From NCBI GenBank assembly GCA_963922205.1, contig CAWUHX010000149.1, forward strand, positions 434,001 through 498,000: 64,000 nt of DNA, written 5' to 3'. The notes beneath the pieces are model-generated. The model ran no database searches. It was not told the origin of the DNA and saw only the letters and a program-made list of their open reading frames with translations. The stretch is from Romanomermis culicivorax (taxonomy: Eukaryota > Nematoda > Enoplea > Mermithida > Mermithidae). The translations under genes and the position numbers were made by a program. This document shows, one piece after another, positions 1 through 64,000 of this stretch. Numbering within the stretch: position 1 is the stretch's first letter; each line of letters starts with the position of its first letter.

Positions 1-77
1 GCCAAAACAAAACTATACCTCAAAAACAGATATGTGAAGTAGCTTTCGAACAGAAAATCAATGTCCGAACGCGATAC

Positions 78-2504
78 CTCGATGAATTTTTGTTCAGCAG
101 TAGTCAGATGAGGCAGCAACAGTCTACACTAAAATTCATCGGCCTTGTGTATAGTATTGACTTTGGACAGATCACTAAGGTTGGCTCTTTTCAAGAAAAA
201 ATGATATTTTTTCAGAAAAAGGCATTCTAACACGTCAATCCTGCGAAGCAATAAAAAAAGATTTTCACAATACCAAGGGGACACATTATAACTAAAAATA
301 AAGGAAAAATCAATACGCAAGGAATTCAAAAATTGAAAAAAACTGTAGCTATTACATATAGGGTTCCTTATGACAAAATATTACGCGGGCCCTGACCAAC
401 ACAGTAAATCTGACTCGTGGTTTCTCTAAATGAGAGCAAGCGAAATTTTGATAAGACGGTCTATACAAATCACAAAAGACACCCAAAAGAACAAATATTA
501 CTTTGTCTTTTTTCGACGAAGACAGCCATGCGAAGACAGTCAAGCTTTTAAACGAAACTGATTTTTAAATAAAACTGATATTTTTACTACTTCGTTGTAG
601 AGTTCCGTTATCAGTGAAAAAATAATTACTGACTGCATTTCTAACTTTCGTTATGGCTTAGCGAAAATGTGACGGTTTTCCAATTTTTTTGTGCGAGGCA
701 TGTAGAATTGTCGTTCTACACTACATAAGATGAGTCTTTTGGTTGTTGCTTATTGCGCGTGCAGTAGCTGATCAAATCAAAAGATAGTAAATCTCGGTGA
801 AAAATTTCCTGTTTTCTTGTAACTTAGCATGCCGCTGGAAGCAGTAATTCATCTAATTTCGGAGAGTATCCTACCTTTGAATTGAAAAATATACTGAATG
901 AAAGTTCGAGCGTCGAGATTCAGGCAGTTTTGCGCATTTACAAAAAACTTGAAAATCACCATATTTGGATGTTGCACTAGCCTTATTTTTATCCCTTTGC
1001 GAATTTTTGGTGAAAAGATTGTATTATGTGGTACGGCAGGCAATTGCTTCCTTTAAGAACAGACCCGAGGAATGCAGCGATCTCTAGCTTGAAATTGTAA
1101 TTTTTATGTTTCAAATTACTGCCTTCTTAATGAACGGATAATGCCTTCAATTCATTCCGTGACAGGGTATAGGTTAGTAAATGACAAAGTCTGAGCCCAA
1201 GGAAGAGGAATAACCTTCCAGGGGATGCTGAGCTACAACCAATGGAAAATTTTTGACCCAAATATGCTATCTTTTCATTTAATCCGTCATACCACACACA
1301 GTAAACAAAAACCAGCACACTCATATCTTATAAAGTGTAGAACAACAATTCTAGACATGTCTCGCACGAAAAATTGTGGAAAACCGTCAAATATTCACCA
1401 ACCTGTAGTGAAAGTGAGAAATGTCATAAGCAATCATTTTTTCAATGATAACGGAACTTTACATCGACGTAGTAAAGCGAAAAATCAGTTTTGTTCAAAA
1501 TTATCGGCATTAGCTGTCTTCAGCGAAAGAAACTGAATAATATGTCCTTTAGTACGGGATACGAGAAAGGTAACTTGAAAACGTGAAAAAAAATTGTTAC
1601 ACCACTTGAAAAAATTTGCCACCACTTGGAAAAAATCGTTTCTTTCGAACATGATGCACAACATTTCTTCAAGATGGATCTTGATTTTTTTTCAAGATGC
1701 CATCTTGATTTTTTTCTAGATTATCTTAAAAAAATGAGATGAACTTGAAAAAAATTTTGATGCACTTGGAAAGAAAGTCGAACATTGGAAAATTCTTACA
1801 CCTTGATTTTTTTGCGATGCACCTTGAAAAAATGTTGTGCATCATGTTCGAAGGTTTTTTTTAACAAAATTTACCAGATTTTTTTACAAACAAATGTAAC
1901 ACCAAATTTTCTCAAGTGGTCGTAACGATTTTCTTTTTTTCAAATGGCCATCCTTGTGTTCCGCACAAGTAACCCTTTCCGTACTCTCGGGTGTGTTTTG
2001 TGATTTGTGTCTCCTATCTTGAAACAATATCGATATGCTTGTACTCATTTAGAGATACTCTGTTGCTCTGTTGCAGGCCAGCTCTGGTCCGTCCTTCGTG
2101 TAATAATTTCAGCTTATAGCTTATTACCGCACTCCGATCTCGTTTCTGGTTGTTGGATTGGAACGTCAAAAAGAATACGATTTTGTCATAAGGAAGCTTG
2201 AATTAATTACAGTTTTTTTTCAATTTTTGAATATTTCATGTAAAATTTTCTTGTCATTTTTTGCTATAATGCGCCATCTTTTGTTTTTGTGTGCTACCTT
2301 GGTAAAAGTATATACGCTAAAAATCTTTTTTGCTGCTTCGTAGGATTGGCGTGTATGCCTTTCTTCCGAAAAAATTATAATTTTTTCCTTTTAAAAAAGT
2401 CAACTTTAGTGATTCGTCCAAAGTCAACACTAAACACAGGGTCGATGAATTTTAGTGTGAACTGTTGCCGACTCATTTGACTACTGCTGGACAAAAATTC
2501 ATGA
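78..2504. repeat. Large imperfect inverted repeat (foldback-like element)
   Basis: The sequence from about 78 to 350 reappears reverse-complemented at about 2200-2504: the stretch around 'gatgaatttttgttcagcag' and 'actttggacagatcactaa' has its partner near 2400-2500. An inner pair of arms, about 524-840 and 1200-1530, shares blocks such as 'agttccgttatca' and 'tagaattgtcgttctaca' on opposite strands. The centre (about 850-1130) is the loop. Arms are diverged, with indels, so this is an old foldback element or palindromic duplication. The right arm is split by a smaller repeat at about 1552-1984. Small ORFs inside it are chance. No transposase is visible. Confidence 0.7.
1552..1984. mobile_element. 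MITE-like element nested in the foldback repeat
   Basis: The left end begins GTACGGGATACGAGAAAGG and the right end is its approximate inverted complement (CCTTTCCGTAC). An internal inverted pair around 'cgaacatgatgcacaacat' lies at about 1648-1667 and 1833-1857. The interior is full of CACTTG/CAAGTG and CAAGATG/CATCTTG words in both orientations followed by A or T runs. It interrupts the right arm of the surrounding 78-2504 inverted repeat. No coding capacity. The class is uncertain because I could not define a target-site duplication. Confidence 0.55.
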
Positions 2505-2894
2505 GGCTATTGCATTCACATAACAATAGGTACATAATCAAAGAAGATGCATTAAAAATGACAAAAAATTGTAAAATTCTGATTTTCAGTCTACTGTAGC
2601 TTATCGAATTAATACTTTCATGCTGAATGAACGTCAGATTCGTTCTCACCGTCGTACCCCAGAATTTTTTGAGGTAAGGTTTGACTTATCAGAACAAGGC
2701 TGAAACCTAACAATAGACTTTTGACGTTTCTGTAAAAGCATCTATAGTATGCAAGTAAACTATAATATAGGCGGTACTGCTGTGATGGAATTCATTGTCC
2801 AATTTGCCAAAAAGGTTTTATTCGAAATTTTCATTTTGTAACCCTGTTTCATCAAAGAGATAAATTTGAGCCGCTACCTCTTGTTTGTTTTTTA

Positions 2895-3115
2895 TAAAAT
2901 GCTTCCAAATTGAAAACTGACACAAATCAGCTCTGTCGTCAAAATCGTTTACATAGAGCTCTCACAGTAAAATTTTCTATTCGAATAATTGTCAATGAAT
3001 AATTCGGTAAGCTTACAAATTTTCAGTCCCATACGACAAACTGTTTATCAGAAATTGCGTAGATGTGAAGTGCTACTTGCTTTTCACTTTCATTATTTAA
3101 GTGCATTTCTATAAA
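2895..3115. repeat. Dispersed repeat, copy 1
   Basis: This segment resembles 28117-28335 in the same orientation. Shared blocks include 'tataaaatgcttccaaat', 'ctgtcgtcaaaatcgttta' and 'cactttcattattta'. The two copies are about 25 kb apart, each a few kb or less beyond the 3' end of a gene. No terminal repeats or ORF are visible; probably an old non-autonomous element. Confidence 0.55.
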
Positions 3116-3119
3116 AACA

Positions 3120-5210
3120 GACTATAAACTGTAACATAACTCTATGTTATACCTTTGTCGTTCGGTTTAGCTGAGCTGCAGCTTACTCGGTATGTTTTGT
3201 ATGTCATCTTACGCTAAGCTCAGTTAAAGTTCAAGCATCTGTAATGAAACAAAAATTTTGCATGATTCTCATTAGCATGTTGCTCATTATTTTCTATGAG
3301 GTGATGATAAATTTTCGTCGTTACTGCCTACATTTTCTTCTAATCGTGGTCATCATACAGTCAATCTGATAAAAAACGGTTGGGTACGCGTAGAAAGGAG
3401 CATACGTAAAAACTTTTTACTTGCGAGTATTCAAGAATGTGTGTGATCATCAGACATTTTTAGACGTCTCGGACTTGAAGCAACAAATTAAAACCACGAT
3501 TCATTTTATCAAAACTATCTTTCTGTTTTGAAGTTTGACATCGAAGTGCATTGCGTAGTCGGCAAGATAAGATTTGATCACGAAACAAAGTCAATATCTC
3601 ATCTTGATGCTATCATATCTATTAAAAATGAACGATAGACTTGAAACAATATTCACCGATGATAACTATTGCAGAATGTGCAAAATTTACCTTTGATGTG
3701 TATGTCAGACGTTAATGACTTCAGTCAAAAGTTTGAAAACTCCAAGAATTCTGACATAACTCGACGGAGAATAAGCATTGCCTGTGTTCAAAAAAGCGTT
3801 TCGCTCTATTTCTGCAACTTTTTAATTATGTATCCCAGAATTATTGAGTTGCAGCAAAGACTGATCGCCATCCAAACTGTGTTCGCTAATGCTCCTGTTT
3901 CACTCTTTGTTTCTACGGGATTCACAGATGAGCCACCTGATCCTCATTAATTATCAATGGTTCATTATTCTTTGCTTATCGTAGTTTTCATTATTCTTTG
4001 CTTCGTTTAGACTTGAACTTTTTATGCGTATCCATATAGAGATACTTGAATTATCTGAAATAAAATTTTGTAGATTACAAGAATAAAAGCAAATCCCAGT
4101 TAGTGAAATTCCAGAACTATGCTAAAAAACTACAGTATGGATCAGCTGAACAATTTTAATAAATTAAGTACGTTGTGCAATAAACGAAAACAAATTTATA
4201 CAACAAAAGTACAAAAACGACATGAACGTTGTAGATAAAAACAATATATTTCGCCGCATTTGCATATAAAAAAACTAATGAATATACATAAAAATTAAAA
4301 AGTCAGCTATTATGTTATTATGAAGAATCAATCAGAAAAAAATCATTTCAAGTATAAAGTGTGGTGGCAAAATTCAAGTCTAACATAATCCGCCCAATAT
4401 ACAGAACAAAAAAAAAGAAATTGGAACGAGCGTGTTTTGTTATAAATGCAAAAGGGTTAAATTAGGGGAAAATAGCACAAGCGCGAGCAAAAGATCCACG
4501 ACGACTTTTTCATGTAATATTAAAAAAATTCGCGATTATCATGAGCCAACAATAGAATAGAGCACAAGTTTGCATGGGAGGAGAATACGATAAATTTACA
4601 GTAAAAGTAGTAATATTTACTGAACGCGGGGAAAAATGACCAACGACGAAAGTAATTGGCGACGGCAAGTTTCCGAAATTTACGGAAAATTGGGCGAATG
4701 CATCAAAATGCGAATTTGAGAAATTTTTGCTGCTCTAGAAGTCGAAAGTGCGTCAAAAAACACTAGATCAGATCAATTGTATGATGGATTTTTTCCGTTT
4801 GGCTTGGATTATCAAAACATACTAAGCTCACATTCACTGAAGAATACATTTTAGCTTTCCGGGAACCAAAAAACTTTGAAAAATTACATACTTCATTGTT
4901 TTACAAAACTAAGCAATCTTGTGCCGAAAAGTATATACTTTTCTTTGAATTTAATTGATAACCGATAGAATTACCATATATTATTCAGTATTTTGGAATG
5001 TTGTATTTTGAGATAAAGTTTAGTGAACTATTCAAATTCTTGTTCGTTGAAGGAGAACGTTCAAGAAAATTGATTACTTTCTGCAAAAATTTTAGAATCA
5101 AAATTCCATAGGTATTGAACTTAAAAAACCAAGCAAAGTGTTTGGAGTGCTGCCGTATTCTTTGACACCGTCTTTCGCCATGCAAGCTTTCGTGGTCCAA
5201 AAGAGGATGC
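3120..5210. other. AT-rich sequence downstream of the B56 gene, no gene seen
   Basis: No ORF here has convincing codon use or similarity to a family I recognise. The part next to 5211 is expected to contain the 3' untranslated region of the minus-strand B56 gene, but I could not identify a decisive polyadenylation site. Confidence 0.4.
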
Positions 5211-8200
5211 TCATAACTTTACAGCGTCCAATTCCATTTCTTCGTCTGAATTGTGAGTCATAGTAACAACTTCCATCGGGCAATCGAGACTACTAGGACC
5301 GGCAACATACATTTCTACAGCCGAAAAATTAACTTCACGACTCGTCGGATTTTGCATGGCTATTTTCTCTAATTCAGACCATTGACGCCTTTTGTCGTTT
5401 TGCCGTTTTTTTTCGTTTTCCAACAAAATTTCAAAATTTTGGGAACATTCGTCGAAAAGCCGTTGATTCATTTCCATAAATAATTTTAAGGCGTTGTAAA
5501 TTAAACCGTGGATGGTTTTGTTCCAATGCGACTTCGAGTTACGAAAAAGCGCGGGGAAAATAATCGGCAATGCGACTTGATTATTATCGTTCATCAGCGA
5601 CAAGATGTACTCGTTGTTCCAGTAGTATAAAGCTCGCTCGGCTACTTGGAAATGTGAACTGGACACGCACTTGGCTATTTGCTTGAAAAGGGGAACCATC
5701 ACCTTTTGGAATTCGGCCGGCTCGATGACGTCCAATATTTCCTCTAGTTCGTTGAGGAACATCACTTCTTTGGGGCTGTGTATTTTTGGCCAGTATTTAA
5801 GGAGACCTTAAAAGAATGAAATTGAAGTTTCTAGCGATCTGAAGATTTTCAAAAAAATTAACAAATCTTAATTCCTACAAGAATGAACAAATCTTTAACT
5901 AGTTTAAATATTTACAAAGGTATACAGTATCACAAAAACACAGCATGAATTAACATTCAATTCACGGATACGAACGTAAAAAGACGACAATATTTAATAA
6001 TAGACCGACAAATTTAATGTTATCGAAATTTCCGTGCGGCAATCGAAATTGCGCTGTCATTAAGCATGAAAATGATTCATTTTATTCACGATAAATTCAG
6101 ACGAAAATTACTGAAATGGTAAGAAAACCACGAACTTTTCCAGAAAATTGAAAAAAGTCTGAGTAACCGAAACATCAACAACCAACATTTCAGTACTAAA
6201 GTAATAGTCACACAAATTTGCAGTACGTTATCGTCTTCAAAATTATGTCAAAAAGAATTGTTTTTGAGCTACAAGATGCAGAAGATCGAATCACGTTTTT
6301 TATGAGAATCAAGCAGACCATTTATAATGACAAGTGATGACTTCGCCGCAAGCAAATTTTTGATCATGCGTCAAAGAATGTATTAATTAAGTTTCTCAAA
6401 ACTTGCCGTGAATAACCGTTTCTGCCAACGCCGGATCTTTCTCCAAAAACTGCACTACGCAATACGCTAATTGAGGATGGTAAACTAGCAAACATTTAAC
6501 TTTGTGCAAAGGTAGTAAGACGCGTATGAGGAATTGTTTATGCTCCTCTTTCAGCGGTAACGCGAATCCATTAATAATGGAGCCCAATATTTCTAAGAGT
6601 TCGGCTATACCGTTGTGCGACTCGGTTTCGTAGATGAAGCAATAAAATATATTGTTGATTTGTTTCCTGATATGTGATCTAAAAAACGGAAAATACTGAC
6701 AACAAAGGATAACGAAGGAGCATCACAATTTTGAGTTCCCCGAAACAATGAACAAAAAAAAAACAAGAATTCCCTAGAGTTGATTGAAAATCTTAGCTCT
6801 ATCCTTTATTTTTGACCGAAAGTAACGATTTCAAATATTTCAGTCAGATTTGTAGCTGCTCAAAAATTTGATGTCCGAGAATCATTTCAACTTCAGATTT
6901 TCAGTGATGTTATGGAAATATTTTTGGAAAATTTCCGTTCGTACCGAATATCACTAAATTTTGGTCCAAATTGTTATACAGTTTAGCCAGAAGAATTGAA
7001 TAATTACAATTTTTTGACATTTTATCCGTGCATTAATTGAAATAAAATACTCAAATATTGGAGTCAATTTATTCGAAAGAAAGGAAAGCAGTATCGTGGC
7101 TTTCATAAATTCTGCGTCTTAAAATCGGTTCTCAGTCAGAAGGAACGTCAACCTCGAAACCTTAATACAGTTTCAAGTCCTAACTTTCTCAGGCTTTCCA
7201 TCAATCAATCTCAATGTTGAGTAATGAGCTGGTAATTTCAAAAAACTAAACAATGCCGTCACGCAGGCATAAAACCAAAAAAATCGGCAAGAGATAACAA
7301 CCTTTGATAAAGTCTATTAAAATAATATGAATATGTTCAGCCGTAAATATGCATTTAACTCTCAAAAGTCAAGCAACCAAGTACCAACACAGCACTGATT
7401 AATTTGTACTCGTACATAAGAATCAATCAATAATTTTATATTCCTTATCACCTGAGCACCAAAAATTTTCCATAAATTCTATGTAATGTCGTTTTCAAAA
7501 AATCTCTTTCCCGTGGATCTTCGCTATCGAACAAGTCCAACAATTGTAGAATGAACTTTTGATCGATATACTTTTTGGCTATAGCCGGTTGAAAGTCCGG
7601 CGATTCCAAAAAACGTAGAAAAAATTCGTAAATTAATTGTAGATGGGGCCAAGCAGCTTCTAAACTCGGTTCGTCTTCTTCGGGGTCGTATTCCGTACCA
7701 TTGGGCGTCGATGTGGGCGGCAAGGTCCGGAAAGTGTTTTCGGCGAACATGCTTATAATTTCCGTGTAAATTGACTCGGGTAGGACGTTACGATTTGTGG
7801 TCACGTATTCAATCATTTCGTTTAATGCGGCTCTTTTAACCTAAAATGATAAAAAACAAAAATAAGAAACAAAACGGTAAAAAAGATATGATCAAAAATC
7901 TTCGTTGGAAATGTTCGTATTTCACTTTTTTGGATTGTTCAATTTTGTTCCATAGTTCTTGAATTTTTAGTCTGAAAGAAACTGAAAAATGCAAATTTTT
8001 TGATAAAAAATGGTCATTCTTGAACAAAAAATGGTCAAAAATGTCAATTATTCAGGCGCTCGCTCCATAAACGTACAACATAACTATTTTGTGAACCGTT
8101 TTTCGACTTTTTTAGACGAAAAAATCGAATTTTTTCTTCATTGACGCTATAAAATTTTGGGCAAACGATGATCCTTGGCCCCCAAAAAGTCGCTTTACAC

Positions 8201-11200
8201 CAACAGACCTCGGAACTCCGTTACATGTATTGTTATATATGTCTTTACCTGTAAGGAAGACAGAAACTGATTGGCAGCACGTTGCTTGATCATGATCCAG
8301 ACAAAGACGTTGAACTAAACTTTTCGATTGACTGTTAATGACCAATTAAAATTTTTTCGTATGTCCAAACAAAGGCAATAGACCAAAAGAAGTGATGCCG
8401 TTTACACATTTATTCAGTCACAAAAAATGTTATTTGCATAAATAGTTAAAAAGCTATCAAAGGAAAAAAAATTGTCGAGTATGACAGTTCAACATTAAAC
8501 GTCAATTCAGAATTGGAAAAGACCGTTTTAATATGCAAGATATAAGTTCAGTTTTTTGAATATAATCGCAAAAAAATAGGTAAAAATGGAGTTCAGTTTT
8601 GATTTGCAATATTCAGTTCCACAAGTTCGGCTTTGAAAAATAATGGATTTCATGGCCCACTATTTCGTTCCGGTGAAATGGAAAATACACATCGCATTAA
8701 ACCAGACATGCACGGCAAGAATTTTCCATGGGGAGGACCCTCGATGCATAAAAATCATTAAGAAAATGTATTAGAAAAATTTTAAGGGGGGTGTTTGGGG
8801 TCTTTTTCGGGCCAGGGAGGGTGTCCAGGGTCTGAGGTAGGAGGGTTTAACATCTACCCCCTATGTGCATGTATGATTAAATCCCGTATTACTAAAGTAC
8901 GCTTTATTCGAATCGAATGGAATGTGAGATTACGACAGAATTAAATTTTCGAGAATTATAACTGAAAAATTATAAATTTAGAGTGCATATGTTAGAGAAA
9001 ATGCTTTAAATAAATTCCTACCATCAATTATCTAGCATCTGAAATTTCACAGAACAAAATTGAAAATCATTCGAGATCAAGGACTGTGAACGTCGAGACT
9101 CTCATGATCAGAATTTATGTTTTACCAGTGGAGCGCGAATTACAATTATTTATTTTTCATATTAACTTGATTCGGAAAATCTATGAATTACATTTTGCAA
9201 ATTGAATAAAGGAAAGCTCTTTTACATTCGAGAATTTTTAGAAATCTTAACTTCCAACGTCTCGCTCAGTTTTCGGAACTGGTTGATACTGATGAAGGTG
9301 TGAAGATTCTCAGATAAAGGTTAAGTTGGAGGTTATACCTGATTAACAGGTTCAACCAAACGCAACTGAACCCGGTGATGTAATTTCGGCACCAGATGAG
9401 ATGGTTCTCGGCACCAGATCAAGCTCAGTGTCAGGACTTGGAAAAGTGACTGACAATACACAAAAATGAGAATCATAGAATGCTAACAGTTGAATGCTAA
9501 ATTTTTTTGGTACATACGTCCTAAAAAGCGTGCAGATTTCGAGACAGTAAGCATGGAGATCAATTTTGATTACATTTCGTCCATTTTCAACAAGATTAAA
9601 TTCTGCACATCTTGATTCCAACCCCTATTTGGCTGCAACCACGAAAATGGTTCGGGAACAAATATTCTGGGCTCACTGTACATCGGATGAACTGATATTG
9701 TATGCTAAAGGAGTACTAAAATATCCACCAAATGAACCATTTTTCTTGCTAACCTTCAATTTATTAAATGACCGTAAGTAGAAAACGTTTCTATCTGGCA
9801 TTATTTGATCGACACTACATGAAACCGAAGGCATTGCAATTCTCCGCAGAGTGATAGATTTGATTTTGGTACAGGGTTTTTTAGGTTAATTAGAGACCAT
9901 GGCACCTAAAAATCCTGATTGGCTCCTAAAAATTTAGCGGCACAAGCCAAATTGGCTTGTAAAAATAAGAGCTTAACGACCCTTTTGATTAGGTTAAAAA
10001 GTTTCGTTTCCGGAGATGCATTTGCTTTGCATTTTTAAAACGGAAAATATCGAAATTTTTCGGCGCTTCGCGCCGGATTTCAAATCATTTATGATTCTTG
10101 GTATCATTTCTGTTGTGCGGTAAGAAAATGTCGGCCAAGCTTATGCTTATAGCTATTGAACATCAGCATGTTTGACTTTATATTGTTTTTCCTGTACTTG
10201 AAGAAAATCAAGATATTTCTAGATTATTTTCACAAAAATGGTTTGCAGTCCTTCAGAATTCTCGGCTTTAGTGACCATAACTTTTCTGCATTAGGAAAAT
10301 AATTAAAACATCATCAGCATGGGAAAACGGCAGAGATTCTTGCTGTCTGAAGAAGCCATCCAAATTCTTTGTTGATTGCCTAATTTTTTTAATTTTAGTT
10401 TGCCCGACTGAAAACATATTCTTAACACAAATCACTTAAAAATTAGACATTTCATGCAGTAAATAGGTACTAAAAATATTCATTTTTCAAAGCTATAGAA
10501 TATAAAACCCAAAATTTTCGTCCGGTGCTTAGCGCCAGAATTAATTACCGATGTTCAAGTCAAAAGTAAAATATCTATCGCACTTTTTTGGGCTTTAGAT
10601 CATCTGAAACCTCTTTTAATAAATAATTATGATTGGTAAATTACTGGCTCCAATATATTAGATCGAAAATGGAGGAAAAATGTTTGACCTCTTTCGCCAA
10701 CCAAATGGTGAAAAGATCACGATCGGTCATCGGTAGCTGCAGAGGAATGTGCTAAAAAAATGAACTTTTCAACGTTTTAGAGGCCTCGAAATCAAAATTA
10801 GCCAGGCGCCGAACAAGTTACTTTAGCCAGCCTTTAGATTTCTCCTCCAAAACTCAGGGAATTCAGTTTCTGGAACTGACGCGAAGTGAATAAAATACAA
10901 GGGAAGTAACTTTTAATCATTTTTCTGATAAAACTAAGCGAATTTATCAATTTTAGAGTGAGCAACTAAAAATTTATGTGTACAACCAATTTTTTTCATC
11001 AAGTAGCACATTACAAGCCGGCTTGTGTAAAAAACCCTGACGATTGATTTGAATAATGAGTGGTCTAATAAATGTGCTTTATTATTCTGTGTGTGATTGA
11101 GAAATATGTATTCAAAATGATTGATATGCTATGTGGGCTTCTGCTGTGATGTTGAAGCGTTTTTGAATAAATTTGTCGAAAAAAACATTGTTTTTCTATT

Positions 11201-12166
11201 ACCACATCCAGTTAGAAACTTTTTAGTTCTGGATTGTTGAAACGCAGATTGGCCTGTAAAATTTTGACCCTAGGAGCCAATTGGCCTGTCCTGGAAAAAA
11301 TGAAAAAACCTGTTTTTGTAATAAGATGATCTCTTTTAAATACAACATTGCTTTATCAAAGCAGTAAGACAATTCAGAAACATTGGTTATATCCAATGCT
11401 CACCGGAAAAATATATTTTCTCTCAAAAGTAAGTCAATTGAGAGAAAATATCTGATGGCTTCTACTACACTACCTCTTTGAATTTCAAATCCGACAATGG
11501 ATCGGTAGCGAAATCGAACACCGTCCTACATTGGCGAACTTTCTGCACAAAAATTTCTTCGCGCTCGTCATCTGATACGTCCTTCAAATTGGGTAACTTC
11601 AGTAATTCCCGATTCGGGCTAACGTTGAAACGTGACGAACTTTGCCGCCTGTCTCGTTTAATGGCCATAGGCGTAGAATTTACCGACGTCGCATTTGACA
11701 TCGCAGCGTTTACTCCGTTGTTTACCACAGCTGAAATGAAGGGTTGGTCCGCCGGCGGACGATTAATCGCATTGGGAATCAGCGCGGAAGGTAGCGTCGT
11801 GCTGCCAGTCGATAACGCACTGTCTGGAAGAATATATTATTCAAATATCAAGGAGTAAAGAACATCCATAAGTTGTAACTAATTTATTTCACAAAAGTAG
11901 TTAATCAATTGAAATAATTCTTGTGAATCAACAAGTAAGAATTATTTGAGCATAATCACATGGTCAAAATATTGCTCTTCAAATTGAAAACGAGCTAAAG
12001 TTTAATTAAAAAGATTTTGGAATATTAAAGCAAGTTGAAGGCCTTTTCTATGTGCGTACAGAAATGAAACAATCGTCTTACTAGTATTAGAGGATAAATT
12101 CGAACTGACACTTTCGTTTAGATCATTTATGAGAGGCGAAAATCGTGGAGTATCTTCGACGATCAT
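5211..12166 (-). CDS. PPP2R5: PP2A regulatory subunit B56 (PPP2R5 / widerborst family)
   Basis: Five coding exons on the minus strand: 12166-12082, 11823-11474, 7840-7452, 6678-6407 and 5806-5211, giving 1,692 nt (563 aa plus stop). B56 subunits are HEAT-repeat scaffolds that direct the PP2A A/C core enzyme to substrates, many through LxxIxE motifs. Exon 2 ends in [10 protein letters not shown]. Exon 3 carries [26 protein letters not shown] and [16 protein letters not shown]. Exon 4 carries [20 protein letters not shown] and [17 protein letters not shown]. Exon 5 carries [35 protein letters not shown] and [20 protein letters not shown]. All are signatures of the conserved B56 core. The first ~120 residues are Ser/Thr/Asn-rich, as is usual, and the tail ends in an acidic SDEEMELD run. 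The first ATG follows an in-frame TAA, so it fits as the start. The intron between exons 4 and 5 has a GC donor. The 3.6-kb intron 2-3 holds a 1.4-kb transposon. Which vertebrate isoform it matches cannot be decided. Confidence 0.95.
8100..8240. repeat. Fragment of the 'ACGGAGCTCCGAGGTCT' repeat family
   Basis: Around 8201-8226 the plus strand reads 'cagacctcggaactccgtta', the reverse complement of the 'acatgtaacggagctccgag' block at 13084 and 13495 and close to 36837. The neighbouring 'ccaaaaagtcg' and 'ttggg' sequences match the same family. A truncated copy inside a B56 intron. Confidence 0.5.
8700..8865. repeat. Repeat fragment with G-rich 'ggggtgtttggggtc' segment
   Basis: The order 'ggaggaccctcg ... 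cataaaaat ... aaggggggtgtttggggtc ... ttcgggccaggg' recurs in diverged form at about 43380-43530, and in part at about 36090-36220 and 34970-35000. It is a dispersed non-coding repeat in the B56 intron. Confidence 0.45.
9872..11312. mobile_element. hAT-like non-autonomous element in a B56 intron
   Basis: The left end starts CAGGGTTTTTTAGG and the right end closes AAAAAACCTG. The flanks are ttttggta (9864-9871) and tttttgta (11313-11320), a 7/8 match to an 8-bp target-site duplication. Subterminal regions carry the word AGCCAATTGGCT and its parts in both orientations ('gccaaattggct' near 9951, 'gagccaattggcctg' near 11274). The interior has GGCGC hairpins at 10061-10076 and a degraded one near 10521. 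No transposase ORF, so it must have been mobilised in trans. Confidence 0.65.
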
Positions 12167-12719
12167 GGCAAATGAAGTGAATAGTATCCAAATAGGTTAA
12201 GAAGTTATAAGTGCGACATAACAGATTTCAAAGAATCATGATAGTAAGTAATTTTCAGCAACTAACCTGCCAGAAATTGGAATTTTCATCAAATGCATTA
12301 TTAAATAAAACTAATCGTGATAAGTTTCAGTCGATCAGATGTGAGTGAAGCACATACCGTTAGAATAAAAAAACGAGGGAGAATGGTTCCTTTGGCGAAA
12401 ATAGTAGGAAATAAATTATTCCGATGGAATGAGAGGAGAAAATTGTGTATACCGTTAAATGAAAGGTGATAAAAACGATGGTCAAAAATCAGTTTTTAAT
12501 AATAACCCACGAACCAATATTAATTAATCCCAACGAGAAACTAATTGGATGCCACAGCACAAAAGTTGAAAAATACATGTTAAATTCTTCAAATTACTAT
12601 TCTATTGGAGTAAATTGTTGGCTAAAGTATCGAAAATAATGATTGAAATGAATTATGATTTATATGCTACTTCTGTTTTACATATTCCCAACTAATAGGA
12701 GAAAATATTTACTGAAATA

Positions 12720-12925
12720 TTTGATTCGTAATACTCGTAGCTGTTATAATCAGCGCGAAGCGCCTGAAAATTTTGACATTATGGACTTCTAAAATGCACC
12801 AAAATGCATATTTTCTGTATCCTATTCCCAAAATTTTCTTCCCTAAATATGGAAAGAGCCATTTGTAAATGTACAAATGACTACGCCAATTTCGTTTGCC
12901 CCCAAAAATTTTCATTTGCCTCCGG
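12720..12925. repeat. Shared-body repeat fragment
   Basis: This stretch ('gcgcgaagcgcctgaaaattttgac ... aaaatgcaccaaaatgcata') is a diverged copy of the body that follows the GGCGC hairpin at about 48780, 49046, 57790, 58601 and, inverted, 60650-60730. It ends just before the element at 12946. Non-coding. Confidence 0.6.
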
Positions 12926-12945
12926 CAAAAAGCACTGGTTCGAAT

Positions 12946-13971
12946 CATACCTGTAATTGGGGGGGGGGGGGAATTGGGGGACCCCCCAACTGGGCCCCAA
13001 CCCCCCAAACTTGTAAGAATTAGAAAAAATTGCTTTTTTTAAGAAAATTTTCTACTTTTTTCGACCCCCCCCCCCCCAAACCATACATGTAACGGAGCTC
13101 CGAGGTCTGGGAGGGGGGGAGTTGGAACATTTTTTTCGGGCCGGGGGTCAGTAATTCCCAAAATTTTGGGGGGAGGGGTCCCTGAAGGAAAAAAAATTCG
13201 ATTTTTTCATGAAAAATGTCCGAAAAAAACGGTTCAAAAAGCAGTAATTTTTGTCTAAAAAATGATAAAATATGTACTTATGGCGCGGAGCGCCGAGAAA
13301 ATTGACGTTTTTGATATTTTTTGTTCAAAAATTGACATTTTTCATGAAAAAATGACATTTTTCAGTATTTTTCCAACTAAAACTATGGGGGTCCCTAACC
13401 ATATGGCTAGCCATAGGATTGGAAAATCCTGGGGGGGAGGTCGCTCAATGGCTAGCCATATGGTCGACGATTTCTGGGGGGGGGGTTCCCATCATACATG
13501 TAACGGAGCCCCGAGGTCTGGGAGGGGGTTGGGCGACTTTTTTGGGGCCGGGGGTCAGTAATTCCCAAAATTTTGGGGGGAGGAGTCTCTCAAGGAAAAA
13601 AAAATTGATTTTTTCATGAAAAAAGTCCAAAAAATAGTAATTTTTCCCTAAAAAGATCGAAGAAATGTATCCATGGCGCGAAGCGCCAAGAAAATTCACA
13701 CTTTTTACCATTTTTCGTTCAAAAATTAAAATTTTTTAGTATTTTTTCGACCAAAAGTATGGGGGTTCCTACGGCTACCATATGCCTAGCCATTGGATAG
13801 GAAAATCCTGGGGGGGGGGCGGTCGCCCAATGGCTAGCCATATGGTCGACGATTTCTGGGGGGGGGGGGGTTACCATAGCACTTCCCCCCCAATTACACG
13901 TTTGGTTCCCATAGCACTTCCCCCCCCAATTACATGTATGCCCCAAACTGGTCGGGCCTCTTACAGGTATG
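12946..13971. mobile_element. Non-autonomous element with CATACCTGTA ends
   Basis: It begins CATACCTGTA and ends in the complementary TTACAGGTATG. The flanks gttcgaat (12938-12945) and gttcaaat (13972-13979) match 7/8, fitting an 8-bp target-site duplication. The same ends are found at 20011-20152 and 61801-62022. The interior is made of long G or C runs and a tandemly duplicated unit of about 411 bp (13084 and 13495). Overlapping ORFs of about 90-136 codons here are low-complexity artefacts of the G/C runs and palindromes. Confidence 0.7.
13084..13880. repeat. Tandem duplication, two units of about 411 bp
   Basis: The block 'tacatgtaacggag(c/t)(c/t)ccgaggtctggg' starts at 13084 and again at 13495. 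Both copies continue in parallel through 'cagtaattcccaaaatttt', a (t)ggcgcg(g/a)agcgcc hairpin (13281 and 13674) and a cluster of CCATATGGCTAGCCAT palindromes. Copies differ by point changes and run lengths. Related single units occur at about 44340-44608 and, inverted, 49400-49760. Confidence 0.75.
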
Positions 13972-14087
13972 GTTCAAATCGATCCCCAAAAAGAAAAATT
14001 TCGGTCTCAATACCACTGAATGAACAGAGGAAGTTAACAATTTCTATTCATTCACCAGTCATTGACAATCTCAAAGTCTGTAGCGAT

Positions 14088-14941
14088 CAGGGTTTTTTGC
14101 AGAGGCCAGGTTGCAATGTGCAACATTTCAAAAACTTTGGTTGCACAGACAGATTTTTGGTTGCTCACTCTAAAATCAATAAATTAACTTAATTTTATCG
14201 GAAAACCCACCAAAAGCCAGTTTTTTTCAATTTCATTCGAATCACGTCGCTCTCAGACTTTAAAAACCGAATTTTTTGAGTTTTGAAGAGAAAATGAAAA
14301 CATAGTAACATAGGTAACTTGTTCGGCGCGCAGCAACGAAAATTTTTCTGAGATTTTGATATTCCAGAACGCTGGAAAATGTACCTTTCAACTTTTAATT
14401 TCCAAGATAAAAGACTGTAATTTTTCAGTAAATCCAACGAATTTTCAGTCAGGCTGACTATAATTCTAGAGGAAAGCAATCAAGAATTTCGATTCTTCAA
14501 CCAGCAAGAATTTCTACTCAGACTCAAAATCTTCTAATCGCAGAAATGTCAAAATTTTTTAAAGATAGCAAAAATTTTCGAGGAAAATATACCAAGAAAA
14601 ATCTTTCTCTTCGTTAAATTCACCAAAAAACAACACAGGATCAAACATTAATCCATAGTTATGTTGATAAATAAAAGCTATAAGCATTAGCTAGAGTGAC
14701 ATTTTCTAACCGCGCACTGGAATAATATAGAAAAATGATTAAATAATTCCCATTTGGTACGGAATTGCGCCGGAAAATTTTCACTATTTTCCATTTTATA
14801 ACGCATAAAAATGCCTCTCCGGACAGGAAACCATATAACCTAATCAAAAGGGCAGTCAGGCTTCAAGTTGCACTATGCGACTTGACAGAAAAAATTGGTT
14901 GCACAGCCCGAAATTTGGTTGATGTGGGCAAAAAAACCCTG
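14088..14941. mobile_element. hAT-like non-autonomous element, GTTGCA word
   Basis: The left end is CAGGGTTTTTTGCAG and the right end CAAAAAAACCCTG. The flanks gtagcgat (14080-14087) and gtagggat (14942-14949) match 7/8. GTTGCA/TGCAAC words occur just inside both ends ('gttgcaatgtgcaac' near 14111; 'gttgcactatgcgac' near 14868). Degraded GGCGC hairpins lie near 14323 and 14767. No ORF of interest. Confidence 0.65.
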
Positions 14942-15020
14942 GTAGGGATAATACAATATTCGAATAGAATTCGCTTGCGTTAGCGTCTAGAGATAAATAA
15001 AAGTATATAGGCTGTCATTG

Positions 15021-15196
15021 ACTCGGCGCATAGCGCCAAAATTTTTTTGCTTTTTTGGCCCCTAAAATGACTAAAAATCAAGGAAATTCAGCCTTAGACC
15101 AGTCAAAAAATTGTGCCCATTGGCACAAACGCTCAAAGTTTTTTGTGCCATTCAGAATTTTTTTGTGCCAAAAACTATGTTTAGGCACAAAAAAAC
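15021..15196. repeat. Repeat end with GGCGC hairpin and GTGCC/GGCAC words
   Basis: It runs from the hairpin at about 15024, through GTGCC/GGCAC words in alternating orientation, to AAAAAAACACTG at about 15196. It is collinear with 61611-61784 and, inverted, with 58776-58955, so this is one end of a dispersed family. The missing other end suggests truncation. Confidence 0.6.
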
Positions 15197-15214
15197 ACTG
15201 CTATAAGGGCCGTC

Positions 15215-15304
15215 TGATCCGAGATTGCACTATGCAACATCGCATGAAAAAATTTGGTTGCACAACCCGAAATTTGGTTGCTTGGGCCAAAATAAAAAAC
15301 CCTG
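15215..15304. repeat. Right end of a GTTGCA-word element
   Basis: The order ATTGCAC-ATGCAAC, GGTTGCACAACCCG, TTTGGTTGC, AAAAAACCCTG parallels the right ends at 14860-14941 and 16840-16924. Its left end is not identified. Confidence 0.55.
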
Positions 15305-15308
15305 AGGA

Positions 15309-16924
15309 CAGGCTTTTTTATTTTAGCACAGGATAGATTGCAATGTGCAACTTGGGGGAAGTATTCGATTGCACAGAGAAATTTTCGGTTACTCACACTA
15401 AAATTAATAAATTCATCTAATTTTATCAGAAAAACGATGAAAATCTAGTTTTTTGCGTTGCATATAATTTGCGTCAGTTTTAGACTTTAAAAACTGAATT
15501 TTCTGAGTTCTGGAGAAAAAATGAAAAGTCTAGCAACTGTAACTTGTTCGGTGCGGAGCGCCGGAAAATTTAGATTATGTTACTTCTAAAACACCGGGAA
15601 ATTCATTTTTTCATCTCAATTTTCTGCAACTATCGTGTATCAATCCTAGTTTTTTCACCATTTGGCAAAGACGTCAAACAATTGTCTACCATTTTATCAA
15701 TCATTGATTATAAGTGTAAGGAAATTGTTCTTAAATGATATAAAGCATGAAAAGGCGTGCTATTTTGTCTCGGATTATTCCGGCGCACAGGGGCCGGAAA
15801 AAATTTGTATTTTGGCATTGTAACGAAAAGTGTATTATTGTGTCTTTTATTGTATCATGATTTTTCGACAAACTGCAGACAGATAAAATCTCATTAGTCA
15901 GAACGATAGTATTCCCAAATGACATTTATATCACAAAATCTTATTTAAAAACCTATTAGGAAAATACTCCAATATGAAAGTAGTTGGCAAGTAACTACAT
16001 TTTGTAACCAGACATATGACATTACGGAAAACCCAAATAATTAGATTCTCAAGATGCAATTTAAGAAAACAGATGATAACTCAAAAAACCCCTATAAAAA
16101 GGGCAGCTCATTCTTTGAAAAGTCGACTTTCCCTGTTCTCATATATTTTTCGACGTTTTACAATTTATTGTAACCTATATATATTGTTTGATTAACTATT
16201 AAAATGGTTTCAAGTAAGTTGTTGTTTCATATTGCATCCCACTTTGGCTCATAAAACCTACGCTACAAAGGATCTGCTCCATCCTGATTGCCTGTGCCTT
16301 GACAGCATTCTAGAATGCTGGAGAATGAATCTTCTGAACCTTTGTTCTGTGATCTTATTTTTCTGTTAATTCGATGAGTTTTCAGTCGGGTGGGAAAAAT
16401 TGAAATTCGAAAATCAGGCAAGGAATTAAGAATTCGATTTCTTCATTCTTCAACCGGCAAGAGCGCCAGTCAATGTTCTCTGTTGAGCTGATGATGTTTT
16501 AATTAATTCGTAAATGCAAAAAAATTATGTTTACGAAATTTGAACTTGTCAAGGTCAGCAAAAAGATTTTGTGAAAATAATCGAAAAACGTCTTGATTTT
16601 TTCATCGAATAAGTACAGGATCAAGCATTGATTCAAAATACGTTGATGTTTGAATGCTATGTGCATAAACTAGGGAGAAATTTTCTAATCACGCACTAGA
16701 AATGACAAAAATATAAATCATTCGACATTTCGTGCAAGCGAAGCGAAGCCCTGGAAAATTTTCACTATTTCCCGTTTAAAACGCATATAATGCATTTTCG
16801 GACACATTATAACCTAAGCATAAGGAAGGGCCGTCAGACTCAAGGTTGCACTGTTTAACTTGGCAGGAAAAATTTACTTGCACAGCCCGAAATTTGGTTG
16901 CTGTGTGCAAAAATAAAAAACCCT
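15309..16924. mobile_element. Probable hAT-like element, GTTGCA word
   Basis: The left end CAGGCTTTTTTATTTT and right end AAAATAAAAAACCCTG are near-perfect inverted complements. GTTGCA-type words lie inside both ends (15349 and 16843). Flanking 8-mers (cctgagga and tctggggg) match only partly, so the boundaries are less certain than for the neighbouring element. The interior contains two GGCGC-type hairpins (about 15559 and 15780). No coding sequence seen. Confidence 0.5.
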
Positions 16925-16939
16925 GTCTGGGGGGGGGCA

Positions 16940-17935
16940 AGGCCGGCGTTTTTTTTTGTGCACGGACATTTGTGCCAATTGGCACGAGGCCAAAAACATT
17001 TGTGCCAATGGCACAAAAAAATTTTTTCTACTAAAAACATATACTGAAAACTGTGGAAAGATTTTAGGCCAGAAGTTTGATAAAAATATAAATTAGAGAT
17101 GCGTTTAACCGCATTAATTTTTTGTTACAAATTATGCCCAGCCTAACCTATTTTTCAGCTAATCATGTCAGAGAGATAAGAAAAAACTGTGCAAGAAAAT
17201 AGTTCGCGGCGGCTCAAAAAGAAATGAAATGCCGATAAAATTAAGGCTCTAGAATTGATGATCAAATTGATTCAATTTTAAATACAAATATCTATATATA
17301 TTTAACAACAATGTAAAGACTAGAGGAAATAAAAAGGAAAATTGTGTGAATTTTTGGTCCAAACATTGCACCGATGATATCGATTATTCTGTTTGAATCA
17401 ATAAACACAGAAGCAATTTTTTTCCTATACATGTAGAAATTTTTTTTAAAAAACAAGTTTTCGTCTCAAAATCCTCGTTTTTTTCGCTTGAACATGCTCA
17501 TAAACGCTTTATTTAAGTGTTTTTGAGCTTTTTAAAGCATCCTGATAATCAAAAATTAAATTTAAATTTTGGGTTCATAAATCCTAATTTCTAGAAATTT
17601 ATCATTCGAAAATTTTAAAGCCATTAATTTGTTTGTAACCTTTCATAAATTTGGCCAAAAAGCTATGAGTCAGAAGCGTATAAATTTTCCAAAAATACTT
17701 CCATGAAGCTTTTGGATTGAATTTACGTTAAGAAAGGAACAAACGCTTCAAAAAGTTAGGAAAGTTGACTTGTTGATCTTTCTCAAAGAATAAATGAAGG
17801 AAAAAATGCGGATCTTCATTAAATATAAAAATAAATATTCAAGATTGCCAATTAAACATGAAATAATACGTTTAAGATGATGAAAACTATTAAAGATTAA
17901 ATGGTAAGTGAAGGTAGACATGCTAAAAGTCCTTT
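16940..17935. repeat. Composite of GTGCC-word end and shared repeat body
   Basis: The left part holds GTGCCAATTGGCAC words (16970-17020). From about 17440 on comes a body found again at 54290-54592, 58200-58520 and, inverted, 60960-61480 ('cgcttgaacatgctcataaacgctttatt', 'tttcataaatttggcc'). The segment 17740-17930 matches 57570-57740 and, in part, 48830-49000. It stops where a LINE fragment begins at about 17937. Non-coding. Confidence 0.6.
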
Positions 17936-18162
17936 TCCTGGTAAAGGATTTCAATATCTTAAGTCAGTTAAATTTGATTTCATGAAAGTTTCGTTGGCAC
18001 TGAAAAATTCAAAACCCACATTTTCCCTTGGACCTGATGGTCTGTGCGCCTAATTTCTGAAAAAGTTACACCTTGTTCTTGCTGAACCTCCTAGTGTTAT
18101 CTTTGAGGTTTCTTATAGGACTGGCACATTACCTGATTTATGGAAAACATCATACATGGTTC

Positions 18163-18342
18163 CAGAGGTCCCCAAGGTCAAATTTTCCAGGTAGGGGTAA
18201 AATTCAAAATTTCCGGGGGTAGTGTAGCTAAATGTCTACTAAACGCGTCATTTTGTCTCAAAATTAGGCAACCAGTGATCAATTTTAAGGACTTTAGGTA
18301 GGGGTAATACCCCCCTCATACCCCTCCCCATGGGGTTGTCTG
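18163..18342. mobile_element. hAT-type MITE, 180 bp
   Basis: The ends CAGAGGTCCCCAAGG and CCATGGGGTTGTCTG are inverted complements with a few mismatches. The element is flanked by a perfect 8-bp duplication, catggttc (18155-18162 and 18343-18350). A 181-bp relative lies inverted at 31138-31318, also with a perfect 8-bp duplication. It sits inside the RT remnant and splits its frame between the WKTSYMV and FKKGD segments. Confidence 0.9.
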
Positions 18343-18415
18343 CATGGTTCCAATATTCAAAAAAGGGGACCGTAGCAAATTTAAAAATTACAGGCCCATA
18401 TCACATTGTAGTGCA

Positions 18416-19467
18416 CATGGCCGTGCGCAAGGGGGGACGGGGGGGGGCGGCCGCCCCCCCCCCCATTGAGGCAGTAACTCTAAACCGAAAAGATGCGTTT
18501 TGGTGGACTTTAAAAGGTCAAAATCTCAAAATTTTCCGGCGCTTCGCGCCGGTCATGGGTATAATTATAACTATATTCTATCAGGCGCGGCCGTTAGCAT
18601 ATCTACTTCGACATACTAATTAATGCTCAACAGTTTCTATCAATCAAGTTAGCTCGTTTCATTTTCTAATCGTTTACAGTCAAGTATGTCGCCGAAAATA
18701 GAGATTTTTCATCAAGTCTCTCAATTTTTTTTCTCGATGATTGGAATTTTTTAAACGTTTGCAATCTGAACTTTTGCGTTTATTGAAGGTGGAAATTGAA
18801 GACATTACTCTAGAACGCGATTTCAAAACATTTGTTCACGAATTATCTGTTGGAGAGATTTTTCAGCGTTTTAGAATACAAAAACCCGAAAATTTTTTCG
18901 GCGCTGCGCGCCGAAATGGGACGCAAATTACGCTTCATCAGTCTGATTTTAATTCATTTCCCAACGTTATGAAGGTTCATTTTCCAGCGTTTTAGAAAGT
19001 GAAAATCAAAAAATTTTTCCGGCGCTTGGCGCCGGACCAAGAAAGTGTTTCAGAAACGTTTTAGAAAGTGAAAATCAAAAAATTTTTCCGGCGCTCCGCG
19101 CCGGACCATTCTATAGAACACCAATATATTCTTCATGAGCTCATTTTGACTAACATAACCAGAATTTTCTTAATTTTTTTCCTCATTTTTGCAGGTTTCT
19201 GACTACAAATATAACAAAATGCTTGGGTATGTCCCTAAAATGCATAAAAAAAGCATCCGTAGCCACATTATAAGCGTTTTTAAAAATGTGGAAAATTTTT
19301 GGAAAATGAGGGAAAGGATTTTTGGGTCCGGTTCTCATGTGGAAAAAATCTTCGAGGAAAAAAACGGTGATGCACACAGTATATCCGCGTAAGATCAACA
19401 TTTCCTGGGGCTATTCAGTGAAAAAATCTAGTCCGCCCCCCATGAAAAAATCCTGCGCACGGCCCTG
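18416..19467. mobile_element. GGCCGTGCGCA-ended element carrying a nested repeat
   Basis: The outer ends (GGCCGTGCGCAAGG; CCTGCGCACGGCCCTG) match the intact 151-bp MITE at 36474-36624. The interior between GAGGCAG (about 18465) and GATGCACACAG (about 19369) is filled by another repeat with three GGCGC hairpins (18536, 18897, 19018 and a fourth at 19088) ending in GAGGAAAAAAACGGTG. The composite interrupts the surrounding RT pseudogene. Target duplications are not clear. Confidence 0.65.
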
Positions 19468-20010
19468 GACCATGCAAAATCATGGAAGGAATAATTAATA
19501 AGGATATTGTAGGTCATCTTGACAGATATGCCTCATTCAGTAGTAAGCAGTTTGGATTCAGAAAGAATAAATCATGTGTCTTACAACTTCTTGAATGTAA
19601 AACTAAGTGGGTTAAGAAGTTGGATGATCAAGTTCCTGTTGATGTTGTATACATCGATTTTAAGAAAGCATTTGATACTGTCCCACATTCAAAGCTCTTA
19701 CAAAAACTACAAGGATATAAAATTGATAAATTCACAATGAATTGGATTTGCAACATCCTGACAGATAGAACGCAATGTGTAAAACTAAGTGAGTTCATTT
19801 CTGTTCCAACTCCAATAATTAGTGATGTTCCTCAAAGAAGTGTGTTAGGTCCAACATTGTTCCTGATATTTATAAATGATCTGAGTGATATAATTAAAAG
19901 TGATCTCTATCTACTTGCTGATGATGCAAAAAATTTTAATGATGCATGCAATTCAGTATTAATGCTGGAAGATTTAAACAGCTTCTATAAATGGTCTGAG
20001 GAATGGCAAC

Positions 20011-20152
20011 CATACCTGTACTTGGGGGGGGGGGGTGCCCCCCAACTTGGCCAACCCTGTACCCAAAATCATTCCCCCCATCCCCCCCCAGTTTAGAAAA
20101 AATTTCGAATTTTTTCTACCCCCCCCCACTGGTCGGAGGTCTTACAGGTATG
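20011..20152. mobile_element. CATACCTGTA-ended MITE, 142 bp
   Basis: It starts CATACCTGTACTTGGGG and ends GTCTTACAGGTATG, with a perfect 8-bp duplication atggcaac at 20003-20010 and 20153-20160. The interior is mostly G and C runs. It is inserted in the RT pseudogene, directly after the EEWQ codons. Relatives: 12946-13971 and 61801-62022. Confidence 0.88.
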
Positions 20153-20961
20153 ATGGCAACTTAGTATGTCATTGCCCAAACATTTGCGGAAAAATAATCC
20201 ATCCAATCAGTACAAAATTGGTGAATGGGATCTTGATGCTGTCACTGAAATGAAAGATCTTGGTGTTTATGTTGATGAAAAACTCAGTTTTGTTCCACAC
20301 TGTTATTACATATGATCAAGAAGGCTTATAGGGTATCAAATCTAATTTTTAAATGTTTCAATTCAAATATAAATAAATTAAAAATCAGGGCATTTAAAAC
20401 TTATGTTCGCCCAATCCTTGAATATGGTAGTCCTATTTGCAATCCTTCTCTAATGGGTGAAATACAAAGGGTAGAGAAAGTTCAGAGGTGATTCACAAAA
20501 CGAAACGATTATATGGTTTTAGCTCTAGGAATTATCAAGAAAGATTGGAGTCCACCAGTCTGCATTCTCTTGAATTTAGGAGAACTATAACTGATTTATG
20601 TTATGTTTATTCTATAATCTGTAACAGCATCTTGGACTCTAATAATTTTTTTGTATACAGTAATTTTAATTATCGTGTTAACAACCCATATAAATTATAT
20701 AAGACAAAATTTCGTACAAAATTACTCGAAAAAGATTTTTGTAATAGATATATTGACACGTGGAATATAATATGTTACCTAGTCATGTTAAATCTGCCGT
20801 TAATGTTCATGTATTTAAAAAATGATGCAGCATTGCGTTTTTGAGCTTATATCCGCGCGATACTAATCGCCTTTAAGCTCGTGTTAATATTTTTTTCTTT
20901 ATTCTTTTCTGAATTTATTTTTTCTAATGACGAATAAATTATCGTCAATTAAATTAAATTA

Positions 20962-21062
20962 TCGTAATAGAAAAAAATTCTTTTGCGCCATTGACACAAG
21001 TTTTGTTGGCCTCCTGTGCCTAGGGGCACAAATGTCCTTGCACAAAAACACGCTGCCACCAA
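20962..21062. repeat. GTGCC-word repeat end
   Basis: It contains 'ttgcgccattgacacaa', 'ctgtgcctaggggcacaaa' and a terminal 'gcacaaaaacacgctg', a diverged version of the GTGCC/GGCAC ends at 59700-59775 and 62290-62340. Confidence 0.45.
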
Positions 21063-21693
21063 CCCTGATCGTGCGTTTATGTGGTAAGCAAAAAATTGAA
21101 AACCGCCAAAACCACGGCAAGAACCCAGAAACTGCCAGAAGGATCTGAAAACTGCGAAAATGGCGGGAAATAGCCGCATCTCTGGCAACCACCGTTTTTT
21201 TTCCTCGAAGATTTTTTCCACATGAGAACCGGACCCAAAATTTTTTTCATTTTCCCAAAATTTTCCTCATTTTTAAAAACGTTTATAATGTGGCTACGGA
21301 TGATTTTTTATGCATTTTTGGAGCATATCCAAGCATTTTGTCTTATTTGGAGTCAGAAACCTGCAAAAATGAGGAAAAAAATTGAGAAAATTCTGGTTAT
21401 GTTAGTCAATATGGGCTCATATGAAGAATATATTGGTGTTCTACAGGAACGGGTGAAGCATGTTAACGATAGAGTTCTCAGGACTAAATCTGCTATTAAC
21501 ATTTCTGTGGTTCCGATTAGATTCATCTAATTTTATTTAGTTCTCGGTCCGGCGCAGAGCGCCGGAAAAATTTTTGGATTTACACTTTCTACCCTAAAAT
21601 ATTAAGGTACCGCTGCTTTTATCTTATCAAATATTCGAAGATTGGACGTGATTACCCGATTTCATTAGGTTACTGCATTAACTTATTGCCGAA

Positions 21694-22677
21694 ATGTCTC
21701 AATCGTCTGTTACTTCGAAACGAAATTCAAAAGCTCAAATAAACAATGTCAAAACCAAAGTAAATGACAACAACAATTCCCCATCATCAAATGTAATTAC
21801 TCCGTCTCTCTCGAAAAATTCGCTATCTCTGAATAATTCACCTTCCGACGACTGCACCTGCGTTATTTGTGATCAATTAGTTACTGACGATCATGTTACT
21901 GCTTTACAATGCGATATGTGCAACTTATGGGCTCATTCCGAATGTTTAAACCTACCAAAAACACTAATTTCTTTTTTTAACAGTCAACCTAAATCTCAAT
22001 CTGGCGCAATTTTCCCGTTTATTTGTCGTAAATGTGCTCCTAGTTTTAGAAACATGACTCAACAAATTGTCGATTTACAACACCGGGTTTCAATTATCGA
22101 ATCAAAAATTGGGCCGAATGAACCCTCAAAAATACATCATCCTACAATTACTCAAAATTTGGACAACCTAAATATAGAAATGCTAGTTCGGGATGCTATC
22201 GAGCGTGAATCAAAAAAGTCAAATGCCGTATTATTCGGATTAGCTGAGGACAATCAAGATGACCTTGAAAAAGTCCGACAAATAGTAATCGATTTCGGAC
22301 CCCAGTTGATTGAAAATGATAATGAAAATCAATTTACTGAAAATGACATAGTTAAAGTGTTTCGAGATGGGCCTAAAATCCCTAACCGTCCTCGTTTTCT
22401 CAAAATATGCTGTTCTTCATCTAAAATGCAACGTTCTTTTCTAAAATTAATCAATAAAGTTGTTAAACCGCAAGCACGTAATGATCCTACTTTAAAACCT
22501 TTTATTTTTCTACGTTCGCGTCCTGACTTATCCTTTTTACAGCGCCAACGTCAACGCGAATTAGTTGCCGAATTAAACAATCGTAGACAAGCAGGCGAAA
22601 CGGGTTTATATATTGATTTTCGTCATAATTGTGTAAGTAAGCAAGGTTCACATAATAACAGGGCTAATTTATTTTAG
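21694..22677 (+). CDS. LINE ORF1 protein with PHD finger
   Basis: An intact 327-codon frame. A C4HC3 PHD-type zinc finger is visible at residues 56-114 (Cys56, Cys59, Cys73, Cys76, His81, Cys84, Cys111, Cys114). A Ser/Asn-rich N-terminus precedes it. A basic, helical C-terminal half follows (residues about 160-320), with QRQRQRELVAELNNRRQAGE near the end, as in ORF1-type nucleic-acid-binding proteins of LINEs. ORF1 proteins bind element RNA during retrotransposition; that role is inferred from the family. The stop lies 13 nt before the ORF2 open frame. Confidence 0.85.
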   Translation: MSQSSVTSKRNSKAQINNVKTKVNDNNNSPSSNVITPSLSKNSLSLNNSPSDDCTCVICDQLVTDDHVTALQCDMCNLWAHSECLNLPKTLISFFNSQPKSQSGAIFPFICRKCAPSFRNMTQQIVDLQHRVSIIESKIGPNEPSKIHHPTITQNLDNLNIEMLVRDAIERESKKSNAVLFGLAEDNQDDLEKVRQIVIDFGPQLIENDNENQFTENDIVKVFRDGPKIPNRPRFLKICCSSSKMQRSFLKLINKVVKPQARNDPTLKPFIFLRSRPDLSFLQRQRQRELVAELNNRRQAGETGLYIDFRHNCVSKQGSHNNRANLF

Positions 22678-22690
22678 GTAAAAGACCCCC

Positions 22691-25600
22691 TTGATAGTAG
22701 TTTTTTTGCAATGTATTTTATTTAATGCTAGAAGCTTAGTGTCTAAATTCGAAGAACTCAACATGATGCTTGAAACACAGCAATATGACCTAATCTTTTG
22801 TACTGAAACATGGTTAAATGATGGTATTTCTGATGGTATTTTATGTAATTTAAGGTCGTATAATGTCTTCCGAAAGGATAGACCCAACAAAAGGGGTGGA
22901 GGGGTTGCAATTTTTATCAAAAAATCAATACCTGCTGTCATCTCTAAAGTCCCACCTTCTATTGATATTTCTGAAACACTAACAGTTGATCTTGCCCTCC
23001 CTGGTCTCCTTTATCGCCTTCTTCTTGTTTACAGGCCACCTGAGTATAACTTAGATTACTGCAACAAGCTCTGTTCTTTTATAGAATGGTCGTCAAATGT
23101 TAATTATCCTATCCTCATAACTGGAGATTTCAATTTACCCAAACTTGACTGGATCAATTCTACCTATCCCTATGAAGCCACCTACACATCTTTATTTGAG
23201 TGTCTTTCTGGTACAAGTCTTCAGCAACTGGTTTTGCAACCCACCCATGATAACAATATCCTTGATCTAATTTTTGGTGATAGATCTGTCTCTGACGTTC
23301 ATGTTGTCCCTCCTTTTTCTACTAGTGACCACTCAAGTGTAAAGTTCAAAATAATTCTCAAGACAACACCCCTGAATCCAAAATCCCTCTCCTTGAACTT
23401 TCGCAAGGCGAACTATGATACTATTTCTGAGCTCTTATTCCAGATCTCTTGGCCTGACGTTTCCTCCACATGTAGAAATGCAGATGACATGTACTGTAGT
23501 TTTATTGACATTTTGAAGCCCATTATAACACAACACGTACCCACATCTAAACTAAGTAAGGCAAAAAATATCCCAAATACCTCCAGAAGCTACTTGCTAA
23601 AAAATTAAAACTTTGGAGAAACTATAGGAAAACTAAATCAGCCCGTGACAAGTTTCTTTTCAACAGTCATTGTAAATTTTTGAAAAATCAAATCAAATCG
23701 CATCAAATCGACATTGAAAAGAAACTTATTGACAAATCAGATCTCAGAAGTTTCTATAATTTTGTAAATTCCAAAATCAAATCAAATAGAGCTATTCCCC
23801 CAATTTGTATAGGTAATGAAATTATTTCTGATGAAGATCTAAAGGCCGAACTTTTCAATAATTATTTCACATCAGTCTTTACCAATGATAATGGTTCTGT
23901 GCCTCTTTTCCCCAAAAGAACTATGTCTGAAATCTCCAATTCATCATTTTCTGTTGAGCTAGTTCGTGCTGCTCTTCGTAAACTGAATCCATCCCTTGCC
24001 TTGGGTCCTGATGGGTTATGTGCCTATTTTATGAAAAAACTATCCAATTGTTTGGCGGACCCACTTTCTCATATCTTTGAGGTTTCTTTTAGATCTGGCG
24101 CATTACCATCTATCTGGAAAACTGCAAATGTAATCCCAGTATACAAAAAAGATGATTCCTCATTGATTTCCAATTACCGACCAATTTCTCTTTGTTGTAT
24201 TGCTTGTAAAGTCATGGAAAGCATTATTAACTCTTCTATTTTAGATTACCTTAAGAGAAGCTCCCTATTATCTCCCTTTCAGTTTGGGTTTTTGCCAAAA
24301 AAGTCATGTGAAACACAGTTGCTCAAATGCAAAAATTCATGGACCAAACTTATTGATTCAGGATCTTCCATTGACTTGATTTACATTGATTTTAAGAAAG
24401 CTTTTGACTCTGTCTCCCATAGTAAGCTTGCTCTAAAGTTGAAAAACTATGGCATTTGTGGTTTTCTTGCGAATTGGATCATCGCCTTCCTTTCAAATCG
24501 CACTCAAAAAGTCTGCATTAACAACAAATTTTCCCTAACATCAGACGTAAGCAGTGGTGTCCCCCAGGGTAGTGTTCTTGGTCCAACTCTTTTCCTCTTG
24601 TTTATAAACGACCTCCCTGATACTTTAAAATCCCATGTCTATCTTTTCGCAGATGATGTGAAACTTTTTAACACCTCCACACAATGTAAAACTCTTCAAG
24701 ATGATCTTGATCAGATTTTCAATTGGTCTAAAACATGGCAACTCGAAATTTCGGCGGAAAAAAGTTCTATTCTCTATATGGGCCATGCAAATCCAAAGGT
24801 CCCCTACAATTTAGGATTGTCTGAAATTCCAGGTGAAAACCCATATGTCAGAGACTTGGGCGTACTTATATCCCAAAACTTGAGTTTTAGAGATCACATA
24901 GCATCAATTACCAAGAAAGCCTTTAGCTTAAGTTCTTTGATAATTAGAGCCTTTACTTCCCATGATACTTCTAACCTTGTACGCGCGTTTACTGTTTATG
25001 TTAGACCCCTGCTAGAATATTGTTCAACTGTTTGGAACCCTTACTATGCCTCTGACATAAATCTCATTGAAAAAGTTCAGAGAAGATTCACAAAGAGAAT
25101 ATGTGGTTTTGGGTCTATCCTTTCATATGATGAGCGTTTAACTAAGCTATGCCTTGATAGCTTAGAAATACGCCGACTACGTGCCGCCTTATGCATGATG
25201 TTTCAAATTATTAAAGGCCAATCCTGTCTGCAAAAATCGGACTTCTTTATTAGCAGTAATTTCGAGTCCACCCGTCGTAAAAATGACTACAAACTCAAAA
25301 CAGGTAAAGCTAAAACAAATAGGGTAAATGGGCTAAGATGGAACACACTTCAGAAAATCATCAAATGTTCGATCATCATAAATCTGTTGGAATTGAAACT
25401 TTGGCAAATGATAGATAGTTCATCTATGCATTAAATAAAAAAAAATTGATGCCCACTGTTGCGTTTCTTAGCAGCAGTGGGCATTTTTTTAAAACCTGGT
25501 CAGTGTTCCATCTTAGACCCGAGTCGGGTCTAAGATGGAACGAGGAGAAAATATTAAAATTCGACAGTAACTAATAATTTCTTGCAGTTGAAACCTTTAT

Positions 25601-26527
25601 TAACGTGCTGAGAAACTTGTTTCTTTCAAATTTAAAGCGTTGAAACATAATGAACTTGACATTCTGAAACGGACATTACAGTTTTATTATTATGCTGAAC
25701 AATGCTTGCTTTTTTCTTAATAAGATGATGGAAAATAGTTCAAATCACTAATTTGAAGTTTCTAATTGAAAATAGTAGCCTATTTTCTTATTTAAGTTCA
25801 AAAACAGGCGTTTTCGACAATCCACAAAACTTATATATAATTTCTAAAATGTTCCATGTTAGACATCATGATATTTTAGATGGAACACATTATAAAGCAT
25901 AGGTAATTTTGAAGGTAATTTTGAAGTGCAGGTAATTTTGAAGGTTCGAAACCCTGGTAAACACGGTTTTTTTTAGGTGGCATATCTTAAAAATGAAAAT
26001 CTCGTATAACTTTGTGTAGGTCTAACATGGAACAGGCGCTTGTTCCATCTTAGACAAAAAGGACGATTTTCAGAAATCAATGTTTCATTAAGAATCGACC
26101 AAAAAATCTTTTATATTTCGAAAAAGGATGACAAATAATGTCCCAAATCGAAATTTCAAGGAAATCAGGCCAGCCAAGCCGAAGTTTTAAGCTACTAAAA
26201 ACTGGAAAAATTTTTGTTCGAAATTTGAAACGTATTTTTCTCTTTCTCAGACACAGTATTTTGTACTGGCGAAAACATTAATCAAAAGATTGAAACCTGC
26301 TTTATTTTGATAGATTTGACCGTTTAAAATTTGATGAACAGGTGCTCCGCAAATTTAGTTCAAGCGAAGTTTGTTCCGACTTCGACCTTGTTCCATGTTA
26401 GGCCATTTACCCTATTAGATTATATGATTTTTCCAACAGGTACATTAATATTTGGAATGAACTTTCAGCTGAAGTTCTTAGTTCTTCCAATTTACACACA
26501 TTCAAAACAAAAATCTCTAAGATTTAG
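22691..26527 (+). pseudogene. LINE ORF2: endonuclease plus reverse transcriptase, broken
   Basis: The endonuclease is in one frame (22691-23608): NARSL, FCTETWLND, GGGVAIF, YRPPEYN, TGDFNLPKLDW and the SDH motif of APE-type nucleases. RT continues in another frame to 25434: GPDGLCAYF, NYRPISLC, QFGFLPKKSC, YIDFKKAFDSV, SGVPQGSVLGPTLF, LFADD (catalytic) and the YVRPLLEYCSTVWNP region. The frame shifts within or next to the AAAAAA run at about 23565-23570, where the downstream frame already reads on with related sequence. The true C-terminus (IWNELSAEV to the stop at 26527) lies beyond the 1,091-bp insertion at 25322-26412. Removing the insertion with one TA makes that junction in frame. Confidence 0.88.
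25322..26412. mobile_element. TA-targeting DNA transposon (non-autonomous), 1,091 bp
   Basis: The ends GGGTAAATGGGCTAAGATGG and CCATGTTAGGCCATTTACCC are inverted complements with two mismatches. They are flanked by TA on both sides (25320-25321 and 26413-26414), the Tc1/mariner or PIF-type signature. The word GTTCCAT(C/G)TTAGAC recurs in both orientations at about 25505-25540, 25853-25885 and 26020-26054 as well as at the ends. No transposase. It cuts LINE ORF2 near its C-terminus. Confidence 0.85.
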
Positions 26528-28116
26528 ATTGATTTTTCTGATTATCTCGGGGGAGCGCGTTAGCCTGTTACAAATATGTAACCTGCGCTTCCTATTACCG
26601 TCATTAACTTGTTTACTGTAGCACATATTTTCGCTGCGATATTGTATTTGTCGGTTTGAAGTAGCCGTGGATTGAGTTTTCGAAACTTTTCTTCGTTTTC
26701 TTATTTCATTTTAATTGTTTGTTCTCGCGTTTTTTTTCTTCTTGTGTTATATTTCGCCTGACAGGTAATAAATCTTCTTCATTCATTCATAAAACTCTGG
26801 AAAATGAACCTTCACAACGTTGAGAAATAAATTAAAATCAAACTGATGAAGTGTAATTTGTCTGAAACTCCGGCGCTAAGCGCCGGAAAAATTTCCGGGT
26901 TTAACACCGGAAAATAAATCTCTCCAACAGATATTCATGAGCAGAAGTTCTAAAATCGCAGTCTAGAATGATGTCTTCAATTTCCATCTTCAATAAACGC
27001 AAAAGTTCAGGTTGCGAACGTTGAAAAAAAATCCAAGCATCGAGAGAAAAAATTGAGAGAATTGATGTGAAATCTCAATTTTGGGCGACATAATTGGCTG
27101 CTAACGATTAGAAAATGAAACGAGCTAACTTGATTGATAGAAACTGTGAAGCATTAATTAGTAAGTTGAAGTAGATATGCTAACGGCCGCGCCTGACAGA
27201 AAATAGTCAAGATTATACCCGTGACCGGCGCAAAGCGCCGGAAAATTTCGAGATTTTGACCCTTTTAAGTCCACCAAAACGCATCTTTTCAGTTTTGAAT
27301 TCCCCAAAATTTTTTCCACAATGAGAACCATACCCAAAATTTTTTTCCTCATTTCGAAATTTTTTTCCTCAAAAGACCCCATTTGAGGAAAAAAACGGTG
27401 CTGGCAAGTGGCAACACTGGGGACTGACCAATTTTCATTTATATACAGTACATCTTTTTCTGTTGAGGAGAACTTGACTACTGTATGAACTTGATGCACA
27501 ATCTGTAGACACACATGAACGATGCAGGACGAGAAATCCTCCCTACTATATGGAAACGATAATATCTCTGAAAAGCGGTTAATTGCTGGAAGGGAATATC
27601 CTGGGGGAAATACCAAATTGGACGCGAGCAATCATTACAGTCTATTCTGGAAAGAGCAACAAACAGCAAAATAATCGGCAAAAATCGACAAGCAGACAAT
27701 AAACGTGCACCTTAGGTGGAGCTGGAAAAAATATATACTATAGGACATAACGGCATCATGTACGAATGCAAAAATAATGAAGAAAAGTGGAGAATATAAA
27801 AATGAACGACGACCGACGGAAGACGAGTTTGGAAATTGCGCATAATCGAGTAAATTTCAAGGTTGCACTGATTAGAAATGTAACTTACCGTAGACTACAA
27901 ACAGCAATCGGAATCTCGCCAGCATAAGTAAAGAACAGTTTCACAAAATTTTGCTCAAACATTCTGCGTGTTACAAAAATGAACTTATGGAAAATAAGTC
28001 GCAACGATCAGAGCAAAACAGTTTTAGTCAAAGACCATCCAGCTGAACGTCAGCGCAGAGAACAAAAAAATAGATTCAAAAACACGATTTCAGAACGAAA
28101 ACCTATAATCTGCGTT

Positions 28117-28335
28117 TTATAAAATGCTTCCAAATAGAAAAGTTACACAAATCAGTACTGTCGTCAAAATCGTTTACACATAGCTCCCACTGTAAAATTT
28201 TTCACTCGAAAAATTGTTAAAGGTTAGGTTAGTATGATCCCAAATTTCCTGTCCTATATTATATATCATTAATCAGAAAATCGAGAAAATCTGAAATACT
28301 ACTTGCTTTCCACTTTCATTATTTAGAAGCATTCC
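28117..28335. repeat. Dispersed repeat, copy 2
   Basis: The second copy of the 2895-3115 repeat, same orientation, ending just before the last SSADH exon. A short extra block ('aaggttaggttagtatg') distinguishes it. Confidence 0.55.
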
Positions 28336-28361
28336 AAGATAGACAGAGTATAGAGGACAAT

Positions 28362-31300
28362 TCACGTTAATCCGCCGAGACAAACGTATTTAACGTTAAG
28401 GTAATCTTCTGTGCCGTAATGGCCGCCTTCTCTGCCCAAGCCAGATTCTTTCACACCGCCGAAGCCGATTTCGCACGCTGACATAATACCTTCGTTGACG
28501 CCGATCATGCCAGCTTCTAAGTGTCTCGAAACTCGAAAGATTTGAGCCAAATCTTGCGAAAAGAAGTAAGCTGAAATTGAAAAAATATGCACTGGACACT
28601 TGACTAAAAACAGAAGCACGTTCAATTGTTGTCCAGTATGAAAATAAGGATAGGTTGCGAACATTAAGAGTTAGGAGATGAATGATTATTATGAATTAAT
28701 GAACTATTCTAGAACACTCCAAGAAAATCTCCAATTCTGATCATCTGAACAGATTGTCATAGTATGTATACAGTCTTTGCCTGCAAAATCACTTACCAGC
28801 CAATCCCGAGCGACAGTCGTTTGCCATTCGTAAAGCTTCCTCTTCTTTCTCGAATTTCACTATCGTAGCGACTGGACCGAATATTTCTTCATCACAGATT
28901 TTCATGTCGTGTGTAACATCGCAAATAAGAGTCGGTTCGTAGAAATTTTCGCCCATTTTGTGCGAAGTACCGCCGATTATTAATCTGGCGCCGTTGGCTT
29001 TGGCTTCGTTGATTAAAAAATCGACCTTGGAATATTTGCCGAACGATAACATGCTATGAACCTCAGAAATTTTGGTACAAAAAGTGCATCAAGAACATAA
29101 AATACTCCGTTATGCATAGGGAAAGTCAATCATTTGTTAGGATACGGAGAAATTGAAATCTCCAATAACTACCGATAAAAGACAACATTTTGAAGGTAAG
29201 AACAGCTGATGCTGGCATTAATTCAAAAAAAATTAACACCGTCTGTACTATAGATGTATCGGGTAGCATATTCTGAAAATATAGGGTCCGGATAGAAAAT
29301 TTTAAGAATAATGAGTTCGGCTTCGCGTCCAAAATGTTAATAATATCTGGTCCGGGTCCAACAAAATGGTCGGGTAATTTCGGGTCTTGTTTCGGATCCA
29401 GTATCTGACATATCTCTACTATAAGGTAGCATATTTTGAAAACATAAGGTCCGGGTACGGGTCCAAAACTTTAGGGATTTCGGGTCCGGGTTGATACATC
29501 TCTAGTCTATACATGCATTACGCCACGATTTATTAGCTAAAGGTAACAAATCTGTATACGTTGATGAAACCAAAAATCTCTCACAGGCGTTTCAGTGCAA
29601 AAAAAGTAAATTTTTGAACTAATCCTTCTTAGAAAATTATATGGAATAAGAAATAAATACTGTCCGATAACTAAATTCAGTCTGAACAAAATCTATACTT
29701 TATCTACAGCTCTTTTATTGATTAGAGGTCCCAGCGTTACGTTCGGAGTTAGTCCGTCACCGATTACAATGATCTTCTGTATGTATTGCTTAAATTTTTC
29801 GATAAATCTTTCGTAAATGGATGACTGAACAAAGAATCGATTGGCGCTAACGCACGTTTGACCACTGGCACGAAATTTAGAACAAAAAGCGCCGTGAACA
29901 GCCTTATCTAAATCAGCCGATTCGAAAACAATAAACGGCGCATTGCCTCCTAGCTCCATGGAGATTTTCTTGACAGTCCCGGCCGACAATTGCATCAGAA
30001 GCTAGAAAAATTGTTTCGCTACGTCGAAATTTCACAAAAATTAAACATCCCAAATCATTCCAAACACCCTATAATAATAGAAGCAAAACATTTGTTCCGC
30101 TCATACACATGAGCGTAGGTTTTTTTCGGCCCGGCTCGATTAAACAAAATAAAGCCCGAAGCCCGACCCGAAAGTCCAATTTTAAAAATTGTTGTTAATT
30201 TGAAAAAAAATTTAAAAAGAAAGAGTGTGAGTAAAGAACATGGTTGGTCGGGCCAAGCTTTGGCTACTTTGTCCATAGTTTTTTAGTTTTGAAAAAAAAA
30301 ATAAAAAATCGAAAAGCTCTTGGTTTTCTTCAGGTACACTGAAAAAAATTGGGTGTCACCGCTGTTTTTTTGTACGAGACAAACATTTTTGGCTCCATAC
30401 TAAGCGCAACTTTAATTTTTTGTAAAATGCAGAGTTTTTGTTTAAACAAGACAACACTTTTACAAAATCAAAAGCAGCCATAGTAATTTCATCTGTAAAA
30501 TTTTCGTGTGGATTTCGCATATTGCCCGAATTACACCACTTTGTTCATGGCCTACTCAATTTTAGAACGTGCAAAAGTTACATATTGATTTGAATGGACT
30601 AGAAGTGTTGTGATGGTTCAAAGAAAGTTTCAAACTGAATTTCACTATGATCCACCAACAGCTAGTAGCATTCGTAAATGGTACAAGCTTCTAATTGAAA
30701 CTGGATCCATTTGTGATGTGAAAAGGAAGAGGAGTCACTCCGTCAATTCTGCTGAAAATTCAAATCGTGTGCAGGAACATTTCACAGATCCACATTCTTC
30801 AACTCAGTGGGCTTTAAATTCCCTTGGAATCAGTCAAACGACCATTCGACAGATTTTAAAGGATTTAAAATGGCACCCTTATAAAATTCAAGTGGTGCAA
30901 AAAATTATGGATGAGGATAAAGAAAACAGATTAGAATTTTCCCAAGATGAATGGACAACAACGAACATTCTTGTCAATTCGATGTTTTCAGACGAGGCAC
31001 ACCTTCATTTGGATGGTGGTGTTAACAGGTATAATCACCATTATTGGTCGCCTACTAATCCTCAGTGGATCACTGAATAAGGGTTGCATTCGCCCAGAAC
31101 AGTGGCATGGGCGGCAATTGGTCACCATGGTTTGATCCAGACTACCCCATGGGGAGGGGTATGGAGGGGGTATTACCCCTGCCTAAAGTCCTAAAAATTG
31201 ATCACTAGTTGCCTAATTTTGAGACAAAATGACGTGTTTAGTGGGCTTTGTAGCTACACTACCCCTGCAAAGTTTCAACTTTACCCCTACCGGGAAAATC

Positions 31301-34300
31301 TGACCTTGGGGACCTCTGGTTTGATCGGTCCATTTTTCTTTGATGAAACTGTTAACAGTGATCGTAATTTGAACATGCTTCAGTACCAATTCTATCCTGG
31401 GTTACAAGAGTGACTACTAGAAGATTCCATTCTCTTTATGCATGATGGGGCTCCCCTCATTGGGGTCCGCCTGTTCGTGATTGATTAAATCAACAGTTTC
31501 CAGAACATTGGATCGGTCATGGTTCACCCAACATGCCATGGCCGCCTAGATCCCCTGATTTGAGACCCTGAAATTTTTTCCTTTGGGGCTTAATTATGTC
31601 GGAAGTTTATACCACTCGTCCGGCAAACATTCAACAGCCTAAGAATCGCATTATTGCTGCTTTTGGAGAGGTTACTGTTGAAATGCATGTAAAAGTTATA
31701 TTAGAATATGGACAACGTTTGTACAAAATTATTGAAACTCATAGTGCTCATATTGAAACGTACGGTCAAACTCATAGTTGTGCTATTATCATGAAATTTT
31801 GGGAATAGAAACTTTGATGAATGAAGCGTGTTTGTACACAGTTTCACGGCTATATCTAAAAATTAATCATTGCAAAAATAAAATTGCGTATAGATAAGCG
31901 GCTAACCCTGTACAAAGAGATTTTATCGACATTATCTGGTCAGAAAACACTTCTCCAGGCTCTAGTATCAGAAAACACAGTTAAATTTTCCGGCGCTTTG
32001 CGCCGGATTTTATTTTATTATTCTTAGCAATGACCTATCTACTATTTTTCTAAAAATTGTGCTCCCTGGAGAAAAAATCTCTGAAAAAGAGAAAAAAATG
32101 TTGGTAGCCTTGTATGGAAAAGACAAATTTCGGTGCATTTCAGAAGGTCAAAATGTATCTTTCCGACCTTTTTGTAACTATGATTTTAAACATGAATCAA
32201 AGTTTGAATTCAGGAGCATCGTGGAAGTAATTTTCATAAGCTCCAGGTTAAACCTGAAGTTTTCAAATTTATGAGAGTAAGAGTATATCTTCTCGATCTG
32301 TAAAATGATTATGAAGGACATGAGCTCGAGTGCTATCAGGAAGAAGGTTTGTGCGAAAATACACGAAAGATCGTGGGTTTTTTATTGTACAAAAAAATGT
32401 TCTTCCTACGAAGAGTTTTTGGCCGACCTTTGTACAGGTACAGAGGCATGTACAAAAAAAACACTGGGTGTCACGAACATTATTTATTTGATTCAGTACC
32501 CACAATGAACATAATCAAAAACTATAACTTGCACATCAAAATTTTTCGGTTTCCTGGGCTTTTGAAAAATAATTCCCGAGAAATTTTTCAGACGGCCCGA
32601 ACCTTTCCCGAAGCCCGTATTTCGGGCCAGGATTTCACTCGGGGCCGGGCTTTTGGGCTTAAATTCAGGTCCTAATGCGTAATCTCACGTAAACGGCTCT
32701 GTGTAATCAATCTAGCCTACGAAATGGTAGGCTTGCCATAGGCCCAAATCCACGTGACCGACGCGTCGAAAAATAACGCTCGCTTAGGGGTTCGAACCCT
32801 CGACCTTCTGCACACAAGGCAGACACGCTACTAACTGCGCTAACCGAGCCACGTAGATATTTCGGGAATTGTGGTTGTAGTGGTGGTGGTGAATGCAGGG
32901 CATGCCACGTAATGAACAGCCGGACGCACCACTACAACAGGCTTTGACCATGTATGGTTCAGCCTGATGAAGTTACAGCAGGTTTTCTTACTTTGCCGAC
33001 TGCCGTACTTCCAGTAAATGAAATGGCGGCAACTTTGGGAGATTCACACAAGAATTTCCCGATGGAAGCTGTATGTTGTCGATCGGCGGTCACAATGTTG
33101 AAAACTCCTTTTGGTACACCGGCTTTTTCAGCAAGCTAGAAAAAATGCTGATATATATAGCTGATCTTGGATAAAACTTGCGTTGGATATTTTGCCGTAG
33201 CATAGTTTATAATAGTTGATCGATGAGAATAAAAAAAGAAACCCGGAAAATAATTACTTATTTCTCGTATTCACTTTGCTGAAAAAACAACGAATCATTT
33301 GATAAAAAGACTAAATTACGGTTTTTGATTATCATCCTTGAGTTCCTAGTTCACAAATTAAACTTTAGTAAATTTCCTGTTTTTTGGTTCAGAGATGCCT
33401 CACTAAACTTCTAGCCTGCTTTAAAGAATGTTAAAGATTCGAATGTGACACTTCATATTTAGCTGCCTTTTGTTAATTGCAGAATTAGTGCCTCAAGGGG
33501 ATACGGACAATTCGTCTCCAGTAATTCGCCCCAAGCAATTCGTCACCCACAATTCGCCCCCAGTAACTGGCCCCCAATTCACTGTTTTTTAATTTAAAAA
33601 ATTCAGATTTAAAAATAACTCCACTAGGTTGCTAGCAGTTATGTAATAGCATTTCTACACATCTATGCACAAAACCTGGAGATTTTTCCAAAGAAATAGC
33701 ATGTTTATTTATGAATTCTGCATGCAGAGTGCAAGTATTATGTACAAGAAGAAAATGATCTGTACAGCAATGATCCAAATAAAGGTCCACAAATAATTTT
33801 TTTTCTTTGAATATAAGATTTTTTGTTAGTGCTAAGTCACTATAAGCCTTTTTTACTCGTACGGTCAGCACTACAGGCATATCAGCAGTAGTTCCCTAGA
33901 GATGAAGTAACCAGTTGTTTTTTTCCACTTGAAACAAAATGTGTGACTTCAAGTTTAAAACGAAGGCTTGCAGCTAAAGTTTAACTGACTGAAGATGATC
34001 AATTTCGACCAAAAATCTGTGAAAAATCTCAACACTGGCAATTTACAAATTCATATTTTTTCAAGTTTGTAATGAAGGTGTCCTAATCCCCAGAAACCAT
34101 GCCAAATTTTAGTCTGATAGCGTGAATACCCGAGAAAATTTAGGCAGAATTTTAACGTGCAACACGGATATCATAAGCAGAATTGCCAGTCATTTATGTT
34201 CTTTGATCTGGATTTGTTTTTTTATGTTTTTTAATTTTCTTTTTTGTATTCCTCTTTTTTGTCATTCATCTTTCTTGTATAGTTCCTTCTCCTATATTTT

Positions 34301-37300
34301 CTTGATTACTTTTTACTCATTCTCCTTTTCTTATTTTTTTCCTTTATATTTTTCTTGTTTTTTTATTTTTATTCCTTTTTGTTTTTGGTACACTGCAAAG
34401 TTGTCACAAAAAAGATAGTGAAGAACACAATAGAGTCACACATAGAATAATTGTGATACTTTGTCATAATCTTAATTGCTCTCCATATATCCCGATAAAA
34501 AGTTACAAGGAATGAAGTTGGAAAAAGAAAATATGTATGCAACCAGAAAAGAAAAGAAAAAAGACAATGTAAAAAAGAGTAAAAGGGAAAACAGAGGTGA
34601 CAGGGCGAAGTAAAAAATCATCTTTTCATCTCCTTTGTGTTTCACATAAAATATGGTTACCTAATAGGGGGAATGTCTGGAGATAAATTACATAACATAT
34701 CATGGAGTTGCTTTTAAATCTAAAACCTAGGTAAGTATAGTACCAGGGGCGAATTACTGGGGGCGAATTACTCAGGGGCGAATTGTCCGGGGGCGAACTA
34801 CAGTGGGGGCGAAATGTGGGGGACGAATTGCTGGGGGCGAATTGTCCTAGAACCGCCTCAAGAGACTATAAAAATTTTATTAAATCTTTATGTAAGAACA
34901 GAGGAGGTCAGGTCAGCCCGATAATTTTCGCACTGGTTTCGACCAGACATTACACCGCGTGAATTTTCCAGAGGGGAGGATCCTCGGACGTTTCATCCGT
35001 TGTAGATCGGGTGGCCGAGTGTGCTGTCTGGCTTACTATAGCGGCTGGCCGACTGTAGAAGATGGCCGACTGTGCCGGTTGGCCGACTGTAACGGGTGGC
35101 AGAATTCCATTTGAAATAGTTTATATGTATAAGTCGAACTTTATGTAAAATGTTTTTACGCGAAATGTGAATAAAATGTTGCTAAATACAGGTTTCAATG
35201 TACAGGATATCATAAAAAAATGCAAGAGCAATGCAAAAATCGGCTAATTGAGTAAAAGCACACAAGGATAGCTATTTGAATTCAAAAGTTTTTCATTTTG
35301 TAAAGAATTTGGCATTAGTGCCAGTTGGTGATGGTTTTCCGGCTATACTAGTTGAAATCCAACAGTTTCTAGCTTACGTGGTCCACCTGTTGGGAGTTTT
35401 GAGCACTGTAACACTTGACTTTAAAACGTTTTATAGAAACTATTTTCATTCAGGGTCGTACTTGGCATCTATATACAAGAAAATCTTAATTTTGGAGTAC
35501 TTATTTTCAATTTTCATGAACGGAAAATGCGAAAAATTCACCAATATTCTTTTAAAATAAAAGCACAATGCTGATATTCCACAAATGTGAAGGCCCCATG
35601 GCTTTTACCACAGCTATATCGAAAAAAGTAATGAGCCAGAGACATTCCAGAGTACGACCCTTAAGTAATTTACTCAAGTAAAGACAAAATTCCATTGTTG
35701 TTCTATCTTTCTCGAAAATTCTATTTTTTGCCAAGCTCTATCATATTTTATTCATAGTTATTTTGCTACAAAAATATTAGAAAAATTCAATAGAATCAAT
35801 TAATCTAGGCTTTTATAATGAATTAAAAAATTACGAAGGACATATTTCTGCACTTAATTAGCATATTTTTGCGTCGCACTTGCATTTTTTATGACATCTT
35901 GTGCATTGAAACCTATATTTAGCAACATTTTATCCATGTTTTATGCGAAAACGTTTCACATAAGGTTCGACTTACATATAAACTATTTCAAATTGAATTT
36001 GGCCACCCGGTACAGTTGGCCAGCCCCTACGGTCGGTCAGCTGCTGAAGTCGGCCAGACGGCACAATCGGCCACCCGCCACACAATCTTTTCATCGAGGA
36101 GGGATTAGGGGTGAGTTAGCAAAAAACAAGAAAGGCTCCACAAGCACGTTTATCCTACATAATATGCATAAAAATAACAAAAAAACTGCCTTCAAAAAAG
36201 TTCAGGGGGGTGCATGTATGGTTTTGACACGGAACGGATATTACGAAGCCAGGACGCCCGGTCAACCACTGGCGTCAACACTCATAGCAAAAAATGCGAA
36301 AATATAAACTTACATTTGCTAAGGCTAGGGCGCTAAGAGGAGTATCTTCCGCGGGTTTAAGAACAACAGTGCACCCAGCAGCTAAAGCGGCGGCGGCCTT
36401 GCGTGTTATCATGGCGAATGGGAAGTTCCACTAAAAATGTACAAAATGTAAGAAAATCTTCATAACATATACACAGGGCCGTGCACAAGAGGGGGGGGCG
36501 GGGGGTGCCCCCGCTTATTGAGGCAGCATGCACACAGTGTATCGCGTAAAATCTACACTTTTTGGGGCTATTTAGTGAAAAAATGTCGTCCGCCCCCCAT
36601 GAAAAAATCCTGCGCACGGCCCCGCATATACATATTTTAATATTTCAGGCAATTAATATAAGAATCGGTCGGGACTTGGTGTCACACGAACGAGACAAAA
36701 CTACACTGAGGAAAACGCTATTTAACCAAAAAAGGGGAAAATGTTTCATTCAACTTTATCTTTTGCTGTAGAGAAAACAAAATAATATTACTATTCACAC
36801 GTCAACTTAGGATTTTCAATACTAACATATACATGCAATGGAGCTCCGAGGCCTAAGAGAGAGTTCATACCTAATGAAAAAATTTTGGTGGTACATCTAG
36901 AGCTTCACACGGCGAAAATTTCCTACCCGGGTCCCGTTTTGTCATTGCCAGGGTACGCGAATTACCCGGGTATATATTATAATAGTAACACAAAATTAAG
37001 TATTACTGTGAGCTGAAATATAAAAAACTCTAATTTTCATCAATTTATTGGAACATGAATAGATTAAAATTCAGTATACTGATTGGTTGGTATGTCCCGA
37101 ATCGGCTGGTTGGCTGATTCCCTCATCAGTCAGTCTGTTCACTAATTAGTTGATTGTTTTGTTCCCGAAATGGTCGGTTGGTTCCCTGCTTGTTTGGTTG
37201 GTGCCCGAATAGGATTGTTAGTCTCGCAAATGGTTAGTTGGTTTTCTAATTCGTTGGTTGGTTTGTGACCTGATTGCTTGGTTGGTACAGACTGGTTTAT

Positions 37301-39027
37301 CCATTCCAAGGTTAATTTGTTGCTTATACTCTACTAGATGATTCAAGCTTTGCCTGTCAAAGTACCCACACCTCCATTTTTGGGCCTTCGCCGAACAAAA
37401 CTTTATTTTTTATCGCTACCGGCCAGAGTCTTAATATCGATACTCGGTGTGCCCGGTATCGACACATAGCTCACGTAATGAGAGGCTCAGGGGCGTTTTC
37501 TATGGTTGGGGTAGTGTCGTATAGATAGGCGACAATTTGGAAAAAGCGTTATTTAATGAAAAAACTTTGAAATTTTCGCCTCATAAGTCTGACAAATGGT
37601 TCAAAAAATAGTTCTTATGGTTTAGATATCCATAAAAACTTGTACTTACGATATGAGACTATTCCTGGAGAGGATTCCTTTTACAGCACCCCAACTGTTT
37701 AAACATCACATAAGAATTAAGTAGTTACCGTGAAAATAGCACATAGTTATAAAGAACTGTTAATCGGCTTCGATGTGTTCGGTTTCCAAGTTTGAGGGAA
37801 GTTTTACAAACAAAGCAGCTGAAAAATGCTGGCCTACATACTCTACAATTTGAATCTTGAGACTGAAGCAGTAAATAACATATCCCACAATATTTCCTTT
37901 TTATATGTCAAAAAATTAAAAAATCACTAGGTATAGTATTTGTCAATCATTCGAAGTTTTGGACTTTTAAAATTCAACGGCGGGCTTAAACACCGCGTAA
38001 TCTACTCGTGACTCACTCACCAAATGAACTTACATACTGGTGTAATTAACGCCGCAACTCCGACGGGTTCTTTGTAGTGTAGGAGTTGTCTGCCGTGAGC
38101 ATTAGTTGGTATAATGTCGCCGTAAATACGTCTCGCTTCTTGAGCGTACCATTCTAGGTAAGACGTACCATAAACAATTTCGGTTCCAGCTTCGGCGAAA
38201 GGTTTACCCTGAGAATAGTTCAAAGGATTGAATATTACAACGAAACAGAGTCTCGGAATTCCTAGCTTACATTTTCAGTGGTCAAAATTCTAGCTAACTC
38301 GTCTTTATTCTCCATGCATAAATTTGACCACTTTTGTAAAATAGCCGAACGCTCCTGAAAAAGCTGTTCGACTCAGAAAGAAGTCAGTGCTTAAATTCTT
38401 AATCGTCGATTTTAGTCAAACTGTCAAAAGAGTTGAACTAATGTCCCGAAGCCAAATTCAGCGAAAAATTGTGAATTTCTTAATAAGATATAGTTCAATA
38501 TCTTCGAAAAAAACTTTTGTAGCCCCAGACCGAATGACGCGGAACATACTTAAGAATAATCTGTAACAATATTTCTAAATCTACATATGTTAGCGAAATA
38601 CGGCTGCTTACTGCAGCTTAAAAATTAAAAAAGTTATGTGTGCTGACCTTGGCTAGCGTTTTGAAACCCCAGTCTTTAAACGCTAAGTGCGCTGCATCTA
38701 CAGCATTTGATGTGTCGTCGACAGTCATATTTGGAACTGTAGCTATTATCTGAAAACACAAGCCATAGATGTTGTTCGTCCTATAACTGGCAGTAAATGT
38801 TCTGAATATTAGAAAAAATCCTTAATAAGCGTTTGTCTGAAGATAGTAATCAACGTAAAACTTACCGCTCCATTAGCAGGATTTGTAACTTCGAAAGTAT
38901 CACCACTTCTAGCACCGATCCATGAACCATTGACGTACGTTTTTGGCTGCAGGAGCGCCGATGTACTCAATGCTCGAATAGAGAAAACCTGAGCCAAGTT
39001 TTTCGCCAAATAGTCAATGCGACGCAT
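28362..39027 (-). CDS. ALDH5A1: Succinate-semialdehyde dehydrogenase, mitochondrial
   Basis: Nine minus-strand coding exons: 39027-38866, 38749-38648, 38354-38271, 38208-38038, 36430-36314, 33135-32992, 30001-29699, 29025-28797 and 28570-28362. They total 1,521 nt (506 aa plus stop) and all junctions are in frame. The enzyme oxidises succinic semialdehyde to succinate in the last step of GABA breakdown. Residues 1-25 (Arg/Ser/Leu, no acid after Asp5) fit a mitochondrial presequence. [16 protein letters not shown] (Asn175), [21 protein letters not shown] (Glu276) and [11 protein letters not shown] (nucleophile Cys310) are the aldehyde-dehydrogenase active-site motifs. The C-terminal [23 protein letters not shown] and YVCLGGL match SSADH rather than other ALDH classes. 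The Cys two residues after the nucleophile in human SSADH is Ser here. Introns 5 and 6 are packed with transposons. A strong acceptor (TTGCAG) lies just before the ATG. Confidence 0.96.
29240..29510. repeat. CGGGTCC-word repeat in an SSADH intron
   Basis: The word TCCGGGT or CGGGTCC occurs many times, with 'gatgtatcgggtagcatatt' near 29249 and an inverted 'gatacatctctag' near 29494 suggesting ends. The tract 'ggtagcatattttgaaaacataaggtccggg' repeats the left portion in tandem. It is probably a MITE built on the same subterminal-word plan as its neighbours. No target duplication was resolved. Confidence 0.4.
30115..30260. repeat. GGCCCG-word repeat, left cluster
   Basis: GGCCCG, AGCCCGA and CGGGCC words cluster here, and a matching cluster ('cggcccgaa', 'agcccg', 'cgggccagg') lies at 32590-32665. 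The pair brackets the element 30360-32466 and may be the two ends of an outer, older element. Boundaries were not resolved. Confidence 0.35.
30610..31808 (+). pseudogene. Tc1/mariner-superfamily transposase, broken
   Basis: The first part (30610-31080) gives helix-turn-helix-like sequence ([35 protein letters not shown]) and the first catalytic Asp in [11 protein letters not shown], followed by NRYNHHYWS. After a stop and a 181-bp MITE (31138-31318) the trace continues as [17 protein letters not shown] (second Asp) lies near 31440 and RSPDL-like codons near 31550. Stops and frame changes are frequent. The order of motifs is that of the DDE/D transposases common in arthropod genomes. Non-functional. 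Confidence 0.85.
31138..31318. mobile_element. hAT-type MITE, 181 bp
   Basis: The inverted relative of 18163-18342, with ends CAGACTACCCCATGGGG and CCTTGGGGACCTCTG. A perfect 8-bp duplication gtttgatc is present at 31130-31137 and 31319-31326. Inserted in the transposase pseudogene. Confidence 0.9.
32778..32849 (-). tRNA. tRNA-Thr(UGU)-like sequence, possibly a SINE head
   Basis: On the minus strand a 72-nt cloverleaf can be drawn. The acceptor pairs GCTCGGT with AGCGAGC (one mismatch). The D stem is GCGC/GCGT. The anticodon stem is TCTGC/GCAGA with loop CTTGTGT (anticodon TGT). The T arm contains the consensus B box GGTTCGAACCC, with one weak pair at its base. A T-rich stretch follows. Mismatches and the G at position 37 argue for a tRNA-derived repeat or pseudogene as much as for a working gene. 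It lies in SSADH intron 6, same strand as the gene. Confidence 0.5.
33498..34854. mobile_element. Element with inverted GGGGCGAATT arrays
   Basis: The left end (33498-33590) carries about five AATTCGCCCC-type words; the right end (34745-34850) carries about seven GGGGCGAATT words in the opposite orientation. A perfect 8-bp duplication gcctcaag flanks it (33490-33497 and 34855-34862). The terminal segments both contain GGACAATTCG. The 1.1-kb middle is AT-rich without a convincing ORF. It lies in SSADH intron 5. Confidence 0.82.
34993..36082. mobile_element. Element with inverted GGCCGACTGT arrays
   Basis: At 34993-35100 GGGTGGCCGA and GGCCGACTGT are repeated at intervals of about 15-20 bp. 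At 36000-36082 the complementary words (CGGCCACCC, ACAGTTGGCC, GTCGGCCAG) form an inverted array. The layout is the same as in the adjacent element at 33498-34854. No matching 8-bp flanks were found. The ORFs inside are short and unconvincing. Confidence 0.6.
36474..36624. mobile_element. hAT-type MITE, 151 bp
   Basis: The ends CAGGGCCGTGCACAAG and TGCGCACGGCCCCG are flanked by a perfect 8-bp duplication catataca (36466-36473 and 36625-36632). The same family, enlarged by an inner insertion, lies at 18416-19467. It begins about 43 bp upstream of the acceptor of SSADH exon 5 (exon 36430-36314). Confidence 0.9.
37080..37330. repeat. Degenerate GGTTGGTT minisatellite
   Basis: Units of roughly 16-24 bp resembling 'ttggttggttccctgattgg' repeat irregularly. 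They are the reverse-complement type of the large array at 44819-46200. SSADH intron 4. Confidence 0.65.
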
Positions 39028-39243
39028 TCTGCAACGACATAAGAAAAAATGTTGAATTAATATTACTAAGAATCATTCAGTTAAGCATATTACGAAGCGG
39101 TAAAGTATTTATCGGTATAACATACAATTTGACATTTGAATAGTTCATTGAAAAACAAATAACGTAGATAACTAATCTACAACTACGGGAAACACTTTTG
39201 TGCCGTAGAAAAACATGAAGTAGAACTATTGATGCACGTCCAA

Positions 39244-42200
39244 TCAACAATTAATCGAATCTAATACTTTGGCCATTTTCGATTTGTTCAATTTAGATCC
39301 ATATCTGAAAAAGTGAAGTAAATAATGTAATGATAAACCCAAAAAAAGACTCCTAAATTTCGTTTTTACACTCTTCCTGAAATCAATTTAAAATCAAATC
39401 AAAATCTAAACAGCTACATACAAACATAACATTGTTATGATCGAATTTCGACCTACCGCGAAATTTTTCAGGGCTTATCGGTTAATATTAGTGAAATATT
39501 TGGTCTCATTATTAAGAAATTTAATGTAGTGAGGTGAATTTCGTACTGGACTAAATAAATTAGTCTTACTCTATTTTATACACTTCATTCATGTCTTTAG
39601 AAACAACGTAATCTCGCCCACTCTTCGTGGCGAGTTCTTCGGCCTTTCTTATAATTTTTTCCAGATATATAATACTGGCGGCCTGTACATTATCTATGGT
39701 ATCTTGTTGATCGGCAAGATCGGGAGCGAATTTGGAAATAATCGTTTTAATGCACGAAGAAGGTAGGAATATAACTCTGCCGCATTTTTTCGGTTCTTTA
39801 TTATCCGGAAAATGTTCCTTTTGTGTTTGGTCACGCTTGTTATTGTTAGCTTAAATAAAAGAAATCGATAATCTTACAAAGGACGACAAAATAGCGAAGA
39901 ATCGCTTATTCACCGTATGTACTACTGCAAGGTTTTATTCCGACATCATTTGCTTTCGTGTCGACGGCATTACTGCGTTGTGTGGCGACATCGAATGGCT
40001 GAGTACTACGACCATGTGATTCAAGCTAGAAAATTTATATCATGTTAGATTACGTTGAGTTCACTATAAATAAATTTTTGCATAGATTTATAAACCATGC
40101 AATGGAAAACTCAGTACACATAACATTAGTCCTGCTCTGAACAAAGTTTCAGAACCAGTGTTCTATTTTAGAATTTACAGCAGTAGTAGTTCAGTGATCA
40201 ATTAAGAACTGTACTGAAACATATAAATGCGACGGAAGAGAAACGCAACACAATGCACATTATTTCAATAGAAACTTGTGAATTTTCACAGAAACAAATA
40301 CAAATAAATCATAATTTTTCAATCAAGTTGGAAAGGATTTTTTCAAGTAAAAGAACTTGTCAGATTTCACCATGTTGACATGCTAATTGGCTAATTACCA
40401 GGTAAAACAGAACCTGTATCTATTGGTAACAATACGTGGAAACTGGTATACGCGTACACACAGACAAAATTTTTGATAAATAATCTTACGCTGACAAAAT
40501 TTCCTCTAACTATACTGTCTTCCTTGATCCTCTGATTAGCCAATGAATATATAGAAATTTGATCTGAATCGAATATTTTTATATCTTCTTTAATAGACAA
40601 TGATGACTGAACTAGTCGATTTTGGGACGCTCTGTATCTTTCCAAAGGTGTGACGGACGTTTTCGTCGAAGAAACGACTGCCTTCAGCTTCTTATTATTC
40701 GTTTTCGCTTCCCTTCGACATTTAGCTTTTATCTCAGCTGATTTTTCTTCTACCACTTTCCGCTTTGCGGACGATAATTTAGACGCTTTGTTTGCCTCGG
40801 GCTTCCCCTAAAACATAAATGATTTAACTACCTTACTTATCACGCAATTGGCTAATACCTGCACATACGAAGAAACATAGGAGTATCAAGTTAATAATAA
40901 GGATACCAGCGCCGGAATCAGACTTTTTTTTGTCACGAGCCAAATGGCTCCTTTGCCTTAAGTTTAAGGAGCCAAAAATCTGTGATTGAAGAATATCGTA
41001 GTATAGGCCTGTAGCGCATTTTTGAATGCAATTAAATTATAAGGATATACAATCAGTTGATGCGTGTTTAAAAAAATGATTGTTCAAAACTTACTTTTCA
41101 ACCAGTATTTTTTACAAGCCTCTTTATACATGTATAAAGATAGACCAAATGATCTTTGTACGAAATTATGTTTTTTGTACACAAAAAAAACAGGATTTTT
41201 TGTGTATTTTTGCACAAACACTCTTCCAGATAGCACCTGAGTTCATTTCTTTCATATATGGCGCAAAAGTACCGTGTATTAAAAATGCAGCTACTGTTCT
41301 TATTCCAGCTGTTGTCTCCTATCTTTCCGGCGCGTAAATTTTCAGGTTTCATTCTAAAGTGCTGGAAAATCAATTTAAGGATAACTTATCCAATAAACTT
41401 AAAGTTTAAGTTTTCTGTTTAAAAACATGTCTTTATTGTCTTAAAAATTGAAAAACATACCCATACTTTCATAAGTTTGAAAAACTTTAGGTTGAACTTG
41501 ATGTTTCTGAAAATAACTTTCATGATGCTTATGTTCTACGTTAGGTTTATGCTTAAAATTAAAATATGTTCAAAATTATAGTCACAAAAAGTTGGAAAAA
41601 TTGATTTTGACTTCTATAGTAAACCAAATTCATCTCTGTTATGTCGAACATTCCACATTTTTTCCGCTTTTCGAAAATTTTTCACAAAAATGTATTATTT
41701 GTGAAAAACGGTCGACAGATCAATCCGAAGAATAATGAAATAAAATCCGGCCCCAAGCGCCGGAAAATTTTTCAGTGTTTTCTGTTTTTAGAGCATGCAG
41801 AACACCAACATTAAACGTAAAATTGAATCGAAATAACGATAATTCACTAACACATAAATACTTATATCAAAATTTTTGGTACCCATTTCCCAATTTTTAG
41901 GGGCCGAGACCCTTAAAATGACAAAAAAAAGCCTGGTCGGAATGGGTCAGAAGTAAAGTATCTGAAAACGAAGAACTTAAGCCGGAAAAGGTTATTTCGA
42001 GTGCCGCGAAAACAGCCTCCAGAATTTGTCGACCGCATGCAATAAATTGACAACGTGCTGATGTCACTAATCAATTAGAGAGTGTAGTCGCTATGAAAAT
42101 CAAAAAAATTAGCTAAAAACACAGATAGACACGGACTGAAAATTTACCGGGACCGAGACAGAGTTGCTATGACGCAGCTGGGACGAGCGTGCTTTAAAAT

Positions 42201-45200
42201 TCCAAATTTAAATGCGTCACTTAGAGATGTCCCTGGGACATTTTCCCATCCCACCTGTATTTTTTTTATTACTGCCCACACAAACAGTGTGAAATACAAT
42301 TACATGCGTCGTCAAAATGATTCGTCATGGAAACGTGCGATAAAAAGCATGAAAATAACATGCGATTAAAAACAAACTCTAAATTGGGAGTAGTTCGATG
42401 ATTAGGGTCAATTTTCCGATTTACGCCTCAACTTTTCCCAACGTTGATAAACTTGATGTCAGCATCAAAATTCAAAACAGACACTACAGTGTGACAGGCA
42501 GCTAGCGCACTTTTTTCTACCATTTTACCATCGACATTTTATTAATTTTTCATCAAAAACACTAAGTCTAAATCTAAGCATAAGACATGATTGAAATGTA
42601 CATCAAATATTTCAGAAACGCTGTTGTGGTAAAATTGTAGAAAAGGTCCCTATTGGCTGCTGACAGATTTAATAGCGAGCTAAGCAGCAATTCTAAGCTC
42701 ACATTTACTATGATGTGCCAGTAATGCAGTCTTTCACTCAAGTGTTTTTCAAAAAGCACATTAATTTGAACCTAAATTTTCAAGTAGTTCTTCAAATGAT
42801 TGTAACATGCTGGTAGATTTACATCTGTAATCGATTGCCCCTGACACTGATTTCATCAGTTTCCAAAAGTCAAGAAAAAGTAATTTCAAATTAATAAGAT
42901 CATACCCAACAGTATGCAATAGTGTTTCAAAAACAGAAGTTCTCGTACATTATCAACATTGTTTAGCTTCGTTTTGTTCAAAAAGTCCAAATTAGTGAAA
43001 ATTTGTTACTCACTTGAACATAAATTATAAAATTTCCAAATTCTGAAGAAAAAACAGAACAAATTCAATTATCAAGTAGAATTTGAGAAAATCAAATTAA
43101 AAAAGTATTTGTAACATCTGAAGCAAGATTAAAAAAGGAAACGGATTGCGATTAATTTTAAAATTTGGACAGGTGAATCGGAGTATATTCATAGCCGTTA
43201 AATGTGCGGTCAATTCATATCAAAAAATCATCCGTTTTTTCAGTCTGCCAATTTTTTACCGTTACTGGGACGGCCGGGTTTTTCCAATTTCAGATAGATT
43301 CGAGAAAAACGGTGAGCTGGAAACGGGCAACCAAATTCAAAAATTCAAAGAAAAAACAAAAAAACGGCAAGAATTTTTCAGGTGGAGGGTCCTCGGACTT
43401 TTTATCGAGGGAGGTGGAGGAAAGGGGAGCAAAAAAACAAAAAAAAGTTCCGCATGTTTTTCAAACAAAATATGCACAAAAATAAAAGTTCAGAGGGGTG
43501 TTTGACGATTTTTTTCGGGCCAGTGGGTGGATGCCAAGCGACTTTTTTTGCGGATGGGGTCATCAATTTCCCAAAATTTTTGGGGTGGGTGGTCATCAGA
43601 TGTCCCCAAGGTCGGAAATCTAGGTAGGGGTAAAATCGTATACGGTGAGGGAAGTACTTACTGACGCCCGTACCGCAACCTTTTTTGCTTGCCATGCCAG
43701 GCCTTGAGAGGGGTGTATATTTCGATGGTTCCCTTAATACAATACGTGTACAGCCATGTATATACAAATCACTCATTTTCCACTAACTTGGACAATTTCA
43801 CATGTTCACCTTATAAAATTGACTTCACTTGAAATTCCCAATATTTTTCGCCTTTTCCGAACATGTTTTCCCCAAAAAATACAATTTGGAAAGAAGATTG
43901 TCCAATCCACAGAATTACAAAAAAAGGATCCGACGCGAGCCGCCAAAAAATTTTCTGATTTTATAGCCTGGAGAACGTTTCCTGAAAATGTAATCTCTAC
44001 AAAATAATACTTTGCACAAAGATACCAATAAATCTTCGTACAGCGACATGTTTGTCTCGTACAAATAACAGTGGTGCTCTGCAGCTGTCCATTTTCCATT
44101 TTCACTATTTCACACATAAAAATCATATGCAGTATACATACATTTTCAAAACTGTGGACATCTTAGACGTATTTTTCTCAAACTGACCATCCACTCTCAA
44201 AAAAATAACCCAATAGCAATCCTTATAAAAGTACATACTCGCCCATTTCTTTCAAATCGGCTCACCCATTATGGCACTTGACAAAATTTTTTGTACCAAT
44301 AAGTCGTTTTTATCCCATTTCACTGGATCAGTAAAACATTCTTACCGGGGTGGTAGAGAAATTCCCAAACCTAAGACCGGGGTAAAAGTCCCTCTAGGGG
44401 GTGGTCTGATGATCACTGAAGAAAAAAATCCAATTTTTTCGAACAAAAAGTCAGAAAAAGTGTTCAAAAATAGAAATTTTTGTTTAAAAAACATGTCTAC
44501 CGCGCGAAGCATCGAAAAAATTGATTTTTCGGCCGTTTTTTGTTCAAAAATAAGCATTTTCTACGAAAAATTGACTTTTTTCAACTAAAAGCATGGGGTT
44601 CCTATGGCCATACCTGGGCAATGCCGGGCCACCCGAGCCACCGGGTAGCCACGTTTTTGGGTTCGGTAGCTACGTTGGCGGCTGTCGGTGGCTCCAGAAA
44701 TTCCACACTTTATAGAGCAGAGAGAGAGAGAGAAAGAGGAAAAAAAGAGAAGAGCAGACAAACAAAAAAGGAGAGCAAGAAAGAAAAAAAGAGCAGCAGA
44801 GGCAAAGAAATAAAGTCAGCCAACTAATCAACCAACTAACCAACTGATCTGTAAAGCAACCAACCGATTTTAGAAACAACCAACCAACTGATCTGGAGGG
44901 AAACCAATCGATTTGTGAGTCAACCAACCAACTGATCTGGGAAGCAACCAACCAACTGATCTGGGAAGCAACTAACCAACCTATTTGGGAAACAACCAAC
45001 CAACTGATCAGCAAACCATCCAACAAATTCAGGAAGCAACCAACCAAATGATCTGGAAAGCAACCAGCCAACTGATCTGGGAAGCAACCAATAAACTAAC
45101 CTTGGAGACGACCAAGCAACCAGCCAATCTGGGAGTCAACTAACTAACTGATCTGAGAGGCAACCAACCAATTTGGAAAAAACCAACCAACTTATTGGGA

Positions 45201-48200
45201 AAGCAACTAATCAACCAATCTGGGAAACAACAGACCAACTGATCTGGGAAGCATAAATAAAACTGACCTGCGAAGCAAACAATCAAATTGGGAAACAATC
45301 AATCAAGTGATCTGGAAAGCAACCAGCAAGCTGACCTGGAAAGCAACCAATCACCAACCAATTTGGAAAAAACCAACCAACTTATTGGGAAAGCAACCAA
45401 TCAACCAATCTGGGAAACAACAGACCAACTGATCTGGGAAGCATAAATAAAACTGACCTGCGAAGCAAACAATCAAATTGGGAAACAATCAATCAAGTGA
45501 TCTGGAAAGCAACCAGCAAGCTGACCTGGAAAGCAATCAATCACCTGATATATATGAAGCAACCCACGAATCTAAGAAACATCCAGCCAACAAATACAGG
45601 AATCAACAAACCAACCAATCTAGATTCAACCAACCAACTGATCTGGGAAACAACCAACTGGTATGGGAAACTACCAACCAACTGGTCTGGAAAGCAACCA
45701 ACTAACCAATCTGAGAAACAATCAACCAAGTGATCTGGAAAGCAACCAGCAAACTGATCTGGAAAGCAACCAACCACCTGATATATAGGAAGCAACCAAC
45801 GAATATAGGAAATATTCAACCAAAAAATCCAGTCAACTAATCAACTGATGTACGAAGCAACCAACTGATTTGGGAAACTAACGACCAACTGATATGGGAA
45901 ACTACCAAGCAACTGATTTGGGAAACTACCAACCAACTGATCTGGGAAGCAAACGACCAATTTATGAAACAACCTATCAATCTAGGAGTCAAACAACTAA
46001 ACAGTGAGGCAACCAAAAAGCTTAGGAAACAGTCAATCAGGGAGTCAACCAAAAAAAATTGGGTAGAACCAAGCAATTCGAGAGTTGAACTTGACAAACA
46101 GCCAATAAAGCCAACCAGGGAGAAAACAACAAACTAATCATGGAGTCAGCAACCATCATCAAACAAATTTAAGAAACTATTAACTAATTTAATATTAAAG
46201 TGTAAAATTGGCCAAGATACTGATGAATATGTGACTATACTTTGTGCGTCGCTGTAGACCTATCGTACTCATGAAGCCACCATAATATAAACCTCTGGGA
46301 CCTTATGCAGCGAGCAAAAAAAAGTCATGCTGGGCGTGGTAAAAGTACTTAATACCTTTACCGTATAAGATTTTGCCCCTATCTAGATTTTCGATCTTGG
46401 GGACATCTGGCATCAATCAATCAGTTATTAACCCGGGGTCCTTGTTCTGGAGAATTAAAGCATAAGGAGCACAATACAAATGTATTCAAGAGGAAAAAAA
46501 CAAATACGATGAGAATAAGAAAACAGAATGAACCCGAACCAGAAATACGTGCATATCGTTTTTTTCGTCAAAACAGTGTTTTTGGTGGCAAAAACAAATT
46601 TTGAGAGTTCAGAATTGCATAGGCGCATTTTTACGAAACTATCTGGCGCTTCGCACAAAGTATGATTCAAATGGTTATTCAGTATTTTTTTTGTATGAGA
46701 CGGATATTTTTGACTCCACACAAAATTTTGTTGACATTTTTGTACAGAGCACAGACAGTTTCGGCATATACTGGCCTAAAAACACTTTTCCATGCTCTAA
46801 AACTAGTAAAACACCAAGAAATTTTCGAGCGTTTCGCGCCCGATTGTATTTCATAGTTACTCGGATTGGTTTATCGAAGCAATCTTTGCAGATGCGTATG
46901 CAGAGTGCAAACAATGTAACTGTATCGGTATTGGTTACAGCTACTTCTTTACCAATATTTATAAACAGGTCATATGATCTCGATTTTAAATGGAGGAAAA
47001 TCCGTGTTCAACGGTTTAAACAATATGAATTCTAAGCTTTCTAACATTCTGCATGAGAAGCTTATTACAATAAGAAATTTGTATTTTTCAATATCGTATC
47101 TTATATGTACGTGCCTGCTATAAAGAGCATAAATTCAAGTGTGAGAAAATTTCCTCTGGAACCTGAACAAAATTTCGTTCATGAAATGATTTGGATTTTT
47201 CATATGTACAAAAAAGAAAGCCAAAAAAAGTTTCTGCACTGCGGGTTTTCTCCTGTTACCACTGTTTTTTCCCCCGGGCCTTTTACCCAAGTAGGGAAAG
47301 GGGCCAAAATTTTTTACACATTTTCCCCCAGCCTTTTTTCGCTTAAAAATGCTCGTAGACGCTTTATTAATGTGTTTTTGAGCTTTATCAAACCTTCTGG
47401 TGTTTTTAGAGCCGTTAATTCATTGAAATTGAGGAAAAATTGTAATTTTCGAGTTTGATCGAAGTCTAATCTATAAGCATTGTGGAACAAATTTTCCAAC
47501 AAACTACCCAAGAGCATAATGACTTTGAATTACATGAGAAATCGACGGTTATCCAAGTCCTCTATAATGAAAAATGAGAGCGCCCAAAAGATGTTAATGT
47601 TTCCGGCGCGAAGCGCCAGGAAAGCTTTTTGGGTGCGACGCTGAAAAATCAATTTTCCGAACATTCATTTCAAGAATTAGATTCGAATTTTGTCGTAATT
47701 TCTAAAATTGTATTACTTAAAAAATTTCAAAACAGTAATTTATTCGAAAACACTCATGAACTTGGCTGAAAAGATTTGATGAGTAAATTCATTATCGGGT
47801 CGGAAAATTTTTCCGACGCTGCGCGCCGGAAACAAGGTTATGCCGGCAGTCGAAAATTGGAATTTTTGCGCTTTAGATTGTTGTTGATTTTGCTGTATTC
47901 AGCGCTATCTGACCTAAAATTCAAAATCTTTACTTTCGCCTTAATTTACACAAATTACTGACTAATGGAAGAATAGAATGCAAAACATGCTCGAAAGCGT
48001 GCATATAAAAGACCATTGGGCATTTTAGAGTGAAAAAGCATTTATGAACAATATTGAAACAACCTTTTTGAAAAATTACAACAAACCTAAATAAATTTGG
48101 CTCGGGTAGCTACGTACAAAATTTGCTTTGCCGAGGTATGCCTATGGCCAGCCCATTTTTGCCATAAGATTAGAAAATCTTGGAGAGGATTCTTAATTAT

Positions 48201-51200
48201 GCATCCCAAAATAGCTCGGAAGTGACTTTCGGAAAGCCCCAAAACATTGCCAAGAAAAAAAATATATATATTTGATGAATGGTTAAAATCTCAAATTTTA
48301 TAGCTCTTTTCCTCGGAGGAGAATTATACAATACACTGCTGCACTGTCGTACACAAACAATCTTTTAGGAAGTTATTCAAGTGCATCGGGATGAAAATGA
48401 AGCATCAGTTTGATTCAGAATATAATTTGGAAGGCCCAAAACCACATTTTTTGGCGCTGGGCGGCGGTCATACTCATAAAAGATCTTATTTTATAAATCA
48501 TGCACAATCCCCTGAAAACCTTTGAAATGCATCGAGGAACCTTTTGCCGTTTTTTTAACTTTTTTTTTGCACGAGCTCTTTTGCACGATGCAAAAAAATC
48601 ACCAAAAAAGTTTCGAAAAATTTTTTTGTACTATAAGCAGGTTTTTTTTTTGTACAACATGAGATAATACGGTTGGGATGATTAAAACTGTTATACATTA
48701 AATGATAGGTGAAGGTAGACATTCTGAATGCCGCCTCTGGGCTATGTAATACATACTAATGATTATTAAAGCTATAACCCGCGCGAAGCGCCGGAAAATT
48801 TTGAGATTATTACCTTCTAAAATGCATCAAGTTGATGTGTTGATCTTTCTCAAAAAATGTATGAAGGAGAAATGGGGATCTTCTTTCATTAAATACAATG
48901 ATAATTGAAGATCGCCAATTAGACATGAAGTAATACGTTTAAGACAATGAAAACTATTAAAAATTAGTGATAAGTGAAGATAGACATGCTAAAAGTCGGG
49001 CCTGAGCTTGACAATAAATAATAATGATTATTAAAGTTTCAACCGGCGCGAAGCGCCGGAAAATTTTGAAATTTGGGTCCACTAAAATGTATCTTTTCTA
49101 TATGAAAACACCAAATTTTTTTTCGCAATTGATAAATATTTTTTTGCACGGTGCAAAAAATCTGAAAAAAAAGTTTTACACGAGCAGAAAAAGTTTTGCA
49201 CAGTGCAAAAAAAACACTGGGTCTAAGTACCACAAAGTCGCATCATATAGATTCTTAGCATATCAACTAGCCGCTACTTAGACAAAAATATGTATTTTTT
49301 AAGGTAGACTAAGCACAGGCTAGTTTTAACATACGTCCCTTGAACTTTGCAAATAGAAAATTTCGTCTGAGAACCGGAATGGACCGTAAATGTAATTAGG
49401 GGGGAAGTACCATAAGAAACCCCACATGAATCGTAGGCCATATGGCCAGCCATACATGTAATTGGGTGGAAGTGCTATAGGATAGGAAACCCTCCCCAGA
49501 AATCTTCGGCCATATGGCTAGCTACTGGACAACCCCAGGATTTTCCAATCGTATGGCTAGCCGTATGGTAGTCGTAGGGAACCCCATACTTTCGGCCGGA
49601 AAAATAATAAAAAATGTCAATTTTTTGACGAAAAATGTCGATTTTTGAACAAAAATGGTCAGAAACATCAATTTTCTCGGCGCCATAAATACATTTTTTA
49701 TGGTTTTTAGACAAAAATTATGTAAAATTAAATTTGGAACCGTTTTTCGAACTTTTTTCGGACTCTTTTTTTCGGTTCACCAAAAATCTTTCAAGAACAT
49801 CTAGTGTTTCAGGATTTGTAGTCCCTAAATGGGATTTAAGCAACCAAAAACACAATTGTATTTAGATGAAAATGGGAATTTTTTATCGAATGATGGTGAC
49901 CTCATTCGAAAATCAATAGAATATGATCCGGTTAGCTCACCATCAGTTCATCACAAACATAAAATCAGCAATTTTATACTGAAATGTTTGAGAAATCATT
50001 CATAACTGTTGAAATGGAGTATATCATAGCTCCATAGTAACTCATAATATATGGGCAGAGAAATACCGATCACTTTTTTCGGGATCGGAATCCCGAGCGG
50101 ACCCTATCCGCGACCATCTAAAAAGTTCTTGACTATGCACGTGCTTATTCCCAATTTTATAAAAACGGAAACGTTATGTTTTTCATTGAAACTGAATTTT
50201 TGATTTGCAGTTCCGGCTTTTCGCATTATTTTTCATCGTTTTTGGCCACATTTTCGAACGTTTTCTACAACACGCCCGGCCTTGGTCGTCCAACGATCCC
50301 TCCCATTCAGGTACCCATTAATCAGTCCTTCAAACTCCAAGAGCTGTTACATTTGGTAAGATTTTGATTTTTCCCCAACAATTTGGATCAAATTTATGTT
50401 TTTTTCCAAAAAATTAAAAAAAAATTTTCTGCAGCCATCTGATATTCAAGCGTACTGTTTCAGTCATTAAACTGAACTAAGTTCGATTTTATTCTCAGAC
50501 TGTTGGCATCAAGCATGAAGGTTGAAAAACACAAAATCATTAAAAGATTTGGATTTCTGGGAGTTCAACATGAATTTTCAGATTCATGACTTTTATATTT
50601 AAGTTGTTTAAGTTGTGAGTACAAGCTCTAAAAAAATATCTTACCTTTATCGCTTCTAATTTTTTGAAGTAATTGTAGATCACGCTCAATTTCCGTCCCA
50701 ACGAACCAATTTGACTGGCAGAGTCAGCAGGTTCGATGACAGTGCGATCGTCTTCTTCCTGAAAATAACAAGAAGGCTAAATAATGATATGCTTTGAAGA
50801 ATAGCAGTCTAATAAATATTCATGAAGGTTTCTTATTGTTTAACAGCAATAGCACAAAAATCACAAGATCATCTGGTATATATACTGTAAAGGATACCAT
50901 GACTGACAACACGATTTTATAGAATTCAAAAATTGGGCAACGGAACATATAAAGAAAACGAAGATAAAAACAATAAAAATTAACTAATTCGAAAAACAAT
51001 GAATAGAAGGCACGTTCTTCCACCCGATAAACAGGATCTAGTTTTCTGGAATGATTTATCAGCTTCAATATTAAACAGCTGACGAGTAGTGACGTCACAT
51101 CCGTGGAAACAAATTGAGGAAAATGGTCTTACGGCCAATTGCTTTAATCGCTCCGGCGTTAGAGTATCATCAATCTGGTCGCATATAAAGTCGGGAACAT

Positions 51201-52569
51201 CTGAAAGCCAAGCCGTGACGAAGTCCTTGTAACAGAAAAAGAAAGTAGTACGGGCTAGTTATGCTCCTCAATGTTCACCAGTATAATGCATTTTAAACGC
51301 TTGTGTGCACAGGCAGGTGAACCAAAAATAAGATAAGATAGCAGCATACATGTCATTAATAAATATCTGCCAGCCTATTCAAATCACCTATACTGACATA
51401 GACAAAAAAAAGTAACTTTGCACTTCTTCAAGCCAAAAAAACACATGTCAAATACCGTTTCGTAAGTCGACATATTCACGACCAAATATCGACGCAATTA
51501 CTAAAACTTCATTTCATTATTTAAAATATGATGTAGTACTTCTTATCAATTCACACAAATTAACTAAAAAACGACTACTACCACTGCTTCTTTTTACAGA
51601 AAAACATTTTTGGCTTCGTGCGAAGATTTTTTTGGTAATCTTTGTACAAAGTACAAGAAGATTTTATCGACATTATCTGGTCAGAAAATGCTTCTCCAGG
51701 CTCTAGTATCAGAAAACACAGTTAAATTTTCCGGCGCTTTGCGCCGGATTTTATTTTATTATTCTTAGCAATGGTCTATCCACTATTTTTCTAAAAATCA
51801 TGCTCTCCGGAGAAATAATTTCTGGAAAAGTTAAAGAAATGTTGGTGGTCTTGTATGGAAAAGACAAATTTCGGTTCATTTCAGAAGGTCAAAATCTATC
51901 TTTCCGACTTTTTTGTAACTATTATTTCAAATATGAATCCGAGTTTGAATTCGGAAGCATCGTGGAAATAATTTTCAGAAACTTCAGGTTTAACCTGAAG
52001 TTTTCAAATTTATGAGAGTATGAGTATATTTTCTTGATCTGTAAAATGATTATGAAAGACATGAAATCGAGTGCTATCAGGAAGAAGGTTTGTGTGGAAA
52101 TAAACGAAAGGTCGCGTTTTTTTGAGTGTACAAAAAAAATTTTCTTCGTACAAAGAATTTTTGGCCGATCATTGTACAGGTAAAAAGAGGCTTGTACAAA
52201 AAAACAGTGACTAATACAGGTAGGTAAAAAACACTACAGACTTGGAACAATGAAGTATTTATTTGAATTGGATATAATTTTTGAAACGCTTGATAACGAA
52301 AACTTTTGGAAATTGCAAAGCTCAGCAGATCCCCACATTTATGGCAGGGAGTCAAGTGTCTCACAAGTAATCAATTTGTCACCCTGATGAGTACTGCTTA
52401 CAAAATAAATTATATCGAAATCTTAAATAAGTGAAGTTGTCTTTGCAGTAATCTGATCATGCGCTAAGATATTATACTATTTAAAGTCATTAAATACCTT
52501 ATTGCCGTCAAGATATTTCGAAATCCATTCGCGCAATTTTTTCATCTCATCATTCGTAATAGTATTCAT
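39244..52569 (-). CDS. Histone-fold domain protein (NF-Y/CHRAC-like), seven coding exons
   Basis: The exons on the minus strand are 52569-52498, 51225-51133, 50758-50645, 40807-40490, 40025-39914, 39849-39570 and 39304-39244, together 1,050 nt (349 aa plus stop). The first three and the last four groups are each well supported by consensus GT-AG sites and in-frame joining. Joining them across 40808-50644 rests on matching phase 0, so they could be two genes, or exons could be missing. The N-terminus has KLREWISKYL and WLSDVPDFICDQIDD. The middle is Lys/Arg-rich (KASKLSSAKRKVVEEKSA). The C-terminal 90 residues, from RVIFLPSSCIKTIISKFAPD through AASIIYLEKIIRKAEELA to DYVVSKDMNEVY, have the helix pattern of CBF/NF-Y-type histone folds as in CHRAC or Pol-epsilon small subunits. 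That suggests chromatin or DNA-replication work; the exact family is not recognised. An alternative stop lies at 39568-39566, overlapping the last donor. Confidence 0.6.
40920..41380. repeat. GAGCC and TGTAC word repeats in the histone-fold gene intron
   Basis: GAGCCAAATGGCTCC and AAGGAGCC words (40938-40976) are followed by a TGTAC cluster (41128-41230: 'catgtataaag', 'ttgtacac', 'tgtgtatttttgcac'). These are the subterminal words of the AGCCAATTGGCT and TGTAC families. A degraded GGCGC word lies at about 41329. No boundaries were resolved. Confidence 0.4.
43380..43690. repeat. G-rich repeat fragment joined to a CAGATGTCCCC MITE end
   Basis: The left part repeats the pattern seen at 8720-8865. 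At 43596 begins CAGATGTCCCCAAGG followed by 'aggtaggggtaaaatcgtatacgg'. The same order appears reverse-complemented at 46325-46412. These are fragments of a hAT-type MITE related to 18163-18342. ORFs across it are frame shadows. Confidence 0.5.
44340..44608. repeat. Left part of a palindrome-rich repeat split by the 44609-48140 element
   Basis: It contains GCGCGAAGCATCG, 'ttttttgttcaaaaat' and 'catggggttcctatggcc', parallel to the units at 13084-13880. The same unit resumes at 48141 ('cctatggccagcccattttt', 'ttagaaaatcttggagaggatt'), directly showing insertion of the element between them. Confidence 0.65.
44819..46200. repeat. CAACCAACTGATCTGGGAAG minisatellite
   Basis: About 1.4 kb of a degenerate unit of about 16-24 bp, best described as CAACCAACTGATCTGGGAAG with many variants. 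A higher-order duplication of 190 bp is present (about 45171 onward repeated from 45361). Long minus-strand ORFs here (repeated Ser-Gln-Ile-Ser-Trp-Leu-Val) only mirror the DNA repeat. A reverse-complement relative is at 37080-37330. Confidence 0.9.
46325..46412. repeat. hAT-type MITE fragment
   Basis: The reverse complement of 43596-43680: it ends CTTGGGGACATCTG and contains 'accgtataagattttgcccctat'. It lies inside the 44609-48140 element. Confidence 0.6.
48500..49214. repeat. Repeats with GGCGC hairpins and GCAC/GTGC words
   Basis: Two hairpins (48780-48795 and 49046-49061) each follow 'aatgattattaaag'. The body 48830-49000 matches 57570-57740. The segment 49046-49214 is one element end built on TTTTTTGCAC/GTGCAAAAA words (49135-49205) and closing AAAAAAAACACTG. 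An inverted word cluster of the same type at 48570-48660 may be the partner end of a neighbouring copy. Confidence 0.6.
49395..49800. repeat. Palindrome-rich repeat (CCATATGGCTAGCC words), inverted copy
   Basis: This is the reverse complement of the 13084-type unit. 'ggccatatggctagc' and 'accccaggattttccaatc' are followed by 'gtatggctagccgtatggta', 'gaaccccatactttcggcc' and 'gaaccgtttttcgaac'. It sits in the long intron assigned to the histone-fold gene. Confidence 0.6.
50211..50357 (+). other. Orphan exon-like segment on the plus strand
   Basis: A TTTTTGATTTGCAG acceptor precedes, and a TTG-GTAAGA donor follows, an open frame reading SGFSHYFSSFLATFSNVF and then YNTPGLGRPTIPPIQVPI. Its composition is less AT-rich than its surroundings. 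No adjoining exons were recognised, and I do not recognise the protein. It may be a captured gene fragment or chance. Confidence 0.3.
51582..52209. mobile_element. hAT-like element, TGTAC word, 628 bp
   Basis: The left end CACTGCTTCTTTTTAC and right end GTACAAAAAAACAGTG have flanks actactac (51574-51581) and actaatac (52210-52217), a 7/8 match. From 51660 to the right end it is collinear with 31912-32466 and shares the GGCGC hairpin (51731). TGTAC words are dense at 52125-52200. It sits in intron 1 of the histone-fold gene. Confidence 0.8.
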
Positions 52570-52885
52570 GTTTCAGCTGATAAAATCTGAAATAGAATGA
52601 AAGAGCGAATACCTTCCATTTCAGCGTATTAAGATATTACGAACATCAATATTTGAAAATGTTCAAATGGGACTGAAATCGAGAAAACAGTTTTAGAATA
52701 TGTCCATCATCGGTGCTAGGAAATGTAAATAAGGTAAGTAATGCTTTTATGGGGCATGCTTTGTATAACATATATTTTATTGCACATTATAGAAACGTGA
52801 CAGACTCACTTTGAAGACCACACAAAAACGCAATAAGCGGATTTGGATCCTGCACAGTCCAATCCCGATAATGAAGACCCGGGAC

Positions 52886-53806
52886 CAGGGTTTTATTTTT
52901 CATTTTTTCTCCACAGGCCAATTGGCTCCAAAGATAAAAATTTTACAGGCCAATTCGAATTTCAATGAGTCAAAACTGAAATATTTTTAAATGAATGTGG
53001 CAGTAAAAAAACAGTTTTTTCAACAAATTTTTTCAAAAACACACTTAAAAAACACAGTAGAAGCTCATATAAACAGATCGAGCATTTCGAATACATTTTC
53101 GATCACACATAAAATAGTAAGGCTCACATATCAGATCAGTTGTTATTCAATCAATGATATGTATTACAATTTCAGTTAAAATATTAAATCTTATAGTGAG
53201 GCACTACATGTTTCTTTGTCTATTCTTCATCTAATTAAGCGAAATGCTCAAGCTACAACGTATGCAACTATTTTGTTGTATACTGATAGCAGCTTTTACG
53301 AGAAATAATTGAGCATTAGCATAATTCCACCAAGAACAGGCGAGACCGATTTTGCAACAACCATTTTAGCTGTTTCGAATTTCTGACACCTCTTTGGTGC
53401 CTGTACAAGACTTTTTTACATAGGTCATGCGACATCACTTTCTTGATTCGACCAAAATGCAATAGTTCTATATAGTTTTGGACGGTTTGAACTCTTAAAA
53501 ATCAGAATCAAATCAATGTTTCATGTCTTTAAGCTCTCATTGTTGTGTAAATGAACGTTTCGTGCAACATATCTGATACATATACAACTACAGCATCACA
53601 GAATGATATTTAAAACATAAGATATGTGCAGATGATATAATTCCGCGAAGCAGCGATAGTTTTTTAAATTCGAAGCTGAAACAACCTTAATTATGCCAAA
53701 ATTCCGAAATTTTTGCAAGCCAATTTGGCTTGTGCCGCTAAATTTTTAGGAGCCAATCAAAATTTTAGGAGCCATGGCTCCCAGTTGGCCTGAAAATAAA
53801 ACCCTG
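52886..53806. mobile_element. Probable hAT-like element, AGCCAATTGGCT word
   Basis: The left end CAGGGTTTTATTTTTCA and right end TGAAAATAAAACCCTG are almost perfect inverted repeats. Subterminal GGCCAATTGGCT (52917) and AGCCAATTTGGCTTG (53719) words match those of 9872-11312. The flanking 8-mers do not match, so the target duplication is lost or the ends are rearranged. It lies about 320 bp upstream of the histone-fold gene ATG. Confidence 0.65.
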
Positions 53807-53889
53807 TGTCGGCTCGGATCGCAAACAACATTTCGAAAATTGTTAACTATCGATTCCTCATACTCAAAGTCATTATGTTGTTGGCTAGT

Positions 53890-54592
53890 TTGCTGGAAAA
53901 TTTGTCCCTTAATGCTTGTAGATAAGATTTCGAACTGGAAAATTTCAATTTTCCTCAATTTTGATGAATTTAAAAACACCAGAAGGTTTGAAAAAGCTCA
54001 AAAACGCTTAAACAAAGCGTCTATGAGCATTTCAAAGCGAAAAAACGACTCGAGGAAAATAGGGAAAAAATTTCGACCCGTTACCCCATTTGCGGAAAAC
54101 ACCCGGGTGGGGAAAACAGTGGCAAGAACTGTCATCAATTTGATTGATCGAAAAAATGCAGTTAACTGCTTTCTAACCATAGGTCTAGATTGTATATCTC
54201 GCTACAGCAACCGTCTAATAATAGCTACCGTCCCACTATATCCAACGTGTCACTATAGGAAAGAGGTCAAAATTTTTTTTTCGTCTTAAAATCCTGGTTT
54301 TTTCGCTTGAAAATGCTCATCAACACTTTAAGTGTTTTTGAGCTTTTTAAAGCATTCTGATAATCATTCTGATCATATATCTCAAAAATTAGATTTAAAT
54401 TTTGTGTTCATAAATCGTGATTTCTAGAAATTCATCAATCGAAAAATTTTAAAACCATCAATTTGTTCGTAACCTTTCATAAATTTGGCCGAAAAGCTAT
54501 GAGTCAGAAGTATAGAAATTTTCCAAAAATATTTCCATGAAGCTTTTGAATTGAATTTACGTTAAGAAAGGAACAAACGCTTCCAAAAAAAT
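53890..54592. repeat. Shared repeat bodies flanking a LINE insertion
   Basis: 53930-54120 carries the 'aaaaagctcaaaaacgc' body with CCCGGGTGGGG words and a GAAAACAGTG end. 54285-54592 matches 58200-58500 and 17460-17745. At about 54592 ('aacaaacgcttcc') the match breaks and resumes at about 57565, which brackets the LINE between them. Confidence 0.6.
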
Positions 54593-57565
54593 TTACGGCT
54601 AAAATACATTTAAATTGCAAAAAATCCAATCTTCAACTCCCAAATTTTGGTGTCTCAATTGCAAATTTGAGCTGTTTGTACTTTAACTCACGTAGCCTAT
54701 GCAATAAGATTCCAACTCTTAATCTACTTTTGAAAACAAATGAATATTACTTTCTTTTTATAACTGAAACTTGATTAAACAATAATTTTTTTGATGCAGA
54801 ATTGATTCAAAATCTTCCATACAATATTCTAAGACAAGACCGCAGTAGCAAAAGTGGTTGTGGAGTTGCAATAATCCACAAGTCTGGGTTAAGAATCAAA
54901 TTAATTACTTTACCTAAGGGAATCAGAAATGTTAGTTGTGGATTTCCAAACATCTGAAATATCATACAGGATCATTGTGTGTTATCGTCCCCCAAATGCA
55001 TCACTTTTAGGTACCGAAGAATTTTTTAGGACACTTGGATGGTCTTGTTCTACAATCAAAAGCCAAATACCCATGATAATTGGCGATTTTAATTTGCCGG
55101 GTATTAAGTGGAATAAAAATGAATATTTTAATGAAAATACTATAAATTTCAATTTTATCCAATTTATGAACGAATTCGGACCTGCCCAACTTGAGAAGTT
55201 TCCAACCCTGGGACAAAACATACTTGACCTTGTTATAACTCTGCACCCTGATTTATTCAAAGACCTTACCCTGTTGGAACCATTCTCAACTAGTGATCAT
55301 AACTCCTTAAAATTCAATCTTTTTTATAAACCTGTAGATAAGACTCCAACTGATATCAAATATGACTTTCCAAAGGGGAATTACTTGATGCTAGAGGCTG
55401 CCTTGGGAACTTATGATTGGCACACAACTTTTTCTGGGTGTGCTAAAGAAGATTTTTATACCACGTTCATGATAATTCTAAAAACAAGTATTAAAGCTTA
55501 TATTCCGCTGAAAAAACCTATGTCAAAATATTCTCATCCTTTCTCTATTCAAAGACTACAATCAAAGAAAAGATCCCTATGGAAAAAGCTCAGGAAAGAC
55601 GCAACCCTAAAACAATAGTATAAAATACTCAACCTTCAAATATCTAGTGAAATCGATAAACTTTATGCTGAAAGAGAAGCTAGATTATTGAAAAAAGACT
55701 CAGATGTAACTCCAAATTGAATCTTAAATCAGCTATCCCTGATATTACTTATGGAGATCATGTTCTCAGTGATGATTGCAGTAAAGCTAATGCTTTCAAC
55801 AAATTTTTCTGTTCCATCTTTTCTAAGGATAACGAATGTATTCCAAACCTGCAAAAAAACTACCTGACAAAAAATTCAGGTCATATTCTCCCAGAAGCCG
55901 TCTTAGAAGCATTGAGCAAATTAAAGCCATCATTATCCGTAGGTCCTGATGGTTTATGTGCATTTTTCCTCAAAAAACTAAAGCACATTTTACATATTAT
56001 CCATCATTTTTGAAATTTCCTATAGAACTGGTAAGCTACCTTCACTCTGGCTTGAGGCATTAGTCATCCCTATTTTTAAGAAAGGTTCATCTTCTGCTGT
56101 TGAGAACTATAGGCCCATTTCGCTGTGCTGTGTAACTTGTAAGCTAATGGAATCTCTCATGAACAAATCTCTTACGGCACATGCACTTACTACCAAAATA
56201 TTAAAAAAAGAACAATTCGGATTTCAGAAAGGCAAATCTTGCACGAGTCAACTTCTGTATTGTATAAACAAATGGACAAAATTGATTGATTCTAAAAAGC
56301 ATGTTGATATTGTGTTCATTGACTTCCAAAAAACATTTGATTCGGTTGTTCACTCCAAACTAATTGCCAAATTGAAGAATATTGGCATCAATGGATTTGT
56401 TTTACAATGCATAGAAAGTTTTCTGTCGAACAGATTCCAAACAGTCAGAATAAATAATACATGTTCTGGTACTATCACTGTAACCAGTGATGTCCCACAA
56501 GGAGGTTTTCTGGGCCAAACTATATTTCTCTTGTATATCAATGAGTTAGTTGATTTAATTAACCACAGCCGTCCTTTTCTCTTTGCTGATGATTTGAAGA
56601 TCTTTAATTTTTCGGAAAACCACAGCTTAATGCAAAGTGACTTGAACAACATCTCCCACTGGTCCACTGTCTGGCAACTACCCATTTCGTTGTCAAAAAC
56701 AAATGTTCTATATTTAGGTAACTCAAATCCCCACAATCAATACACACTAGATAGTCATTGTCTAACCAAAGTTGATTATTCCTGCAAAGATCTTGGTGTA
56801 TTTATCAGCTGCGATTTATCTCATAGAGTACACTGCACTAACATCATTGCTAAAGCGTCAAAAATAGCGAATATGATTCACAGAGCTTTCATTTCAAAAG
56901 ATCAAGCATTGAAAACTAAGGCCTTTACTAGCTATGTTAGACCAATCTTGGAATATGCATCTGTTGTATGGAACCCATATCTAGTAGTTGATATTCAGAA
57001 AATCGAGAAAATTCAACGTGAATTCACAAAGAAAATACTCTCCGATAAAACTTTTTCCTATCAGGAGCGGCCAAAACTGCTGAAATTAGACAGACTGGAA
57101 GTCCGTTGATTAAATTGTGATGCTATCTTCACATATAAGATAATCAAGGAATCATTTTTACCCTATGATGAATTTTTTTTCACTCCACCCCCATCATGTA
57201 CTCGTTCTAGCTAACAGAATCTATTATAGTTCTAGCCAACTATGATAGATTACATTCCCAAATACAATCTTGATTGTGGAAAAAATTTATTTGCAATTCG
57301 AAGTGCCAAATTATGGAATTATCTTCCAGAAAAAGTTAAGGCTGCAACCTCGGTTGTAGCTTTTGAAAGGTATTTAACAGAAATTAATTTTGATGTTTTT
57401 TTAAAGGGGCGTATGTAAGCGCGTCACCGCCTGTCGTCCCTTGTTCTAACAATTTTCTTTGCGTTTAATTACTAATTTATGTCCGTGTTACTTATATTTC
57501 TCTATGTCATTTATTTTAACATTTTTTAAGTTCTAAATAAACTAATTTAACTAACTAAAAAATTT
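54592..57565 (+). pseudogene. Decayed non-LTR retrotransposon inserted in a repeat
   Basis: Plus strand. Endonuclease traces run from about 54680 (YFNSRS, FITET then a stop where the sister LINE has Trp). The frame 54929-55618 carries CYRPPNAS, IGDFNLPGIKW, NILDLVI and FSTSDHNSLKF. RT runs in broken frames from 55717 to 57109: GPDGLCAFFLK, NYRPISLC, QFGFQKGKSC, FIDFQKTFDSVVHSK and LFADDLKIF. C-terminal codons extend to about 57418. At least three frame breaks and internal stops. The 3' tail ends in an 'aactaactaaaa' repeat. ORF1 is absent, so it is 5'-truncated. The same broad group as the 21.6-26.8 kb copy but more decayed. Confidence 0.88.
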
Positions 57566-57895
57566 GAAAAGTTAGTTGACGTGTTGATCTTTCACAAAAA
57601 ATCTATGAAGGAAAAAATGCGGATCTTCATTAAATTTAAAAATATATTATTCAAGATTGCCAATTAGATATGAAATAATACGTTTAAGATGATGAAAACT
57701 ATCAAAGATTGAATGGTAAGTCAAGGTAGACATGCTAAAAGCCACGCCTGAGCTTGGTAATAAATAATAATGATTATTAAAGTTATAACCGGCGCAAAGT
57801 GCCGGAAAATTTTGAGATTTAGAACCATACCCAAAATTTTTTTCCTCATTTCGAAATTTTTTTCCTCAAAAGACCCATTTGAGGAAAAACTGTGC
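57565..57895. repeat. Repeat body with GGCGC hairpin and CCTCA/TGAGG words
   Basis: It continues the host repeat of the LINE. A hairpin lies at 57789-57805 (one mismatch), then 'cctcatttcgaaattttttt' and TTTGAGGAAAAAC, the same end found at 27340-27400. Confidence 0.6.
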
Positions 57896-57985
57896 TTAGG
57901 AGGCTTAGGTTTAGGGCTTAGGCTTAGGGCTTAGGTTTAGGCTGAGGCTTAGACATAGGATCTACTACTTAGGCTTAGGCTTTTT
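57894..57985. repeat. Degenerate TTAGGC/TTAGGG simple repeat
   Basis: About 12 hexamer-like units (GCTTAGG, TTTAGG, GCTTAGGG) in roughly 90 bp. It resembles telomere-type repeats but is mixed and short; most likely a simple-sequence expansion at a repeat end. Confidence 0.6.
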
Positions 57986-58149
57986 TTCGATATATATGTT
58001 TTTGCGAATAAAACGTTGACAATTTTTAAGTTGTTTTGTCTATATCTTTAGAACTACTTGTGATCGCGAGCTAGTTTTTATTTCGTTGGATGCAGAATGA
58101 AAAGTTGTTCTAGAAAACATGGTTTTTAAAAATTTTGGCTCCAGGGACA

Positions 58150-58766
58150 TATTCGCCAAAAATTCCAATTTTTTTCCACGCGTGGAAAAAAATTTTTTGT
58201 CTCAAAACCTTCATTTTTTCGCTTGAAAATGCTCATAGACGCTTTATTTAAGTGTTTTTGAGCTTTTTAGAGCATTCTGATAATCATTCTTCTGATCATA
58301 TATTTCAAAAATTAGATTTAAATTTTGTGTTCATAAATCGTAATTTCTAGAAATTTATCATTCTAAAAATTTTTAAACCATTTATCTGTTCGTAACCTTT
58401 CATAAATTTGACCGAAAAGCAATGAGTGAGAAGCGTAGAACTTTTCCAAAAATACTTCCATAAAGCTTTTGAATTGAATTTACATAAAAAAAACAAACGC
58501 TTCAAAAAGTTGAGAAAGTTGACGCGTTGATCTTTCTCAAAAAATCTAAAAGTCGCCCCTGAGCTTGGTAATAAATAATAATGATTATTAAAGTTATAAC
58601 CGAAGCGCCGGAAAATTTTGAGATTTGGACCTCCTAAAATGCACCAAAATGCATCTTTTCAATATGAAAACCCCAAATTTTCCTTCCACATTTGTGGAAA
58701 GACCTCAAAAATTTTTTCCACATTCCAGATTTTTTTCTACATTATAGTGCAAATGTGGAAAAAACA
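58150..58766. repeat. hAT-like repeat copy, CCACA/TGTGG word
   Basis: Starts among CCACGCGTGG words, runs through the shared body (58200-58560), a deleted hairpin (58601) and ends with CCACA/TGTGG words and GTGGAAAAAACAGTG at about 58766. It is collinear, inverted, with 60557-61569. The left boundary is unclear. Confidence 0.55.
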
Positions 58767-58775
58767 GTGTTTGGC

Positions 58776-58955
58776 AGTGTTTTTTTTTGTGCCAAAACAT
58801 GGTTTTTGGCACAAAAAAATTTGGAATGGCACAAAAAATTTTGAGCGTTTGTGCCAATTGGCACAAATTTTTTGACTGGTCCAAGGCTAGATTTCCTTGA
58901 TTTTTAGTCATTTTAAGGGCTGAAAACGCAAAATTTTTTCGGCGCTTCGCGCCGA
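58776..58955. repeat. GTGCC-word element end with GGCGC hairpin
   Basis: CAGTGTTTTTTTTTGTGCC, then GGCAC/GTGCC words, then the hairpin CGGCGCTTCGCGCCG (58939-58953). The mirror image of 61611-61784 and 15021-15196. Confidence 0.65.
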
Positions 58956-59639
58956 TTCAATGGGTTTAATATTGACTACTTTCCTTTGTCTCGAACGCGA
59001 GCGGATTCTATTCAAATAATTTATTTGTATTATCGCAACAGACTTTGAGATTGTCAATGACCGGCTAAAGAATAGAAATTGTTAACTTTACGTCCTCTGT
59101 TAATTCAGTTGGATTGAGAACCGAGACATATATTTTTGGTAATTGATTCAAACAAAAAAATTGAAATTTTTGGCACAATTATTCAGCCAAAAATCTACGC
59201 GAAGCAACTTTCGACTTTTTCAGGATAAAACAATTATAGACATGTACAAGAAATCCTAATTTAATCTTTAATATAGTTGTTTGTTAGGAAGGAGGCCGAA
59301 AAGTAAAGGGACAAAAAGTCTATAAAAATATCTGAATTTTCGCAGCATTCAATTTCTTTTCGGATCGTAGAAACCGTTTTTCAGATCAGTTTTTCTTATC
59401 TCGCTGACGTGGTTGGAGAAAATAGAACAGGCACGATTTTTATGCAAATGAATGCGGTGAAAGTATCTGTAGTTAGTTTTTATCAAACTTGAAAGAAAGA
59501 AAGAAAATAAATTTATTAAATGCAAAGAAATACAAGAGTAAATATGAATAATACGGAATAGCTCATGAACATGACAAAAGCACGTGCGAATTGAGCTTTA
59601 AAAAATGACTCAATTTAGATCGAAAACAGCGCATACTGT

Positions 59640-59775
59640 TATAACCTTTGGCACAAAACAGTTTTGTGGTTTTCAGTACGTTTTTAGAGTGAAAAAATTT
59701 TTTGTGCCATTGGCACAAATTTTTATGGCCCTTTGTGCCAATTGGCACAAATGTCCATGCACAAAAAAAACGCTG
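59640..59775. repeat. GTGCC-word element right end
   Basis: GGCAC/GTGCC words alternate from 59650 and close with GCACAAAAAAAACGCTG at about 59775. It could pair with the left end at 58776, but the flanking 8-mers do not match. Confidence 0.5.
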
Positions 59776-59987
59776 CTTCCTACATATGTTCATTCAGTGG
59801 GATTGGGGACCGAAATTTTCATTTTTGATGTCTGATTCTAACAGAAAAATTGACATTGTTGGCACAATTTTTCAGCCAAAAATTTACGCGACACAACTTA
59901 CAGACTTCCTTAATTTAATCTCTCCGTCGTTGTTAGGAAGAAATTCGTAGCTGAAAATTGAAATATAAACTTAACTTCCTTATGCCT

Positions 59988-61784
59988 TAGCGTTTTTTTT
60001 TGTGCACGGACATTTGTGCCAATTGGCACAAGAGGCCAAAAAACATACTGAAAACTGCGGAAAATTTTTAGGCCAAATGTTTGATAATAATATACCCATT
60101 TGAAGCTACGTTTAACGCATTAATTTTTTTGTAAAAATCGTGCCCAACCTATTTTTCAGCTAACCACGACAGTGAAATAAGAAAGAACTGCAAGAAAATC
60201 ATTCACGGCGACTTAAAAAATGCTGAGAAAATTTGAATAACTCTAGAATTGTTTAGGAAGTTCAAATTGATTCAATTTTCGACTGCGAATATCTATATAA
60301 TGCAAAGGCTAGAGAAAATAAAGTCTAAAATTGTGTAAATTTTCGGTCGGAACATTGTATCAACGATATCGATTTTTCGATTTGAATATATCAAACACAA
60401 AAAGTAAGGATTTCAGTTTTAAATCCGAATCTGACTGAATGAACAGAGAATATTCAGAATTTCTTTTGAATCATTAGTCATTGACAGCCTCTAAAGTTTG
60501 CTCCAACGATACTAATACACTGTTCGAAGAGAAATCGTTTGCGTTCGGGTCCAAATCACTGGTTTTTTTTCCACATTTGCACTATAATGTGGAAAAAAAT
60601 CTGGAATGTGGAAAAAATTTGAGGTCTTTCCACAAATGTGGAAGAAAAATTTGGGGTTTTCATATTGAAAAGATGCATTTTGGTGCATTTTGGGAGGTCC
60701 AAATCTCAAAATTTTCCGGCGCTTCGCGCCGGTTATAACTTTAATAATCATCATTATTTATTCAGTAGCTCAGGCGCGGCTCTTATCATGTCTACCTTCA
60801 TTTATCACTTAATCTATAATAGTTTTCATCATCTTGAATGTATTATCTCATGTTTTAATTGGTAATCTTCATGATATTTAAGGAAGATTCGCATTTTTTC
60901 CTTTTGAGAAAGATCAATACGTCAAGTCTCTATGCTTTTTGATGCGATTATTTCTTTGCTAACGTAAAATCAATTCAAAAGCTTCATGGAAATATCTTTC
61001 GGAAATTTATACTCTCCTTACTCATATATTTTCGACCAAGTTCATGAGAGTTTACAAAATTACATATTTTAAAATTTTCCAGGTAAAATTCTAGAAATTT
61101 CGACTATTGAACACAAAATTGGAATCTAATTCTTGAAATAAGTGTTCGGAAAATTGATTTTCCAGTGTCCCAGAATGTCAATATACCCAAAAAATTTTCC
61201 GGCGCTACGCGCCGGAAAGATTACCATCTTTTTTGGGCTTTCACTTGCCATCATAGAGGACTTGACCATCGATTTCTCATGTCATTCAAAGTCAATTATG
61301 GTCTTGGATAGTTTGCTAGAAAATTTGTTCCACAATGCTAGTAGATTAGGCTTTTAAGTCGAGCATTTCAATTTTTTTCAATTTTAATGAATTAACCTCT
61401 AAAAACACCGGAAGGCTTGAAAAAGCTCAAAAACAGTGCGATAAAGCGTTTGTGAGCATTTTAAAGCAAAAAACGAGAATTTTAAGACGAAAAAAAATTT
61501 TCCACATGTGGAAAAAAAATTTGACCCCTTTCCACATTTGTGGAAAGAAGTTCGTGGAAAAAAACCAGTGGTCCAAATACGAGTAGGAAATATCATATTC
61601 ATTGAAGCAGCGCGAAGCGCCGAAAATTTTTGGCTTTTTCAGCGCCTAAAACGTCTGAAAATCAAAGAAATTTAATGTTGGACTAGCCAAAAATTTTGTG
61701 CCATTGGCACAAACGCTTAAAATTTTTTGTGCCATTCCAATTTTTTTTGTGCCAAAAACCATGTTTTGGCACAAAAAAACACTG
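59988..61784. mobile_element. hAT-like element (GTGCC word) with a nested insertion
   Basis: The left end TAGCGTTTTTTTTTGTGCAC and right end GGCACAAAAAAACACTG are flanked by a perfect 8-bp duplication ttatgcct (59980-59987 and 61785-61792). GTGCC/GGCAC words are present just inside both ends. It contains the complete second element 60557-61569; without that and one duplication its own length is about 776 bp. Its GGCGC hairpin is at 61611. Confidence 0.88.
60557..61569. mobile_element. hAT-like element, CCACA/TGTGG word, nested
   Basis: The ends CACTGGTTTTTTTTCCACA and GTGGAAAAAAACCAGTG are inverted complements. They are flanked by a perfect 8-bp duplication gtccaaat (60549-60556 and 61570-61577). 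CCACA/TGTGG words are dense in the outer 100 bp on both sides. There are two hairpins (60716-60732 and 61199-61215). The central body matches 57570-57740, 48830-49000 and 17460-17930. The clearest complete member of its family here. Confidence 0.92.
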
Positions 61785-61800
61785 TTATGCCTTACTTATA

Positions 61801-62022
61801 CATACCTGTACTTGGGGGGGGTGGGGGGGGGGACCCCTCCCAACTTGGCCAACCCTGTACCCAAAATCATTTCCCCCCCAAGCTTGAAAAAAAAAATTTC
61901 CAAAAAAGTGTATGTTTTCTGGCCTTTTTTTGGGAAAAATTTCGACTTTTTCCTACCCCCCCCCCAAAATTCCGGATTTACCCCCCCCCCCTCCCCAACT
62001 GGTCGGAGGTCTTACAGGTATG
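61801..62022. mobile_element. CATACCTGTA-ended MITE, 222 bp
   Basis: It starts CATACCTGTACTTGGGG and ends GTCTTACAGGTATG, as at 20011-20152. Flanks 'tacttata' and 'cttatata' are similar but not identical. The interior is rich in G and C runs. Confidence 0.75.
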
Positions 62023-62279
62023 CTTATATAAACGTAAATAAAATAAGATCCGAATTGAATTCTTTCAGCATTTGATTTCTTTCTGAAATATATAAACCGT
62101 TTTCCCGATCAGTTTCTCTTATCTCACTGAGTACTGACGTGGTTAGATAAAATGAGGCAGGCATATTTTTTTGTGCCAAATTAGTGCGTTGAAACTTGAA
62201 AGTGTCCTATCTTTAGTTATATACTTATGTTTTTATCAAACTTTTGGCATAAAACTTTTTAAAGGTTTTCAGTATGTTT

Positions 62280-62350
62280 TAAGGCTGAAAAATTTTTTTG
62301 TGCCATTGGCACAAATGTCTGTGCACAAAAAAAACACTGGTTTGGCACAA
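62280..62350. repeat. GTGCC-word element end
   Basis: 'ttgtgccattggcacaaat' followed by GCACAAAAAAAACACTG, then another 'ttggcac'. An isolated end of the GTGCC family. Confidence 0.5.
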
Positions 62351-62359
62351 AAAACTTGG

Positions 62360-64000
62360 AAAGCAATGATTTCCCTCCGTAGAATCTACAGTAGTTACGC
62401 GTTCATACGCATTATAGTGAACTAAAGTGAATACTTGCGATACTCAGGGGTCAAGCAAAGCGATCGTTCTCGGCTGTGCAGTCATAAATTGCCAATCTTG
62501 CTTCAAGTACTTCATCAGTTATCGATATTTGAAAATTTAGTTTACACAATGCAGTTTCCAACAAGCGTTTTCCCAGTCGCGCTTGTAGTATTATTGGATG
62601 GTGCACGTTGAAACAAACAAGCTTTATCGTCTAATCTAGTCTATTAGTCTAACCATAGTAAAGTCAAGAAACAGCAGAAAATGACGATCGGAAAGTCACG
62701 AATGTGTCACGCTAGACTTGAGACACTTTTGTGCACGTTTGTATCGTTGCATCGACAGAAATTCTCGGCGGTAGTTTTGAAATTCGGAAGAGAGGAGCTA
62801 GTAGGTGCTGCGAACACTCTTGCCCAAATCGTGCGTTTTCAGGAAAAAAATTGGTGTTCTTATGAATTAACGGCTCTTTAGATATCAGACCGTTCAAATA
62901 AGCTCAAAAACATATGAGCAGCTGAAAGCCTAAAATTTTTTATAGCACAAGAATTTTTGAAATTTCGCTAAAATTGATGCAAGTTTTTGGGGCTATGTAA
63001 GAGAACTTTTGTGCTTACAGTATCGAAGTTTGACACGCACCAGCATTCAAGAAATTATTCCCTTTTTATGCTTTATTAGTTTTACGCATGGCATGGAGCG
63101 TCGGAACTTCACTTCACTCATTTCACGGCGTGATGACTGTAACAAATGTCATTGAGTGGGTAACTAGTTTTTCTGCGTTTTTCGCTCGACTCGACTGTAG
63201 AAACCCAATCGGATCATTTGCGTTACGCCCGGGATCCCGACTGGTGGCTTATTGTTGATGTGACCTCAAGTTCTGCAGCTATACATAGTGAAGTGCAAAT
63301 TTCTGATCAGCAGCCTGGGAAATTTGTAGCTTCGTATTTCATGATAAATTGTGGATTGGCAACATATGTGAGGTGTTTATTAAAGAGCACGACATGTTAG
63401 TCAATTTAATGCATCCTTCCTTCAGGTCCATCACTTCTCTTTTTTGTGGCCTGTCAGAAAAGATAATATTTGTTACATACCGGAACAGTATGTTATCATT
63501 CGACTTCCAAATCCGGTGGGGGTAAAGTGTTGTGGTGGGGTAAGGAAATTACACCTAATGTTTTTGCTATGCCGAATGAAAGTTTTTAAGACAGGCTCGG
63601 TAGCCTTTAAGATAACCATTTCAGACTTGGGATCCTAGACAAAGAGGCCAGTTAAAGTTTGGGAACCTTGACTAAGAATCAACTTGAAGTTCGGGGAAAC
63701 TTTCCAAAGAAAACCCCACTCATCTACGCACTATATGTTTGTTTGGTAGGTAGATAGATGTGGGGCCGGGGTGACTTGACCTTGCCCAACAGTTGTTCCT
63801 GACCCCTGGACGATGGGATTACTAGTCTCTAACAGCTGGTGGTGACTTAAACCACCACGGACGAATGCAAGAATTTTTTGTTTATAAATATTACATAGGT
63901 AGCAATGTTTTGATTTTAATAAGAATATCGATCAGGCATTATCAATAAAGTGAGAATTGCAGAAAGTCACTCGGAGCTCTGAGAATAAAATTCTGAGAGG
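62360..64000. other. No gene recognised
   Basis: Slightly less AT-rich than the repeats to the left. Several ORFs of about 60 codons occur on the plus strand, but none has recognisable motifs or flanking splice sites I would trust. It could hold part of an unrecognised gene or its regulatory region. Confidence 0.3.

Follow-up and report, generated by a model that had tools for sequence, protein, structure and literature searches.

The short transposons that crowd the window (the whole stretch of 64,000 nucleotides analysed here, on contig C149) were best explained as related families of non-autonomous hAT transposons (MITEs). In each family, a short word repeated at both ends would be the site of a transposase's BED zinc finger, and the variety of words would have arisen both by change in place and by exchange of ends. 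We considered this explanation likely, judging the identity of the elements, the role of the word and the two routes to variety jointly. The evidence came from the window and from searches of the genome (359 Mb in 595 contigs).

Elements, tips and target-site duplications

Besides numerous nested repeats, the window contained retrotransposon reverse transcriptases, a partial gene for a PP2A B56 subunit and a tandem array at 44723-46026. The array was built on a 24-bp unit (CAACCAACCAACTGATCTGGGAAG) and on higher-order repeats, among them a 190-bp pair with 98-99% identity. The elements (Table 1) ended in CAGTG, CACTG, CACCG, CAGCG or CAGGG, each followed by a T run, and CAGTG and CAGGG tips are typical of hATs. 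Genome-wide, the CAGTGTTTTTTT tip pattern had 6,966 matches, compared with 471 for a backward-read control, and the terminal inverted repeats were short, with about 12 bp common to both tips. Tip pairs with 8-bp duplications were sought in the window and in about 0.29 Mb of loci, yielding 20 rows, 18 of which had a duplication with at most one mismatch. Among the insertion flanks (n=72), T occupied position 2 in 54% and A occupied position 7 in 56%; nTnnnnAn, the target pattern given for Hermes (PMC10368747, available in part), is a preference in these elements and not a rule.

The 17 elements of the end-comparison set described below were 325 to 2,107 bp long, and copy number was high, with at least 40 scored copies for each probe. 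The TGTAC element at 30360-32466 enclosed a Tc/mariner-like transposase fragment at 30589-31077.

Table 1. Elements, ends and junctions in the window. Percentages are nucleotide identities; copy identities refer to the best 40 matches against one query each.
Feature	Position	Strand	Observations
GTGCC element, outer, split by CCACA element	59988..61784	.	TTATGCCT flanking both sides; L-type tip 59988, R-type tip 61784
CCACA element nested in GTGCC element	60557..61570	-	GTCCAAAT flanking both sides; R-type tip 60557, L-type tip 61570; body with 39 other copies at 91-95% among the best 40 scored
Second CCACA copy, internal deletion	58169..58769	+	R-type tip 58769
R-type GTGCC end with its own body, adjoining the CCACA copy	58775..59025	+	Probe 58775-59100: self and at least 39 others, 96-98%
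TTGCAC element, body common to CCACA	48653..49219	+	R-type tip 49219; left tip degenerate, near 48550; probe 48830-49219: self and at least 39 others, 90-92% among matches listed
CCTCA end on shared body	57574..57894	+	Tip 57894; final 70 bp 98.6% identical to 27324-27393; inner part 78-92% to other bodies
CCTCA end and body	26790..27400	+	Tip 27400; probe 27051-27400: self and at least 39 others, 94-97%
CCTCA-type element	18476..19369	.	L-type tip 19369; 85% match to 26790-27301 inverted
Junction: CTGCA left end / CCTGTTAC / CCC left end	47217..47327	+	CCC tip 47260; 82% match to left junction of L083 composite
CCC left end and shared body	47260..47786	+	47335-47786 against 61473-61018: 78%
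CCC left end outside a CTGCA element	53843..54125	-	Tip 54125; 77% match to CCC part of composite junction
TGTAC element with Tc/mariner-like fragment inside	30360..32466	-	GGTGTCAC flanking both sides; Pfam DUF4817, HTH_Tnp_Tc3_2
TGTAC element copy	51582..52209	-	L-type tip 52209, other tip degenerate; 89% match to 31910-32460
GTTGCA element, CAGGG tip	14088..14941	.	Duplication GTAGCGAT/GTAGGGAT
AGCCAATTGG element, CAGGG/CAGG tips	9872..11312	.	Duplication TTTTGGTA/TTTTTGTA, by eye
Shared-body fragment	17450..17929	+	77-92% to 57574-57741, 48829-48997, 60780-61136

Family words and agreement of the two ends

Inside the tip stood a repeated word that differed by family: GTGCC, CCACA, CCTCA, CCC, TGTAC, TTGCAC, CTGCA or AGCCA, and after CAGGG tips GTTGCA or AGCCAATTGG. 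CCC, with tips 47260 and 54125 in the window, and CTGCA and AGCCA, found in other loci, were additions to the words given by the initial annotation. Clusters were counted as runs of at least four words spaced by no more than 60 bp and were compared with 30 first-order Markov simulations of the window. By this measure, GTGCC formed 5 clusters (0.00 simulated), CCACA 3 (0.00), TGTAC 3 (0.20) and GCAC 11 (2.00).

The GTGCC and CCACA elements and the TGTAC element at 30360-32466 that the initial annotation had described were borne out, each with its duplication on both sides; the CCACA words reported at 60557-61569 belonged to an element of their own, nested in the GTGCC element. GCAC was real as a repeat but was better read as TTGCAC. 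For GTTGCA and CCTCA, enrichment over the whole window was absent (33 occurrences vs 33.4 expected, and 64 vs 79.1, respectively); both nevertheless repeated at element ends, and the GTTGCA element had a duplication. A further proposed word, AGCCAATTGGCT, had no exact occurrence in the window, although shorter forms such as AGCCAATTGG were present. Of the two places assigned to that word, 9872-11312 showed a duplication by eye and 52886-53806 did not.

Agreement between ends was measured in 17 elements with duplications, taken from the 20 tip-pair rows by dropping L057 1150-2118 and window 25962-27400 (two duplication mismatches) and L029 (99% identical to L030). The left and right ends of one element shared a mean of 11.6 5-mers, compared with 3.6 for elements with other words, a level reached in 1/10,000 shufflings, and with one element taken per word the true left-right pairing was the best for 7/7 words. 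A repeated 5-mer common to both ends, with at least four copies over both, occurred in 15 of the 17; the other two (L083 and the window element at 30360) were weaker, having no shared 5-mer at four copies, and their word was assigned by eye. Opposite ends from other copies of the same family shared even more (17.3 5-mers) because some copies lie inverted. The word therefore belongs to the element, at both of its ends, and the claim that these words behave like hAT subterminal repeats was upheld. Single ends with GCCCC, GCACC, AGCGC and TAGCAC, at L067 1501, L005 836, L057 1150 and L049 1259, respectively, hinted at further word families.

End scaffolds and hybrid ends

Ends of L-type were laid out as tip, word, about 9 nt, TTT, word and inverted word. 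The commonest R-type layout was tip, word, about 13 nt, inverted word, a AAAAAAATTTGGAAT-like spacer, inverted word and a further dyad. With the words masked, the R scaffolds of CCACA, CCTCA, CCC, GTGCC and AGCCA resembled one another in 10/10 pairs at p <=0.02 against run-rich control windows (per-pair values, from 21 pairs in all; CCC and AGCCA were single copies). The control windows came from the same loci and included some MITE ends, so these p values should be conservative. The CTGCA R scaffold showed no resemblance to those of the same five words (p 0.06-0.84) and a slight one to that of TTGCAC (p 0.016-0.025), and comparisons of TTGCAC with the others were mixed (p 0.012 to 0.46). L-end scaffolds were alike for most words when judged by a letter-shuffle null only; z-scores of this kind are inflated by A and T runs, and the R-end likeness rests instead on the run-rich control windows. 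Five words on one recognizable R-end scaffold therefore appear to have changed in place, and much of the variety looks like change of this kind.

A GC hairpin (GGCGC-N3-GCGCC or a near form) was a second feature common to R-ends of different words. Among 32 R-ends of GTGCC, CCACA, CCTCA and TTGCAC, 19 had a hairpin within 300 bp, in 18 of these at 161-173 bp from the tip and in the remaining one at 134. Other ends tested had it in 3/31 cases, at different distances, and random windows had it anywhere in 192/3,000. The form with GGAAAATTTT, GGCGC-N3-GCGCCGGAAAATTTT, matched the genome 5,128 times and its reversed control 0 times. In the window, the hairpin stood at 60718, 58941, 49045, 51733, 18538 and 13 other places, and many copies were followed by AAAATTTT.

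The CCTCA family carried two words in its left end. This end, CCTCGAAGATTTTTTCCACATGAG, had CCTC as its first site, followed by a dyad made of a CCACA half and a CTCA half (inverted TGAG). The genome was queried for either base, A or T, at the position that decides between the two forms: hybrid left ends of the CCTCA type had 1,302 exact copies, compared with 0 in the reversed control, and the CCACA form was present in 100/100 of the copies listed from these 1,302. Judged from its sequence, the hybrid looks like a widespread intermediate between the two words, in either direction.

Shared bodies and exchange of ends

The internal bodies that the initial annotation had described as common to several elements were confirmed, with 17460-17930, 48819-49124, 57574-57837 and 60641-61136 (inverted) aligning pairwise at 76-92%. 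A body starting GAAAAGATGCATTTTGGTGCATT stood behind R-ends of five words (TTGCAC 10, CCACA 8, CCTCA 8, CTGCA 3 and CCC 2; 35 rows minus four false anchors), in agreement with the claim that one body can be found with different words. Body identity to CCACA was 0.83 for CTGCA, 0.81 for TTGCAC and 0.70 for CCTCA. End-scaffold z-scores followed the reverse trend, at 3.0, 6.0 and 7.7, respectively, in the letter-shuffle comparison that A and T runs inflate. The interiors of GTGCC and CCACA were weakly alike around the hairpin, and part of the interior likeness may therefore be old common descent.

Probes across the end/body joins matched themselves and at least 39 other places, at 82-90% for CTGCA and 84-95% for CCC among the matches listed, some of which ended up to 13 bases before the probe's end. 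The unequal identities of the families, from 96-98% for GTGCC and 94-97% for CCTCA through 91-95% for the CCACA body and 90-92% for TTGCAC to those of CTGCA and CCC, suggest that the families may differ in age.

The clearest exchange involved CTGCA and CCC. In windows of 30 nt with starts between 15 and 75 bp from the tip, the two were 0.33-0.63 alike, compared with a null mean of 0.54, whereas windows starting at 90, 105 and 120 were 0.87, 1.00 and 0.97 alike. L056, L083 and the window at 47217-47327 had the same three-way chimera, in which a CTGCA left end was followed by CCTGTTAC (CCTGTAAC in L056), a CCC left end and the body. A 345-bp CTGCA element with its own duplication (L063) had no shared body and matched the composite for no more than its first 77 bp. 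On the right side, the CTGCA end was common to L063 and L056 up to GATCACAT, after which L056 continued with CGGATACAGAAAAGATGC; in CCC, CGGATACAGAAAAGATGC stands after GGGGAT. CTGCA elements hold two parts of a CCC element, its left end and its body, and lack its right end. The simplest reading of this arrangement is that a CCC element was inserted in a CTGCA left end, that its right end was lost and that the composite then spread. A change of ends by the body is supported in this one case, with breakpoints that can be located.

A second case, TTGCAC, is possible. These elements keep CAATTGTGGAAAAAAATTTGG inside their TTGCAC sites, and it resembles the innermost CCACA site (CAAATGTGGAAGAAAAATTTGG). 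A second tip-like CAGGGTTTTTTTTGTACAAC was also observed inside TTGCAC left ends, where the shared body starts (48640-48660 in the window; L065 1590, L081, L082 and L084), and is perhaps another relic of a nested element.

End and body trees were built from 27 rows of five words, leaving out L057, L027, L006 and L064 (broken bodies) and four false anchors. The incongruence between them for which the initial annotation had proposed a test, and which we had expected to be strong, was not observed: no significant conflict was found for these five words when CCACA, CCTCA and CCC were held together in the body tree (AU p=0.119), and we read the word topologies as compatible. The argument for exchange therefore rests on breakpoints, which are clear for one word pair only.

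These results bear on the model of the initial annotation, in which MITEs would routinely swap whole recognition ends to use different transposases, each word acting as a code. Five words on one body, the amplification of each end/body join to at least 40 copies, and one clear and one possible exchange are what such a model would lead one to expect. The five words on one R-end scaffold, the hybrid CCTCA/CCACA ends and the non-significant tree conflict argue against it, and the clear case is explained by nesting and loss of an end. End swapping thus stood as an event, in CTGCA and possibly TTGCAC, and failed as a general rule; in its full form, we consider the model unlikely.

The opposite reading, in which one ancestral element diverged by descent, with ends changing faster than bodies, words drifting and no exchange, draws on the compatible trees, on the likeness of L-end scaffolds across most words (against the letter-shuffle null only) and on the hairpin's constant spacing from the R tip across four words. 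It does not fit the CTGCA and CCC bodies, which were 0.87-1.00 alike from 90 to 150 bp behind ends that differed as much as described above, nor the CCC left end that lies within CTGCA elements but is missing in L063. The composite junction already disfavours descent alone, which we regard as quite unlikely.

Transposase search and BED fingers

Autonomous hAT elements with ends of these words, for which the initial annotation had suggested a search, were sought in 30 PF05699 loci, 10 PF14291 loci, 8 BED loci and 4 upstream stretches, with 150/1,837 PF05699 and 150/798 BED candidates scored. The loci sampled, many of which showed one element end or none, yielded no transposase with CAGTGTTTTTTT ends. 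Where the boundaries of the coding elements in these loci were readable, they were of another kind, TAGNGATG/CATCNCTA or CAGGCCCGTAGC. CAGTG-type ends near PF05699 domains (L014, L026, L027, L031 and L032) were taken, from their orientation, as separate neighbouring elements. In two copies of one hAT group (L026 2734 and L031 2824), a CTGCA end lay about 1 kb from the dimerization domain, by shared insertion or by coincidence.

P elements also make 8-bp duplications, and the lack of a hAT transposase inside a CAGTGTTTTTTT element in the loci sampled would fit movement of the MITEs by P elements or another superfamily with duplications of this length. The nTnnnnAn flanks point to hATs, as do the word dyads immediately behind the tip, a position also known from Hermes and Tol2 (PMC10368747), and movement by another superfamily is very unlikely.

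Elsewhere in the genome, elements with a BED or hAT domain (L009-L038 and L085-L096) had word arrays of their own, with GGATCC, GGATATCC, GGTGCC, CGGCCGAT, GGCCGAGG, GGTTAACC and GGGTACCCG, many of them palindromic. A word array and a BED finger occurred together, in one locus or in two adjoining stretches, in six groups. Three had a TAGNGATG left tip: GGATCC (L085-L087), GGTGCC (L092) and CGGCCGAT (L088). The fourth was GGCCGAGG (L090), and the last two had a hAT dimerization domain in the locus: GGTTAACC/GGTTTC (L035 with L094, counted in its relative L037) and GGGTACCCG (L032 with L096). Pfam assigned the BED finger in 6/6 groups, and the six BED sequences differed. The dimerization domain was also found in other GGATCC elements. 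GGATCC is the word of the L009/L010 group as well, which is not among the six, and one word therefore need not mean one BED finger.

Proposed mechanism

Hermes BED fingers bind repeated subterminal sites cooperatively, with AT-rich flanks and a quasi-palindrome just inside the tip, and in Tol2 a palindrome follows the tip (PMC10368747). Hermes had been cited by the initial annotation for GTGGC-type sites; the available part of that source instead holds that GTGGC should be re-evaluated and favours AAGT. BED proteins derived from hATs have varied motif preferences, and the preferences of four hAT-encoded proteins match the subterminal regions of their own elements (PMC8097297, available in part). 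By analogy with these proteins, the words of the CAGTGTTTTTTT families are putative BED sites, and the word is likely to be an address read by the transposase.

Each end comprises a common tip followed by the family word, direct and inverted, at set spacings on an AT-rich scaffold. We propose that the transposase would recognize the word through its N-terminal BED zinc finger, with fingers binding pairwise at the word dyads. Paired binding would gather transposase subunits on both ends, and the tips would then be cut and inserted with an 8-bp duplication. A transposase would move only those elements whose ends carry its own word. The anatomy of the ends, the duplications, the agreement in word between the two ends, the likeness of the scaffolds and the three-way chimera are observations. 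Beyond these, we infer reading of the word by a BED finger, the use of different words by different transposases and the sequence in which events took place.

Variety would arise by two routes. In the first, copies of a shared scaffold would change their word at several sites in place, leaving hybrids such as the CCTCA left ends with a CCACA half-site. In the second, exchange, a CCC element would enter a CTGCA left end, the CCC right end would be lost and the body would spread under CTGCA ends. It is conceivable, though we put this forward with some doubt, that one genome has kept a whole series of word changes in one lineage of parasitic MITEs, the word being rewritten at several sites of a conserved scaffold via half-site hybrids, the body passing between words by nested capture and outliving successive transposases. 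That the words are instead sites for host proteins or a structural signal, with no bearing on the transposase that acts, is extremely improbable, as they differ by family, agree between the two ends of an element and sit where hAT transposases bind (PMC10368747).

Relation to known systems and significance

The closest published parallels are ordinary hAT ends and, where elements with different ends have a body in common, the CMITEs of coral (PMC2872659, available in part). Like the ends of Hermes and Tol2, those described here had short tips, repeated subterminal sites, a palindromic site pair inside the tip, asymmetry between left and right, AT-rich sequence and nTnnnnAn 8-bp duplications; unlike them, many words occurred in one genome on similar scaffolds, and the elements were non-autonomous (PMC10368747). 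The coral CMITEs are likewise MITE families with a common interior and different terminal repeats. They are of piggyBac type with CC[C/T]T ends, and family word arrays, hybrids and nested-capture junctions were not encountered in the available part of that report (PMC2872659). The elements here lacked the CC[C/T]T terminal motif, their tips being of the five forms given above.

Similar to these families, the hAT-derived BED proteins (CGGBPs) include fingers of related hATs whose preferred short motifs differ and occur in the subterminal regions of the respective elements (PMC8097297). That study measures proteins across species, whereas the variety here is one of DNA ends within one genome. 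Galileo of Drosophila also has ends remodelled by insertion of other elements and, its authors argue, by exchange between copies; it differs in belonging to the P superfamily, in its long terminal repeats and in having two subfamilies in both transposase and terminal-repeat trees (PMC4168063, available in part). Besides the report on coral CMITEs, the literature consulted, in which subscription journals were thinly covered, yielded no description of elements with a common body and differing subterminal words. The additions of this study are the set of words on similar scaffolds, the widespread hybrid and the nested-capture junction.

This genome offers directly testable material: related ends bearing at least seven words, a widespread half-site hybrid, a captured body whose two donors can both still be recognized, and several pairs of word and BED finger in other elements. 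It bears on how non-autonomous elements persist once their transposase is gone, and on how DNA-binding specificity changes when many sites must change at once.
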